This document shows, in pieces, positions 1-46,131 of a DNA stretch of 46,131 nucleotides. Position 1 is the stretch's first letter; each line of letters starts with the position of its first letter. Below the pieces are notes generated by a model that made no database searches, was not told the origin of the DNA, and saw nothing but the letters and a program-made list of their open reading frames with translations. The position numbers were made by a program, and so were the translations under genes. The stretch comes from a virus. The stretch is from positions 1 to 46,131 of the IMG/VR virus record IMGVR_UViG_3300034012_002880. One strand, given 5' to 3'.

Positions 1-123
1 TCTATGAGTGGAGCAATAATGCCAGAGTCTATGAACAGTAAAATTTCTGTTTTTAACCAATTAACATCTTCCATCACTTTGTCTACCACACCTTTTGCCC
101 AGTTCGTTATGGCTCGTTCCGCG
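1..123 (-). repeat. 123-bp tandem repeat unit in the tape measure gene (left-edge copy)
   Basis: Bases 1-102 are identical to 45907-46008 and to 46030-46131, and 103-123 match 46009-46029. A more diverged unit follows at about 124-245. Each unit encodes 41 residues including WLKTEILLFIDSG. Units of this kind can change tail length by whole repeats. Confidence 0.9.
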
Positions 124-2468
124 TCTAACAGCGGCGCAACAATACCATAATCTATAAGAACATTAACGATATTTTTGACAGGTTGAACCAGGAATTTATC
201 TATCAAGTATCCTATATTTTGAAAGAGATTGCCTAGCTTGCCCAAAAACTCTTTGACTGGCTTTTCTAATACCTGATTCCACAAATCAATCCATGGCTGA
301 ACAAAGAAATCGTATGTCTCCTTAATGATCCAGCGGAGAAACTGTCCGATCGGCTCCCGAAATAGCACCAGTCCCGCAATGATCGCCGCCACACCCAGAG
401 TGATCCAACCTGCCGGCCCCGAGAAAAACGCCAGCATCGCTGGAACGAATGTCGAGCCAACCCACGCGAGGATCCCACCCATGACCGCTTGGAAGCCGGC
501 CGCAAACGGCGCTACCGCGCCTAGCCAGCCCGCAATCGTGGCGCCGATCCGCAGGCCGGCAAACGCTGTGCCCAGGCGTCCGACGCTAGGAGTCAGCCTC
601 AGCATTTCCGCGCCAAACATCAGGAAAAATTTGCCTGCTTCAACCGTCAGCCCGCGAAGCGCCAGGGCGACCTTGGCTATTTCCGCCAAGAACGACTTGA
701 ACATCCCAGGTGGCGGCTTGGGCGGCTTGGGCGCGTTTTTGCCCATGTAGATGTCGCTCATTGAGCGCGTTGGCTTCGGCGCGTTTTTGCCCATGTAGAT
801 GTCAGTCATTGAGCGCGTTGGAATCGCTGCACCAACGCTTGCCAGCGCCTTAGCCGCCGCCAGTAGCCGGCCCACGTTCAACGCGGCAATCCCGACTCCA
901 ATGGTGCCCAGTGCCAGGGAAACCGCCTGCAGTGGTTCGGGTAACTTGCCAAAACCGTTGATGAGCTTCGCTAATCCTTCGATGAACGGTGTCAAAACTG
1001 GCAGCAGATTGTCTCCGATTTCTGCTGTCAGATTGCCCATAGCCGCACGAAACTTTTGTAGCGGAGAGGAGTCAATTACTTGCGCTTTTTCTAGCTCTCT
1101 CATTGCTTTGATCAGAATATCTGGCGTGATCAGTCCTTCACTGGCCATCTTTTTTAGATCACCTTGAGTGACCTTTACTCTCGCCGACAAACTTGCTATT
1201 ATCTGTTCGTTGGCTTTTTTATTGGCCTGGATTTGTTCATTCAAGTGCGATTGCATTTCTTGTTTTTGACGATCTAGGGAGTCCTTGGCAGACTGCTCCT
1301 CCCACCGCTGTGCCTCCTGGATCGCGTCTTCGCGCTCGCGCTGCTGATCCCTGATCTCGCGCCTGCGGATTTTTGCCTGCTCTTCCGCCACGCTGATGAC
1401 ACCTTTCAGCTCAGCATCTTGTCGTTTCTGTATTTCATCGAGAATCATTTCTCGCTCATCTTCTAGTCGTCTTTCAACTTGTTTTCTTTGCTCATCACTT
1501 AATGTTTCATCTTTTACTAATTGATCCTTGATGTCTTCATGTCTTCTTTCGTATGCCTTTCTTTCCATATCAAATCGTTCTTCAATTGCGCTCTTTTCTT
1601 TATTCAGTCGTTCATCCCTTGCTTTGCTTTCCGCGTCTGACATATCGTCGTAGCTATCATCTAACGCTCTACGCATCGCGTCATAGCGTTTACTAATCTC
1701 CCTCAAAAGTGAGTCCGTTTCACGCTCCGCTAGTCGTTCCCTTTCTCTGGTTTCGTTTTTCATTATTTCAGTCTGTTTCTTTTCTCCTGTCTTCACTTCA
1801 TTTATCATCTCATCTGCTTTTTGTCTTGTGATTTGAACCAATCCTTTGCTGCGAGCGATGTCATTAAATACTTTGACAATCGCCACACCAACCGCAGGCA
1901 TTCTCTCCATGATCGCTCTAAACTCGTCACCTTGCAGCCTGCCCGATCCCATCGCCTGGCCAAGCTGGCGAGCGGCCTCTTTTGCATCAAGCATTGACAA
2001 ACCAGCCCTTCTGGCTGTCGTGTTCACTCCGTTAAACGTCGACTGGACATCCTCCAGACTGATCCCCATGGGGCGCAATCGGCCGTAGAAATCGGCTACC
2101 GCATTTGATGCGTCAAGCTGACTCAACGTGAAACGCTGCGCGGCTTCTTTTGCAAAACTTGTCAGTTTGGCCGTCTCACCCAACTGATCGCCAAGATTCG
2201 CAATGCGCCGCTCAACCAACAATGCGTCATCCCCCGCCTGCAACGCGTCACCAGCGAACGCGAGCATCCTGTCCGCCAAGTTCGCCAGGCCAATGCCAGC
2301 GGCCATGCTGGCCGCGGCATCCAACATTCGGCTTAGGCGGTTCACGCCAGCAGCAGACGATTCGGCTGCTGGTCCGATCTGGCGCAGGCTGGAACTTAGT
2401 CGCTCTAGTGCTGGCTGGCCTGAGGTTTTGGCGTCGATGCGGAGAATCGCGTCCATGGAAAATGCCAT
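1..2468 (-). CDS. Tape measure protein, N-terminal part (continues at the right end of the window)
   Basis: Tail-length ruler and assembly scaffold of a long-tailed phage. The reading frame is open from ATG at 2468 to the left edge and rejoins, in frame, the piece ending at 44955 (1180 residues in all on the circular map). Residues about 1-200 and 420-460 match the conserved N-terminal tape measure domain (LQGDEF, then VTQGDLKKMASEGLITPD). Between these halves, about residues 210-422, lies a very charged Glu/Arg/Lys coiled-coil insert. Hydrophobic Ala/Gly segments follow around residues 660-740, then 41-residue repeats. The start overlaps the stop of the upstream chaperone gene as TGATG, so translation is probably coupled. 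The gene is cut only by the choice of window ends. Confidence 0.93.
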   Translation of the reverse strand, partial: MAFSMDAILRIDAKTSGQPALERLSSSLRQIGPAAESSAAGVNRLSRMLDAAASMAAGIGLANLADRMLAFAGDALQAGDDALLVERRIANLGDQLGETAKLTSFAKEAAQRFTLSQLDASNAVADFYGRLRPMGISLEDVQSTFNGVNTTARRAGLSMLDAKEAARQLGQAMGSGRLQGDEFRAIMERMPAVGVAIVKVFNDIARSKGLVQITRQKADEMINEVKTGEKKQTEIMKNETRERERLAERETDSLLREISKRYDAMRRALDDSYDDMSDAESKARDERLNKEKSAIEERFDMERKAYERRHEDIKDQLVKDETLSDEQRKQVERRLEDEREMILDEIQKRQDAELKGVISVAEEQAKIRRREIRDQQREREDAIQEAQRWEEQSAKDSLDRQKQEMQSHLNEQIQANKKANEQIIASLSARVKVTQGDLKKMASEGLITPDILIKAMRELEKAQVIDSSPLQKFRAAMGNLTAEIGDNLLPVLTPFIEGLAKLINGFGKLPEPLQAVSLALGTIGVGIAALNVGRLLAAAKALASVGAAIPTRSMTDIYMGKNAPKPTRSMSDIYMGKNAPKPPKPPPGMFKSFLAEIAKVALALRGLTVEAGKFFLMFGAEMLRLTPSVGRLGTAFAGLRIGATIAGWLGAVAPFAAGFQAVMGGILAWVGSTFVPAMLAFFSGPAGWITLGVAAIIAGLVLFREPIGQFLRWIIKETYDFFVQPWIDLWNQVLEKPVKEFLGKLGNLFQNIGYLIDKFLVQPVKNIVNVLIDYGIVAPLLDAERAITNWAKGVVDKVMEDVNWLKTEILLFIDSGIIAPLI
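730..825 (-). repeat. 48-bp direct duplication inside the tape measure gene
   Basis: Two 48-bp units, 730-777 and 778-825, differ at only a few bases. Each encodes a 16-residue peptide containing DIYMGKNAPKP. The duplication is in frame and lies in a Pro/Lys-rich linker between the N-terminal domain and the hydrophobic middle of the protein. Confidence 0.85.
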
Positions 2469-2872
2469 CAGCCACGAGCCTCGTGAGACAACCGCAAAAC
2501 ACAAGCCGCGATAAATTTCACCCCCATGGTGGTGTGCCACGGATTGACGCTGGGATCAAGTCGAGCCAGTTCCTGGGCATAGGAAAGGGCCACCCCAGCG
2601 TCGTGAGCGACGGGGGTGCCATCCAGGCCTGCCCGGTGCCACTGGTCGCCGGTTTGAAGCCAAACAAGCGCAGCGGCGCGGTTTTGCGGCCAAAGGAGCA
2701 GCTCGCCTCTAGGATTCCGATCCAGAGAGCTGTGGGTCTGGGTTCGCCTGGCCGGGGGGACGCTACCACTGAAGGCGCTTCGCAGGGCCTCCAGTCGCTG
2801 GTGCTGGGCTGCAACTTCTGCTGCCACGTCGTCACCTCCCAGTCGTCTGGCTGCATCCACTGGGTCGCTCAT
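2468..2872 (-). CDS. Tail assembly chaperone, DUF1799-like
   Basis: A 134-residue protein directly upstream of the tape measure gene, where the second tail chaperone (gpT position of lambda) is normally found. The middle of the protein reads LLLWPQN...VWLQTGDQW, which resembles the WPEN...FL..QTQW core of DUF1799 proteins. Members sit between the first chaperone and the tape measure and are thought to coat the tape measure during tail assembly. Its ATG overlaps the stop of the preceding gene by four bases (ATGA, 2869-2872) and its stop overlaps the tape measure start. Expression may rest on re-initiation rather than a gpG/gpGT frameshift; I saw no clear slippery heptamer. Family call inferred from motif and position. 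Confidence 0.7.
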   Translation of the reverse strand: MSDPVDAARRLGGDDVAAEVAAQHQRLEALRSAFSGSVPPARRTQTHSSLDRNPRGELLLWPQNRAAALVWLQTGDQWHRAGLDGTPVAHDAGVALSYAQELARLDPSVNPWHTTMGVKFIAACVLRLSHEARG

Positions 2873-3318
2873 CCCGGAGGCGTGACCGCGCGGGTTCGCG
2901 CCACGAAACCATTCTTGCGCGAACTCCGAGAGTTTCCCAGTTGCGCCGATTCAGTTGCGAACCGCGCTTCCTGGAAAGACTTTGCGATAGCAACCGCGAC
3001 CCCGGGTTTGGAGAGCATTTTCTCGATCAGCTCGGGAGTGGACTCCAGCGCCGTGCCGTCGCCGCTGGTAACCCAGAAATCCTCCTGCCCTTCGGCGTTA
3101 ACCCAGCCGAGGAAAAACTCAGCCGCCAACCGACGCATCCCAGGGCCGATGCCATTGGGATCACGTTCAAATTCATCAGAGATTTGTGAAACAATCGCAT
3201 CAATTTCGGCGTCAGTTTCATAGGCCTTAAATAGACCCATGAAAGAGACTTCTTTCTGATTGGATTGACCCCTCACTGGATAGTGAAAGTTGACGAGCTT
3301 TTCTTCAAGGTTGAACAT
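2869..3318 (-). CDS. Tail assembly chaperone (gpG-like)
   Basis: A 149-residue protein between the tail tube gene and the DUF1799-like gene, the gpG position in lambda-type phages. The N-terminus (FNLEEKLVNFHYPVRG, then VSFMGLFKAYETDAEIDAIV) fits the small beta-strand start followed by an acidic helical region of tail chaperones. The middle contains FFLGWVNAEGQEDFW, like the GW..V.DE.G motif of the family. The first ATG at 3318 is preferred over an internal ATG at 3240 because the N-terminal strand belongs to the family pattern. It overlaps the next gene by ATGA. Expected role: keep the tape measure soluble and recruit tail tube subunits. Confidence 0.65.
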   Translation of the reverse strand: MFNLEEKLVNFHYPVRGQSNQKEVSFMGLFKAYETDAEIDAIVSQISDEFERDPNGIGPGMRRLAAEFFLGWVNAEGQEDFWVTSGDGTALESTPELIEKMLSKPGVAVAIAKSFQEARFATESAQLGNSRSSRKNGFVARTRAVTPPG

Positions 3319-3342
3319 GACGATTTCAAGAATGGGGTGGAA

Positions 3343-4299
3343 TTAGTCTTGCTTCCAGGTAAAGAATCCTGTCGATCCTGGTGCTCTTTGGAGGTAAAGC
3401 TCAACCGTAGTGTAGAGCACTCCTTCAACACTTTCGTGCGACGGCTGCCCATAGGTCAGCTTCGGAATTGTGATTGTCTGGCGTGCTCCGACAGGGCCAT
3501 GCACGATTGTAAATTCGTGGATTGGTGGAGACTGATCTGCGGCAAAATCAAAAACGTTGAATTCTTCGAGCGTGGTCTCCTCATACGTGATGGTTGCCGT
3601 CGGCTGCCTGGCGGTAATTCTTACTTCAGGACTGGTGCAACCTCCCTGGTTGAAATAGGTAACTGTGCATCCAAAATCAAGCGAAAATGTAGAGATACAA
3701 CGGGCTATCGGCGCACCATTTGGTCCGATCTGCACCGTAGGCGTGTTCGTGGAGTCAACGATTCTGGCCCGTGCCTGGTTGGTGTACGTTGGCGAGACCA
3801 GCGTTTGGGTCACTGGCGAGGTATAGAGCCCCTGCAAGGTGGCCTGACCTGTCGGCAGCTCACCCGAGGTTAACGTCAGAACCATGTTTCCGCGAGCACC
3901 GTGACAGCGGTAATTGCGACCGGCCATCAACACTCGGAAATCGGCGAACCCCAGCGACCCGTTAAGGCTGGCCTCGGAGAGAGTATTGCTGCTCGCAAGC
4001 ACGTCAGCCCAGGTGCCGCCACAGGCTTCCGCGACGGGAGCCCAGCGGGGCCTCGTGCCCGCGGTCCCGCTGCCGGCCAGGTGAAAGGTCAGGGTGAGGC
4101 TGCTGCGCTTTTTGGCCATGACCGGGCTCGCCACCCGGCCAGATTCGCCGTCAACCTGAGTGAATTCGACGATGTCACCCTCCAGCGGGGTGATTGCGAC
4201 GGCGCTACAGGCCAGGGCGTCGGTGGCCGCAAACGTCGGTGTGGCGCCGTAGGTGCCGCCCGCTCTGACGAACGACACCATCGAGTCAAACTGTGGCAT
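3343..4299 (-). CDS. Major tail tube protein
   Basis: A 318-residue protein rich in Thr, Gly and predicted beta strands, placed just before the tail chaperones, where the tail tube subunit is nearly always found. The sequence is acidic-to-neutral, has no signal peptide or membrane segment, and shows the alternating strand pattern of tube proteins (for example SSLTLTFHLAG). Subunits would stack as hexameric rings around the tape measure. The C-terminal hundred residues (TATITYEETTLEEF onward) could be an extra exposed domain. There are 24 bases to the next gene, so it is probably made at high level from its own site. Function rests mainly on position and fold-like composition. Confidence 0.75.
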   Translation of the reverse strand: MPQFDSMVSFVRAGGTYGATPTFAATDALACSAVAITPLEGDIVEFTQVDGESGRVASPVMAKKRSSLTLTFHLAGSGTAGTRPRWAPVAEACGGTWADVLASSNTLSEASLNGSLGFADFRVLMAGRNYRCHGARGNMVLTLTSGELPTGQATLQGLYTSPVTQTLVSPTYTNQARARIVDSTNTPTVQIGPNGAPIARCISTFSLDFGCTVTYFNQGGCTSPEVRITARQPTATITYEETTLEEFNVFDFAADQSPPIHEFTIVHGPVGARQTITIPKLTYGQPSHESVEGVLYTTVELYLQRAPGSTGFFTWKQD

Positions 4300-4300
4300 T

Positions 4301-4468
4301 TCAGATCACCTCAATGATGTCGTTGGCGGGGCTAAGCAGGAGTCGCTCTGGCGTCTCTTGCTGCGTCTCTTGGGGCACGTAGTCGTCGGCTTCGGGGCAC
4401 CAAACCCACCCGCCAGGGGTCCAGGTGGTGGGGAGTGGATGCCCCGGTGGCGGGGTCGGCGAGGTCAT
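4301..4468 (-). CDS. Small hypothetical protein (55 aa) in the tail operon
   Basis: Short reading frame starting at ATG 4468 and ending at TGA 4301-4303. The start overlaps the stop of the upstream tail terminator gene by ATGA (4465-4468), and the stop lies one base before the tail tube ATG, so it fills the gap exactly. The product is Pro-rich at the N-terminus (TSPTPPPGHPLPTTW), then has GGWVWCPEADDY and an acidic Gln/Glu stretch. I do not recognise a family. The tight packing is the main evidence that it is translated. Confidence 0.6.
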   Translation of the reverse strand: MTSPTPPPGHPLPTTWTPGGWVWCPEADDYVPQETQQETPERLLLSPANDIIEVI

Positions 4469-4905
4469 AGCGTCTGGGTGAGATCCGATTGAGTGGTTAA
4501 TTGCAGCACATTGTAGAGCAAATCAAGCCGGCCGGCATCGCCATCCAGCTCGGGCTGCTCTTGCTGGTAGTAAATCCCCTGCACGCCAGGCAGGGCGCGG
4601 GCAGGGCCGTTCAAGACGCCGTGGACTGCCTGGCGGTAGGGATCTGCCTGCTCGTCCAGGGAAGGCCCGCCTGGGACCACATCAAACAATAATATAATTC
4701 GCAACACGGTAAGATGCCTAATTAGCGTATGTGCCGTATCCACGGCTTGGTTGACTGATTTATCGTGCCGAACCACACATACAGGCTTTACTTCATTCTC
4801 TCCGACTGGATAAGAGCGACCTAGATAACATGCTCCCATCCCTGGAATTGCCGCCAGGAGAGGAATCAGACTTTTGCGAAACTGAAGCGGGATTGTATCT
4901 GTCAT
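4465..4905 (-). CDS. Tail terminator / tail completion protein (gpU-like)
   Basis: A 146-residue protein upstream of the tail tube gene, the place of gpU-type terminators that cap the tail and join it to the head. The pattern of an N-terminal helix (RKSLIPLLAAIPGM), central strands (VLRIILLFDV) and a late GIYYQQEQPELDGD..RLDLLYNV segment resembles small terminator proteins that assess an uploaded value over a short alpha/beta fold. Both ends overlap neighbours by ATGA. I cannot exclude that this is another head-tail completion protein. No membrane segment or signal peptide is visible. Confidence 0.55.
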   Translation of the reverse strand: MTDTIPLQFRKSLIPLLAAIPGMGACYLGRSYPVGENEVKPVCVVRHDKSVNQAVDTAHTLIRHLTVLRIILLFDVVPGGPSLDEQADPYRQAVHGVLNGPARALPGVQGIYYQQEQPELDGDAGRLDLLYNVLQLTTQSDLTQTL

Positions 4906-5108
4906 GATCGCCGGTTTTGCTGATAGGCAATACCCAGCAGTGTAGCGCTAGTTCCAGCCCACGCCTCACGCGCAGCGCCAGCCGCCACCCGGCAGGCCAT
5001 GCCGCCCTGATGCTGCACACAGCGCATCCAGTCGACCGTTGGGATAATGGCCGCCAGGAGCAGGCAGACCGTGGCGGCGGCGAGTGCCAGTGCAGGAGCG
5101 CTCCTCAT
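4902..5108 (-). CDS. Small membrane protein, possible lysis accessory
   Basis: A 68-residue protein with one strong hydrophobic segment near the N-terminus (about residues 5-25) followed by a short Cys-containing, Ala/Arg-rich tail. It overlaps the genes on both sides by four bases (ATGA) and follows another one-segment membrane protein at 5105-5422. Pairs of this size inside a structural operon are often holin, antiholin or spanin parts, but no lipobox or holin motif is clear. The downstream lysis-type peptidase is far away, at 38309-39082, so a lysis role is an inference only. Confidence 0.55.
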   Translation of the reverse strand: MRSAPALALAAATVCLLLAAIIPTVDWMRCVQHQGGMACRVAAGAAREAWAGTSATLLGIAYQQNRRS

Positions 5109-5422
5109 CGCATGTTCATCCGTCGCATGATCTCACTAATGTGCATACTATGTTTAATCGTGGTTTCAAACATCCGATCAACTTTGTTAGTAGTTGCTTC
5201 CACATCCTTCTGTCTTGCTTCATCCTTTTCCGAGTTTTGTCTGATTGCTATCTCTAGTTTTAACGTTGTGTCTCTCACGTCGATCATAACACCTGCAATG
5301 ACGATAACGAGCGACGCTGTAATCGTTGCCATGACGGCACTCGTCCACCGCAAGAACGCGGTCACTCGCTGATCCTGCGGTGGTGGCGCAAAAGGTGGTG
5401 GATCGCGGTTGAACCAACCCAT
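5105..5422 (-). CDS. Membrane-anchored coiled-coil protein, holin-like
   Basis: A 105-residue protein with a Pro-rich N-terminus (FNRDPPPFAPPP), one transmembrane segment (about residues 30-48, ATITASLVIVIAGVMI) and a long charged helix with Lys/Glu/Asp heptads to the end. This layout, one membrane helix plus coiled coil, resembles XhlA-type hemolysin/holin accessory proteins and small phage membrane spacers. It overlaps the next small membrane gene by ATGA. I cannot assign a family; lysis or membrane attachment are the plausible roles. Confidence 0.55.
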   Translation of the reverse strand: MGWFNRDPPPFAPPPQDQRVTAFLRWTSAVMATITASLVIVIAGVMIDVRDTTLKLEIAIRQNSEKDEARQKDVEATTNKVDRMFETTIKHSMHISEIMRRMNMR

Positions 5423-5428
5423 CGGAGA

Positions 5429-5863
5429 TCACGGATTGAAGGCTCTCTGCAGGTCTTCCAGGAACTGTTGCGGCATGTGACAACGCACAGCAATTGCCAT
5501 AAACTCAGCCCCAATCTCTGCTGCGTGCTCAGGGGCAAGTGCATTCAATACAAGCGTCATTGACTGAAGGAATAGGCTGTAATCTCCATCGCGGCTAAAT
5601 ATATCAAATCTGGACAGCAGCGAGCCTGCCGCCAGGGGGTCCGTTAGGCTGGCAGCCAAAAACGCCGGGACAAACCCGTTCTCCGTCCGCAGAGCATTCG
5701 CCATGGCCGCAAAATCTGGCTCATGGTGATCAAGTGGCGCCCACTGCAATCCCTGCTCAAGCGCCTCGGATTCCAGTATTTCATTTTGTGACAACTGCGT
5801 AGAATCTTCGTAAAGAACTACGTTGGTGATAAATCTATTTTCAACGATTGCTACTCTTTTCAT
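5429..5863 (-). CDS. Hypothetical protein following the tail fibre, possible fibre-associated protein
   Basis: A 144-residue protein whose start overlaps the tail fibre stop by ATGA (5860-5863). It begins KRVAIVENRFITNVVLYED, a strand-turn-strand opening often seen in small fibre-associated phage proteins, and then becomes helical (DFAAMANALRTENG, SLFLQSMTLVLNALAPEHA). The coupling suggests it works with the fibre, perhaps as a chaperone or tip protein, but no family motif is visible, so this is an inference from position. Confidence 0.5.
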   Translation of the reverse strand: MKRVAIVENRFITNVVLYEDSTQLSQNEILESEALEQGLQWAPLDHHEPDFAAMANALRTENGFVPAFLAASLTDPLAAGSLLSRFDIFSRDGDYSLFLQSMTLVLNALAPEHAAEIGAEFMAIAVRCHMPQQFLEDLQRAFNP

Positions 5864-7887
5864 GATAGAAGCGTCATTGCTACTAATATAGCTGGCCCTC
5901 CGTGTCCCCCACGGCCAGAGAAGAATCCATTTGGCGCAGAGCCCCCGCCACCGCCGCCACTCCCGAAGGCGATCCCATCTCCTCCTCGCCCACCATTGCC
6001 GAGGGGGTTAGAGTTGCCACCGCCGCCGCCAGTACCAAAATACTGAATAAATTGCCCATCTGTACCGTTTACTCCGTCTCCACTGTTACCGCCGGAATTA
6101 GGAAATACGGTGCCGATAGTGGCTCCTGTCAAGCCCGCCGATGTTCCTCCAGCACTTGTTCTAGCGTTTGCAGAGGAGAGACTGGCTCCAGCCCCGCCAG
6201 GTCCCGGTCGTACGCCTGTGGCATTTGCCGTGCTGGTCCCTGCTATTCCTCCTGCAATTGAAGATGCCAGTGCTGTATCAACAAGGTGGTGAAAACAACT
6301 ATTTGCTCGCGCAGCTCCAGCTGCGCCAACCGTAGTAGTACCTCCCCCACCAAAAAGGCCGCCGACCGCGTTGATGCCAGCAAACGTGGTTGTGCCACCG
6401 TTTGTGCCTGGATTCCCGTTAGTATCTGGAGTGGTAACAGCCGCTCCGCCTAATCCGGCCGCGCCAATAACAACAGCCTCAGAATCAGCAAACCGCGACG
6501 CATTAGCAATCAAAAATATACCTGCTGCTCCACTACCGCCGCCGCCGCCGCCACGATCGGTCCCCGCAGCGCCTACGCGCCCCGATCCGCCGCCAGGGCC
6601 ACCGCCCGCCATCCATAGATATACTAAAACCGCATTAGCTGGCTTGGTCCACGTGCCGCTAACCGTAAAGATTTGAATATCAAATGATTTGGATGATGCT
6701 ATAGCACCTAGGCTGAACACTCCTGTGTTGGCGTCGTAGGCCAGCGGCGAGGATGCGCTTAGCAGCGCTCGCACTTGCGCCTGGGAAAAGTGTGACGCGG
6801 CCACCAGGTGAGAGGAGAGGGCATTAGCCGCTGTGCCTGCAGGGTCGGCCCCCACATCGCCGGCTGTCAGCGCATCGGCTCCACCCGTGGCGTGCGTTGA
6901 TTTGTGCGCCAGTGGAATTCTGGCGTCAGTCCCCTGCTGTGCTGTTGCGAAATCAGTCGTCGCTGCGAAAGCCGCTGAGCCCGTCACGGGACCGACCGAA
7001 ACAATCAGCGTGCCAGTAGAGGAATGCACGCGCCCAACTATTGCAACCTGCTGAATCTGCGTAGCAGGTTTTGTAGCGGTCAATCCTCCAGTTGGCGCGA
7101 CAAAACGTGATTGACCAGATTGTAATCCAGCTGTATTAACATTAGTGACAACTCCGCTCGTGATCATGTGGCCCATGCCGTTGGTGCCCATCGCGGCCAG
7201 CGCAAGGCCAGCCGCAGGCATGGTCGAAGATGAGTCTGCGCGTGCCGGGACCACCTCCAAAATGTCGGTGTCGCCCTGGCTGCCGACTACCACTAAAGGT
7301 GTCAAAGCCGCCAGTGGAGCGTCAGACACGTTTTTGACATGGCACGAAACAGCTCCAGTCAGATCTCCGTCGAACTGTGCCGCCGTGGCCGTGCCGTTGA
7401 TCGCGAGGCCCGCAAACTGCGGCGAGTCATCTTCGCCCAGCTGCGCCACCCGGGCCGCGTCCGCTGCGGTCTGCAGGCCCGCCACGGGCCCGCCGCTGAC
7501 GACCGTGCCAGCCAGCGGCAGGGTGACATCAGCCCCCCCGGTGGAGGAGGTCAACAGTCGAGTTGTAGGGTCGTAGGCCAGGTCAGTGCCAGGCGCCAGC
7601 GCCGCCACCTGCTGCGTCGTCGCTCTGCGAGTTACCAACTGCTGGGCTGTGCCGGTGCCGGTGCCCACCGCCGTGCAGGCGAACACGGTGCCCACCGCTG
7701 GAGTTGCGCCCGCGCCGGCTGCCGCCCAGTTGGTGTTCCCGAGCGAGACAATGCGGTAGCCCTGGCCCACCACCAGCGCCGTGGCCGCCACGGGGGAGCC
7801 CACCGCCTGATCCAGGGGGAGCACCTCTGCGCCGGTCAGCGTCGCTGCGGCTGGCTGGGATGAGATCGAACCGGGGATGTCAGCCAT
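5860..7887 (-). CDS. Tail fibre / receptor-binding protein with glycine-rich C-terminus
   Basis: A 675-residue protein. The N-terminal half is low in charge and rich in Ala, Thr, Val and Gly, with repeated short strands typical of fibre shafts (LAYDPTTRLLTSS and, near residue 375, LAYDANTGVFSLG). A motif around residue 410 (FTVSGTWTKPANAVLVYLWM) opens a long glycine-rich domain with many GGGGG and GGxGG runs to the end. This matches the polyglycine-helix style of phage adhesin tips such as T4-like gp38 of phage S16 (established for that family). The gene sits between the FII-like joining gene and the tail genes, unusual for lambda order. It is the most likely receptor-binding protein. Confidence 0.75.
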   Translation of the reverse strand: MADIPGSISSQPAAATLTGAEVLPLDQAVGSPVAATALVVGQGYRIVSLGNTNWAAAGAGATPAVGTVFACTAVGTGTGTAQQLVTRRATTQQVAALAPGTDLAYDPTTRLLTSSTGGADVTLPLAGTVVSGGPVAGLQTAADAARVAQLGEDDSPQFAGLAINGTATAAQFDGDLTGAVSCHVKNVSDAPLAALTPLVVVGSQGDTDILEVVPARADSSSTMPAAGLALAAMGTNGMGHMITSGVVTNVNTAGLQSGQSRFVAPTGGLTATKPATQIQQVAIVGRVHSSTGTLIVSVGPVTGSAAFAATTDFATAQQGTDARIPLAHKSTHATGGADALTAGDVGADPAGTAANALSSHLVAASHFSQAQVRALLSASSPLAYDANTGVFSLGAIASSKSFDIQIFTVSGTWTKPANAVLVYLWMAGGGPGGGSGRVGAAGTDRGGGGGGSGAAGIFLIANASRFADSEAVVIGAAGLGGAAVTTPDTNGNPGTNGGTTTFAGINAVGGLFGGGGTTTVGAAGAARANSCFHHLVDTALASSIAGGIAGTSTANATGVRPGPGGAGASLSSANARTSAGGTSAGLTGATIGTVFPNSGGNSGDGVNGTDGQFIQYFGTGGGGGNSNPLGNGGRGGDGIAFGSGGGGGGSAPNGFFSGRGGHGGPAILVAMTLLS

Positions 7888-7891
7888 GGCC

Positions 7892-8623
7892 TCAGGTTTC
7901 GGGGAGGATCACGAGCCCCAGGCCCGTCGCGGTCGTCACGAGCCCCAGGCCCGTCACGGTCGTCAAGGGAACGCTGATGTCGGGTGGTGGCGTGATGGTG
8001 ATCGGACCAGTCAATGGCACCCGGCAAAACACCCCATCTCCAAAACGTATCACACCATATTCAACGATGTAAGTATTTCCAGCAATTACAAGTTGATCGC
8101 CATACTTTAACTCTCCAAACACAGAAAAGGGCAGGTTTTCAATCACAGCATCGACGATCACTTCCTCTCCTCTGATCACCAGCTGCGAGTTCAGTCTGAG
8201 CAGTCCCTCACCCTGGATTGCACCCCAGACAACAGGAACCGCGTCAAAAGTCCGATTGATTGCCCTGGCCAGTAGCGCCTGGCGGCTGTTCGGCGGTCGC
8301 TGGAATGACGGCAGTACGACTCCGATCGGACCAGAAAGTGGCAGCCTGCAGTAATTGCCATCTCCATAGCGGAACGGATCACACTCGGCTCTGAATGTAT
8401 TACCGTCAACCGTAATGGTATCGCCATGCTTAATCGCGCCAAAAACGGAATACGGGAGATTGTCTAGAACTGCATCGACACGTGCAATCTCTCCATCTAG
8501 AACAATCTCCGTCGCTAGACGAAGCCTGCCAAATCCTTGAGCGCTACCCCAGGTGACCGAGGCAGCGCCGAGGATCCGGTGAGATGCGCGGACCAGCAGG
8601 TTTTGGCGGCTGGCCCAGCTCAT
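7892..8623 (-). CDS. Head-tail joining protein with two tandem FII-like domains
   Basis: A 243-residue protein made of two similar halves of about 105 residues. Each half runs from an ASHRILGAASVTWG / RAINRTFDAVPVVWG helix-strand, through DAVLDNLPYSVFG / DAVIENLPFSVFG and GDTITVDGNTF / GDQLVIAGNTY, to CRLPLSGP / CRVPLTGP. The GDxLxIxxxxY core followed by a Gly-rich turn and CRLxL strand resembles lambda FII-type head-tail joining proteins, which are single-domain and about 117 residues. The tail end carries a short duplicated GLGLV element (24-27 bp repeat at about 7908-7965). Its ATG overlaps the stop of the DUF2190 gene (TGATG). Confidence 0.65.
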   Translation of the reverse strand: MSWASRQNLLVRASHRILGAASVTWGSAQGFGRLRLATEIVLDGEIARVDAVLDNLPYSVFGAIKHGDTITVDGNTFRAECDPFRYGDGNYCRLPLSGPIGVVLPSFQRPPNSRQALLARAINRTFDAVPVVWGAIQGEGLLRLNSQLVIRGEEVIVDAVIENLPFSVFGELKYGDQLVIAGNTYIVEYGVIRFGDGVFCRVPLTGPITITPPPDISVPLTTVTGLGLVTTATGLGLVILPET

Positions 8624-8952
8624 CAGCTGAACACAAATTGACAGGTCGCGTCAGTGTTGCCAGCCGCCACGGAGAAAAATCCCGCAAGCGTGTTGCCTGT
8701 CGCTACCCCTGTGAAGAGCTTGGCGGTGTTGTCCCAATAAATCAAAGCACCTTGGGCGCCGCCAGTGCCGGTGCCCGTGGCTTTGGCATAGGTGAATTCA
8801 CCTTCGCGGGTGAACTGGCCGATCTCGCCGCTAGCCAGCTTGGCCAGGGAGATGAAGACGTAAGCGCCGATCAACGCAGCGCCGCCAGACTCCACCGCGT
8901 AGGGAGCGGTGAGTGGGATCGTTGTAGCCTCAGACCTGACTTGGTTTTTCAT
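8623..8952 (-). CDS. Capsid decoration protein, DUF2190 family
   Basis: A 109-residue protein between the capsid gene and the joining gene. It shows the DUF2190 layout: KNQVRSEATTIPLTAP at the start, a GALIGAYVFISLAKLASGE middle, GALIYWDNTAKLFT, then GNTLAGFFSVAAGNTDATCQF at the end. The YWDxxxK..T...GNxLxG motif is diagnostic for this family, whose members bind the outside of capsids (lambda gpD position). It is the direct neighbour of the capsid fusion gene and overlaps the next gene by TGATG. Confidence 0.8.
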   Translation of the reverse strand: MKNQVRSEATTIPLTAPYAVESGGAALIGAYVFISLAKLASGEIGQFTREGEFTYAKATGTGTGGAQGALIYWDNTAKLFTGVATGNTLAGFFSVAAGNTDATCQFVFS

Positions 8953-8988
8953 TGGATGAAAGAGATAGAATTGATCGGGAAGTTGCTA

Positions 8989-11121
8989 TTAGGGAGCAAC
9001 ACCAGAAGCGCGATAGATAAAGCGCCAATCTTTAATCGCGCATCCAAAATACATGCGGAATAAAAATTCCACGCAGTCAGGATTGCGCTTGGTGTCTGTA
9101 GTCAGGGTTGGCCCAGATTCGCCCTCCAAGTAACCATAAACAATTCCCTCAACCTTGCCGGGGCCAGCGATCAAATACCACTGAGTAGTGCTCGTGGTGT
9201 CCAGCCTGGCCGAGTACAGATCGCGAACGGCGCCAGCGTAGGGATTGGGACCAGCATTGCCGCTCAACACGCTGGGAGCATAGTTATTGGGATACAAAAA
9301 CTGCATAGCAGTTGCCTGAAGTGCCCTGGGTCCCAGGAAAAAATCAGGCTCAAGCTCTAATGGATTACCGGCTGGATCCTTTTGGGTTGAGAGCTTTAAC
9401 ATGCCGGTGGCCATGCCGTCAACATTGATTAGGCCTGCTCCGGTGTTGTTGTGGCTGGCATGGAACAACGGTAGGCCGTCCATTGAGACCGTCGCGTTGC
9501 CCGTGATCAAGGCATAAATCGCATTGGCCTGAACACGTCGAGCGCCGCGGCCGAACATTTCCGGCACCGCCTGAAGGGCGCTTAGGTCGTCATTGATAAA
9601 AACTTCCTCAGCAACCCGAAGGCCACGAGTGAACTTGTCAAGCCGCCAAGATGTTCTGCCGTCTTGAAGGGTGGCCATTTGATACTCACTGCCCTCCATC
9701 CGAGCATCAATTTTCGTTTTGTCAGATTGATCTCCTTGATTGACCTTAATTGGATCAAGAGATCCGGAGACAAACATGTCATTCGTTGGACGGAAATCGG
9801 GAAGATCGCGCCGCCGTGAAAACTGATCCCATTGGTGGGTTTCTTCAGCCCATCCAGTCATCATCGACTTGTTCGCAGCATTAGAGAGAATGTTGGAAAA
9901 GTCGTCGCTGACGTGAAGTGCCAGAGAGATCAACTCATGTGGGGTCCTTCCCACCGTGTTGATCCCCCGTGAGTTGGCATAAGTGCGGACAAACTCCATC
10001 ATCCGCATCCCGCGATATGGAATGGCCTTATCGGACGGAGCGTCGTTTGGCTTGATTTTTGCCAATACCGCATCCGTGAGACCCTCGACAATGGTGTCGC
10101 CGTGATCCCGAGTCACTCCGATCCGCGCCGGGTGGCCCGCCTGGCTGCGGTTCTCCACGGTGGCAGCGTGCGCCCTGACAATCTCCAGGGCCACATCAGC
10201 GAACGGCTTGCCGCCGGCAATCAGGGCATCCACCTGATCGGGAGGAAGCGAGGCCTGTGCCGCGCAGCGGCGGATTTCGTTCTCGCGTCGCAGGGCTGCC
10301 AGCTCGGCGGCGCTCGATTCTGATGCCGTGGCTGCGGCATGGGCTGAGACGGCCGCCATGGCAGGGGCCACCGGGGCAGGGGGCACCGGGGCGGGGGGCA
10401 CAGGAGCAGGGGGCGCCGCTTCGGCAGCGCTAGCGGAAACGGGCATCTGAGCTGAAGAATCGAATTCTGTAGGAATGTTAGCGGATGTTGTAAACCATGT
10501 CGCTAAGGTCGGTGGCGCATTGTCAAGCCTGCCGGCAGGGGGGGCGGGCAATCGCGCTCGAACCTCCTCGGCAGGAGCGACCTCTGTGGCAAATCCCATG
10601 GCCAGAGCATCGGCCGCAGAAAACCAAGTGCCGTTCCCGCTCCCAGCAATCAGCCATTCGTTTACCTTTTCCCGATCTTGTCCTGATTTTTTGATATAAA
10701 TTTCTATGAATGCTTGAGTATGGGCGTCAAACTGCTCCGCAAGGCTGCGCATTTTTTCGGCATTACCAGAAGCGTAGCCCCATGTCGAGTGCATGTGAAA
10801 TAATGTATTTTCTGGCATGATTCGCTTGGATCCAGCCATAAAAATTATGCCAGCTGCGCTTGCGGCAATGCCATCAATAATTGTTGTTACACTACCAGAA
10901 TATGACGAGAGAATGTTGTAAATTGCTAGGCCTTCAGAGGCAGATCCGCCAGAGGAGAAAACGTGAACGGAAACGTCCCTGCCGTTTGCTCCTTGAAGCT
11001 CGCTGGCTACATCGACAGCCGTCACGTCTATGCCGACATCTCCGTAGAGGCGTAGCGTCAGCCCGTTAGCGTAAAACTGGGCCGAGACGCCAGTGGTGGG
11101 CGCCGCGATAGTGTTTGTCAT
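8989..11121 (-). CDS. ClpP-like prohead protease fused to major capsid protein
   Basis: A 710-residue fusion. Residues about 20-195 are a ClpP/S14-type protease: SSGGSASEG oxyanion loop, nucleophile Ser88 in GIAASAAG and catalytic His111 in FHMHS. At the usual Asp position before TWFSAADALAMGF there is Gly or Asn, so the third triad member is uncertain. A Pro/Ala linker (about 230-265) and a helical scaffold-like region (about 270-370) follow. Residues about 375-710 look like the major capsid domain of Mu gpT-like families (MMEFVRTYANSRG, SRRRDLPDFRP, GRGARRVQANAIY, NPCVEFLFRMYFGC-like end). The protease would cut itself and the scaffold away from the shell during maturation. It overlaps the portal gene by ATGA. 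Confidence 0.88.
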   Translation of the reverse strand: MTNTIAAPTTGVSAQFYANGLTLRLYGDVGIDVTAVDVASELQGANGRDVSVHVFSSGGSASEGLAIYNILSSYSGSVTTIIDGIAASAAGIIFMAGSKRIMPENTLFHMHSTWGYASGNAEKMRSLAEQFDAHTQAFIEIYIKKSGQDREKVNEWLIAGSGNGTWFSAADALAMGFATEVAPAEEVRARLPAPPAGRLDNAPPTLATWFTTSANIPTEFDSSAQMPVSASAAEAAPPAPVPPAPVPPAPVAPAMAAVSAHAAATASESSAAELAALRRENEIRRCAAQASLPPDQVDALIAGGKPFADVALEIVRAHAATVENRSQAGHPARIGVTRDHGDTIVEGLTDAVLAKIKPNDAPSDKAIPYRGMRMMEFVRTYANSRGINTVGRTPHELISLALHVSDDFSNILSNAANKSMMTGWAEETHQWDQFSRRRDLPDFRPTNDMFVSGSLDPIKVNQGDQSDKTKIDARMEGSEYQMATLQDGRTSWRLDKFTRGLRVAEEVFINDDLSALQAVPEMFGRGARRVQANAIYALITGNATVSMDGLPLFHASHNNTGAGLINVDGMATGMLKLSTQKDPAGNPLELEPDFFLGPRALQATAMQFLYPNNYAPSVLSGNAGPNPYAGAVRDLYSARLDTTSTTQWYLIAGPGKVEGIVYGYLEGESGPTLTTDTKRNPDCVEFLFRMYFGCAIKDWRFIYRASGVAP

Positions 11122-12554
11122 GGCTGAACTGATTGGTCAGGTGATTCTACGTCTGCTGGCAGACTAGGGCGATCTGACGCACCATCGCACGACAGAAGAA
11201 GGCCGGCCGCCCGCGCGCGCTCCACGTCAAACTGCAGCTCCGCGATGACTTCGTCCGGCACGGACCCTAGGGATCGCTGAACTTCGGACAAACTTGTCAC
11301 ACCGCCCTTGATAGCCTCAATCAGCGCAGGGATTTCTCTGGTCGGATCGAGCATCTCGCGACGTGGTGGCGTATGGTTCCATGCGACCACGGCTGAACTC
11401 TTGAGCAATCCCACCATGCGAGCTAATTCGTCATGCCAGGACGTTACGCGAGCGCAATGGAGAGGAATCGCTACATTCCATCGCAGGTGAGCCAGCCGCC
11501 TGTGAAATTCCAGCCACTGCCCCCGGAACGTTGAAAAATTGGCGTCGCTTGAATCACCTGTGAGCGCTTCATATGTGATCTCATAAGCTGCGGCCACACT
11601 TCGAGCATAGACTTTTTGAGTAGCGGAGAAATCGCCTGCGGATGGCGGCGTGAAGGCCTGGAACGTCCTGCCAGACGGGAGATGTTGTACGGTTCCTGGC
11701 GTGATCTCATCAAAGATGGTGCTACCGATAACATCTTCTGTTGGATCACCGGGATTAGACCTATACATTTCTTCACCAGATGTAACACCAAAAAAACATG
11801 CCGCAATCTTGTCTTTAAGTTGCTGTGCGATTCTTATATCCCCCATGTCACGCAACGTCAAGATTGCTGCTGTGCCAAACGGCAAACCCATGCGCTGGCC
11901 AGGCCTTAAGCAATCAAAGACTAGAGAAATTTCATCTTTTGGCACAAACGTGGACCGCAGCGATACGCCCTTCCACAACATCGATTCACTAGGATGTTGA
12001 TCTCTGAGCCAATAACCTTCCAGTCTGCCATCAGCATCAAACTGCTGACCAAAGATTATATCAGTCCCGTTGTCCTTGGTGGTGTCAAGCCATTCCGCTT
12101 CAAGGATCTGAATCTGTAACGGAACAACACCATATTTTTCAAACAGCTCAGGCCTGACCCGCTTCCTGATCAGATAAGCGCCGCGAACAACTGCAGTTCG
12201 CGCGCCTAGCGACTGGAGGCCATACTGATTGAATTGTTCATAAAAGTCACTTTCCAGCATTCTCATCCACTCCGTATAAACATTCTTGTATCTTTTTGTT
12301 GCATTGACAGGTGTGCTCAGGATGCCATCTCCGATCCAGTTGTTGACAATCACGCCTACAGCTTTCTTGGCCAATCCATCGTTATCTGCTAGATTTTGAT
12401 GGCGATCAACCAGCCACTTCCAGCTCTGGCGCATCGCACTGTTCGGACCCGTGCTAGGAGCAAACCAGCTTTCTGTGGTTCGAGTTGATTGCGCAGCATC
12501 AAATCTGGAATAAACTATGGTATTGCTTGGCTTTTTGCTCTTTTTCTTGCCCAT
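11118..12554 (-). CDS. Portal protein (lambda gpB family)
   Basis: A 478-residue protein that forms the dodecameric DNA entry ring. Recognisable elements of the family are an N-terminal RFDAAQSTRTTESWFAP segment, NDGLAKKAVGVIVNNWIGDGI, QILEAEWLD, the wing-stem part with HLPSGRTFQAFTPPSAG, and SVAAAYEITYEALTGDSSDANFS. The last is the highly conserved YE.L..D.....YSS-type motif near the channel. Length is slightly shorter than lambda gpB (533). The start overlaps the gpW-like stop as TAATG and the stop overlaps the capsid fusion start as ATGA, so packaging and capsid genes are translationally chained. Confidence 0.92.
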   Translation of the reverse strand: MGKKKSKKPSNTIVYSRFDAAQSTRTTESWFAPSTGPNSAMRQSWKWLVDRHQNLADNDGLAKKAVGVIVNNWIGDGILSTPVNATKRYKNVYTEWMRMLESDFYEQFNQYGLQSLGARTAVVRGAYLIRKRVRPELFEKYGVVPLQIQILEAEWLDTTKDNGTDIIFGQQFDADGRLEGYWLRDQHPSESMLWKGVSLRSTFVPKDEISLVFDCLRPGQRMGLPFGTAAILTLRDMGDIRIAQQLKDKIAACFFGVTSGEEMYRSNPGDPTEDVIGSTIFDEITPGTVQHLPSGRTFQAFTPPSAGDFSATQKVYARSVAAAYEITYEALTGDSSDANFSTFRGQWLEFHRRLAHLRWNVAIPLHCARVTSWHDELARMVGLLKSSAVVAWNHTPPRREMLDPTREIPALIEAIKGGVTSLSEVQRSLGSVPDEVIAELQFDVERARAAGLLLSCDGASDRPSLPADVESPDQSVQP

Positions 12555-12757
12555 TATTGATACCTGGATGGGGTATAAACAGTCCGCTTGATTCTGGGCT
12601 GACTGGTTTCCAGCTCTGCAACCATCGCAGCCTCGATCCTGCGCATGTCCGCCAGGGAGCGAAATGTCACCTGATGACCGTTGGATTCAGTGATCGACAG
12701 CACGCCTTCCGCGATCGCCGCCCTGAGGTCCGCCAGTTGTTGTGAGGTATATGCCAT
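12554..12757 (-). CDS. Head-tail joining protein gpW-like
   Basis: A 67-residue protein between the large terminase and portal genes, exactly the lambda W position. It begins YTSQQLADLRAAIAEGV, continues VTFRSLADMRRIEAAMVAELE and ends in a basic tail, matching the helix-hairpin-helix layout of gpW (68 residues in lambda). gpW plugs the portal after packaging and prepares the head for tail joining. Confidence 0.85.
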   Translation of the reverse strand: MAYTSQQLADLRAAIAEGVLSITESNGHQVTFRSLADMRRIEAAMVAELETSQPRIKRTVYTPSRYQ

Positions 12758-12766
12758 GCCTTTATC

Positions 12767-14791
12767 CTATCGCCTCAGCCAGTTAGTGCGCACCCCTGCC
12801 GTGGCACCGCTTTCTAGCCAGCTAGTTTTCTGCGGCACTGGCGCAGGAGGCTGCGGTGGGGCGAGGGAGCGCAGCGCAGCAGCCTCCAGACGCGGCCACA
12901 TCACGTCAGGACCGGGATATGCGCGGGCAAACTTCAGCAGAGCGGCATACGCGTAACGCCGACAGTCCCCTGCCTCGTCCCTGGCTCCTTGTGGGAGACT
13001 CCAGTGGTATTGGTGTGAGCGCGGACTGATCGGAGTGCGGCGCCAAGGAAACAATTCCGCCAGGGTTTGCGCTGATGTGCAGCGTCCAAAATGAACATAC
13101 CCTGGGCCAGGAAACTTCACATTGAGCTGCGCTCCCAGCTGGTTTACCGATCGCTCGTACCCGACTGAGTAGTACATAAGATCTCGCCCAACACGATTGG
13201 CAGCACGATTTTTTGCATTGATCTCCACGGCCACGCCTCGTCCGAGCAACTCCGCATTTGGCTGGGGCAGACCTCTAACTGGAATCCACCGACCTACGCG
13301 GGCAGCGCACCAGCGTCGCACACTTTCCGTGGCCAAACCGCCTTCGTCGATCGCTCCCAGCGCAACCGGGAGCTGGGCCCCGTCTTGCCTGAGCCAACGA
13401 CTGGCAATTACGGCATCAAGATGATCGAGTGTTTCCAGCTGTTGCGGGTCGCCATCAACCGCCAGCTCCGCCAGATGCCAGCTCTCCTCTCCGCGACCCC
13501 AACCCCAGACGTGGATCCGCAGGCCTTCCCCCTGGGTGCCGCCGCCGCCCTGCACATCGACTCCGATCGTGATGACCAACACGCCCGTGGGAGCCTCCCA
13601 TGTGTCGCTCTCGTCCCAGGGATACCCGTTGCCGGATGCGGCATCCTGAAGACGCCTGGCGAGTCCATCGGCCGTGATTCGCGACGCTGCGGCTGGCTCG
13701 AAAGAAAGCCCCATATCAGTATTGTAAAATGTTTGCATCGGATCGGGATTGCCCATCCGCAGCTGTGCTAACGCGTTGCGGTAGCGACGAGCCAGCTCTG
13801 ACCAGCTGGCCGCGCGGTGATAACTCATTCCGGGCCCAACCTGCTGGCTGCGCCAGATCGGATTGCCATCGTCATCCAGAATCTGTTTTTTGCGATCAAC
13901 GCCTTCCAGTGGACATGCCCAGCCAGCGTGCAAATCCATGGTTCGCAGGTGACGATATTCAATCAGCGGCGATTGTGTCTCTGGATTAGTACAGTTTTCG
14001 CAGATTAACTTGCCAGCATTCTTGCCTTCTTTGATAAACCGCTCCCACGCTCCGCGTGTCATCAATTCTTGGTAGTGGCCACAGTGTGGACATGGATAGT
14101 AGCGATACTGTTGATCACCCAATCTTAAACATTGCTCCATATAATCGTTTGGGACAACTGGTGTTCCTCCAATGGTGAAAAACGGATCCACAGCGGTTCC
14201 AGCTCGCTGGAGGAATAACTGAAGCGTGTCACCTTCCGAAAGCTGGGCATAAGCCGCTGGCTCTTCGATTAGGATCGGGTTTCGATTGACTCGTCTGGCT
14301 GAGCCAGCGGAACCAGCGTGTCTGATGTCAATGATTGAACCGTTAGTCAGACGCTTATAGTTATAGGTATTCTTGAGGGACGTCCGTGATTTTTTATTGT
14401 CAAGCATATTGATCAATCTTGGTGCACCATGCACTGGATTAAACATTGTTTCAATGTCTTCGTCACTGTACTTTTTAACCTCTTCATCTGTGGGCTGGAC
14501 AATCATTAACTTCGATGGCCTCCAGTCTACAAAGAATTGAACGACAAATTTTACATATTCAGACCATCCAACACGAGACGGTTTCATGCACACCATGCAC
14601 TGCACTTCTGGATCGGTTGCCGCAAGAAACCAATCACGCTGGTACGGACGTGTGTACCATTTCTGGCGGCCATCTGATGGACTTGTGATATATCCATATT
14701 TTTCTACATATTCGAGCATTGTCATTGGCGGCTTCGGTTTTATCCCTGCCGCTAATGCACGTGCCAGGGAGCGAATACTTCGGTTAATCAT
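12767..14791 (-). CDS. Terminase large subunit (lambda gpA family)
   Basis: A 674-residue packaging motor. The N-terminal ATPase has a gpA-type P-loop around residues 70-77 (KPSRVGWS). A Zn-ribbon-like insert follows (CPHCGHYQE and, about 35 residues later, CENC). The C-terminal nuclease starts near LVITIGVDVQGG, whose acidic residues bind metal in this family. The length is close to lambda gpA (641). The ATG overlaps the small terminase stop by ATGA. By family this implies cohesive-end or related site-specific cutting, but I could not locate a cos site with confidence. Confidence 0.93.
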   Translation of the reverse strand: MINRSIRSLARALAAGIKPKPPMTMLEYVEKYGYITSPSDGRQKWYTRPYQRDWFLAATDPEVQCMVCMKPSRVGWSEYVKFVVQFFVDWRPSKLMIVQPTDEEVKKYSDEDIETMFNPVHGAPRLINMLDNKKSRTSLKNTYNYKRLTNGSIIDIRHAGSAGSARRVNRNPILIEEPAAYAQLSEGDTLQLFLQRAGTAVDPFFTIGGTPVVPNDYMEQCLRLGDQQYRYYPCPHCGHYQELMTRGAWERFIKEGKNAGKLICENCTNPETQSPLIEYRHLRTMDLHAGWACPLEGVDRKKQILDDDGNPIWRSQQVGPGMSYHRAASWSELARRYRNALAQLRMGNPDPMQTFYNTDMGLSFEPAAASRITADGLARRLQDAASGNGYPWDESDTWEAPTGVLVITIGVDVQGGGGTQGEGLRIHVWGWGRGEESWHLAELAVDGDPQQLETLDHLDAVIASRWLRQDGAQLPVALGAIDEGGLATESVRRWCAARVGRWIPVRGLPQPNAELLGRGVAVEINAKNRAANRVGRDLMYYSVGYERSVNQLGAQLNVKFPGPGYVHFGRCTSAQTLAELFPWRRTPISPRSHQYHWSLPQGARDEAGDCRRYAYAALLKFARAYPGPDVMWPRLEAAALRSLAPPQPPAPVPQKTSWLESGATAGVRTNWLRR

Positions 14792-15345
14792 TCTGGTAAA
14801 TCATCGAAGTCGTCGCTAGATGTCTGCTCAAATACATCTAGCACGATTTTTTCTATTGTTTGCATATCTTCTAGCGTAATATGTGGAATCTGCAGTTTTA
14901 TTTGTTTAGCAGCCGTATAAGCACGTGTCAACATAGTATTTAGCACAGCATTGTAGGCCTGTTTCATATCACTGAGATAGACCAGTTTTCCTTGTAACTG
15001 TTCTAGCTCGATTCGTGCCATTTTAAGATCAGCTTCGGCTCTTTGCGCGTCGATCGCTGCCTTAATACTTTTGCTCACGTTCAGCGCCGGGACGCCCCTG
15101 ATTGCCGACTGCTCCTCTACCTGCGCGTGGGAGACTGACGGGTCATTGCCGACACGTTGGATGGTTCTCTGTGCCCACTGACGATCCGCCAGCTCGGGTT
15201 CAATCAGCCACTGTACACCTTCGCGGCGCACAGCTGGAGCCGAGATTCGGCCATCAGCAATTGCTTTAAGGACAGCCTGGTGAGAGCCGCCAGGGAGCCC
15301 GCGCTCCTTCCGGTGACGCGCGTAAGCTAGCGCTGCCAGGCTCAT
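14788..15345 (-). CDS. Terminase small subunit (Nu1-like)
   Basis: A 185-residue protein directly upstream of the large terminase, with ATGA overlap. The N-terminus (YARHRKERGLPGGSHQAV, then ISAPAVRREG) has the winged-helix style of small terminase DNA-binding domains that read a numeric key residue set from the first helix pair. The centre (ALNVSKSIKAAIDAQRAEADLKMARIE) is a long helix for multimerisation, as in Nu1, which is also about 181 residues long. It would recognise the packaging site. Confidence 0.8.
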   Translation of the reverse strand: MSLAALAYARHRKERGLPGGSHQAVLKAIADGRISAPAVRREGVQWLIEPELADRQWAQRTIQRVGNDPSVSHAQVEEQSAIRGVPALNVSKSIKAAIDAQRAEADLKMARIELEQLQGKLVYLSDMKQAYNAVLNTMLTRAYTAAKQIKLQIPHITLEDMQTIEKIVLDVFEQTSSDDFDDLPE

Positions 15346-15385
15346 GCCTGGCCCCCCCAGGAGCCAGGGTCACGAAGCGCTCGCC

Positions 15386-15592
15386 CTATACCGAGCCGCG
15401 ATAGAACGATTCGGGGAAATAGGGCTCGCCTTTTTTCCTTGGTCGCGTCAAACGGTCTGCGAGGCGTAGGGTCGATTGTTCCTCTTTCCATCGCTCTTTT
15501 GCGGTCTGGCCCGAGCTGGGCGTTTCGCCGCTCAATTTTTTGGAGGTTTCTTCCATTAGCATCCGTCGCATTTTGGCAAGATCGCCGGCCAT
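15386..15592 (-). CDS. Small charged hypothetical protein (68 aa)
   Basis: A 68-residue, strongly charged protein (AGDLAKMRRMLMEETSKK, later PYFPESFYRGS) in the gap between the radical SAM gene and the small terminase. A competing frame, 15342-15623, overlaps the terminase start by ATGA but has random-looking, Arg/Asn-rich composition, so I prefer this frame. No family recognised; no clear ribosome binding site. Confidence 0.5.
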   Translation of the reverse strand: MAGDLAKMRRMLMEETSKKLSGETPSSGQTAKERWKEEQSTLRLADRLTRPRKKGEPYFPESFYRGSV

Positions 15593-15624
15593 GGTGGTTT
15601 GTTAGAAAATTTACGACCATCATT

Positions 15625-16884
15625 CTATGCCAGCTCGGGTGTCTCTACGAAAATATATGGAAACTCTTTTCTGCGATATAAAACAAGCCTGTCTCCATTT
15701 TCGTCAAGCAACGGAATGATCTTACCGTCTTTGAGAATACAAGCATGTGCAAACCGGGCAAACGATGTTGGGCCAAAGCGCTTGCAAAACAAATCATCAT
15801 TCCAAACTATATTCCAAAATCCCTCTACACTTTGTTTTGGTAGTTTGTAACCTGCCGGCGTGTTTGTGATCGCTCGATAGTGCTTGGCCCTCCTGCAACG
15901 CAGGGGCTCAGCCCAGTCACACTCTGGCAGGGGTGACAGAATGTTGAGAACATCTTCCTTTTGTACTATTAAGTATTTTTCTTCATCTTCATCGCCTAAT
16001 GCGTAATCAACTACATTGATAAACTGATGCCAATATGGCATGACCCTGGAATACACTTCATGCCACGGATCAAAAAATCTAGTGGGTTCTTCATAACTTG
16101 TGCTGAACACTTGTAATCCAATTTCTTTTGCGTACTTCATTGCATTTTGCGCGTGATCAATATCTTCCTTTTTTCCCCTTTGGCCACAGTTTTTAATAAA
16201 TTGAGGTCCAAGACGGGATATAGCATCTGCCTTTAGATTGTTTTTGAATGCCTTAGAAAAATATGGCACTTGAATCCACACACCCCACACACCAAATTTC
16301 TTAAGCTGATCTAACAGCGGTTCAAACCGTGGCATCCAATCTATCGATAACGGATTGACACCAACTGTTACAACATGACCCGCTTCGATCAGTTGCTGTA
16401 CGAGATCCAGTCGGCTGCCGATGTTTGGCGCATGTGGCTCTACGCGGGCACGAATGGTATCATCAATCATCGGGATGGAAATATACCACACCGATCGAGG
16501 CGTCTCCTTGACCACGCGATCCAAAATGCGCCGATGTGCCTTGTGGGCACCACGAGTCTGCCAGGCAATCTGCACTCCCAGCTCGACGCATAATTCCCAG
16601 ATTGGCTCGAACTGGGGAGCGTTAGTGCCGGCGAACGGATCGACGTGGTTCGAAACTAGCATCGGCACGTTTGCCTGCAACAGCAAGGCCTCTCGGCTGC
16701 GGCGCTGGCGGAACTCGGACAGAAGGCCTACGATTCCGCGAATGTCCGCCCTGCGGCTAGGAGTGTATAAATTAGCGAAACAATAGGTACAATCATGACC
16801 ACACCAATTCATGCTAAGCTCTAGCCCTGCTGGACTGACCAAAAATTCACCCGCGTAGGGACGAATGCCGTCGCCACCACTCAT
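15625..16884 (-). CDS. Radical SAM-like protein (phage Gp37/Gp68-type)
   Basis: A 419-residue protein with a CX3CX2C cluster motif at Cys28, Cys32 and Cys35 (WCGHDCTYC), the signature that binds the 4Fe-4S cluster and S-adenosylmethionine. A beta-alpha pattern continues with LVSNHVDPF, ELGVQIAWQTRG, TPRSVWYISIPM and HVVTVGVNPLS, as in a partial TIM barrel. Phage proteins of this type are annotated Gp37/Gp68 and resemble the spore-photoproduct-lyase branch. The substrate is unknown. The ATG overlaps the stop of the ParB-like gene by ATGA, so the two are likely made together; this suggests a joint role on DNA, by inference only. Confidence 0.75.
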   Translation of the reverse strand: MSGGDGIRPYAGEFLVSPAGLELSMNWCGHDCTYCFANLYTPSRRADIRGIVGLLSEFRQRRSREALLLQANVPMLVSNHVDPFAGTNAPQFEPIWELCVELGVQIAWQTRGAHKAHRRILDRVVKETPRSVWYISIPMIDDTIRARVEPHAPNIGSRLDLVQQLIEAGHVVTVGVNPLSIDWMPRFEPLLDQLKKFGVWGVWIQVPYFSKAFKNNLKADAISRLGPQFIKNCGQRGKKEDIDHAQNAMKYAKEIGLQVFSTSYEEPTRFFDPWHEVYSRVMPYWHQFINVVDYALGDEDEEKYLIVQKEDVLNILSPLPECDWAEPLRCRRAKHYRAITNTPAGYKLPKQSVEGFWNIVWNDDLFCKRFGPTSFARFAHACILKDGKIIPLLDENGDRLVLYRRKEFPYIFVETPELA

Positions 16885-17543
16885 GATTCCTCCTCTGTAA
16901 ATTTTTCTATCAGCGCCAAAAGCGCCGCTTTGTCTGATACAAACCCGAGATTTTCTTTGGTCTGCCGCCAGAGCTTCAGCTCTTGAGGCGATAGCACGAT
17001 GGCCAAGGCCATGCCGGTGTCTGGCGGCTGACGCTGCTCTGGGCTGGGCTCTTCGTCTCCCTCGAAGGCGCCGCCCAGGAGCTGGGTCAGATCGTTTGAG
17101 TCAAAGCCAAGAAGCTCCAGATCAAAATCGGCCAGATTGAGAGCAGCAATCTCGATCTCCAACAGACTGGAATCCCAGCCTGCCCGAAGAGCCAGCTGAT
17201 TGTCCGCCAGAATGTAGGCGCGGCGCTGGGCCTCGGACCATCCGGCGCATGGGAGCACTGGCGCGCACCCCGGAGGGATCGACCCGCCTGCGGCCAGGCA
17301 AACCGTGGCGCCGCTCGCGTAAATCAGGCGCAGGGCCAGCACTCGGCCGTGGCCGGCGATGATGCCGCCATCATCCGCCAGGATCGGCTGAGTCCAGCCC
17401 CATTGCCGAAGGCTGGCCGCGATTTGCTCGATCTGTTCTGCGGAGTGAGTCCGGGCGTTTCGAGCATAGGGCACCAGTCGCTCCAGCGGCCAGAACTCAA
17501 TCGGTGGCCCAGTTGTTGGGGAATCTGATGGTAGTTCAGGCAT
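16881..17543 (-). CDS. ParB/sulfiredoxin-domain protein
   Basis: A 220-residue protein, first gene of the packaging operon. The N-terminal 100 residues match the ParB/Srx fold: LERLVPYARNARTHS, EQIEQIAASLRQWGWTQPI, then IIAGHGRVLAL in place of the GERR motif, and ILADNQLAL. Such domains act as CTP-dependent DNA clamps or nucleases, and in phages are often linked to DNA-modifying enzymes or terminase. The C-terminal 110 residues hold acidic helices (FEGDEEPSPEQ) and a conserved KENLGFVSDKAALLALI element. It is coupled to the radical SAM gene by ATGA. Confidence 0.85.
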   Translation of the reverse strand: MPELPSDSPTTGPPIEFWPLERLVPYARNARTHSAEQIEQIAASLRQWGWTQPILADDGGIIAGHGRVLALRLIYASGATVCLAAGGSIPPGCAPVLPCAGWSEAQRRAYILADNQLALRAGWDSSLLEIEIAALNLADFDLELLGFDSNDLTQLLGGAFEGDEEPSPEQRQPPDTGMALAIVLSPQELKLWRQTKENLGFVSDKAALLALIEKFTEEES

Positions 17544-17563
17544 ACGTTTGACCCGATTTGACT

Positions 17564-17593
17564 ATTGTAACCTCAGGTTGCACTGGGTTGCAG
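17564..17593 (-). promoter_or_regulatory. Weak sigma70-like promoter for the late operon
   Basis: On the minus strand CTGCAA (17593-17588) and TACAAT (17569-17564) are 18 bp apart, just upstream of the ParB-like ATG at 17543. The -10 box is good, the -35 poor. The site is plausible as the start of the 25-kb late transcript. Confidence 0.3.
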
Positions 17594-17739
17594 GGTGGCG
17601 CGGGGGCAGGCCTGGACTGGATTATGGCGTTGTGTAACGGATTGCGACAAAAACTTGCGTAGGACGCGTCGATCCCTTCCGTAGGCAGTACCATTTGCTC
17701 ACGGGGGACGGAGGTGCCCCCACCACCTAGACAAAAACA

Positions 17740-18039
17740 GTGTTTAGCAAACTTCCCGAACTTCCCGAAATTCTGGCATCACACTTTGCAGCCGAGCAAT
17801 GGGCACACGAATGCCCCTCCTCGCCTGCCGTGTCTGAGCTGCTTCAGATACTGGATCTAGCTGTGATTGAGTATTTAAACAGCAGATGGAATAGCCAGGC
17901 GTCTGGTGGTAACTCTTACGCTGCTGTCAAATCGGCCTACAAGAATGTGCTGGATCACCCTGAGAGCGATTGGTACCCATCCAAACTCAGCCAGCGCATC
18001 CGTGAAGTCCATTTCGAACGCCTCCTTGAGCCCAGGTAA
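17740..18039 (+). CDS. Hypothetical protein (99 aa), GTG start
   Basis: Divergent from the late operon. The frame opens at GTG 17740 after an in-frame TAG at 17728 and encodes a protein with even, natural-looking composition (LPELPEILASHFAAEQWAH, SELLQILDLAVIEYLNSRW, AYKNVLDHPESDWYPS). It appears all-helical with no membrane part. A hairpin with T-run lies 35 bases after its stop, which supports transcription of this frame. No family recognised; no ribosome binding site visible. Confidence 0.55.
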   Translation: MFSKLPELPEILASHFAAEQWAHECPSSPAVSELLQILDLAVIEYLNSRWNSQASGGNSYAAVKSAYKNVLDHPESDWYPSKLSQRIREVHFERLLEPR

Positions 18040-18074
18040 GGGATTAAGCGGCGGCAAAACAGAATCTAAACGCG

Positions 18075-18094
18075 GCCCGCTACAGCGGGCTTTT
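18075..18094 (+). terminator. Rho-independent terminator
   Basis: GCCCGC (18075-18080) pairs with GCGGGC (18085-18090) around a TACA loop, followed by TTTT. It lies downstream of the gene ending at 18039. Confidence 0.7.
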
Positions 18095-18122
18095 ATATTC
18101 CACATCCATTGGATTTTTTGTC

Positions 18123-18296
18123 ATGAATCAAGCCGATCAAGCGCTAAATCTTTGCAAAGCATTAGACGATATAAACATCACGGATCCAGCAATATCTGTA
18201 AAGGTTGATAAACTAAAGCGAAGCGCATGGCAGTTATTAACTAAAATACAGCAACTTGACGATAAAACTACAACCGATACAGCGCACAACCGGTAG
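18123..18296 (+). CDS. Small hypothetical protein (57 aa)
   Basis: ATG 18123 to TAG 18296. The product is helical and amphipathic: NQADQALNLCKALDDINI, then ISVKVDKLKRSAWQLLTKI. It follows the terminator at 18075-18094, so it needs its own promoter, which I could not define. Composition looks like a genuine small protein, but there is no ribosome binding site or known family. Confidence 0.4.
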   Translation: MNQADQALNLCKALDDINITDPAISVKVDKLKRSAWQLLTKIQQLDDKTTTDTAHNR

Positions 18297-18581
18297 ACGC
18301 TTTATAGCTTTGTGGTGATCCCGGCCGCATTGTCTACACTTTAATTTTTTACCTCAGCACCAAGAGCCAAGGATTACTTCATCCGGCCACAATCTCACGT
18401 AGAATTTTTTGATTCTTCTAATAAACCGTGCCGACCATTCTCAACACACTTGCGCAACCAATTATCATACGGAATCCATTACTGAATAGACATAAAAAAC
18501 TCATCGTCAATGCGCTATGCCTATCCTCCGTGATCCCACGCGCATAGCGTATGTAAATTGTGTCGATAAAAATCTACAGAG

Positions 18582-18940
18582 AATCACCCACGTCAGTTTT
18601 TATACAAAATCGTAAGGGGGTGGTTGAAACAGAGAATCACCCGCACGATTTCAATACAGAATCAACCGAGTGAATAATCATAGTGGACTCACCGTACGTA
18701 TTACACTACAAAATCACCCGCACGATTCTGGTGCAAAATCGATAGCGTGAATAACAATAGTGGACTCACTGCGCGATTGCAGTACACAATCACCCGCACG
18801 ATTCCAGTACAGAATCAACCGAGTGAATAACAATAGTGGACTCACTGCACGATTGCAGTAGAGAATGTCGGCACAATTCTAATACAAAATCGATGTCATG
18901 AATAATCATAGTCAATCGACCGTGGGATCAACGCCTGATT
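18582..18940. repeat. Array of 76-77-bp direct repeats, origin-like
   Basis: Four units begin with AATCACCCGCACGATT or a variant at 18635, 18712, 18788 and 18864 (spacing 77, 76, 76), with an incomplete unit at 18582. Each unit also carries CAGAATCAACCGAGTGAATAA-like and ATAGTGGACTCACTG elements. The stretch 18297-19204 has no convincing gene. Regular AT-rich repeats beside small regulatory genes suggest protein-binding iterons such as a replication origin. Confidence 0.7.
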
Positions 18941-19204
18941 TCAATAACTAACTTACCGCATAATTTTGATAACAAATCTACTGAGTGACTAATTATAGTA
19001 AACTCTTCATGGGATCACTGTGCAATTGCGATAAAGAACGTGCCAAAAAACTCAGATACGCAATAAAAATCGACGCGCAGAGAAAAAATATCCTATTGAT
19101 CCCAAAGAAATTCTTAAGATCTGGCGTCAAACCGCCCCATGCGTGCTCATTGCGGGTAGTGTGCATGCACAGGGGGCCGAAGGCGCTCCCACCACACACC
19201 CATC

Positions 19205-19414
19205 ATGAAAACAATCCTCTCCATTCTGTCCATGATCGTTACCGCGATCCTGTGGATCACGCTCCCAATCGTTATTGTTATTCTGGCACTGGGATACGCT
19301 ACAGAATCGAAGAAAGAGAAGATTCGGCGCTTACATCGCGAGGGCAAATCTCAGCGCGCTATTGCTAAAGAAATGGGGATCACTCGGTATCGAGTGCGCA
19401 AGGCGCTGGCGTAG
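19205..19414 (+). CDS. Membrane-tethered helix-turn-helix protein (69 aa)
   Basis: ATG 19205. Residues about 4-32 form one strongly hydrophobic membrane helix (ILSILSMIVTAILW, then VIVILALGYA). Residues about 37-67 (KEKIRRLHREGKSQRAIA, then MGITRYRVRKAL) match the resolvase/Hin-type helix-turn-helix: a basic helix, the REGKSxRxIAKEMGI turn and the recognition helix. A membrane anchor joined directly to such a domain would hold DNA at the membrane. A strong hairpin follows the stop. Confidence 0.7.
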   Translation: MKTILSILSMIVTAILWITLPIVIVILALGYATESKKEKIRRLHREGKSQRAIAKEMGITRYRVRKALA

Positions 19415-19420
19415 GCGCCC

Positions 19421-19442
19421 AGGGGCGCCTACGGCGCCCCTT
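19421..19442 (+). terminator. Stable hairpin after the membrane-HTH gene
   Basis: AGGGGCGCC (19421-19429) and GGCGCCCCT (19433-19441) form a nine-pair stem with a TAC loop. Only a weak T-run follows, so termination may be partial or factor-dependent. Confidence 0.5.
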
Positions 19443-19762
19443 CACCTGTTGACGCGCGTGAACCACGCGTGACGCATTGACGCGTCCTACAGCGCCTCCT
19501 GGGGGGCACTGGGGAGTTATTCATATTGACCGAAAATCACTGAAAAGAGATATGCGAACCGTCGGCAGGATTTGTCACGCCTATTCTCGCGCACAAAGTA
19601 CAACGCTTGCGCGTGGGATCACTGCACAAGCGCATGGAGAATGCGTGATGGGATCACGCGGCAATCCTGTAGCGCTTTCACGACGGGATCACTCGGGATT
19701 GTTCTACAGAATGTAATCTTGAATCACCATGCTTATTGCGTGTCTGAATTGTTTTACCGAAC

Positions 19763-20006
19763 GTGACTTCTAATCACATATCGAACGTGACTTTCAATAC
19801 TGTAGAGAACGTGACTTCTAATAGCATACAGAACGTGACTTCTAATAGCATACGGAATGTGACTTCTAATACTGTAGAGAACGTGACTTTTAATTGGATA
19901 GTAAACGTGACTTCTAATCACATACAGAACGTGACTTTCAATAGCGTACAGAACGTGACTTTCAATAGCGTACGGAATGTGCGTCTGAATTGTTTTATGA
20001 AATGCG
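19763..20006 (+). repeat. 24-bp tandem repeat array coding for an octapeptide repeat
   Basis: At least eight 24-bp units built on AACGTGACTTCTAATAGCATACAG lie in tandem. One frame (19763-20038) is open throughout and would encode 91 residues made of NVTSNSIQ / NVTFNTVE units, ending in a Cys-rich tail. Diverged copies extend upstream to about 19640. There is no ribosome binding site, so it may be a DNA-level repeat (iterons) rather than a gene. Nothing else convincing is seen between 19443 and 20020. Confidence 0.65.
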
Positions 20007-20239
20007 TCTTTGAATCACTATGTCTATTGCGCGCTTGAATTATTTCACACAACACAAAATTTTAATAATCTACGAAACACTGGAGTCGATTGGCGTAGGG
20101 AATTGTCGTCACGATTTGCGTAGTAAAATGCGTGGTCGGTTTGATAGAAAAATCAAAAAAGTCGTTGGCGTAGGAATCAACGTGTTATCCACCGTGAGCG
20201 CCTACGGTTTCAATAATTTTAAAAGTATAGCCATTGCGA

Positions 20240-20660
20240 GGGAACGTCCTGGTTCGTGCTACGGAATTGTTCTGCGCTGGTGGCGGCCACCGCGGGGCTG
20301 GCACTGTGCTGTGGCCGCTGCGCGGGTGGTGACCGCCGCGGGGGTGGCGCGTGGGCTGGCCCTGTGCTGGCGCGGGTGGTCTGGTGAAGGGGGCTGGCCG
20401 CCAGGAGGGGATCTGCTGTGCCCTTGCGGAGAGCGTCCCTGCCGCCGAGGAGGTGGTGGCGCGGGTGGTGGCCGCCGCGGGGGAAACCTCCGGGATTCGG
20501 ATGTTTGGGCCCCCTACGCGTGCGGGAGGCTCAATCGTGATCGTGGCCGGAAGTTGCGCCCACGCGGGGCCCTGAGGCATGACGCGTCACGGTGCGGTCT
20601 TTTGCCTCCTCCACAAACACGCGCGTCCTGTGCTGGCGCGGGGGTGGGTGATAGTGGTGC
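20240..20660. other. GC-rich, G-rich low-complexity segment without a convincing gene
   Basis: The plus strand is crowded with GCGGGTGGT, GGCCGCCGCGGGG and GGGCTGGCC motifs, in sharp contrast to the AT-rich sequence on both sides. Open frames exist on both strands: plus 20020-20727, and minus 20185-20580, a Pro/Ala-rich 131-residue frame beginning PQGPAWAQLPATITIEPP. Their composition follows the base bias, so I do not call them genes. It may be a decayed gene fragment or a structured DNA segment. Confidence 0.45.
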
Positions 20661-20826
20661 AACCAAAAGAAAAAAAATTTGTATCAACAGTTTTTCCGAG
20701 GTTCGAATACACCCACCCTGGATATAGCTTGGAAGGACCCATCAAATACCAAATGATTGCGATTGATTGTATAAGCTATAACTCAGCATGGTCTATCGAA
20801 TACAAAACCCCTACGATTGATTGTAT

Positions 20827-20919
20827 ACGTTATAGCTTACGATGTACTGATTATTAAGAATACACCACATCAAACACATACGTTATAGCCCACGATATGC
20901 TGATTATTAAGAATACAAA
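20827..20919. repeat. 53-bp-spaced direct repeat pair
   Basis: Two copies of about 39 bp, starting ACGTTATAGC at 20827 and 20880 and ending ATTATTAAGAATACA, differ at a few positions. Related GATTGATTGTATA elements lie just upstream (20761 and 20816). The stretch is AT-rich and non-coding. Confidence 0.7.
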
Positions 20920-20979
20920 TTAAACTACCCTCAGTAGGCTACTACAATTGTCACGAGCAATTCACTAGCAAATCACTCA

Positions 20980-21930
20980 TCAATCGAACCTCCTTTTCAT
21001 TAAAGATGTCTGCACACCCCTTCTGAACATCACTGGGAAGATTCGTTCGAATTCTTTCCATGCCACAGGTTGTATAGGAAATCTTTTTGGATATGATATA
21101 TTATTTTTGAACCAAAGAACAGGCTCGAATCCTCTCTTTTCCCTGCCTACTCTTCTTGCAATAAACTTGCCTTGTCTTTGGCCACCAAGGATAAACCTAG
21201 CCAGCCTGGAATCTCCACCCACTTCTCTTGTAGCTTGCGCTAGTTCTTTGCTTGAGAACTTGCGCTTCGATGAGAATACAAAATAGTCAGACTCCTTGCG
21301 CTTCCTTGCCGTCCTGTTCCTAGACCCTGGCCCCCTCGGAGCGTTCTGGGTTGATCCTGGTGTAGACAATCCCCTGATACGTGACCCGATCTGAGTGTAC
21401 ATTTTAGCAGGCAAGTTACCATGAGTATCAATCTCTTGTAAATTTTTATTTGGTACGACGAAACCGTTAGCAGGGATGATCCCTGAGGCCCTGAGCTGTC
21501 GCTCAAAGGACTTTGGCACTCGATTGCCGCCACGGGCACCGATTTCCATATATCGACCTGACGGGACTCCACCACCCTTGAACGTAGGCATACCTGAATC
21601 AGACAGTTTATCGATTACATCTTTAGAAAATTTATCTTGATCATAGTTGAAGCCTACTGCTGCGCGTAGATCGTTTCGTTTTGCGTAACGAGCGATCAGT
21701 CCACGTCGGGTCCATCTCGTGGGCCCACCGTCGATCATCGGGAAAATCTGCTGTTCGATCGCTTGCTTGGCGCCTTGCACGCCTCTGGTCATCGCTCGTG
21801 CTGCGATCCACTCGTACTGGCCCAGCAGACGGCTGGTGGCCACGGCCAACTTGTCGGTGTCACCCGAGTTGGTCGCGAAGCGGATGGTCGTCACTGGCTG
21901 GCTTTTTGCCCTGTGCTGCCAGGCTAGCAA
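20980..21930 (-). CDS. Minor tail / head-tail completion protein (gpZ-like), detached from the structural cluster
   Basis: A 316-residue basic protein resembling prophage minor tail protein Z and HK97-gp10-type completion proteins. It has an N-terminal helix ending WIAARAMTRGVQGAKQAI, an unstructured basic middle (RGPGSRNRTARKRKESDY) and an end with YPKRFPIQPVAWKEFERIFPVMFRRGV, similar to the PI.V..P.A..F...I closing element of gpZ. The likely true start is GTG at 21894 (TTIRFATNSGD) rather than ATG 21930. It lies alone in the repeat region on the same strand as the late genes but 3.4 kb upstream of them, so it needs its own promoter. Confidence 0.5.
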   Translation of the reverse strand: MLAWQHRAKSQPVTTIRFATNSGDTDKLAVATSRLLGQYEWIAARAMTRGVQGAKQAIEQQIFPMIDGGPTRWTRRGLIARYAKRNDLRAAVGFNYDQDKFSKDVIDKLSDSGMPTFKGGGVPSGRYMEIGARGGNRVPKSFERQLRASGIIPANGFVVPNKNLQEIDTHGNLPAKMYTQIGSRIRGLSTPGSTQNAPRGPGSRNRTARKRKESDYFVFSSKRKFSSKELAQATREVGGDSRLARFILGGQRQGKFIARRVGREKRGFEPVLWFKNNISYPKRFPIQPVAWKEFERIFPVMFRRGVQTSLMKRRFD

Positions 21931-21935
21931 TCACG

Positions 21936-22330
21936 CGAGTGTTGGAGTGTTGGCTGAGTGTTGGCTGCCCAGCCAACACTCGTGGACAGGTAAAAACCTA
22001 GTAATACCAATGGTTTTCACTCTCTCTCTCTTTGAGTGTTGGAGTGTTGGCTGTTTTTTGACCTCCTGTCCGTTTTGACTCGTTTTGTATCAAGCGTTAC
22101 ATATTCTCTCGTTTTTACTTTTTCACAGCCAACACTCCAACACTCGTTGATTTTTCCCCCAAACCCGTTGCGGCGCAAGGGATCTCAGTGTTGGCTGGCA
22201 GCCAACATTCAGCCAACACTCGGAGCGACGAGGCCTGTGCGCGGGAGCCGAAACCCGTTGCGGCGCAAGGGATCTGAGCACAAACCAACAGCCAACACTG
22301 GCAGCCAACACTCGCAGCCAACACTCGCAG
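21936..22330. repeat. Cluster of about 14 GAGTGTTGG / CCAACACTC elements
   Basis: GAGTGTTGG or its complement recurs in small groups: three plus an inverted copy at 21936-21981, two at 22034-22053, two inverted at 22126-22145, three of mixed orientation at 22186-22222 and three at 22289-22329. The 20-bp dimer GAGTGTTGGAGTGTTGGCTG is exact at the first two groups and inverted at the third. The stretch 21931-22550 holds no gene. It looks like a protein-binding iteron cluster next to the replication genes. Confidence 0.75.
22161..22275. repeat. 25-bp perfect direct repeat pair
   Basis: The 25 bases beginning AAACCCGTTGCGGCGC occur at 22161-22185 and 22251-22275, interleaved with the GAGTGTTGG groups. 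No gene lies between. Function unknown; recombination or binding site possible. Confidence 0.8.
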
Positions 22331-22472
22331 CAGCTCTTGGGAGCGACGCAGACGGCCTTCAGGGGCCATTGATGGCCCTGTGCAGGGGGAATCCCCAGCC
22401 GCGTGTCCGGTGGCCCTTGGCGCGTCGCTGAGCCGTCACTGCAGGCCTAGCCACGGGGCTCCCAACAAAAAT

Positions 22473-22500
22473 CCCCCCGGCTTGGCTGGCCAGGGGGATC
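22473..22500 (-). terminator. Rho-independent terminator for the DUF1828 gene
   Basis: Read on the minus strand, ATCCCCC and GGGGGAT pair around a GC-rich loop, then TTTTG follows. It lies about 50 bases past the stop at 22551. Confidence 0.65.
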
Positions 22501-22550
22501 GACGATTCGCTCGTTCTCAGTTTACCGCGTCCACCGCATGCTGGGCAGGC

Positions 22551-22964
22551 TTAGAGGGCCTGCTGAGCCGTCAACGATATGTCAAAAATCTGGCTTAACG
22601 CCTGGCCCAGCCTAAAAACGGCTTTGCCAATATCATCAGTAGATACATCCACAAAGATCTGTCCACTCTCAAAGGATAATCCATTCTCGTTGATTATTCG
22701 CTGAAACAACTCGTTTCTATTTCCGGGCTTGACGATATCATCTACGTCCATGCTATAGCTAAGATGCATAAGAGTGTGCCCACAGTCACTAAGCCGCAAG
22801 CCGCCAGTTGAGATAGGCTCAGCAAGAATTAACAAACTATCTCCATCCGGAAACCTGAATGGAGTATCGACAATTACTCTGTTATCCTGCCTCGAATACA
22901 GGCCAACTTCTTGACACAAGCTTGTGCACAAAGTCTCTTTCAACTTGGTGATGTCTAATTCCAT
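22551..22964 (-). CDS. DUF1828 domain protein
   Basis: A 137-residue protein. The sequence RVIVDTPFRFPDGDSLLIL, GGLRLSDCGHTLMHLSY and the later NELFQRIINENGLSFESGQIF fit DUF1828, a small alpha/beta domain often joined to DUF1829 and found near mobile elements; its biochemical role is not known to me. I chose ATG 22964 because the longer frame from 23018 would run through the hairpin at 23002-23037. It is the last gene of the RHH-primase unit or a separate unit behind that terminator. Confidence 0.7.
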   Translation of the reverse strand: MELDITKLKETLCTSLCQEVGLYSRQDNRVIVDTPFRFPDGDSLLILAEPISTGGLRLSDCGHTLMHLSYSMDVDDIVKPGNRNELFQRIINENGLSFESGQIFVDVSTDDIGKAVFRLGQALSQIFDISLTAQQAL

Positions 22965-23001
22965 AGAAGTAGCTGACTGCTCTATGCGCGCAGGCTTAGA
23001 A

Positions 23002-23037
23002 GGCCCGGTGAGCCCCACCCCTGAGGCTCACCGGGCC
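23002..23037 (-). terminator. Strong hairpin between the primase-like and DUF1828 genes
   Basis: GGCCCGGTGAGCC (23002-23014) pairs perfectly with GGCTCACCGGGCC (23025-23037) around a 10-base loop. On the minus strand it follows the primase stop at 23097. The T-run is weak, so it may attenuate rather than stop transcription. Confidence 0.6.
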
Positions 23038-23096
23038 CCCAGCCTTACGGACTGGGGTAGCCTGCCGGATCGGGGATCCGACCGACGCATAATAGC

Positions 23097-25343
23097 TCAG
23101 CTCGGCAGGTCTCGGGTGGCGCGGTAATGCCACGATCCCTGCTGCCTGCCATCTTCTTTCAAGCCGACGCCTAGGGCCACCAGGCCATCGACCGCCGCCA
23201 GTGCCGCGGCAGAGTCAACCTCTCGGCGCTGGCGAGAACTTAAACGCTGAGCGATGGCGCGCCAGCCGATGGGACCACCAGCTGCCAGGGCCAGCTGGTG
23301 GATGAGCCGCATCAGCTCTGAGGCTGAGGCTCCTCCCTCCCCTGCTGCCTCATGGAGGCCCAGGCACCAATGGGTCAGATGATCGACGAGAGAGATTGCC
23401 CTGAACACCATGCCGTCGCTGACTTCGGTGCCGTGTTCCCCGTCCTCGCACGCCTCGTGAATCAAGTGCAGGAGGCCAGCCACGCGCACAACTTTCCCGG
23501 CGGCTTTGGACCATGCTGACCTCATGGCATCCAGGGTGGCTCGCTGAGCCCGCTCCTGGCAGCTGTGTTCAAACTCCATGCACAAGTTCCGGGCCTCTGG
23601 CGTGAGATTCAGCGAGACCCTGGGACGCCGGAACAAGGCTCCTACTACATCTGCGAGGTGAACCTCTGCCGCCAGGGTGATCCGCGCTTCCTCCTCTGAG
23701 TCGTCGCTGGGAAGCGCTACGACCCGATCTGGCACCGGGGAAAAAATAAACCGGGCCCAGAGCCCGGACGCATCTGACCCATCGCCGATCAGACTACGCA
23801 GCACGGCTGGCTGGATGCCTCCGCAGATGGTCAGCTGGGAGGATCGGTAGAACCGGCCACCGCCATCGGAGCTGACCCGCAGGCTGGAGCCACCGCCACC
23901 GTCGTAGCTTTCGAGCAGCTGCTCCTCGTCGCCCCCTCGGCCACGGCGATAAGCATTTAGACCGCCAAAAAGTGCCGCCAGCTCGGCTCGTCGGATCAGC
24001 AGGCCCAGGCCACGGGCCTCCTGAAGCTGTAGCTGTTGCGCCAGCGCTTCCCCGGTGAATTCAGCGACCGAGAGGAATGTGGGACGAGGTGGATCGGACT
24101 GCTCGGTGCGTCTTTTCCCTCGGTTCTCGTCCCGCCATTGCAACAGTGCTCGTTCATGCGCTGCGGCCAGGTCAGCTGCGATCGGAGCGAGCGGACGCGT
24201 CAAAAGAGCATTGATCAAAGGGTCTTTTTTAATTCCAGATCGTCCCACAATTGCAGAATATAAATTCAGTGGTGCGCGCCATCCCAAGCGCCGGCTAACA
24301 ATAATCTCGCTGCCCAACTTCTGAACCCCAGCTGCGGCGGACAGAACCAACAGTGCTGCGGCTGGATCGTTGGCGGGCAAAAATTCAATCAATCGAGTGA
24401 TCGATTGTGCCAGGCTCGCTGGAAACAACTGCGCCAGCAGGAGTTTGCCGCCCTGGTCTTGATGGCGTGCGGCCGCGGCCAAGCGCTCCTGTTCGATCGC
24501 TACCGCGTCGGCTGCGCCCTGTTCGAGCTCCAGCGCTCGGAGCAGTGCGCCGATCGATCCTGCGCCTAGTTCGGTCGATCGGCCCAGCAGGGCCACTAGC
24601 GCCGCCAGGTCCGACCGACTGCCGCCATCTTGCAGTGCCGCCCTCAGTGTTGCCCTGGCGTCGTCAAGGGTCGTCGCACGTGCTGGCTGTGCTGATGCCA
24701 CGGACTCTTCTGCCTCAGCTGCTGCCTCCCTGGCGGCCTCAGCTGCTGCCTCAGCCCCCCACACCCCTCGCTCCGATTCAGCTTCCAGATCGTCCGCGGC
24801 CACAGCCGCCAGTGCGGCGGCCACTTCATCAGGACTGGCCTGCTCCGACCAGCGCAGCCAGCGAGAGGAGTAGCCGCGTCGGCTGGACACGAACATCTCG
24901 CCGTCAGCGAGCTGGCCAGCTGCCGCCAGCAGCGCAAACGCCTGACGTTGTGACGGTGGCCGTGGCGCAGACTTCACAGGTTTTCGTGGTGGGAGCGACG
25001 CCGCCCCCGGAGCAGGAGAGCCCAAGCCCAGCCAGCGCTCAACTGCCTGCAGGGTGGGCTTCATGGCCGCCGCACCCCAGCCGTGGCCGAGCAGACGGCT
25101 CAGCAGATCGAGTCCGTTGCCTCCGCCACCGCCGCCGTTTTTGCCCCCGCAATGGGAGCAATACCACGCGCCAGCGCCAGCGTCTTGGTCCCAGCGAAAC
25201 CTAGTGCTCTGTGGGTTGTTTGCCGAGCAGTGCGGGCAGGGGCCTTCGCGAGAGCAGAGCTGCTCTGGTCTGATGCCGCCAAGTCCCACCAGGATCTCTG
25301 GCCATCGACCCGATGCGGCTCGAAAGACATCGTCGCTCCTCAT
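23097..25343 (-). CDS. Primase/helicase-like replication protein (zinc finger + DUF3987)
   Basis: A 748-residue protein. The N-terminus has a CHC2/T7-type zinc ribbon with Cys36, Cys39, Cys62 and Cys65 (GPCPHC ... YCSHCGGKNG), as in primases that read template DNA. A long Ala/Glu-rich helical linker spans about residues 160-300. The C-terminal half is DUF3987-like: NLYSAIVGRSGIKKDPLIN corresponds to the family's modified P-loop, then TFLSVAEFTGEALAQQL, GLLIRRAELAALFGGLNAY, LTICGGIQP and SGLWARFIFSP. It probably initiates or primes phage DNA synthesis. Its ATG overlaps the RHH gene stop by ATGA. I see no separate phage DNA polymerase, so the host enzyme would be used. Confidence 0.8.
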   Translation of the reverse strand: MRSDDVFRAASGRWPEILVGLGGIRPEQLCSREGPCPHCSANNPQSTRFRWDQDAGAGAWYCSHCGGKNGGGGGGNGLDLLSRLLGHGWGAAAMKPTLQAVERWLGLGSPAPGAASLPPRKPVKSAPRPPSQRQAFALLAAAGQLADGEMFVSSRRGYSSRWLRWSEQASPDEVAAALAAVAADDLEAESERGVWGAEAAAEAAREAAAEAEESVASAQPARATTLDDARATLRAALQDGGSRSDLAALVALLGRSTELGAGSIGALLRALELEQGAADAVAIEQERLAAAARHQDQGGKLLLAQLFPASLAQSITRLIEFLPANDPAAALLVLSAAAGVQKLGSEIIVSRRLGWRAPLNLYSAIVGRSGIKKDPLINALLTRPLAPIAADLAAAHERALLQWRDENRGKRRTEQSDPPRPTFLSVAEFTGEALAQQLQLQEARGLGLLIRRAELAALFGGLNAYRRGRGGDEEQLLESYDGGGGSSLRVSSDGGGRFYRSSQLTICGGIQPAVLRSLIGDGSDASGLWARFIFSPVPDRVVALPSDDSEEEARITLAAEVHLADVVGALFRRPRVSLNLTPEARNLCMEFEHSCQERAQRATLDAMRSAWSKAAGKVVRVAGLLHLIHEACEDGEHGTEVSDGMVFRAISLVDHLTHWCLGLHEAAGEGGASASELMRLIHQLALAAGGPIGWRAIAQRLSSRQRREVDSAAALAAVDGLVALGVGLKEDGRQQGSWHYRATRDLPS

Positions 25344-25546
25344 GCTGTCGGCTCAGTCGTCAGCATGAGGAGCGCGCGGCGCTGTTGCTCTTGGTCGATC
25401 AGTCTGATCAGCAGCTGCTGGCGCGGGGTGCCGACCCGCTGGGGATCGTAGCTGCCCTCCGCGAGTCGATCGAGGGCGTCGATCGTCGCTGAGGGCAGAC
25501 GGATGTTGAACTGAAGGCCGCTTCGGCTTCTGCTGGACAGACTCAT
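25340..25546 (-). CDS. Ribbon-helix-helix DNA-binding protein
   Basis: A 68-residue protein from ATG 25546. A beta strand LQFNIRLPS is followed by a helix ATIDALDRLAEGS, a loop with RVGTPR and a second helix QQLLIRLIDQEQQ, the Arc/CopG-type layout; dimers insert the strand into DNA. A longer frame from ATG 25588 would put the first codons inside the CTAG array, so I prefer 25546. It directly follows the five-box CTAG operator and is co-translated with the primase gene (ATGA). It most likely represses itself and the two array-controlled promoters; that is an inference from arrangement. Confidence 0.7.
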   Translation of the reverse strand: MSLSSRSRSGLQFNIRLPSATIDALDRLAEGSYDPQRVGTPRQQLLIRLIDQEQQRRALLMLTTEPTA

Positions 25547-25576
25547 TAGTTCTCGCGTGTGATGGATCAGAGGGTA

Positions 25577-25628
25577 TCCTAGGACCATCCTAGGACACCC
25601 CTAGCACGATCCTAGGACTGTGCTAGGC
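25577..25628. promoter_or_regulatory. Operator array A: five CTAG boxes spaced exactly 11 bp
   Basis: CTAG occurs at 25579, 25590, 25601, 25612 and 25623. Three boxes read TCCTAGGA, the others CCCTAGCA and TGCTAGGC. The 11-bp spacing puts every box on one DNA face, as expected for side-by-side RHH dimers. The array lies between the divergent RHH-primase unit and the plus-strand early operon. Confidence 0.85.
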
Positions 25629-25657
25629 TGTCCTGGTCCATTGCCTCAGACCGAACC

Positions 25658-25825
25658 ATGGATCCCGACACAGCCCGCGGCCTAACGCTCTGGCGGCAGA
25701 GCGTAACAATAATTGTATATCTTTCTGTATTTTTGTTTTCATATACCTGGTTTGATGCACAGGATCCAACCGCTGGCGCTTTTGCCGTGGTGTTCGGCAT
25801 CGCTCTACTGCGGCGCAAGCGCTGA
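25658..25825 (+). CDS. Small membrane protein (55 aa), first gene of the early operon
   Basis: ATG 25658 to TGA 25825. After a short polar start (DPDTARGLTLWRQ) come two hydrophobic segments, SVTIIVYLSVFLFSYTWF and GAFAVVFGIALL, and a basic end (RRKR), so two membrane spans with the C-terminus probably inside. It starts 30 bases after array A. No family recognised; it could alter the host membrane early in infection. Confidence 0.55.
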   Translation: MDPDTARGLTLWRQSVTIIVYLSVFLFSYTWFDAQDPTAGAFAVVFGIALLRRKR

Positions 25826-25860
25826 TTCCTGCTCCACTTCACCATTCATTAAAACAAATT

Positions 25861-26454
25861 ATGTTAAAAAATGATCGCTGGATCCGTGAACAAGCCGCAC
25901 TAGGCATGATCGAACCGTTTGAGCCACGAATGGTCAGGCAGCGGTATGAGTCCGGGGAAGGCTGTCTTTCTTACGGCACAGGTTCCTACGGTTACGACTT
26001 GCGTCTTTCTGCCAATGAATTTCTGATCTTTCGTCACGTGCCAGGCACGGTGATGAATCCCAAGCGCTTCAATCCCGCTAACCTAGAACCTGTTTCCCTA
26101 GAGCGGGATGGGGATGGCAGTTATTTCATCCTGCCCGCCCACTCCTACGGTCTCGGGGTCGCCCTGGAAAGGCTGCGCGTGCCGCCCAACATCACCGTGA
26201 TCTGTCTTGGCAAAAGCACTTATGCTCGCTTGGGCATCATTGTCAATACAACACCAGCGGAGGCCAGCTGGGAGGGACACCTGACGCTGGAATTCAGCAA
26301 CTCTTCTGGAGCTGATTGCAGGGTGTATGCGGAGGAAGGAATTTGTCAACTTCTATTCTTTGAAGGCGATCCATGTGAAACCACCTATAACAACAGGGAT
26401 GGTGGCGGGAAATATCAAGACCAACCCCAACAAATCGTTTTGCCAAAAGTATAA
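25861..26454 (+). CDS. dcd: dCTP deaminase (Dcd/DUT family)
   Basis: A 197-residue protein that converts dCTP to dUTP, feeding dTTP synthesis. The family core is clear: the LSYGTGSYGYDLRLS start, CLGKSTYARLGIIVN, TPAEASWEGHLTLEFSN holding the catalytic Glu (about Glu134), YAEEGICQLLFFEG and the C-terminal GGGKYQDQ lid that closes over the nucleotide. Length is typical for bacterial Dcd (about 190). It might be the bifunctional deaminase-dUTPase form, which I cannot decide. It overlaps the next gene as TAATG. Confidence 0.93.
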   Translation: MLKNDRWIREQAALGMIEPFEPRMVRQRYESGEGCLSYGTGSYGYDLRLSANEFLIFRHVPGTVMNPKRFNPANLEPVSLERDGDGSYFILPAHSYGLGVALERLRVPPNITVICLGKSTYARLGIIVNTTPAEASWEGHLTLEFSNSSGADCRVYAEEGICQLLFFEGDPCETTYNNRDGGGKYQDQPQQIVLPKV

Positions 26455-26966
26455 TGAAAGACGACCTTGATAGACTGGAACTATCGGAAAACGTGCTCAG
26501 ACGTTTACGCAAATCTGGTATTTCCACCGTTGATCAAATTTTAGCGATCGGTTCAATCGAGCTGTCCAAAATCGAATCCCTCGGCCGAGCTACTATATCT
26601 GGTATTCGAGCTGGCTTAAACCGATGTGGTTATTCATGGTCGCCAGAAGGAGGGCAGACAAAACTGGCTGGCATTCGCTCCTGCACATGTTGTGACCAAT
26701 GGACAGGTTATGCGTGCTCCCTGGGCCACCCTGACCCGTTTGAGGAAGGTGTGGTCAATGCAGCGCAGTTTTGTAACGATTTCATACAGATCACGCTCCG
26801 CACCCCTAAGCCGGCAGCTAAAAAATTTCTTGATGTACTTGCCGGTAATGACTCGATTGCGACCCGTCGCGGATTAGCAGCCGTGCTCACAATGGCAGCG
26901 ATCGCTACAACAAAAGAATTGCTCGATGCTGCCACAGAATTGGAGGAGACGAGCCATGAGTCTTAG
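26454..26966 (+). CDS. RNA polymerase alpha-CTD-like protein with Cys cluster
   Basis: A 170-residue protein. Residues about 5-60 match the alpha C-terminal domain of RNA polymerase: LDRLELSENVLRRLRKSGIS, then TVDQILAI, ELSKIESLGRATISGI, which is two helix-hairpin-helix-like elements. By alignment with E. coli alpha the DNA-reading Arg265 is Asn13 and Asn268 is Arg16, so UP-element binding is probably changed. A Cys-rich segment follows (CTCCDQWTGYACSLGH), perhaps metal-binding, then a helical end. It could bind host sigma or activators to redirect transcription. It starts inside the dcd stop (TAATG) and overlaps the helicase gene by 11 bases. Confidence 0.7.
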   Translation: MKDDLDRLELSENVLRRLRKSGISTVDQILAIGSIELSKIESLGRATISGIRAGLNRCGYSWSPEGGQTKLAGIRSCTCCDQWTGYACSLGHPDPFEEGVVNAAQFCNDFIQITLRTPKPAAKKFLDVLAGNDSIATRRGLAAVLTMAAIATTKELLDAATELEETSHES

Positions 26967-28446
26967 ACCTGATCAGGTCCAGGCCCTCGCAGACTATGAC
27001 GCTGCAATCCGGGCAGGAGCCCGATCGCCGATCATTGTGGCCGCAACGGGTTTCGGCAAAACTCACACAGCCGCCAGTCGCATGGCTGATGTGGTGTCAT
27101 CTGGCGGTCGAGTCTGGTTCCTCGCTCACCTGCACGAATTGCTGGAAGATACCTCTGAACGGCTAGCGGCTGCTGGCGTCCGCCACGGCTGGCTTTGGGG
27201 GAATCGACGGCCGGACCCGACGGCTGCCTGCCAGCTGGTCAGCGTCGCCACCGCCGCCCGGCGGCTGGACGAACTGGGCCCACGGCCGGATTTAATCATA
27301 ATCGACGAGGTGCATCGAGCAACCGCGTCGAGCTACCAGCGGGTATTGGACGCGATGGAGCGACCGCAGGTGATGGGGTTGACCGGCACTCCCCTGCGGA
27401 CCGACGGCCGCCCGATGCGAGCTGGCGGGTTCGATGCGTTGATCCGAACGCCGGACACGATTGATCTCGTTCTTGCTGGTCACCTCTCTCCGCTGCGCGC
27501 GTGGAGCTGGCCAGAGCCGTCTGAACTGGCCAGGATTCGGATGCGCGGAGGGGATTTCGATCAGCTGGCGGCTGGACACGCCATGTGTGACCGGGCGATC
27601 CTCGGAGACGCGCTTCAACATTGGGAGGAGCGCTGCCGCGTCGCCGGTTCGATCAGGCTAACGGCGGTTTTTACGTCGTCGGTTGAACAAGCTCATGAAA
27701 CCGCCGAGCACTGGCGTCGGGCTGGCTTCAGGGCCGTTGCCGTGGCGGCAGATACCCCAGCCGCGGAGCGTCGGGATGCCCTGGTTCGGATGCGTTCTGG
27801 TGACCTCGATGTCCTGGTCTCTGCAGATCTTTATATCGCTGGCCTCGATCTGCCGGATCTGGGGTGTGTGCTTTGTCTGCGCAAAACCGACTCGCTGATT
27901 GTTTGGCTTCAGATGGTCGGACGCGGTTTGAGGAAATCGAACACGTGGTCGGATTGCTACCTGCTGGACCATGTGGGCAATTGCCGCCGGCCTGGCCTAG
28001 GTGATCCTTTAGCTCGGCGCATGCACCTCTGGTCGCTCGATGAAGGGCGATTGCGGGATGTTACGCCGCCGATGAGGGTCTGCGAGAAGTGCTACAGCGC
28101 CGCCATAATCGGGAATCGTTGTCTCGACTGTGGCCACATCAGATCAACGCAGCACAAGATCCGGGACGTGGTTCTGCTGCCGGGTAACCTCGTTGAGTTT
28201 CGCCTCGGGCAGGAGGAACGCCGCCGCCAAAGGGATGATGCCGAACGCGAGCGACAACAACGGTTTTTTGCGCAGCGCCGTGAAGAGGCCCGATGCAAAA
28301 CGTTGCACGACTGGATTGCCCTGGGAGAAGCCAGGGGATACCCGAACCCGACGGGCTGGGCCCGAGTCCGCTACGGGCATCGCCAGCGGCGAAAATCTGC
28401 CACCCGAGCCAGGGTGGTGGTGCCGGGCTCGGGTGGCAACAAATGA
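26956..28446 (+). CDS. SF2 DEAD/DEAH-box helicase
   Basis: A 496-residue helicase. Motif I AATGFGKTHTA, motif II IIIDEVH, motif III LTGTPLR and motif VI QMVGRGLR are all present, in the arrangement of RadD/Res-like SF2 enzymes. A four-Cys zinc motif (CEKCYSA ... CLDCGH) follows the second RecA domain and the C-terminus is basic. It probably unwinds DNA during phage recombination or replication. The chosen start, ATG 26956, has a strong ribosome binding site (GGAGGAG, 26942-26948), one of the few in this genome; the frame is open to 26926. Confidence 0.9.
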   Translation: MSLRPDQVQALADYDAAIRAGARSPIIVAATGFGKTHTAASRMADVVSSGGRVWFLAHLHELLEDTSERLAAAGVRHGWLWGNRRPDPTAACQLVSVATAARRLDELGPRPDLIIIDEVHRATASSYQRVLDAMERPQVMGLTGTPLRTDGRPMRAGGFDALIRTPDTIDLVLAGHLSPLRAWSWPEPSELARIRMRGGDFDQLAAGHAMCDRAILGDALQHWEERCRVAGSIRLTAVFTSSVEQAHETAEHWRRAGFRAVAVAADTPAAERRDALVRMRSGDLDVLVSADLYIAGLDLPDLGCVLCLRKTDSLIVWLQMVGRGLRKSNTWSDCYLLDHVGNCRRPGLGDPLARRMHLWSLDEGRLRDVTPPMRVCEKCYSAAIIGNRCLDCGHIRSTQHKIRDVVLLPGNLVEFRLGQEERRRQRDDAERERQQRFFAQRREEARCKTLHDWIALGEARGYPNPTGWARVRYGHRQRRKSATRARVVVPGSGGNK

Positions 28447-28715
28447 ACATCGGATCCTTGCTTGCCCTTCGCTGCCAGGTTGCGGATGCCACCCTGCTCG
28501 ATGCCCTCCAGTTGCAGGAATGGTTTTCAGGCAGACCACCGCTGCGAGTGCGCCGTGATGAGCTTCAGCAACGATGGCTCATCAGCCAGCCAGCACTCCG
28601 AGCGCGGTTGAGCCGATTGCGTGCGGCAGGGCTGCTTCATTACGAAATGACATATGCCGGTGTGGTTGTGATCCTGCGAATCGGACCGGAATCGACCGAA
28701 AGGAATGAGCGATGA
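28443..28715 (+). CDS. Winged-helix-like hypothetical protein (90 aa)
   Basis: ATG 28443 overlaps the helicase stop (ATGA). The product has helices ATLLDALQLQEWFSG, LRVRRDELQQRW and the helix-turn-helix-like pair ISQPALRARLSRLRAAGLL, then a wing-like hairpin (HYEMTYAGVVVILRI). This is the layout of small winged-helix DNA-binding proteins, so a regulator or replication accessory role is likely. The frame extends upstream to 28293, but that part overlaps the helicase and has random composition. Confidence 0.6.
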   Translation: MNIGSLLALRCQVADATLLDALQLQEWFSGRPPLRVRRDELQQRWLISQPALRARLSRLRAAGLLHYEMTYAGVVVILRIGPESTERNER

Positions 28716-28990
28716 CAGCACGAATCTTGTCACTCAATGAACTACGTGAGCAATGGAATCACGTCTCTGATAACTACAATAATTGGGACGCATTGAGCGA
28801 GGAGGAAAAAATCGAATGGGCTCAGAATCAGCTCCGTCAGGGGCTTGCACGAGAGCTGGCGCCGATCTCGTGGTCCGATCGAAAGGCGTCGCCATCTCGC
28901 GCCGTCAGAGCGGCGGTTACGCTGTTGCGGCGCCACAATTACATAGTCATCGAGCCACAAACCACCACTGATAACGACCACCATGCGTGA
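28712..28990 (+). CDS. Hypothetical protein with an ELREQWN module (92 aa)
   Basis: The start overlaps the preceding stop by ATGA. Residues about 8-44 (LNELREQWNHVSDNYNN, WDALSEEEKIEWAQNQL) closely match residues about 35-70 of the 305-residue protein at 36633-37550 (QELREQWNRQADEFNQ, WDSLDSDEKLVWRAWAQTQ). This shows a shared small helical module in two proteins of the operon. The rest is basic. Function unknown; a protein-docking helix pair is an inference. Confidence 0.6.
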   Translation: MTARILSLNELREQWNHVSDNYNNWDALSEEEKIEWAQNQLRQGLARELAPISWSDRKASPSRAVRAAVTLLRRHNYIVIEPQTTTDNDHHA

Positions 28991-29465
28991 AGCGGCCATT
29001 ATGCGAGAGATCTGGACTGATCTCTCACGAGGAACCAGACGGTTGTTCAGGAACAATGTGGGGGCCGGATGGGCAGGCGGGGGCCAGGGGCGCAAGGCCA
29101 TCCGAGTGACCCACCTCAACCTGGCTATGGCCAGGGCTGCCCTGCGCGAGGGCGACGTCGTGGTCCCTGGCGGTAGGCCGCTGCATTGTGGGCTCCGCGA
29201 AGGATCGGCCGACTGCATCGGCTGGGAGTCGCTCGAAATCGAGATCACCCCCGCCATGCTTGGCCGCACTCTGCGCCTGGCCGTGTTTTTGTCGGTCGAG
29301 TCAAAGGCAAGCTCGGGGGGGCGTCTGAGCGTGGCGCAGCGAAACTGGCAACAGCAGGTTCGGGGTGCTGGGGGCATTGCCATCGTCGCTCGATCTGCCG
29401 AAGAAGCCCGAGCAGCAATCGAAGTGGCGCGAGCTGCGCTGCTTCAGCCGCTAGCACGATCCTAG
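28983..29465 (+). CDS. VRR-NUC nuclease
   Basis: A 160-residue protein of the VRR-NUC family (PD-(D/E)XK fold). The core is visible as GSADCIGW (Asp), VFLSVESKAS (Glu-x-Lys) and GRLSVAQRNWQQQVRGAGGIAIVARS, the Q...W....GG....VRS closing motif. Family members cut branched DNA and act as Holliday-junction resolvases. It follows the helicase and precedes Rad52, which fits recombination-dependent phage replication. The N-terminus overlaps the preceding gene by 8 bases; ATG 29001 is an alternative start. The last 15 bases overlap CTAG array B. Confidence 0.8.
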   Translation: MREAAIMREIWTDLSRGTRRLFRNNVGAGWAGGGQGRKAIRVTHLNLAMARAALREGDVVVPGGRPLHCGLREGSADCIGWESLEIEITPAMLGRTLRLAVFLSVESKASSGGRLSVAQRNWQQQVRGAGGIAIVARSAEEARAAIEVARAALLQPLARS

Positions 29466-29498
29466 GACAGCCCTAGCGGAGTCCTAGGATCGTGCTAG
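29451..29498. promoter_or_regulatory. Operator array B: five CTAG boxes spaced exactly 11 bp
   Basis: CTAG at 29451, 29462, 29473, 29484 and 29495, with the same 11-bp spacing and box types as array A (TCCTAGGA twice, plus CGCTAGCA, CCCTAGCG and TGCTAGGA). It lies across the end of the nuclease gene and 30 bases before the Rad52 ATG, so it most likely controls an internal promoter. Confidence 0.85.
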
Positions 29499-29528
29499 GA
29501 TGATCGGGTTCCACGCAACCCCACCGGA

Positions 29529-30191
29529 ATGGACCCACCGCGCAGAGGGCTCTCCGACGATCAGGTGGCCCAGTTGGCAGCCCCACTCGACCGCCAGCAC
29601 GTTCGCGAGCGGAGGCAAGGCGGCAGCCAAGTTAGCTATGTCGAAGGCTGGCATGTGATCGCCGAAGCCAACAGGATCTTCGGTTTTGATGGCTGGACGA
29701 GAGAAACGCTCTCGCTGGACCTTGTAGCCGAGCGGGAGCGTCCGATCGGCAACCAGCAACGTCCGGGCTGGAGCGTCACCTACACCGCCCGTGTGCGCGT
29801 CACCGTCACCGCCGGTGGCCTGACACCCCTGGTCCGGGAGGGCAGCGGCGCCGGTCACGGCATCGATGTCGATCTGGGCCAGGCCCATGAGTCCGCTCTC
29901 AAGGAAGCCGAGACCGACGCCATGAAGCGCGCCCTGATGACCTTCGGAAACCCGTTTGGTCTGGCCCTCTACGACAAGGAACAGCGAGAGGTGGACCCCA
30001 GCACCCCCAGCACCCCCAGCACCCCCACGGCTGCGCCAGCTGCGCCGCCGCGACCACGTCCCACATCTCCATCTCCTGCTCCCGCTAGGCCAACACCAAC
30101 ACGGCCTACCAAGCCAACTCCTCCCATTCGGCGCACGCCAGCGCCAACGTGGATCTCCAGCCAACCAGCAACCTCGTCGCCCCCCGTTTGA
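29529..30191 (+). CDS. Rad52/Rad22-family single-strand annealing protein
   Basis: A 220-residue protein. The Rad52 domain spans about residues 10-155: VSYVEGWHVIAEANRIFGFDGW, SVTYTARVRVTV, GSGAGHGIDVDLGQAHESALKEAETDAMKRAL and FGNPFGLALYD, including the conserved basic, DNA-binding helix of the family. It would anneal complementary single strands during phage recombination together with SSB and the nuclease. The last 65 residues are a Pro/Thr-rich, disordered tail with ST-PS repeats, probably for protein contacts. Array B lies upstream. Confidence 0.9.
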   Translation: MDPPRRGLSDDQVAQLAAPLDRQHVRERRQGGSQVSYVEGWHVIAEANRIFGFDGWTRETLSLDLVAERERPIGNQQRPGWSVTYTARVRVTVTAGGLTPLVREGSGAGHGIDVDLGQAHESALKEAETDAMKRALMTFGNPFGLALYDKEQREVDPSTPSTPSTPTAAPAAPPRPRPTSPSPAPARPTPTRPTKPTPPIRRTPAPTWISSQPATSSPPV

Positions 30192-30194
30192 CCA

Positions 30195-30743
30195 GTGAAC
30201 GAAACCAATCTGTACGACCTTTCCAACAGCGCAATCCAGCTCACTCACCAGATCGAGGATGCTGCGGCAGGCCTGGACTCTGACGACCCCACCACAGTTG
30301 CTGCCGCCGTGGCCGCCCTAGAAGCCCTGCTGGCGGCAGGAGACGCAACAGAAGCGGCTATAGCTGCCAAAGCGAACTGCTACTGCTGGGTTATCGAGAA
30401 AGTGTCTGCCTTGAGCGATGCGCGTCGGGAACAGGCCAAGAGACTCGCTGATCTGGCGGACCAAAACGCCACCAAAGCCCAAACGATGCTGGATCGCTTG
30501 GCGCACGCGTTATCACGCGCATTTCCAGAAAAAAATCGCTGGGAATTGGAACATTTCAATCTGCTCAGCCGCAAATCTATCTCCACTGAAGTCTCCTGCC
30601 TGGCGGAGGAGCTGCCGACCGAGTTCCAGCGGGTGACGACCAAAGTCTCGGCAGACAAAACGTCGCTCCGTCGCGCCATCGAAGCCGGACGGGAAATCCC
30701 CGGAGTCACTCTAAAACAGGGTAGATCTTGGCAGATCAAGTAA
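30195..30743 (+). CDS. Siphovirus Gp157-like protein
   Basis: A 182-residue protein with a GTG start, three bases after rad52. The N-terminal half is a helical bundle (NLYDLSNSAIQLTHQIEDA, AIAAKANCYCWVIEKV, REQAKRLADLADQNATKAQ) and the C-terminal half has strands and the EIPGVTLKQGRSWQIK ending. The pattern ER.....A...K...L...L......G....... and the G..L..GR.W.I end fit Gp157, a family found next to recombination genes and linked to phage resistance in Streptococcus thermophilus. Its exact role is unknown. Confidence 0.75.
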   Translation: MNETNLYDLSNSAIQLTHQIEDAAAGLDSDDPTTVAAAVAALEALLAAGDATEAAIAAKANCYCWVIEKVSALSDARREQAKRLADLADQNATKAQTMLDRLAHALSRAFPEKNRWELEHFNLLSRKSISTEVSCLAEELPTEFQRVTTKVSADKTSLRRAIEAGREIPGVTLKQGRSWQIK

Positions 30744-30777
30744 CAAATCCCTGCAAACACTAACCAACCATCTTGCA

Positions 30778-31431
30778 ATGAATCACGCAATTTTGATTGC
30801 TCAAGTTACATCTGCCCCTGTAACGAGCAACCCAGCAGGAAGCACCCCGCGCTCTTCTTTTTGTGTCGACGTGCCGCCATACCGGGAAGAAGATCCTCCG
30901 ATTTCCCTGGTGGCCTTCACATGGGGTGGCCTCACTAAAACCGCAATCGATCAAATCGCAATCGATCGTGTCACAGCCAACTCCTACCTGGCGTTGACCG
31001 GTCGCCTGAGGGTAGAGAAAAATTTGACGCCAGAGCTGGAAGTGGGCTCAATCCATGCGGTTTCTCCAGATGAGCTTCCCACTCTCAACTCTGTTTGCCT
31101 AGTAGGCCGCGCCGGCCGCGACCCGGAAGTGCGCTACCTGGAATCCGGCAACGCCGTAGCCAACCTCAGCCTTGCCGTCAATCGCATCCGTCGCGACGAT
31201 GGGACCGACTGGTTTAATCTAGAGATTTGGGGCAAGCAGGCCCAGGTGGCGGCGGATTACGTGCACAAGGGGTCGCTGCTGGGCATCACAGGCTCACTCA
31301 ATGTACAAAGCTGGACTGACAAGGACACTGGAGAAGGTCGCAGTAAATTGATCGTTCGCGTCAGCCGTCTCGATCTGCTGGGCCCGCCCCGTTTCAATGT
31401 GCTGGGCCCGCGCGGGGAAGGTGCGGCATGA
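30778..31431 (+). CDS. ssb: Single-stranded DNA-binding protein with two OB folds
   Basis: A 217-residue protein. Residues about 100-200 are a canonical SSB OB fold: VCLVGRAGRDPEVRYLESGNA, VANLSLAVNR, DWFNLEIWGKQAQVAADYVHKG and the LNVQSWTDKDTGEGRS loop. Residues about 1-95 are a diverged first OB fold (HAILIAQVTSAPVTSNP ... FCVDVPPY, LTGRL). I recall this two-part arrangement from cyanobacterial SSB-like proteins. There is no acidic C-terminal tip. It ends GEGAA and overlaps the next gene by ATGA. Confidence 0.85.
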   Translation: MNHAILIAQVTSAPVTSNPAGSTPRSSFCVDVPPYREEDPPISLVAFTWGGLTKTAIDQIAIDRVTANSYLALTGRLRVEKNLTPELEVGSIHAVSPDELPTLNSVCLVGRAGRDPEVRYLESGNAVANLSLAVNRIRRDDGTDWFNLEIWGKQAQVAADYVHKGSLLGITGSLNVQSWTDKDTGEGRSKLIVRVSRLDLLGPPRFNVLGPRGEGAA

Positions 31432-31625
31432 GCAGTGATCTTCAGCGGATTTGGCGAAAGGCGGAAAATGCTGCCCTAGAGGGGGCCATGGTCTACTCTC
31501 TAACGGAGGTGGATGACATCTGTGATCGCGCCAGACTGCTGGCGCTGGTTGAATGGCTAGGGTTAGATCTATCCCACCCGATAACGCTGAAGCTCCTGGC
31601 GGAAGCGGATCAGATCAGATCGTGA
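31428..31625 (+). CDS. Hypothetical protein (65 aa)
   Basis: Starts inside the SSB stop (ATGA). It is an acidic, all-helical protein (SDLQRIWRKAENAALEGAM, VDDICDRARLLALVEWLGL). No family recognised. The stretch 31626-31743 holds no gene. Confidence 0.55.
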   Translation: MSSDLQRIWRKAENAALEGAMVYSLTEVDDICDRARLLALVEWLGLDLSHPITLKLLAEADQIRS

Positions 31626-31743
31626 ACTCCTACAGATTGTAACGAAACAATCTGAGCTGCTCCAACACGGCATCCGCCAGGCCATAGTCACGTCATATCA
31701 GCAACTGACCTGGCGTCATGCTGATCAATCGCTCATTACTTCA

Positions 31744-32133
31744 ATGAACAAAACCTTCTCGACTGAAGACGTAATCTTCAAAATTTGCATAATTACTGCG
31801 CTGGCAGTTGTTATGATCGCTCGTGACTTACTGCTTCCCTTGGCGGCGTTGCTGCTGGGCTCGCGCAGGCGGCCGCAGGATGATGCTCCGATCGAACCCG
31901 TGGATGTAACGACTCCAGTTAAGTTTAATTTCGGTTTGCAATGGTCTAGATCACGATTTGCCAAGATGCAAACTTTGCGGCAGCAAGCTGAATTGCTCAG
32001 TATTGATATTGACGATTTTCCGCTCTACGAAGACTTGCTGGAAGCTGTCCTGGAAGCCCGCGTCTCCGCAGACGACGACTACTCGGCTGAAGTGCTGACC
32101 GCCGAGCAACGCTCCCCTAACCTCCTGCCATGA
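31744..32133 (+). CDS. Membrane-anchored hypothetical protein (129 aa)
   Basis: ATG 31744. Residues about 10-38 are hydrophobic (VIFKICIITALAVVMIA, LLLPLAALLLG), one or two membrane segments, followed by RRRP, so the soluble part is probably cytoplasmic. The rest is mixed helix and acidic (LLSIDIDDFPLYEDLLEAVLE). It overlaps the next gene by ATGA. No family recognised. Confidence 0.6.
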   Translation: MNKTFSTEDVIFKICIITALAVVMIARDLLLPLAALLLGSRRRPQDDAPIEPVDVTTPVKFNFGLQWSRSRFAKMQTLRQQAELLSIDIDDFPLYEDLLEAVLEARVSADDDYSAEVLTAEQRSPNLLP

Positions 32134-32294
32134 AACTTTTCACTATCACAAAACGCGCTGTTTTAAACGCCATGAACGATGCCCAGATCCAGCTGGTTGC
32201 AAAAGCTCTGGGACTCCCCGCAAATGATCTCTCGCGGGAGGATCGGATCGAGTTACTGATGCAGCTCACCTCGCCCCAGGAGGACCTGCAGTGA
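32130..32294 (+). CDS. Small hypothetical protein (54 aa), SAP-like helix pair
   Basis: ATG 32130 lies in the preceding stop (ATGA) and TGA 32292-32294 overlaps the next start, a GTG at 32291. The product, with NAMNDAQIQLVAKALGLP and REDRIELLMQL, has the helix-turn-helix spacing of SAP/LEM-like motifs that bind DNA or proteins. The perfect fit between two overlapping genes supports translation. Confidence 0.6.
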   Translation: MKLFTITKRAVLNAMNDAQIQLVAKALGLPANDLSREDRIELLMQLTSPQEDLQ

Positions 32295-32494
32295 CCCCAG
32301 ACACGACCGTAGCCCTGGTCCTGGCGGCAGGGACGTGCCTAGGCCTGATCGGGCTCCTCGCAGGTGGCCTGGTGACCTGGTGGCTGTGCTCCGCCAACAT
32401 GAGTCGCCTGTGCCACGAAAACCACCACCTTCGCCGCCGGCTCCTTGAACGCGAAGGCAAGATTACTCGCTCTATTCATCAATTCACGCCATGA
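32291..32494 (+). CDS. Single-pass membrane protein (67 aa) before the variable genes
   Basis: GTG 32291. Residues about 7-33 form a hydrophobic span (VALVLAAGTCLGLIGLLAGGL, then VTWWL) followed by a basic, His/Arg-rich helix (HHLRRRLLEREGK). Its last bases, ITRSIHQFTP plus stop, are copied in front of each of the next two variable genes, so this gene's 3' end was part of the duplicated unit. It overlaps the first variable gene by ATGA. Confidence 0.6.
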   Translation: MTPDTTVALVLAAGTCLGLIGLLAGGLVTWWLCSANMSRLCHENHHLRRRLLEREGKITRSIHQFTP

Positions 32495-33315
32495 CTGATT
32501 TAACACACAAACTTGACGAGCTACTATCAATTGAGCTTGTAAACATCCCTGCTGGTAAATCGTGGATGGGCCTCCCAGCGGAAAAAATTAACAAGCTACT
32601 ATCAATTGAGCTTATTAAAATTCCTGCTGGTGAGTTTTTGATGGGCTCCCCAGCGGAAGAGAAAGATCGTTTCGACAATGAAGGTCCCCAGCATCTAGTC
32701 AAGCTCAATAGTTTTTTTCTCGGCCAAACCCCAGTCACTCAAGCCCAATGGCGGGTGGTGGCAGGTTGGCCGAAAATTCAACTCGAATTGGATTCAGATC
32801 CTTCACGCTTTTTGGGGCCCAACCGCCCCGTGGAGCAGGTGAGCTGGGAAGAGGCAATAGAATTTTGTCAACGTCTCAATCAAAAAACAGGCCAGCAATG
32901 GACCCTGCCGAGTGAAGCGCAGTGGGAATATGCCTGCCGCGCTGGGACGACAACACCTTTTGCCTTTGGAGAGACGCTGAGACCAAATATGGCTAACCAC
33001 TGTTATGCCACGGCAATTAATGGGAAACAAACCACAGACGTATATACATTTCCAGCTAATGCTTGGGGGCTGCATGATATGCACGGTAATGTTTGGGAAT
33101 GGTGCGCTGATCACTGGCACGACAATTATGACAATGCACCTACAGATGGTAGTTCGTGGATCAATGATAGTCGTAATAATTTATCAAGAGTGCTGCGCGG
33201 CGGCTCCTGGGTCAATCACCCGTGGCTCTGCCGGTCGGCCTGCCGGCACTGGTGGCATCAAGACGACCGCGCCGACCGCGTTGGTTTCCGCCTTTGTGCT
33301 CCTTGCCCTGACTAA
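32491..33315 (+). CDS. DGR-type variable protein 1 (FGE-sulfatase/C-type-lectin domain)
   Basis: A 274-residue protein with the formylglycine-generating-enzyme fold: IPAGEFLMGSPAEE, GPQHLVKL, QTPVTQAQWRVV, VSWEEAIEFCQRLN, LPSEAQWEYACRAGTTTPFAFGE, DMHGNVWEWCADHWHDN and RVLRGGSW...CRSA.R......D.R....GFRLC. The last element is the usual variable tail of DGR target proteins, which use this scaffold to bind varied ligands. The N-terminus holds an imperfect duplication: LLSIELVNIPAGKSWMGLPAE precedes LLSIELIKIPAGEFLMGSPAE. It has no signal peptide. It may be a ligand-binding protein rather than an enzyme, because catalytic Cys pairs of FGE were not evident. Confidence 0.88.
   Translation: MTDLTHKLDELLSIELVNIPAGKSWMGLPAEKINKLLSIELIKIPAGEFLMGSPAEEKDRFDNEGPQHLVKLNSFFLGQTPVTQAQWRVVAGWPKIQLELDSDPSRFLGPNRPVEQVSWEEAIEFCQRLNQKTGQQWTLPSEAQWEYACRAGTTTPFAFGETLRPNMANHCYATAINGKQTTDVYTFPANAWGLHDMHGNVWEWCADHWHDNYDNAPTDGSSWINDSRNNLSRVLRGGSWVNHPWLCRSACRHWWHQDDRADRVGFRLCAPCPD
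33211..33279 (+). other. Variable region core 1
   Basis: Twenty-three codons between GGCTCCTGG and GTTGGTTTC. Against core 2 there are 12 base differences and against core 3 there are 15, all changing amino acids. The roughly 85 bases just upstream hold about one silent difference between copies 1 and 2. Confidence 0.8.
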
Positions 33316-33344
33316 CTTACTCGCTCTATTCATCAATTCACGCC

Positions 33345-34115
33345 ATGACTTTTTCCACTTCTTTAATTCAAACACTTGAAGGAGGACAACCAATTGAGCT
33401 TGTAATTGAGCTTGTAAAAATTCCTGCTGGTGAGTTTTTGATGGGCTCCCCAGCGGAAGAGAAAGGTCGTTTCGATAATGAAGGTCCCCAACATCTGGTC
33501 AAGCTGAAAAGTTTTTTCCTTGGCCAAACCCCAGTCACGCAAGCTCAATGGCGGGTGGTGGCACGTTGGCCAAAAATTCAACTCGAATTGGATCCAAATC
33601 CTTCACGCTTTCAGGAGCCTAACCGCCCCGTTCAGAGGGTGAGCTGGGAAGAGGCGATGGAATTTTGTCAACGTCTCAACCAGTACACAAACTACAATTA
33701 CACCTTGCCCAGTGAAGCGCAATGGGAATATGCCTGCCGCGCAGGCACAACTACACCTTTTGCCTTTGGAGAGACGCTGAGACCAGATATGGCCAGCTAC
33801 TCTAGTGTCAAGGGGATCTATAGGGAAGAATCCACAGATGTGTGTAGTTTCCCGGCTAATGCCTGGGAATTATATGACATGCACGGTAATGTTTGGGAAT
33901 GGTGCGCTGATCACTGGCACGACAATTATGATAATGCACCTACAGATGGTAGTTCGTGGATCGATGATAGTGGTAATAATTTATTGAGAGTGCTGCGCGG
34001 CGGCTCCTGGTTCAGTCACCCGTGGGACTGCCGGTCGGCCTACCGGAAAGGGTGGCATCAAGACTACCGCAACGACTGCGTTGGTTTCCGCCTTTGTGTT
34101 CCCTGCCCTAACTAA
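33345..34115 (+). CDS. DGR-type variable protein 2 (FGE-sulfatase/C-type-lectin domain)
   Basis: A 256-residue close paralogue of the preceding gene. All FGE-fold landmarks are kept (IPAGEFLMGSP, LPSEAQWEYACRAGTT, DMHGNVWEWCADHW, RVLRGGSW, GFRLC). The N-terminus is shorter and differs: FSTSLIQTLEGGQPIELV, with a small IELV repeat. Between copies 1 and 2 the middle block (SYSSVKGIYREESTDVCSF versus NHCYATAINGKQTTDVYTF) also differs, so it has drifted or exchanged outside the variable tail as well. The 29 bases before its ATG repeat the end of the upstream membrane gene, marking the duplication boundary. Confidence 0.88.
   Translation: MTFSTSLIQTLEGGQPIELVIELVKIPAGEFLMGSPAEEKGRFDNEGPQHLVKLKSFFLGQTPVTQAQWRVVARWPKIQLELDPNPSRFQEPNRPVQRVSWEEAMEFCQRLNQYTNYNYTLPSEAQWEYACRAGTTTPFAFGETLRPDMASYSSVKGIYREESTDVCSFPANAWELYDMHGNVWEWCADHWHDNYDNAPTDGSSWIDDSGNNLLRVLRGGSWFSHPWDCRSAYRKGWHQDYRNDCVGFRLCVPCPN
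34011..34079 (+). other. Variable region core 2
   Basis: Same window as core 1. Variable codons here are TTC AGT CAC, GAC, TAC, AAA GGG TGG CAT, TAC, AAC GAC TGC. It differs from core 3 at 13 bases, all altering the residue. Confidence 0.8.
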
Positions 34116-34144
34116 CTCACTCGCTCTATTTATCAATTCACGCC

Positions 34145-34903
34145 ATGACTCTTTCCACTTCTTTAGTTCAACCACTTGAAGGAGAACAACCAATTAAGCT
34201 TGTAAAAATTCCTGCTGGTCAGTTTTTGATGGGCTCCCCAGCGGGAGAAAAATATCGTTTCGATAATGAAGGCCCCCAACATCTGGTTACACTGAAGAGC
34301 TTTTTCCTCGGCCAGACCCCAGTCACTCAAGCCCAATGGCGGGTGGTGGCACGTTGGCCAAAAATCCAGCTGGATCTGGATCCAGCTCGTGCAAGCTTTT
34401 GGGGGCCCAACCGCCCCATCGAGTATGTTAGCTGGGAAGAGGCGATGGAGTTTTGTCAACGTCTCAATCAAAAAACAGGCCAGCAATGCACCCTGCCCAG
34501 TGAAGCGCAATGGGAATATGCCTGCCGCGCAGGCACAACTACACCTTTTGCTTTTGGAGAGACGCTGAGACCAGATATGGCCAGCTACTCTAGTGTCAAG
34601 GAGATCTATAGGGAAAAATCCACAGATGTGTGTAGTTTCCCAGCTAATGCCTGGGAATTATATGACATGCACGGCAATGTTTGGGAATGGTGCGCTGATC
34701 ACTGGCACGACACTTATGACAATGCACCTACAGATGGTAGTCCGTGGATCGATGATAGTGGTAATAATTTAGTGAGAGTGCTGCGCGGCGGCTCCTGGTT
34801 CAGTAACCCGTGGGACTGCCGGTCGGCCTCCCGGCACAGGGGACTTCAAGACGACCGCTTCATCTGCGTTGGTTTTCGCCTCTGTGCTCCCTGTCATGAC
34901 TGA
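34145..34903 (+). CDS. DGR-type variable protein 3 (FGE-sulfatase/C-type-lectin domain)
   Basis: A 252-residue third copy, closest to copy 2 (shared SYSSVKEIYREKSTDVCSF block and FS start of the variable tail). The N-terminal leader is FSTSL-like (LSTSLVQPLEGEQPIKLV). All scaffold motifs are kept. It ends CHD rather than CPD/CPN, and its final codons overlap the ATG of the next gene (34896), so this copy is the one fixed to the downstream operon. It is probably the ancestral position, with copies 1 and 2 created upstream; direction is an inference. Confidence 0.88.
   Translation: MTLSTSLVQPLEGEQPIKLVKIPAGQFLMGSPAGEKYRFDNEGPQHLVTLKSFFLGQTPVTQAQWRVVARWPKIQLDLDPARASFWGPNRPIEYVSWEEAMEFCQRLNQKTGQQCTLPSEAQWEYACRAGTTTPFAFGETLRPDMASYSSVKEIYREKSTDVCSFPANAWELYDMHGNVWEWCADHWHDTYDNAPTDGSPWIDDSGNNLVRVLRGGSWFSNPWDCRSASRHRGLQDDRFICVGFRLCAPCHD
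34799..34867 (+). other. Variable region core 3
   Basis: Variable codons are TTC AGT AAC, GAC, TCC, CAC AGG GGA CTT, GAC, TTC ATC TGC. The invariant codons between them (CCG TGG, TGC CGG TCG GCC, CAA GAC, CGC) are identical in all three copies. Confidence 0.8.
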
Positions 34904-35264
34904 TTCCCTCGCTCCTAGCTCAACCCGCGCGGAGCAGCTGGTAGCTGCCATCGTCGCCGTGTCTGATCTTGATGAGATCGCTCTTTGTGAGGCCGCCATG
35001 GGGCCAGTAGACGAAACTAATCGCCCCCTGGTGCTCGCGCTCCTGGTTGTGCTCGACGCCGCTGGTGATCTGGCGGCGGCGATCGCAGACAACGCGATCG
35101 ATCGAGGGCGACCCCTGCACCATCAGGCAGCATCACTGGCCAGATCCGGGCTAGGCCGAATCTCTGGCGACCTGACCGTCGCCACCACCTGGGCAGCCTC
35201 TGAGGCGCTGCTAGCCCTGCCAACGGGATACCGTGTGCCTACATGCCTCGATCGCCAGCAATGA
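34896..35264 (+). CDS. Hypothetical protein (122 aa) overlapping variable gene 3
   Basis: ATG 34896 lies in the last codons of the third variable gene; a longer frame from 34869 is possible but reads through its conserved tail. The product is Ala/Leu-rich and helical (TRAEQLVAAIVAVSDLDEI, NRPLVLALLVVLDAAGDLAAAIADNA), with no membrane span long enough to be certain. It overlaps the next gene by ATGA. No family recognised. Confidence 0.55.
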   Translation: MTDSLAPSSTRAEQLVAAIVAVSDLDEIALCEAAMGPVDETNRPLVLALLVVLDAAGDLAAAIADNAIDRGRPLHHQAASLARSGLGRISGDLTVATTWAASEALLALPTGYRVPTCLDRQQ

Positions 35265-35458
35265 CCCACAAACACCCATCACACATCTCGCCCTACATCC
35301 ACGCTCGCCAGCTGGCCAAACGAATCGTGTTTTGGCGACGCCTTGCTGCCCTGCTGATTCTCGGGATTGGAGTCCTAGCGCTGATTTTGGTCTTCCATCC
35401 ATCCGCTTGTGTTCTGATTCCTGCCCCATCCTCGTTCGCTGATCAAAAAAACAAATGA
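35261..35458 (+). CDS. Single-pass membrane protein (65 aa)
   Basis: ATG 35261 overlaps the preceding stop and TGA 35456-35458 overlaps the next start, both as ATGA. A basic, His-rich N-terminus (THKHPSHISPYIHARQLAKR) precedes one membrane helix (LAALLILGIGVLALILVF) and a short tail. A frame start at 35243 exists but lacks the coupling. Unknown role. Confidence 0.6.
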   Translation: MTHKHPSHISPYIHARQLAKRIVFWRRLAALLILGIGVLALILVFHPSACVLIPAPSSFADQKNK

Positions 35459-35895
35459 CACATGATGTCACAATCTCTCCAGACTGGAAGTCGTTTGCTC
35501 AGTTACCTTGGAATTCGGAGTCTGCGGCGCTGCTGCGAGCCTTGGGATTCCAGCTGGAATCGATTCCCGCAGAGGGTCGCCCCCTGACCTTTCGAGGCCC
35601 CGGCTGCTGGGCCACGCGTCACCCTGGCGGCACGGTCACCATCTGGAGGCAGCCCAGGCTCTGCGAAGACAACACCTACGATCCACTGCTTCACAGTCGA
35701 TCGCAAACGGTTGGCCCGTCGCTGCGTGAACTAGAAAACGGAACCGCAGACCAAGTGGTCGGGGATCTACTCCTCAAGCTGTTTCATTTGCCGGACGGCA
35801 CACCTAGTGGCCTAGCCCTCCGCCAGTGGCTGCGGCTGTGGGGATGGATTCCCCCTGCCAAGAAGGCATCCCAGTCGCCCACAAACATCCTGTAA
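35455..35895 (+). CDS. Hypothetical protein (146 aa)
   Basis: Starts by ATGA overlap. It is an alpha/beta protein with PLTFRGPGCWATRHPGGTVTIWRQ as a strand-rich core, and RQWLRLWGWIPPAKK near the end. No known motif recognised. A stretch of about 195 bases without a gene follows (35896-36090). Confidence 0.55.
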   Translation: MTHDVTISPDWKSFAQLPWNSESAALLRALGFQLESIPAEGRPLTFRGPGCWATRHPGGTVTIWRQPRLCEDNTYDPLLHSRSQTVGPSLRELENGTADQVVGDLLLKLFHLPDGTPSGLALRQWLRLWGWIPPAKKASQSPTNIL

Positions 35896-36090
35896 CGAGT
35901 TACAACAAACTGCGTTGCATTATCAGGAGCTGTTATTCTTCTTGCGGGGCGGATGGGACGTACCCCGGCCACGGCCACGAGGATCGACCCCCAGCAACAG
36001 ATCACACGACTGGACACCAATCGAGATCAACCCGGCCTAAATAAGCCTCCATCGCTGGTTGGGCCAGCAACAAACATTTACCAATCACAA

Positions 36091-36636
36091 ATGAAACACT
36101 TTACGGTTTACACAACGGCTGGCTGTTTTTCGCACCCCGCGCCAGCAGTAGAGACCGACGCGATCCTGGCGCTTGCCGCAATCATCCGAGAGGTTGACGG
36201 CAATAACAGCCTGGGCGCAGCGGCCCTGGCCGAAGCGATCTTGAGCCACCACCATAGTCGTTGGGGCCACCAGCCCGCGCCACCGGCTGAGGGGGAGGTG
36301 AGGGAGTTGGTGGAGTTTCTGCGCATCTATGGCGATTTTGTCATGGATGAGTATGGAGATGTGGGAGAACACGACCAACTCACCCGCGCCGCTGAGCTGC
36401 TAGAGCAGCGTCACCCCGCGCCCGTGCCGGTGAGTGAGCGGTTGCCGGGGGCGGAGGATTGCACCACCAATCCGCGAACAGGTCAGGAACAATGGTTTTG
36501 GGGCTGGGTCCAGCACGACCCTGCGCCCTACAGCGGTAGGTGGCGAATGATGCGCCGCGAATGGCTGGCTGACGAGGCCACCCACTGGCTCCCCGCCCAC
36601 GCCCTACCGCTGCCTGCGGCGGAGGTAACGGAATGA
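36091..36636 (+). CDS. DUF551-like protein with an EGEV/RAAELL module
   Basis: A 181-residue protein from ATG 36091; the frame is open from 35953 but its first part is unlike protein. Residues about 70-120 hold the module PAEGEVRELVEFLR ... LTRAAELLEQRHPAPVP, found twice in the next protein. The end (VSERLPGAED, WFWGWVQHD, THWLPAHALPLP) fits DUF551, a small phage domain that starts (S/V)xRLP and ends THWxPL. Modules of this type occur in cyanophage-like genomes as far as I recall. It overlaps the next gene by ATGA. Confidence 0.6.
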   Translation: MKHFTVYTTAGCFSHPAPAVETDAILALAAIIREVDGNNSLGAAALAEAILSHHHSRWGHQPAPPAEGEVRELVEFLRIYGDFVMDEYGDVGEHDQLTRAAELLEQRHPAPVPVSERLPGAEDCTTNPRTGQEQWFWGWVQHDPAPYSGRWRMMRREWLADEATHWLPAHALPLPAAEVTE

Positions 36637-37550
36637 GCGACTTCAACCACTCGCCGCTTTGCATACCAATCACCTATCAACCGAAGACACCACCAATGAA
36701 AACCAACGATGACATTCCATCCGGCCCTTTCTCGGAGCAGGAGCTTCGAGAGCAATGGAACCGCCAAGCCGATGAGTTCAACCAGTGGGATTCACTGGAT
36801 TCCGATGAGAAACTGGTCTGGAGGGCCTGGGCTCAAACCCAAGCCCTTTCCTCTGGCGGCTGGATTGTTCCATCCATGGTTAATGCCCAGCCCCCCCTGG
36901 CCAATGATGACCCGATCCGCGCCGCTCTGGAGCGGCTGGTTGCCCGGCTGAATGAGACGACCGACCGTGACGGGCCCGTGCCTGCGTGGAGCGACTCGTT
37001 CTATGCCGCCCTTGCCACCCTGGCCAAGGCTGAGCCTGCTCCAACTGGTAAGGATTCCTTACAAGTTGCTCTGCCCGCCGAGGGAGAGGTGGCGGAGCTG
37101 GTGAAAGAACTGAAAGAACATGCTCACCACATAAACGAAGAGGACAGGTTGGGGTCGCTCGTCGACAATGATCTGCCACCACTTCTCACCCGCGCCGCTG
37201 AGCTGCTAGAGCAGCGTCACCCCGCGCCCGTGCCGTTGAGCGAGCGGTTGGCAAGCCTGGCAAGCCGCCTGGCGGCTGAATCCAAGCCAATGAATCCAGA
37301 CGTGGCAACCGCTGTAGGGGATGCGTGGGATCTGTATGAAGACGCGCCAGGCCCTGCTGGCCGACCCGCTGAGGGGGAGGTGGCGGAGCTGGTGGCGGTT
37401 TTGCGTGCCGATGCTGAGTGTGTCGAGGCTGAGCATTACAACCTCTGCACCATGACTGCAGACCAAATGCGCCGAGCCGCCGAGCTGCTGGCCCAGCGCC
37501 ACCCCGCGCCCGTGCCGGTGAGTGAGCGGCTGCCGGGGGCGGAGGATTGA
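36633..37550 (+). CDS. Modular hypothetical protein truncated before its DUF551 end
   Basis: A 305-residue protein. Residues about 35-70 hold the ELREQWN module shared with the protein at 28712-28990. Two EGEVAELV ... RAAELL.QRHPAPVP modules follow (about residues 148-205 and 246-300). It stops at TGA 37548-37550 exactly where its neighbour has TGC: GCGGAGGATTGA here against GCGGAGGATTGC there. The sequence after the stop continues the DUF551 domain in frame, so this gene has probably lost its end by one base change, or the stop is read through. Function unknown. Confidence 0.6.
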   Translation: MSDFNHSPLCIPITYQPKTPPMKTNDDIPSGPFSEQELREQWNRQADEFNQWDSLDSDEKLVWRAWAQTQALSSGGWIVPSMVNAQPPLANDDPIRAALERLVARLNETTDRDGPVPAWSDSFYAALATLAKAEPAPTGKDSLQVALPAEGEVAELVKELKEHAHHINEEDRLGSLVDNDLPPLLTRAAELLEQRHPAPVPLSERLASLASRLAAESKPMNPDVATAVGDAWDLYEDAPGPAGRPAEGEVAELVAVLRADAECVEAEHYNLCTMTADQMRRAAELLAQRHPAPVPVSERLPGAED

Positions 37551-37727
37551 ACCACCAATCCGCGAACAGGTCGGGGGCAATGGTGTTGGGGCTGGGTCCA
37601 GCACGACCCATTGCCCTACAGCGGTAGGTGGCGAATGATGCGCCGCGAATGGCTGGCTGACGAGGCCACCCACTGGCTCCCCGCCCACGCCCTACCGCTG
37701 CCTGCGGCGATTGCTGGCGCCCACTGA
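37551..37727 (+). pseudogene. Stranded DUF551 C-terminal remnant after an in-frame TGA
   Basis: Fifty-eight codons open in the same frame as the preceding gene, encoding TTNPRTGRGQW ... GWVQHD ... THWLPAHALPLPAA. It is nearly identical to the end of the protein at 36091-36636. No start codon or ribosome binding site serves it. Confidence 0.7.
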
Positions 37728-37749
37728 TAACCACCACCAATTAACTATC

Positions 37750-38145
37750 ATGAGATTCTACCACGCTCCAAAGCCTCAATACGTTCACCTTCGTGGGCGT
37801 GCATTCAACATTGTTCCAGCACAGCTAGAGTCAATTCCTGAGCCAGTGTGGCACTTTAGTCTGTGCTGTCTTGACACACATGAAAATGCAAGAGTTGCTA
37901 AGGATGATATCATTTATTGCTATGCTACTGGTTATAGACTCCATGAGTCGATACTGCTGCTAAAAGGCGGATCTTTCGTCTCGGTTGGCGGCATTCTTAC
38001 TGGAGTCCGACAGGAATTTGGACGGCTTCTGACCGTAAAAGAGCTGAACAAAATCGAGCCTCCTGCGGATCCCAAGCCCAAGCCAATCAAGCGACGCCTG
38101 ACCCGTGAAGAACTGCCCCAAGTACCAACCTGGATCCTAGGCTAA
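37750..38145 (+). CDS. Hypothetical protein (131 aa)
   Basis: ATG 37750 (RFYHAPKPQYVHLRGRAFN). An alpha/beta protein with a beta-rich middle (IIYCYATGYRLHESILLLKGG, FVSVGGILTGV) and a basic, Pro/Lys-rich tail (DPKPKPIKRRLTREELPQ). The frame is open upstream to 37711, but that part overlaps the DUF551 remnant. No family recognised. Confidence 0.6.
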   Translation: MRFYHAPKPQYVHLRGRAFNIVPAQLESIPEPVWHFSLCCLDTHENARVAKDDIIYCYATGYRLHESILLLKGGSFVSVGGILTGVRQEFGRLLTVKELNKIEPPADPKPKPIKRRLTREELPQVPTWILG

Positions 38146-38165
38146 GGCCACCTTCAACCGCCATT

Positions 38166-38363
38166 ATGACAGCACTCCAGTCGCTCCCGGCTCACGCCTT
38201 GTGGAGAGTAGTCAGAGCTAATAATGGCGGTTGTTTGTGGGAGGTTTGCCTAGACAATTGTTGTGCTACTGGATATACAAAGGAGGCTGCTTCTAGCCTC
38301 CTTTTGCATCAGTTAAATTTGATGAACCAACCTGATCCAGGCCCATCAACCATCCATCGCTGA
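38166..38363 (+). CDS. Possible small protein at the end of the early operon (65 aa)
   Basis: ATG 38166. LWRVVRANNGGCLWEVCLDN and TKEAASSLLLHQLNLMN look like a small alpha/beta protein. However the terminator hairpin at 38282-38305 lies inside the frame and its end overlaps the convergent peptidase gene by 55 bases. It may be shorter, or not expressed. Confidence 0.35.
   Translation: MTALQSLPAHALWRVVRANNGGCLWEVCLDNCCATGYTKEAASSLLLHQLNLMNQPDPGPSTIHR
38282..38305. terminator. Bidirectional terminator between early and late operons
   Basis: GGAGGCT (38282-38288) and AGCCTCC (38295-38301) pair around GCTTCT, followed by TTTT on the plus strand. AAA before the stem gives a short T-run on the minus strand. 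It separates the convergent early operon and late operon. Confidence 0.75.
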
Positions 38364-39082
38364 GACCAGTTCCGCCACGAATACCGCTGAAACCTGCCGG
38401 CATCAGGATTGGCCGGGGAGTTTTTCGGTGCGTAGCCCCCCGATCTTAGATCTGCCTCGCCAAACGGGTCGTGAATTGCCAGCGTGCCGCCATCAGGCCC
38501 TGGTTCCCAACCCACCACCAGGCTCCAGTGCCCACCACCGCTGGGACGAGCGACAGGGCCATGGTGCAGCCAGCCGACGGCGACTGGCCTCCCCGCACGC
38601 AGCTCTGCCAAAAGGATGTCCTTGGTGCCGTTGCTGCCGAACCTGGCGGTCGGGAACCCAAGGGAGTGCAAGAGACGCACGTGCGCCTGCGCGTCGGTGG
38701 TGTCGCCAAACCGCTGAAGGAGCGCCAGGTACCGATCGTCCGGCTGTCCCGCCCCTGCCAGGCACCCTGGCTTGAGCCACTCAACCGCCATGGCGCAGGT
38801 TGATGCGAAGCACATCCGATCTCCCTGGGCTGTGGCACTATCGCGCTGGCTCAAATACGGCACCGACAAAATGATTGCCGGATCGATCGCCAACGCCTTG
38901 GCAGCAGCGACAGGAGCGGCAGGAGAGCCCTGCGCGCGCCAGGCCTGGCTAAACTCCTCTCGCTGCTGTTTGCTCAGCTGCGCGTCAAGCGCCGAGAGAG
39001 CCGCTCCTTGGTGTGGCGACAGGTAACCCTGGCGGATGGCCCACTCCGCAGCGTCGCGCACTGTTGCCAGATCAGTCGTCAT
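38309..39082 (-). CDS. C39-like cysteine peptidase, probable lysis enzyme
   Basis: A 257-residue protein, last gene of the late operon. The C-terminal 185 residues match the Peptidase C39-like family: VPYLSQRDSATAQGDRMCFAS with nucleophile candidate Cys91, His185 in SGGGHWSLVVGW and Asp205 in AIHDPFGEA. The N-terminal 60 residues form a helical domain (RDAAEWAIRQGYLSPHQGAAL), perhaps for wall or tail binding. Similar proteins in cyanobacterial phages are thought to cut peptidoglycan peptides. It could also be a virion-associated enzyme. It overlaps the preceding gene by ATGA. Confidence 0.75.
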   Translation of the reverse strand: MTTDLATVRDAAEWAIRQGYLSPHQGAALSALDAQLSKQQREEFSQAWRAQGSPAAPVAAAKALAIDPAIILSVPYLSQRDSATAQGDRMCFASTCAMAVEWLKPGCLAGAGQPDDRYLALLQRFGDTTDAQAHVRLLHSLGFPTARFGSNGTKDILLAELRAGRPVAVGWLHHGPVARPSGGGHWSLVVGWEPGPDGGTLAIHDPFGEADLRSGGYAPKNSPANPDAGRFQRYSWRNWSQRWMVDGPGSGWFIKFN

Positions 39083-39453
39083 ACAACAAACACGGATTGA
39101 ATTTGAATTGTAACATTAAACAGGCATCCTTCCGTAGGATCCCATGACGGTGGACTGATGTAGCGATATAGCTGATTTGCAGGAACCACGTCATATAAAC
39201 TAGCATGGGATTGCCATAGTGATGACGGAATATCAAATGGTGTGTGTTGTCGCTGCCCTCGGTAGTGACTCGATATTAACTCTGCCGTGGATCTAGTTAA
39301 TGCCGGAAAAGTAATCTCAAACGGGTGATTTGTAGCTGTGCGCCCTCGCTGAAACACAACCGCAAACCCATTGAGCTGTCTCACCTCTGCAAACGGAGAT
39401 GGCGCAACGGCATAACTTCGCTCGTCCGCTTGAATACTGGGAAATGTTGCCAT
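39079..39453 (-). CDS. Tail-associated hypothetical protein (124 aa)
   Basis: A 124-residue protein coupled by overlaps to the genes on both sides. The FAVVFQRGRTATNHPFEITFPALTRS part, a strand-turn-strand with GR.AT..PF, followed by a helix (TAELISSHYRGQRQHTPFD), is like minor tail proteins in which an upper strand pair feeds a short helix. The second half is Ser/Tyr-rich strand. I place it in the tail tip or fibre module from position. Confidence 0.5.
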   Translation of the reverse strand: MATFPSIQADERSYAVAPSPFAEVRQLNGFAVVFQRGRTATNHPFEITFPALTRSTAELISSHYRGQRQHTPFDIPSSLWQSHASLYDVVPANQLYRYISPPSWDPTEGCLFNVTIQIQSVFVV

Positions 39454-39872
39454 CAGAATTTTGCAAACTTGATTGTCTGGGCTGGCACGATAAAGGCGCC
39501 GTCACTGACAATAGTCCGTCCCAGATCTAGGACTGCAATCAACTCATCTGCCGTGGCAGCGCCGCCGCGCCATTTAACGTAGGCGACGTACTGCGCTGTG
39601 ATCGGTCCCGTTCCGATCGAAGCCAGGGATAGCGTCAGAATGTGCGCGTGCTGCGTTGTGTCAAGCGAGTCAGAAATCGTTACAGCAACTCCCCCGGCAG
39701 TGTATCCGCCAGTAGCGGCAATCTCCGAGGCAACTACATGTGATCGCCTAGAATGAGCACCAGTGTTAAATGTGTAGCTTGAGCCAAGAAGCATGGCGCG
39801 AAAGGTATCACTGACAGCAATACGTTGTCGCCACAGGTCATAAGAAAGGCTGTCTGGTGTGTATAGGGTCAT
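39453..39872 (-). CDS. Structural hypothetical protein (139 aa), likely tail tip/fibre
   Basis: A beta-rich 139-residue protein: AVSDTFRAMLLGSSYTFNTG, GGYTAGGVAVTIS, TAQYVAYVKWRGGAAT, LIAVLDLGRTIVSDGAF. The pattern of a small jelly-roll-like phage structural protein with the ADELIAVLDLG motif is common in phage minor proteins. Start and stop are tightly packed (1 base shared downstream, 2-base gap upstream). Confidence 0.5.
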   Translation of the reverse strand: MTLYTPDSLSYDLWRQRIAVSDTFRAMLLGSSYTFNTGAHSRRSHVVASEIAATGGYTAGGVAVTISDSLDTTQHAHILTLSLASIGTGPITAQYVAYVKWRGGAATADELIAVLDLGRTIVSDGAFIVPAQTIKFAKF

Positions 39873-39874
39873 GG

Positions 39875-40153
39875 CTACAAATAAACACGTGCATCATAGT
39901 ATCGATCTCCGGTTGGCGGATAGATCGGCACCGCTGGGCAGTTGATTCCAATCAACAGGGCCGTCACCGGATCGATGACGGTCATAGGCAGGTTGCGCCC
40001 GGCCGCTCCCGCAACGAGGCCCAGAGAGACCGCTGTGACGCTCCCTGTCGCTCCCGCAACGAAAACGCCAGCAGGCAGGCTGAGCACTCCAAATGCCACC
40101 GGATCGCGCAGCGCCGTGAGCCCCAGCGAGCCTGTATCGACTGAGGCTGGCAT
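39875..40153 (-). CDS. Short structural hypothetical protein (92 aa)
   Basis: A 92-residue Ala/Gly/Val-rich protein (LSLPAGVFVAGATGSVTAVSLG, LVAGAAGRNLP) with a Tyr-rich end. The start overlaps the stop of the previous gene. It looks like a fibre segment or an outlying domain of the preceding protein. No family recognised. Confidence 0.45.
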   Translation of the reverse strand: MPASVDTGSLGLTALRDPVAFGVLSLPAGVFVAGATGSVTAVSLGLVAGAAGRNLPMTVIDPVTALLIGINCPAVPIYPPTGDRYYDARVYL

Positions 40154-41187
40154 CAGGTGGTCCGAGCGTAGAAAACCGCACCTGGGCCTTCACCGAGTAC
40201 GCCGCCATTAGCGACGGCAATGATCTGGCCGACTTCAACGCCAGCTTCAATGATGATCGACGATGCCGTAGTCAGTGTAATTGATGTGTATGCTCCCAGA
40301 ATAGAAAAATCAGCTGGCAATACAGCAGGTGAATACGCATTCAGTCTCATGCCGGTAAAAGGTGGTTTGTAGTCGGACGAGTACGCTCCGTTTACGTTAG
40401 TAAATCCCACGGGAAGAACAGCGGTAAGACCTAGCGAAAACTGGAATGATGTTGAACCTGCCGCGTTTCCAGTAAAGCCGTAGCAAAACCCTCCCAGCCT
40501 TGCCTCTGCGGACGAGATGGGCTGCCAGGGAGAAGTACCGGATGACGATATACCATATTCATCAGCGCTTGTATTCGATCGTAGGCCAGCTCCTAGGAAG
40601 TGCCGTCGCAAGATCATAGGGAACAACTGGAAATTCACGGTCGCTACTCGGTTGACGATTCGCGTCCGAGACCAGAACATCGATGTATAACAGACCTTAT
40701 TAAGATCGACGAGCGATGCTGTAGGTGCCGTAGGATCAATAAAGAAATTATATTCAATCGTGCCATTTCTTATTAAAAACACGCTAAAGTTTGATCGTTC
40801 TTGGCTTGTCCATCTGGTCACGGTCAGGGACTGGCTGGCATTCTGAACCGCCAGACGGAGGTGAAACGAAGTGGTGTTTGTTGCATTGCTATAATAATCC
40901 AGGTATTGATCACCAGTCGGCTTGTGCGTAGAGATGTTCCACCCGGTAGCAATATGAATATACATATCTGCGCCAGAGAAGATGAACCAGTAATACGTGG
41001 TTCCGTATGTTTTTCCAGCGTCATAAATTATTCTCAGCACTCTATGTTCTAGTGCGCCGTCAGTGAACGAATCAAACCATGTGGTAAAGCCAGCGTCTGA
41101 TAGTGCTGATTCCATATAGCTAGCAAAATTTGCAGCTGTATATGGAAGGGAAGGCGTCGCTGGATACGTTTGAGTTGTAACAGCCAT
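40153..41187 (-). CDS. Tail tip / fibre protein (344 aa)
   Basis: A 344-residue protein with an aromatic, Thr/Ser-rich beta composition. It begins TYPATPSLPYTAANFASYME, has YYWFIFSGADMYIHIATGW and ends with a shaft-like SITLTTASSIIIEAGVEVGQ, then GEGPGAVFYA. The order after the hub genes suggests a fibre or receptor-facing tip protein; a TtsS-type match is not evident. No membrane span or signal peptide. Confidence 0.55.
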   Translation of the reverse strand: MAVTTQTYPATPSLPYTAANFASYMESALSDAGFTTWFDSFTDGALEHRVLRIIYDAGKTYGTTYYWFIFSGADMYIHIATGWNISTHKPTGDQYLDYYSNATNTTSFHLRLAVQNASQSLTVTRWTSQERSNFSVFLIRNGTIEYNFFIDPTAPTASLVDLNKVCYTSMFWSRTRIVNRVATVNFQLFPMILRRHFLGAGLRSNTSADEYGISSSGTSPWQPISSAEARLGGFCYGFTGNAAGSTSFQFSLGLTAVLPVGFTNVNGAYSSDYKPPFTGMRLNAYSPAVLPADFSILGAYTSITLTTASSIIIEAGVEVGQIIAVANGGVLGEGPGAVFYARTT

Positions 41188-41188
41188 T

Positions 41189-42253
41189 TCAATACGAACC
41201 GATCAACACATAGGATAACGTTATCACAACTTCTCCTGATGCTCCGTCATTTACGAACCGCCACGGATAGGTGTTCGTTTGCGGCACTTCATGGTTCGCG
41301 GCTGGCAGGGGAGGAGACAGGTTGATCGTGCCGGCCGCCACGAACACGGGATCGCGGATGACCCCGGCTTCCCGGACCATCTCCTGAGCCCGCAGACGCG
41401 TGGTGTCCAGTGCTGCACCAGCGGCGCTGGAGTAGATCGAAAACCAGCCGGCATGGCTGGAGGTGATCCGCCATGGCAGGAACGATCGGGGCAGAGCGAC
41501 CGTACCCGTGCCTGTGGCTCCTGAGGCGATCGTGGCGACGATCACCGCAGTCGATGGATCGGCCACCACCACCGCAGCGGCAGTCTGCGCCGCGGAGGAG
41601 GTCAGCCCCCCTGCCGTTTGTCTCGCCCGAATCGCGCCTGCCAAGTACGCAGCGGTTGGGGCCTGGAAGCCGCCAGCGCCGTCGCTGGCGGCTTCCCAGG
41701 TGGCGCCGCCGTCGGTGCTGTACTGCCAGCTGGCACCGGCTTCGATGCCAGCGACAGCAACCCAGCCGCTGGTGGTGACGCCCCCCGCCAGGCCGCTGAT
41801 GGTCATCGTTGGCGGCGACGGTGCCACGGTGCGCGCGATTGACGGCGCAGCACCTACAGCCTGAATATAAACAATTGCCGTTTGCTGGCTTAGCCTGTAG
41901 TCGCTAAACAGACTTGCTTCAAATACGCAAGAAACATTAAAGATATCAGTGTGTCTATCTGTTACTTGTGGCGAGTCAACATATTTCCATCGATATCCAG
42001 ATGGTGTTTGATATGCAGGAAGGGTTACTGGATCAAAATCAAAACTAAAAACTGATCCATGCTCTTCATGGTGCTCGATTATATCAAGGAACTGTTGCTC
42101 GGTTAGAACAAAGCTCAGTGAGACTCGTCCTCCTGTCTCTAAATCTGAGTGTCGCACAACTGAGGTGTGACCATCGATCGTGGTCACGATCGACGCAGGA
42201 TATGTGCCGTGCTGTCGCGGCCAGCTGGTAGGCCTCAGTGCTGGAAATGTCAT
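41189..42253 (-). CDS. Minor tail protein with C-terminal Ig-like domains
   Basis: A 354-residue protein. Residues about 1-115 resemble a minor tail protein of the distal-tail/gpM type (VRHSDLETGGRVSLSFVLTEQQFLDIIEHHEEHGSVFSFDF). The rest is Ala/Thr/Val-rich and repeats in an immunoglobulin-like manner (GGVTTSGWVAVAGIEAGASWQYSTDGGATW), a common exposed decoration of phage tail proteins. The start overlaps the hub gene stop (ATGA). Confidence 0.6.
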   Translation of the reverse strand: MTFPALRPTSWPRQHGTYPASIVTTIDGHTSVVRHSDLETGGRVSLSFVLTEQQFLDIIEHHEEHGSVFSFDFDPVTLPAYQTPSGYRWKYVDSPQVTDRHTDIFNVSCVFEASLFSDYRLSQQTAIVYIQAVGAAPSIARTVAPSPPTMTISGLAGGVTTSGWVAVAGIEAGASWQYSTDGGATWEAASDGAGGFQAPTAAYLAGAIRARQTAGGLTSSAAQTAAAVVVADPSTAVIVATIASGATGTGTVALPRSFLPWRITSSHAGWFSIYSSAAGAALDTTRLRAQEMVREAGVIRDPVFVAAGTINLSPPLPAANHEVPQTNTYPWRFVNDGASGEVVITLSYVLIGSY

Positions 42254-44487
42254 AGGGGCGGATCACTGGCATTCCTAAGGGGGCCTGATGTGCCGTCGCG
42301 TTGACGGCAGCGCCAGGACAACTCTTCTATCCTGAATCTTCCTCGCTCGTCAAATGGGGTCTCGGTTGAATCACCAATCCGCAGCACGGTTTCTGCGTAT
42401 GGTGTGCCGCCAGAATAACGCACTTCATACATTGGCACAATCACACCCTCGTAGCTTCCTGGTTCTGGTAGCAGCTCATAAGAGACTCTCTCAACTGTAT
42501 CGATTTGTATATCTGCGTAGCCAAAAGACATGCCGCCAGCACCAAACGAGATGCCTCGTATTCGCGTCTTAACTGTTGCTAGGCCAAACTCGCACTCACC
42601 AGGCCAGGCGTGGGTGACGATTGGACCCAGCTTGCCGGCAGGGGTGGTGGGCCCAGTCCAGACCTTGTTCCCGCCAGGTCGGTTGTCGCCCTTCCGAGGC
42701 TCGCCGCCAGCTTCAATCAGATTGCCGCGGAATCCACCACCAGATCCACCACCGCCATCGGTTGGCGGGCCTGGGGGCTCCGCAGGTGGGCCTTGTCGCT
42801 GCAGATTGACGCGATTGAACCGGTTGGTCCCGCCTCCACGGCCGTCGGTGAACGGGACTCCCCCGGTGGTATCCGGTGGCACCGTATTGTCACTGTCGCG
42901 TCCTGGCTCGTCACTGGCGCCGATCGCAGGGTAGGGCAGTTCTACGCCTGGCGCTAGGGCCCTGGCCTCCAACGTGCGTAGAGCGACCAAGCTTCGGCCA
43001 CGGGAGTCCACGGGGCATTCAATCAACTGCAGTGTCTCTGATCCATTCTCGGCCAGCGAGATTTGATCGATCCACCACAGCGTGGAAATCGCTCCGAATG
43101 GCTCCCGTTCCGACGCGAGCTGGAGCCAGACCTGCGCGATCTGGCCCTGCCGCATCTGACCCGACTGGGTTCCTGCGGCCAGCGACACAGAGCCTGTCCC
43201 GCCCCCTAACGACCTCATGGCGTGACGATATCCCGCAGCCAGCGCCGCGTGCCTTTCAGATGTGGCGAATGCTCGCAGATCAAACTCCTCCACCACTGGC
43301 AGCACATCGTCGCTCACGCCAACCTGCAGATCACGGTCCATGGACGGCTCTGTCTCGCTGGTTTGTTGCCGCCAAAGGGCACTGATCTGCAGTGGTTTGC
43401 GTGCATCAAATGATGCGGGGCGGGCAGAGTAAGTACCTGGCACGATTGCCTGCTCAGTGAGAACATAGTCTGGGATTATAGGTGTCGTCTTTATTGTTCC
43501 ATCAGGATTCGTCTGCAATAACGGAACAACAGCAAACTTGCCATCGATTGTTGTTTCTCTTAGCAGGAAGGCTGGCAGGATCGAAACAAGGAAGTCTGCT
43601 AGGTTGACCACATCAAAAAACTCCGCATCGCAGTATAACTCATTGACATTAATAAATGTCGCTGTCTTGACCATCTCTGTCATGTTGATTTGTGATTCTT
43701 TGAGCTGTCCTGATTTGGTTAATGCCCAGATAAGTAAGTCACAAATGTTATTGCTTGGACCCACCACTCCATCCAATAACCTGCCACGATCGATTTGCAT
43801 ACCATTCCTGACGAATACGTTCCAGCTTTGTTTCCAGGCATCGGAATCGATCGGATAGGTATTTGTGAATTCAATCGTAGACACACCTTTATAGTTTCCT
43901 CCGATCCCACAGTTCTGTGGCAGGACCGGCAAAGTGTAGCTAGAGTCGGCACGGGTCTTGTTTCCTGATGACCAAGAACCCGCTCGCTTGTTGTAGTTCT
44001 GCGAGAACGATCCTTGGCGGCTCAGACCATTTCTAACGTCGCGCACCTGCACAGAGCCGATTAAACCATCACCCAAAACACAATGATATCTAACAGTGAG
44101 TGATGTCGCTGTATTGGTTATCTCTATCTCCGTTGCTTTCGGTTGGACCATGATGCCTCCTGTCCCGCCAGGCAAGCGTCTGCCGAACACGACTGGCACG
44201 CGATCCCCAATGGCCACGGCCTTGATCGGTGTTGTCAAGGCCGTCTCCCTCGCTGAGGGCTGGCTGCGTACTGCGGTCGTAGCATCGGCTGCCGCTCGCG
44301 ATTCCTGCGCCGCGATCGACTGCTCCCGCAGGAAAGCCTCTATCCCACCAGAGCGCTCAATAAGCTCTTCTAATGTCGGCAGGTTTAGGCTTTCTAATGT
44401 CGGTATATTTATTGTCCTGCCAGTGCCAAGTTCTGTAACTTTGTAGGCCAATAGAGGTGGCTCATTCCTGAAGTGACCGCTTGGCAT
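42250..44487 (-). CDS. Tail hub / central fibre (gpJ-like) protein
   Basis: A 745-residue protein. After an acidic start (SLNLPTLEELIERSGGIEAFLREQ), AVAIGDRVPVVFGRRLPGGTGG and MVQPKATEIEI begin a beta-rich hub domain typical of baseplate centre proteins. NVNELYCDAEFFDVVNLADFLVSILPAFLLRETTIDGKFAVVPL resembles the domain II-III region of gpJ/gp27-like hubs, with the probable disc-forming VVEEFDLRAFATSERHAAL segment. Around residue 560 a Gly/Pro-rich linker (GGGGSGGGFRGN) leads to a strand-rich C-terminus. It follows the gpL/K-type minor tail gene by three bases. Confidence 0.7.
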   Translation of the reverse strand: MPSGHFRNEPPLLAYKVTELGTGRTINIPTLESLNLPTLEELIERSGGIEAFLREQSIAAQESRAAADATTAVRSQPSARETALTTPIKAVAIGDRVPVVFGRRLPGGTGGIMVQPKATEIEITNTATSLTVRYHCVLGDGLIGSVQVRDVRNGLSRQGSFSQNYNKRAGSWSSGNKTRADSSYTLPVLPQNCGIGGNYKGVSTIEFTNTYPIDSDAWKQSWNVFVRNGMQIDRGRLLDGVVGPSNNICDLLIWALTKSGQLKESQINMTEMVKTATFINVNELYCDAEFFDVVNLADFLVSILPAFLLRETTIDGKFAVVPLLQTNPDGTIKTTPIIPDYVLTEQAIVPGTYSARPASFDARKPLQISALWRQQTSETEPSMDRDLQVGVSDDVLPVVEEFDLRAFATSERHAALAAGYRHAMRSLGGGTGSVSLAAGTQSGQMRQGQIAQVWLQLASEREPFGAISTLWWIDQISLAENGSETLQLIECPVDSRGRSLVALRTLEARALAPGVELPYPAIGASDEPGRDSDNTVPPDTTGGVPFTDGRGGGTNRFNRVNLQRQGPPAEPPGPPTDGGGGSGGGFRGNLIEAGGEPRKGDNRPGGNKVWTGPTTPAGKLGPIVTHAWPGECEFGLATVKTRIRGISFGAGGMSFGYADIQIDTVERVSYELLPEPGSYEGVIVPMYEVRYSGGTPYAETVLRIGDSTETPFDERGRFRIEELSWRCRQRDGTSGPLRNASDPPL

Positions 44488-44490
44488 GGT

Positions 44491-44958
44491 TTATACCGCC
44501 AGCTGGCATGGAATGCCAATCATCGCTGTTGTCGCGATCGTTGGCGGAAACTGGCCACCAATGGCAGCCTGGCCATTGTCCAGGGAAATCTCAATCTGAT
44601 CTTGCGTAATGTTTTGTATCACAATCTGACCGATGAACACCCCAACTAGCACTTGATCTGCTGACGGCAGCAGGATATCCTCCGCACGGTGGTAAACGCG
44701 TAGACGCCCCAACCACATTCCCTGGTCTGCCTCTCGCAGGTCTGCTGCAATTGAAGGCAGATGGATAAACGCGATCGTCGCCGGGCTGGAGCTAGAGATG
44801 CCGCCAGATGTGATGCCGCGCCACTCAAACTCCCGGAATTGCCAGGACGCCCCCTCCCAGCTGACGGACTGATCGATCCAGCCTGATTGCCAGCGACGCA
44901 CCGTGACGCCGCCAGACGTGATTAGATCTAAGAAGGCGGCAGATGATCGTGGTGTCAT
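44491..44958 (-). CDS. Minor tail protein (gpL-like)
   Basis: A 155-residue protein that starts inside the tape measure stop (ATGA, 44955-44958). The motifs TSGGVTVRRWQSGW, FEWRGITSGG, LRVYHRAEDILL and FIGQIVIQNITQDQIEISLDNG are of the type found in distal-tail proteins which read DUF2163/gpL-like, with the GxI.....D.I.I......G core. It would attach the tape measure end to the hub. Fit is partial; position supports it strongly. Confidence 0.6.
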   Translation of the reverse strand: MTPRSSAAFLDLITSGGVTVRRWQSGWIDQSVSWEGASWQFREFEWRGITSGGISSSSPATIAFIHLPSIAADLREADQGMWLGRLRVYHRAEDILLPSADQVLVGVFIGQIVIQNITQDQIEISLDNGQAAIGGQFPPTIATTAMIGIPCQLAV

Positions 44959-46131
44959 GCCCTCCTCCTTGCTCTGGCGGCGGCGCCGCTGTTGATTCGT
45001 GTCATGGCATCGATTGTGGCTCTAGATGTGGCCGCCAAGCCGGACAGGTACTCAGCCCTGCTTACCCACTGCGATCCGTCGGGCATCTGAAAAACAGGGC
45101 CGCTGTTGGCCTCGATCCTGATCGTGGGAGCGATTGTGTCGCCGCCAGGAGCGCGGCTGACCGGATGCAGGGTAGATCGTCCCGGCGCCAGTCCTGGGGT
45201 CTGCCAGGCGGCAACGAGCGCGTCCCCGCGGAGGCCTCTGTGCCACCCTGCGGCTGCCGCGTCCATGCCATCCTCCGGAATTACATATTCCCTGGGATTG
45301 TGCCCTTCGCCGACCATCGCTAGCGTCGGACGCTGAACGAATCCGCCTTTTGCAAACTCTGGTACGAGGAAACCAGGTGAAATTTCTGGGATGAGCGCAA
45401 ATTTTATAGGAGAGATATTGTTGATCCTCGAAGTAACAGAATTCCATAGCCTGATGACATCATTGATCGAGCCGTAAATACCCATGACCATCCAGTTCCA
45501 AGCCCGCGCCATGCCTTGCGTGACATTCTTCCAGACGCCTTCCAAGAAGGCTGGGATCGCTCGCCAGGTTACAACGATTTTCTCCTGCAAGTCAGAAAAC
45601 CGCTTGTCAACATCATTCTTAAATTGTTCAGGTTTTTCTGTAAGTTGGTTCCATAGTTTATTCCAGTTTTCAATGAGCGGATCAAGATTGGTCATGGAGT
45701 ACAGTTGCTTGCTGATTTTTGTTATTAGTGCCGTTACTTTATCAACTATCCACTTAAGCGCCATTTCAATTTTTTCTTGAATCCACGCAAGTCTTTCGCC
45801 AATCCACTGGAAAGCAGTATTTAGTGGCGAAACTATGTAAGTGTTTACCAAATACGTTATTCCGTCCACCAAACCCTTTACCCGACTTTTTATATCTCGC
45901 TCCACTTCTATGAGTGGAGCAATAATGCCAGAGTCTATGAACAGTAAAATTTCTGTTTTTAACCAATTAACATCTTCCATCACTTTGTCTACCACACCTT
46001 TTGCCCAGTTCGTTATGGCTCGTTCCGCGTCTATGAGTGGAGCAATAATGCCAGAGTCTATGAACAGTAAAATTTCTGTTTTTAACCAATTAACATCTTC
46101 CATCACTTTGTCTACCACACCTTTTGCCCAG
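44955..46131 (-). CDS. Tape measure protein, C-terminal part (continues from the left end)
   Basis: The frame is open from the right edge to the stop at 44955 and joins the N-terminal part at 1-2468 in phase (positions 46030-46131 equal 1-102). It starts with 41-residue repeats (VDKVMEDVNWLKTEI units), then passes through amphipathic helices with LINALI-like spacing (WIGERLAWIQEKIEMALKWI), a Trp-rich region and a flexible end. The last 130 residues (FAKGGFVQRPTLAMVGEGHNPREYVIPE) contain the FA.GG.V..PTLA.VGE...E.V.P motif typical of tape measure C-termini, which is thought to be cleaved or to contact the tail tip. Confidence 0.93.
   Translation of the reverse strand, partial: WAKGVVDKVMEDVNWLKTEILLFIDSGIIAPLIDAERAITNWAKGVVDKVMEDVNWLKTEILLFIDSGIIAPLIEVERDIKSRVKGLVDGITYLVNTYIVSPLNTAFQWIGERLAWIQEKIEMALKWIVDKVTALITKISKQLYSMTNLDPLIENWNKLWNQLTEKPEQFKNDVDKRFSDLQEKIVVTWRAIPAFLEGVWKNVTQGMARAWNWMVMGIYGSINDVIRLWNSVTSRINNISPIKFALIPEISPGFLVPEFAKGGFVQRPTLAMVGEGHNPREYVIPEDGMDAAAAGWHRGLRGDALVAAWQTPGLAPGRSTLHPVSRAPGGDTIAPTIRIEANSGPVFQMPDGSQWVSRAEYLSGLAATSRATIDAMTRINSGAAARARRRA
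45907..46131 (-). repeat. 123-bp tandem repeats in the tape measure gene (right-edge copies)
   Basis: Units begin at 45907 and 46030; the second is cut by the window end after 102 bases. A diverged unit lies at about 45784-45906. With the copy at 1-123 the tandem array continues across the join. Confidence 0.9.

Follow-up and report, generated by a model that had tools for sequence, protein, structure and literature searches.

Bordetella phage BPP-1 and other phage DGRs (surveyed in PMC8144416) are a known point of comparison for variation in a phage C-type-lectin protein; phages of the BPP-1 type encode both a reverse transcriptase (RT) and a template, and they mostly vary tail proteins. Targets may also lie far from the RT. 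Cyanobacterial DGRs have remote variable proteins, C-type-lectin targets encoded at a distance from the RT (Vallota-Eastman et al. 2020, PMC7517822), and in-trans DGR activity has been proposed within one bacterial genome (PMC10907252). The same work proposed that, in multicellular bacteria, the targets diversified by DGRs serve as antigen sensors linked to anti-phage systems. Surveys seek an RT beside the target, so that remote targets are missed, and the global DGR survey states its inability to detect them (PMC8144416). The open-access literature searched, outside which most subscription papers lie, yielded no account of phages without an RT whose genes are targets of host DGRs. Here we describe a closed phage genome that has neither RT nor template and carries three tandem genes with DGR-type variable regions. 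We consider it likely (probability about 0.72) that these targets are rewritten in trans by a DGR of the host, the in-trans step and the host itself being inferences.

Three tandem C-type-lectin genes in a cyanobacterial-type phage

The window, by which we mean the whole stretch of DNA analysed, comprises 46,131 bases and is the entire IMG/VR record IMGVR_UViG_3300034012_002880. Its terminal 102 bases are identical at both ends, and a tape-measure frame of 1209 amino acids remains open through the joined ends. The genome therefore very probably closes on itself, and we treat it as closed and complete. Genes for the terminase, portal, head protease, tape measure and tail lie on the − strand, and those for a helicase, a dCTP deaminase, a recombinase-type protein and an SSB lie on the + strand. 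We regard the virus as cyanobacterial-type; its capsid relatives among phage records are distant (~30%) and do not point to any host, and no tRNA genes that could have served as a host clue were found. The three FGE genes follow the replication genes on the + strand (32491-34903), with these features:

32463..32496, + strand: 34-base repeat with start codon, before copy 1 (repeat comparison)
33317-33350 and 34117-34150: the 34-base repeat before copies 2 and 3, 100% and 94% identical
32491..33315, + strand: target gene copy 1, FGE-sulfatase/C-type-lectin protein, 274 amino acids (PF03781, E=1.7e-54)
33345..34115, + strand: target gene copy 2, FGE-sulfatase/C-type-lectin protein, 256 amino acids (PF03781, E=3.7e-53; structure model)
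34145..34903, + strand: target gene copy 3, FGE-sulfatase/C-type-lectin protein, 252 amino acids (PF03781, E=1.1e-49)
33211..33279, + strand: variable core of copy 1 (codon comparison, second assembly, template adenines)
34011..34079, + strand: variable core of copy 2 (same evidence)
34799..34867, + strand: variable core of copy 3 (same evidence)
33190..33298, + strand: GC-rich cassette of copy 1, GTGCTGCGCGGC...CGCCTTTGTG (GC 0.69, GC3 0.78, versus 0.47 and 0.43 in the body)
33990..34098, + strand: GC-rich cassette of copy 2 (GC 0.64, GC3 0.76)
34778..34886, + strand: GC-rich cassette of copy 3, with two silent T/C differences at its 3′ end (GC 0.65, GC3 0.76)

Here a cassette is defined as the core together with the presumed template homology on each side. 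The structure model of copy 2 (pLDDT 86.8) matches the folds of PvdO and of the Treponema denticola DGR variable protein. Family, sequence and fold together put the variable region close to the 3′ end of a gene with the C-type-lectin fold. When the loop was aligned with that of 6muj and inspected by eye only, the target read SWFSHPWDC and the enzyme SYLCHDSYC, the first cysteine being absent from the target. Since one of the two copper-binding active-site cysteines of the C-terminal loop thus appears to be missing, we set aside the possibility of an active formylglycine-generating enzyme.

Three repeat features elsewhere in the genome are recorded here as separate observations. A tandem array (19735-20005) is built from a 24-base unit, eight copies of which overlap in steps of 24 bases. 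The region 18624-19013, which has no long gene, contains a 53-75-base repeat in five diverged copies spaced 75-87 bases apart and is possibly a control region or origin. Finally, a 249-base stretch is duplicated with 92% identity about 1.1 kb apart (36373-36621 and 37461-37709; also 37185-37250) within + strand genes of unknown function near the target array, in a region that is rearranged in the second assembly described below.

Adenine-targeted variation in the cores

All three 69-bp cores are in frame. A direct count showed that 13 of the 23 codons vary, with 12 base differences between copies 1 and 2, 15 between copies 1 and 3, and 13 between copies 2 and 3; none is silent, each replacing a residue, and the third base is constant in 11 of the 13 variable codons. 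Columns with three or more states were in excess (6/24 versus 8/139, p=0.007). The preliminary description, made from the sequence alone, had reported the same codon counts, base differences and third-base constancy, all of which held on recounting. Its statement that copies 1 and 2 differ by a single silent base in the ~85 bases before the cores held only in part: that stretch also has three codons (AAT/GAT, CGT/GGT, TCA/TTG) with four replacement bases among them, and the strictly invariant part is the ~24 bases directly before the core. Its one exception to adenine replacement, the p8 codon (TGG/TGG/GGA), need not be one, as this codon is compatible with adenine replacement given a template codon AGA; the two cores of the second assembly have GGG and TGG there.

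Inferring a template from the cores and then counting its adenines would be circular. We therefore used independent templates in its place, namely 21 distinct template-like cores of 69 bases from cyanobacterial genomes, N-rich and in many cases beside DGR RT genes, which were aligned at GGSW. For the three window cores, the majority of these templates had A at 16/18 variable columns as against 10/51 constant ones (p=3e-7). The coincidence was measured on independent templates; the phage's own template is not in hand.

The phage species is also represented by a second assembly, IMGVR_UViG_3300005805_007098 (L004), which is 99.0% identical to the window over 36874-43229 and carries two such FGE genes, one truncated by the contig end. 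Its complete gene differs from copy 2 at 12/654 positions in the body (1.8%) and at 13/69 in the core (18.8%; Fisher p=4e-8). All of these core differences are replacements (9 transversions and 4 transitions), and majority-A template positions account for 11/13 of the differing positions versus 15/56 of the others (p=2e-4). With both L004 cores added to the three of the window, the corresponding figures are 21/28 variable and 5/41 constant columns (p=1e-7). In the complete L004 gene a copy-2 body is joined to a copy-3 tail, and some of its core codons also occur in copy 3; several codons in the differing cores of the two assemblies occur in no other copy. Four of the five cores retain the non-adenine skeleton of the inferred template at 79-80 of its 80 positions; in copy 3 it is intact except for two T/C changes in the 3′ flank. 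Thus, within one phage species the cores differ between assemblies while the gene body is nearly identical. This comparison supplies the population check that the preliminary description had proposed, whether variation is confined to the variable codons and to template adenines, and it favours the DGR reading, although only two assemblies of the species cover the target locus; the remaining same-species viral contigs do not extend to it.

These results demonstrate that the 3′ cassettes bear adenine-targeted, replacement-only hypervariation. We conclude that the cores of the three genes are DGR variable regions, a reading that had been put forward in the preliminary description and that survived every test run; it is supported by the independent templates, the second assembly, the family and fold, and the foreign composition of the cassettes.

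Template search and related viral genes

Profile searches detected no RVT_1 in the window or in L004. As a strict pattern search with DGR RT motifs missed even known DGR loci, we used in its place an HMM built from 14 cyanobacterial DGR RTs; it readily detected the RT-bearing host loci and gave no match in the window or in viral loci L004-L081. Beyond the three variable cores, which were the sole matches to the skeleton, the window contains no template-like repeat. The closed phage genome thus has neither RT nor template and does not amount to a complete phage-encoded DGR, which shifts the mechanism from a DGR of the phage to a target served in trans. More broadly, RVT_1 was found in 0/50 viral records with such FGE genes, many of them fragments, and in 12/12 host genomes tested.

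The cassettes are GC-rich (GC 0.64-0.69, GC3 0.76-0.78) and the gene bodies AT-richer (GC 0.47-0.49, GC3 0.43-0.44), which gives the cassette the look of a copy made from a GC-rich template of foreign origin. The skeleton inferred for this template is CTGCGCGGCGGCTCCTGG...AACTGCCGGTCGGCC..CCGG...GTTGGTTTCCGCC. Its 3′ flank GTTGGTTTCCGCC, the candidate IMH side, is common to four of the five cores, copy 3 carrying the two T/C changes; no clear downstream hairpin was seen there, and one like that of BPP-1 was not evident. An exact template repeat, as predicted in the preliminary description, was not found in the searched genomes: the best match to the 109-base inferred template was 80% in 1,291 genome scans (~1,000 distinct, mostly cyanobacterial genomes), and no match exceeded 80% in plasmids and phages. 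Among viral contigs, exact template patterns occurred only in L004 itself and in L284, where we rejected the match as a chance occurrence inside a terminase gene. Since no template for this phage was found, the in-trans step and the host remain inferences.

A matching template was found only for a relative, L037. In a comparison of 104 viral cores against 23 host templates, its core matched the template of L194/L216 at 80/80 non-A positions, with 11/25 adenines changed and no change elsewhere, and the identity ended at the cassette edges. L037 is a 13.5-kb contig with phage-type helicases, an exonuclease and a DNA methylase but no RT match; its viral status rests on IMG/VR and on these replication genes. 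The template adjoins a DGR RT in a Cyanobium-type genome, a label that rests on a genus-level search group common with L141 and L130. This contig with the template is short, has ends that repeat each other and perhaps comes from a metagenome bin. Several further viral cores showed 2-3 non-A mismatches to the same template. As to gene order, L216:1-3046 contains the end of a target gene, a probable Avd, the RT, the template and the next target gene, and the repeat of ~85 bases at its ends may reflect a tandem DGR array or a circle.

Ma-LMM01, a cultured Microcystis phage, has a core that matches a Microcystis template at 68/74 non-A positions. Between Ma-LMM01 and MaMV-DC, 21/75 bases differ in the core and 38/726 outside it. 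The cores are identical in five MaMV-type (Fukuivirus) isolates carrying such a gene, and rewriting therefore need not be frequent. Separately, L056, a 121-kb viral record with no RT match, contains about seven tandem FGE genes of ~250 amino acids each (4836-10964), most with a GGSW...GFR core.

The related viral genes also gave a side observation on reading frame, which does not extend to the window's own three genes. In 13 viral FGE genes (L011, L012, L015, L017, L020, L021, L031, L033, which has two, L039, L042, L049 and L062; for example L012:8480-8831, L062:8447-8800, L033:7360-8816 and L049:8645-9600), the first variable cassette is shifted to −1 relative to the frame of the gene body, and in no case to +1. 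In twelve of the 13, another cassette follows in the body frame at a distance of 124-130 bases; in L049 it comes only after five −1-frame cassettes. This layout was absent from 85 genomic and 44 other viral genes. A junction heptamer in the body frame (GGGAAAG, AAAAAAG or GGGGGAG, the last, in four genes, not canonical) is present in 13/13 of the −1-frame genes and 1/130 in-frame genes, with a purine-rich element resembling a Shine-Dalgarno sequence ahead of it and a stem predicted downstream. From the sequence layout we infer an apparent dnaX-type programmed −1 ribosomal frameshift, which would select between DGR-type variable regions. We found no paper in the literature searched that joins DGRs with ribosomal frameshifting to such effect.

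Proposed mechanism, rival explanations and known systems

In the model that we favour, a host DGR (Avd, RT and template, as in freshwater cyanobacteria) would copy its template during infection with errors at adenines, and the resulting cDNA would replace the matching phage cassettes, starting from the common 3′ end; there is as yet no observation of retrohoming on phage DNA. The closest rival holds that the host DGR acts on the cores while they reside in host genes and that the phage acquires the diversified cores by homologous recombination only, from copies in the host or in co-infecting phages. It predicts the same adenine pattern, and the mosaic gene of L004 shows that copy exchange does occur. 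However, exchange would have to be limited to ~110 bases within phage-like, AT-rich bodies, and the searched genomes yielded no host FGE gene that has this non-A skeleton. We therefore consider recombination alone unlikely, although it is not excluded.

We see still less room for a recently lost cis DGR, in which the lineage formerly had RT and template and the cores are relics shuffled among copies. The frozen cores of the five MaMV-type isolates show that relics exist in other phages, but assemblies about 1% apart differ at 13/69 core bases with several codons found in no other copy, the absence of an RT match from all 50 related viral records leaves no donor lineage in sight, and its base composition marks the cassette as foreign to the surrounding gene. 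A third rival dispenses with the retroelement and invokes ordinary positive selection on a binding loop once the gene had been duplicated. It would be in keeping with the ability of C-type-lectin loops to evolve fast and with the fact that every core difference among the window copies replaces a residue. The coincidence with template adenines (p=3e-7), the constant third base in most variable codons, the excess of multi-state columns and the difference in composition between cassette and body all but exclude it.

What the proteins of the in-trans model do is inferred. The location of the genes beside replication genes and the lack of a tail-type fusion argue for an intracellular binder. We tentatively suggest, with slightly more doubt than confidence, a free-standing C-type-lectin binder that is produced along with the replication genes and acts in the cell rather than at the tail tip, for example as a decoy or antagonist of host DGR-diversified sensors; such a role would fit the antigen-sensor proposal (PMC10907252) and is a hypothesis. 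A bolder reading, which we would not yet back over its negation, is that cyanobacterial phages include a class of RT-less DGR parasites with arrays of stand-alone C-type-lectin targets rewritten in trans by the DGR of the infected cell, each infection being able to yield new variants that possibly antagonise those sensors. If host DGRs do rewrite RT-less phages, phage hypermutation would be wider than RT counts indicate and host DGRs would be a shared resource in the phage-host arms race; comparison of phage and host members could then address what FGE-type variable proteins bind.

The locus can be set against several described systems. TvpA of Treponema denticola (PDB 2y3c), an FGE-type C-type-lectin DGR target, is related in sequence (E=5.6e-17) and was the third-best fold match, but it is a bacterial protein of a cellular DGR. 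The FGE gene of Microcystis phage Ma-LMM01 and its relatives (phrog_18508, annotated 'kinase') belongs to the same family in a cultured cyanophage and has a core that is hypervariable between Ma-LMM01 and MaMV-DC; unlike the window array it is a single gene, with a core identical in five later isolates, and we found no DGR interpretation of it in the literature searched. With BPP-1 and similar phages the window shares adenine-targeted variation in a phage C-type-lectin protein, whereas it encodes neither RT nor template and its genes lie beside replication genes. The in-trans targets of Thiohalocapsa PB-PSB1 (PMC10907252) have variable regions that match a template located elsewhere at all non-adenine positions, but there everything lies in a single bacterial genome and the proposed role is that of antigen sensors of anti-phage systems, whereas the carrier here is a phage. 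The remote variable proteins of cyanobacterial DGRs resemble the window genes in their 3′-end variable region and in templates with the same codon order; those targets share a cellular genome with the RT, whereas the window targets reside on a phage genome without RT or template.
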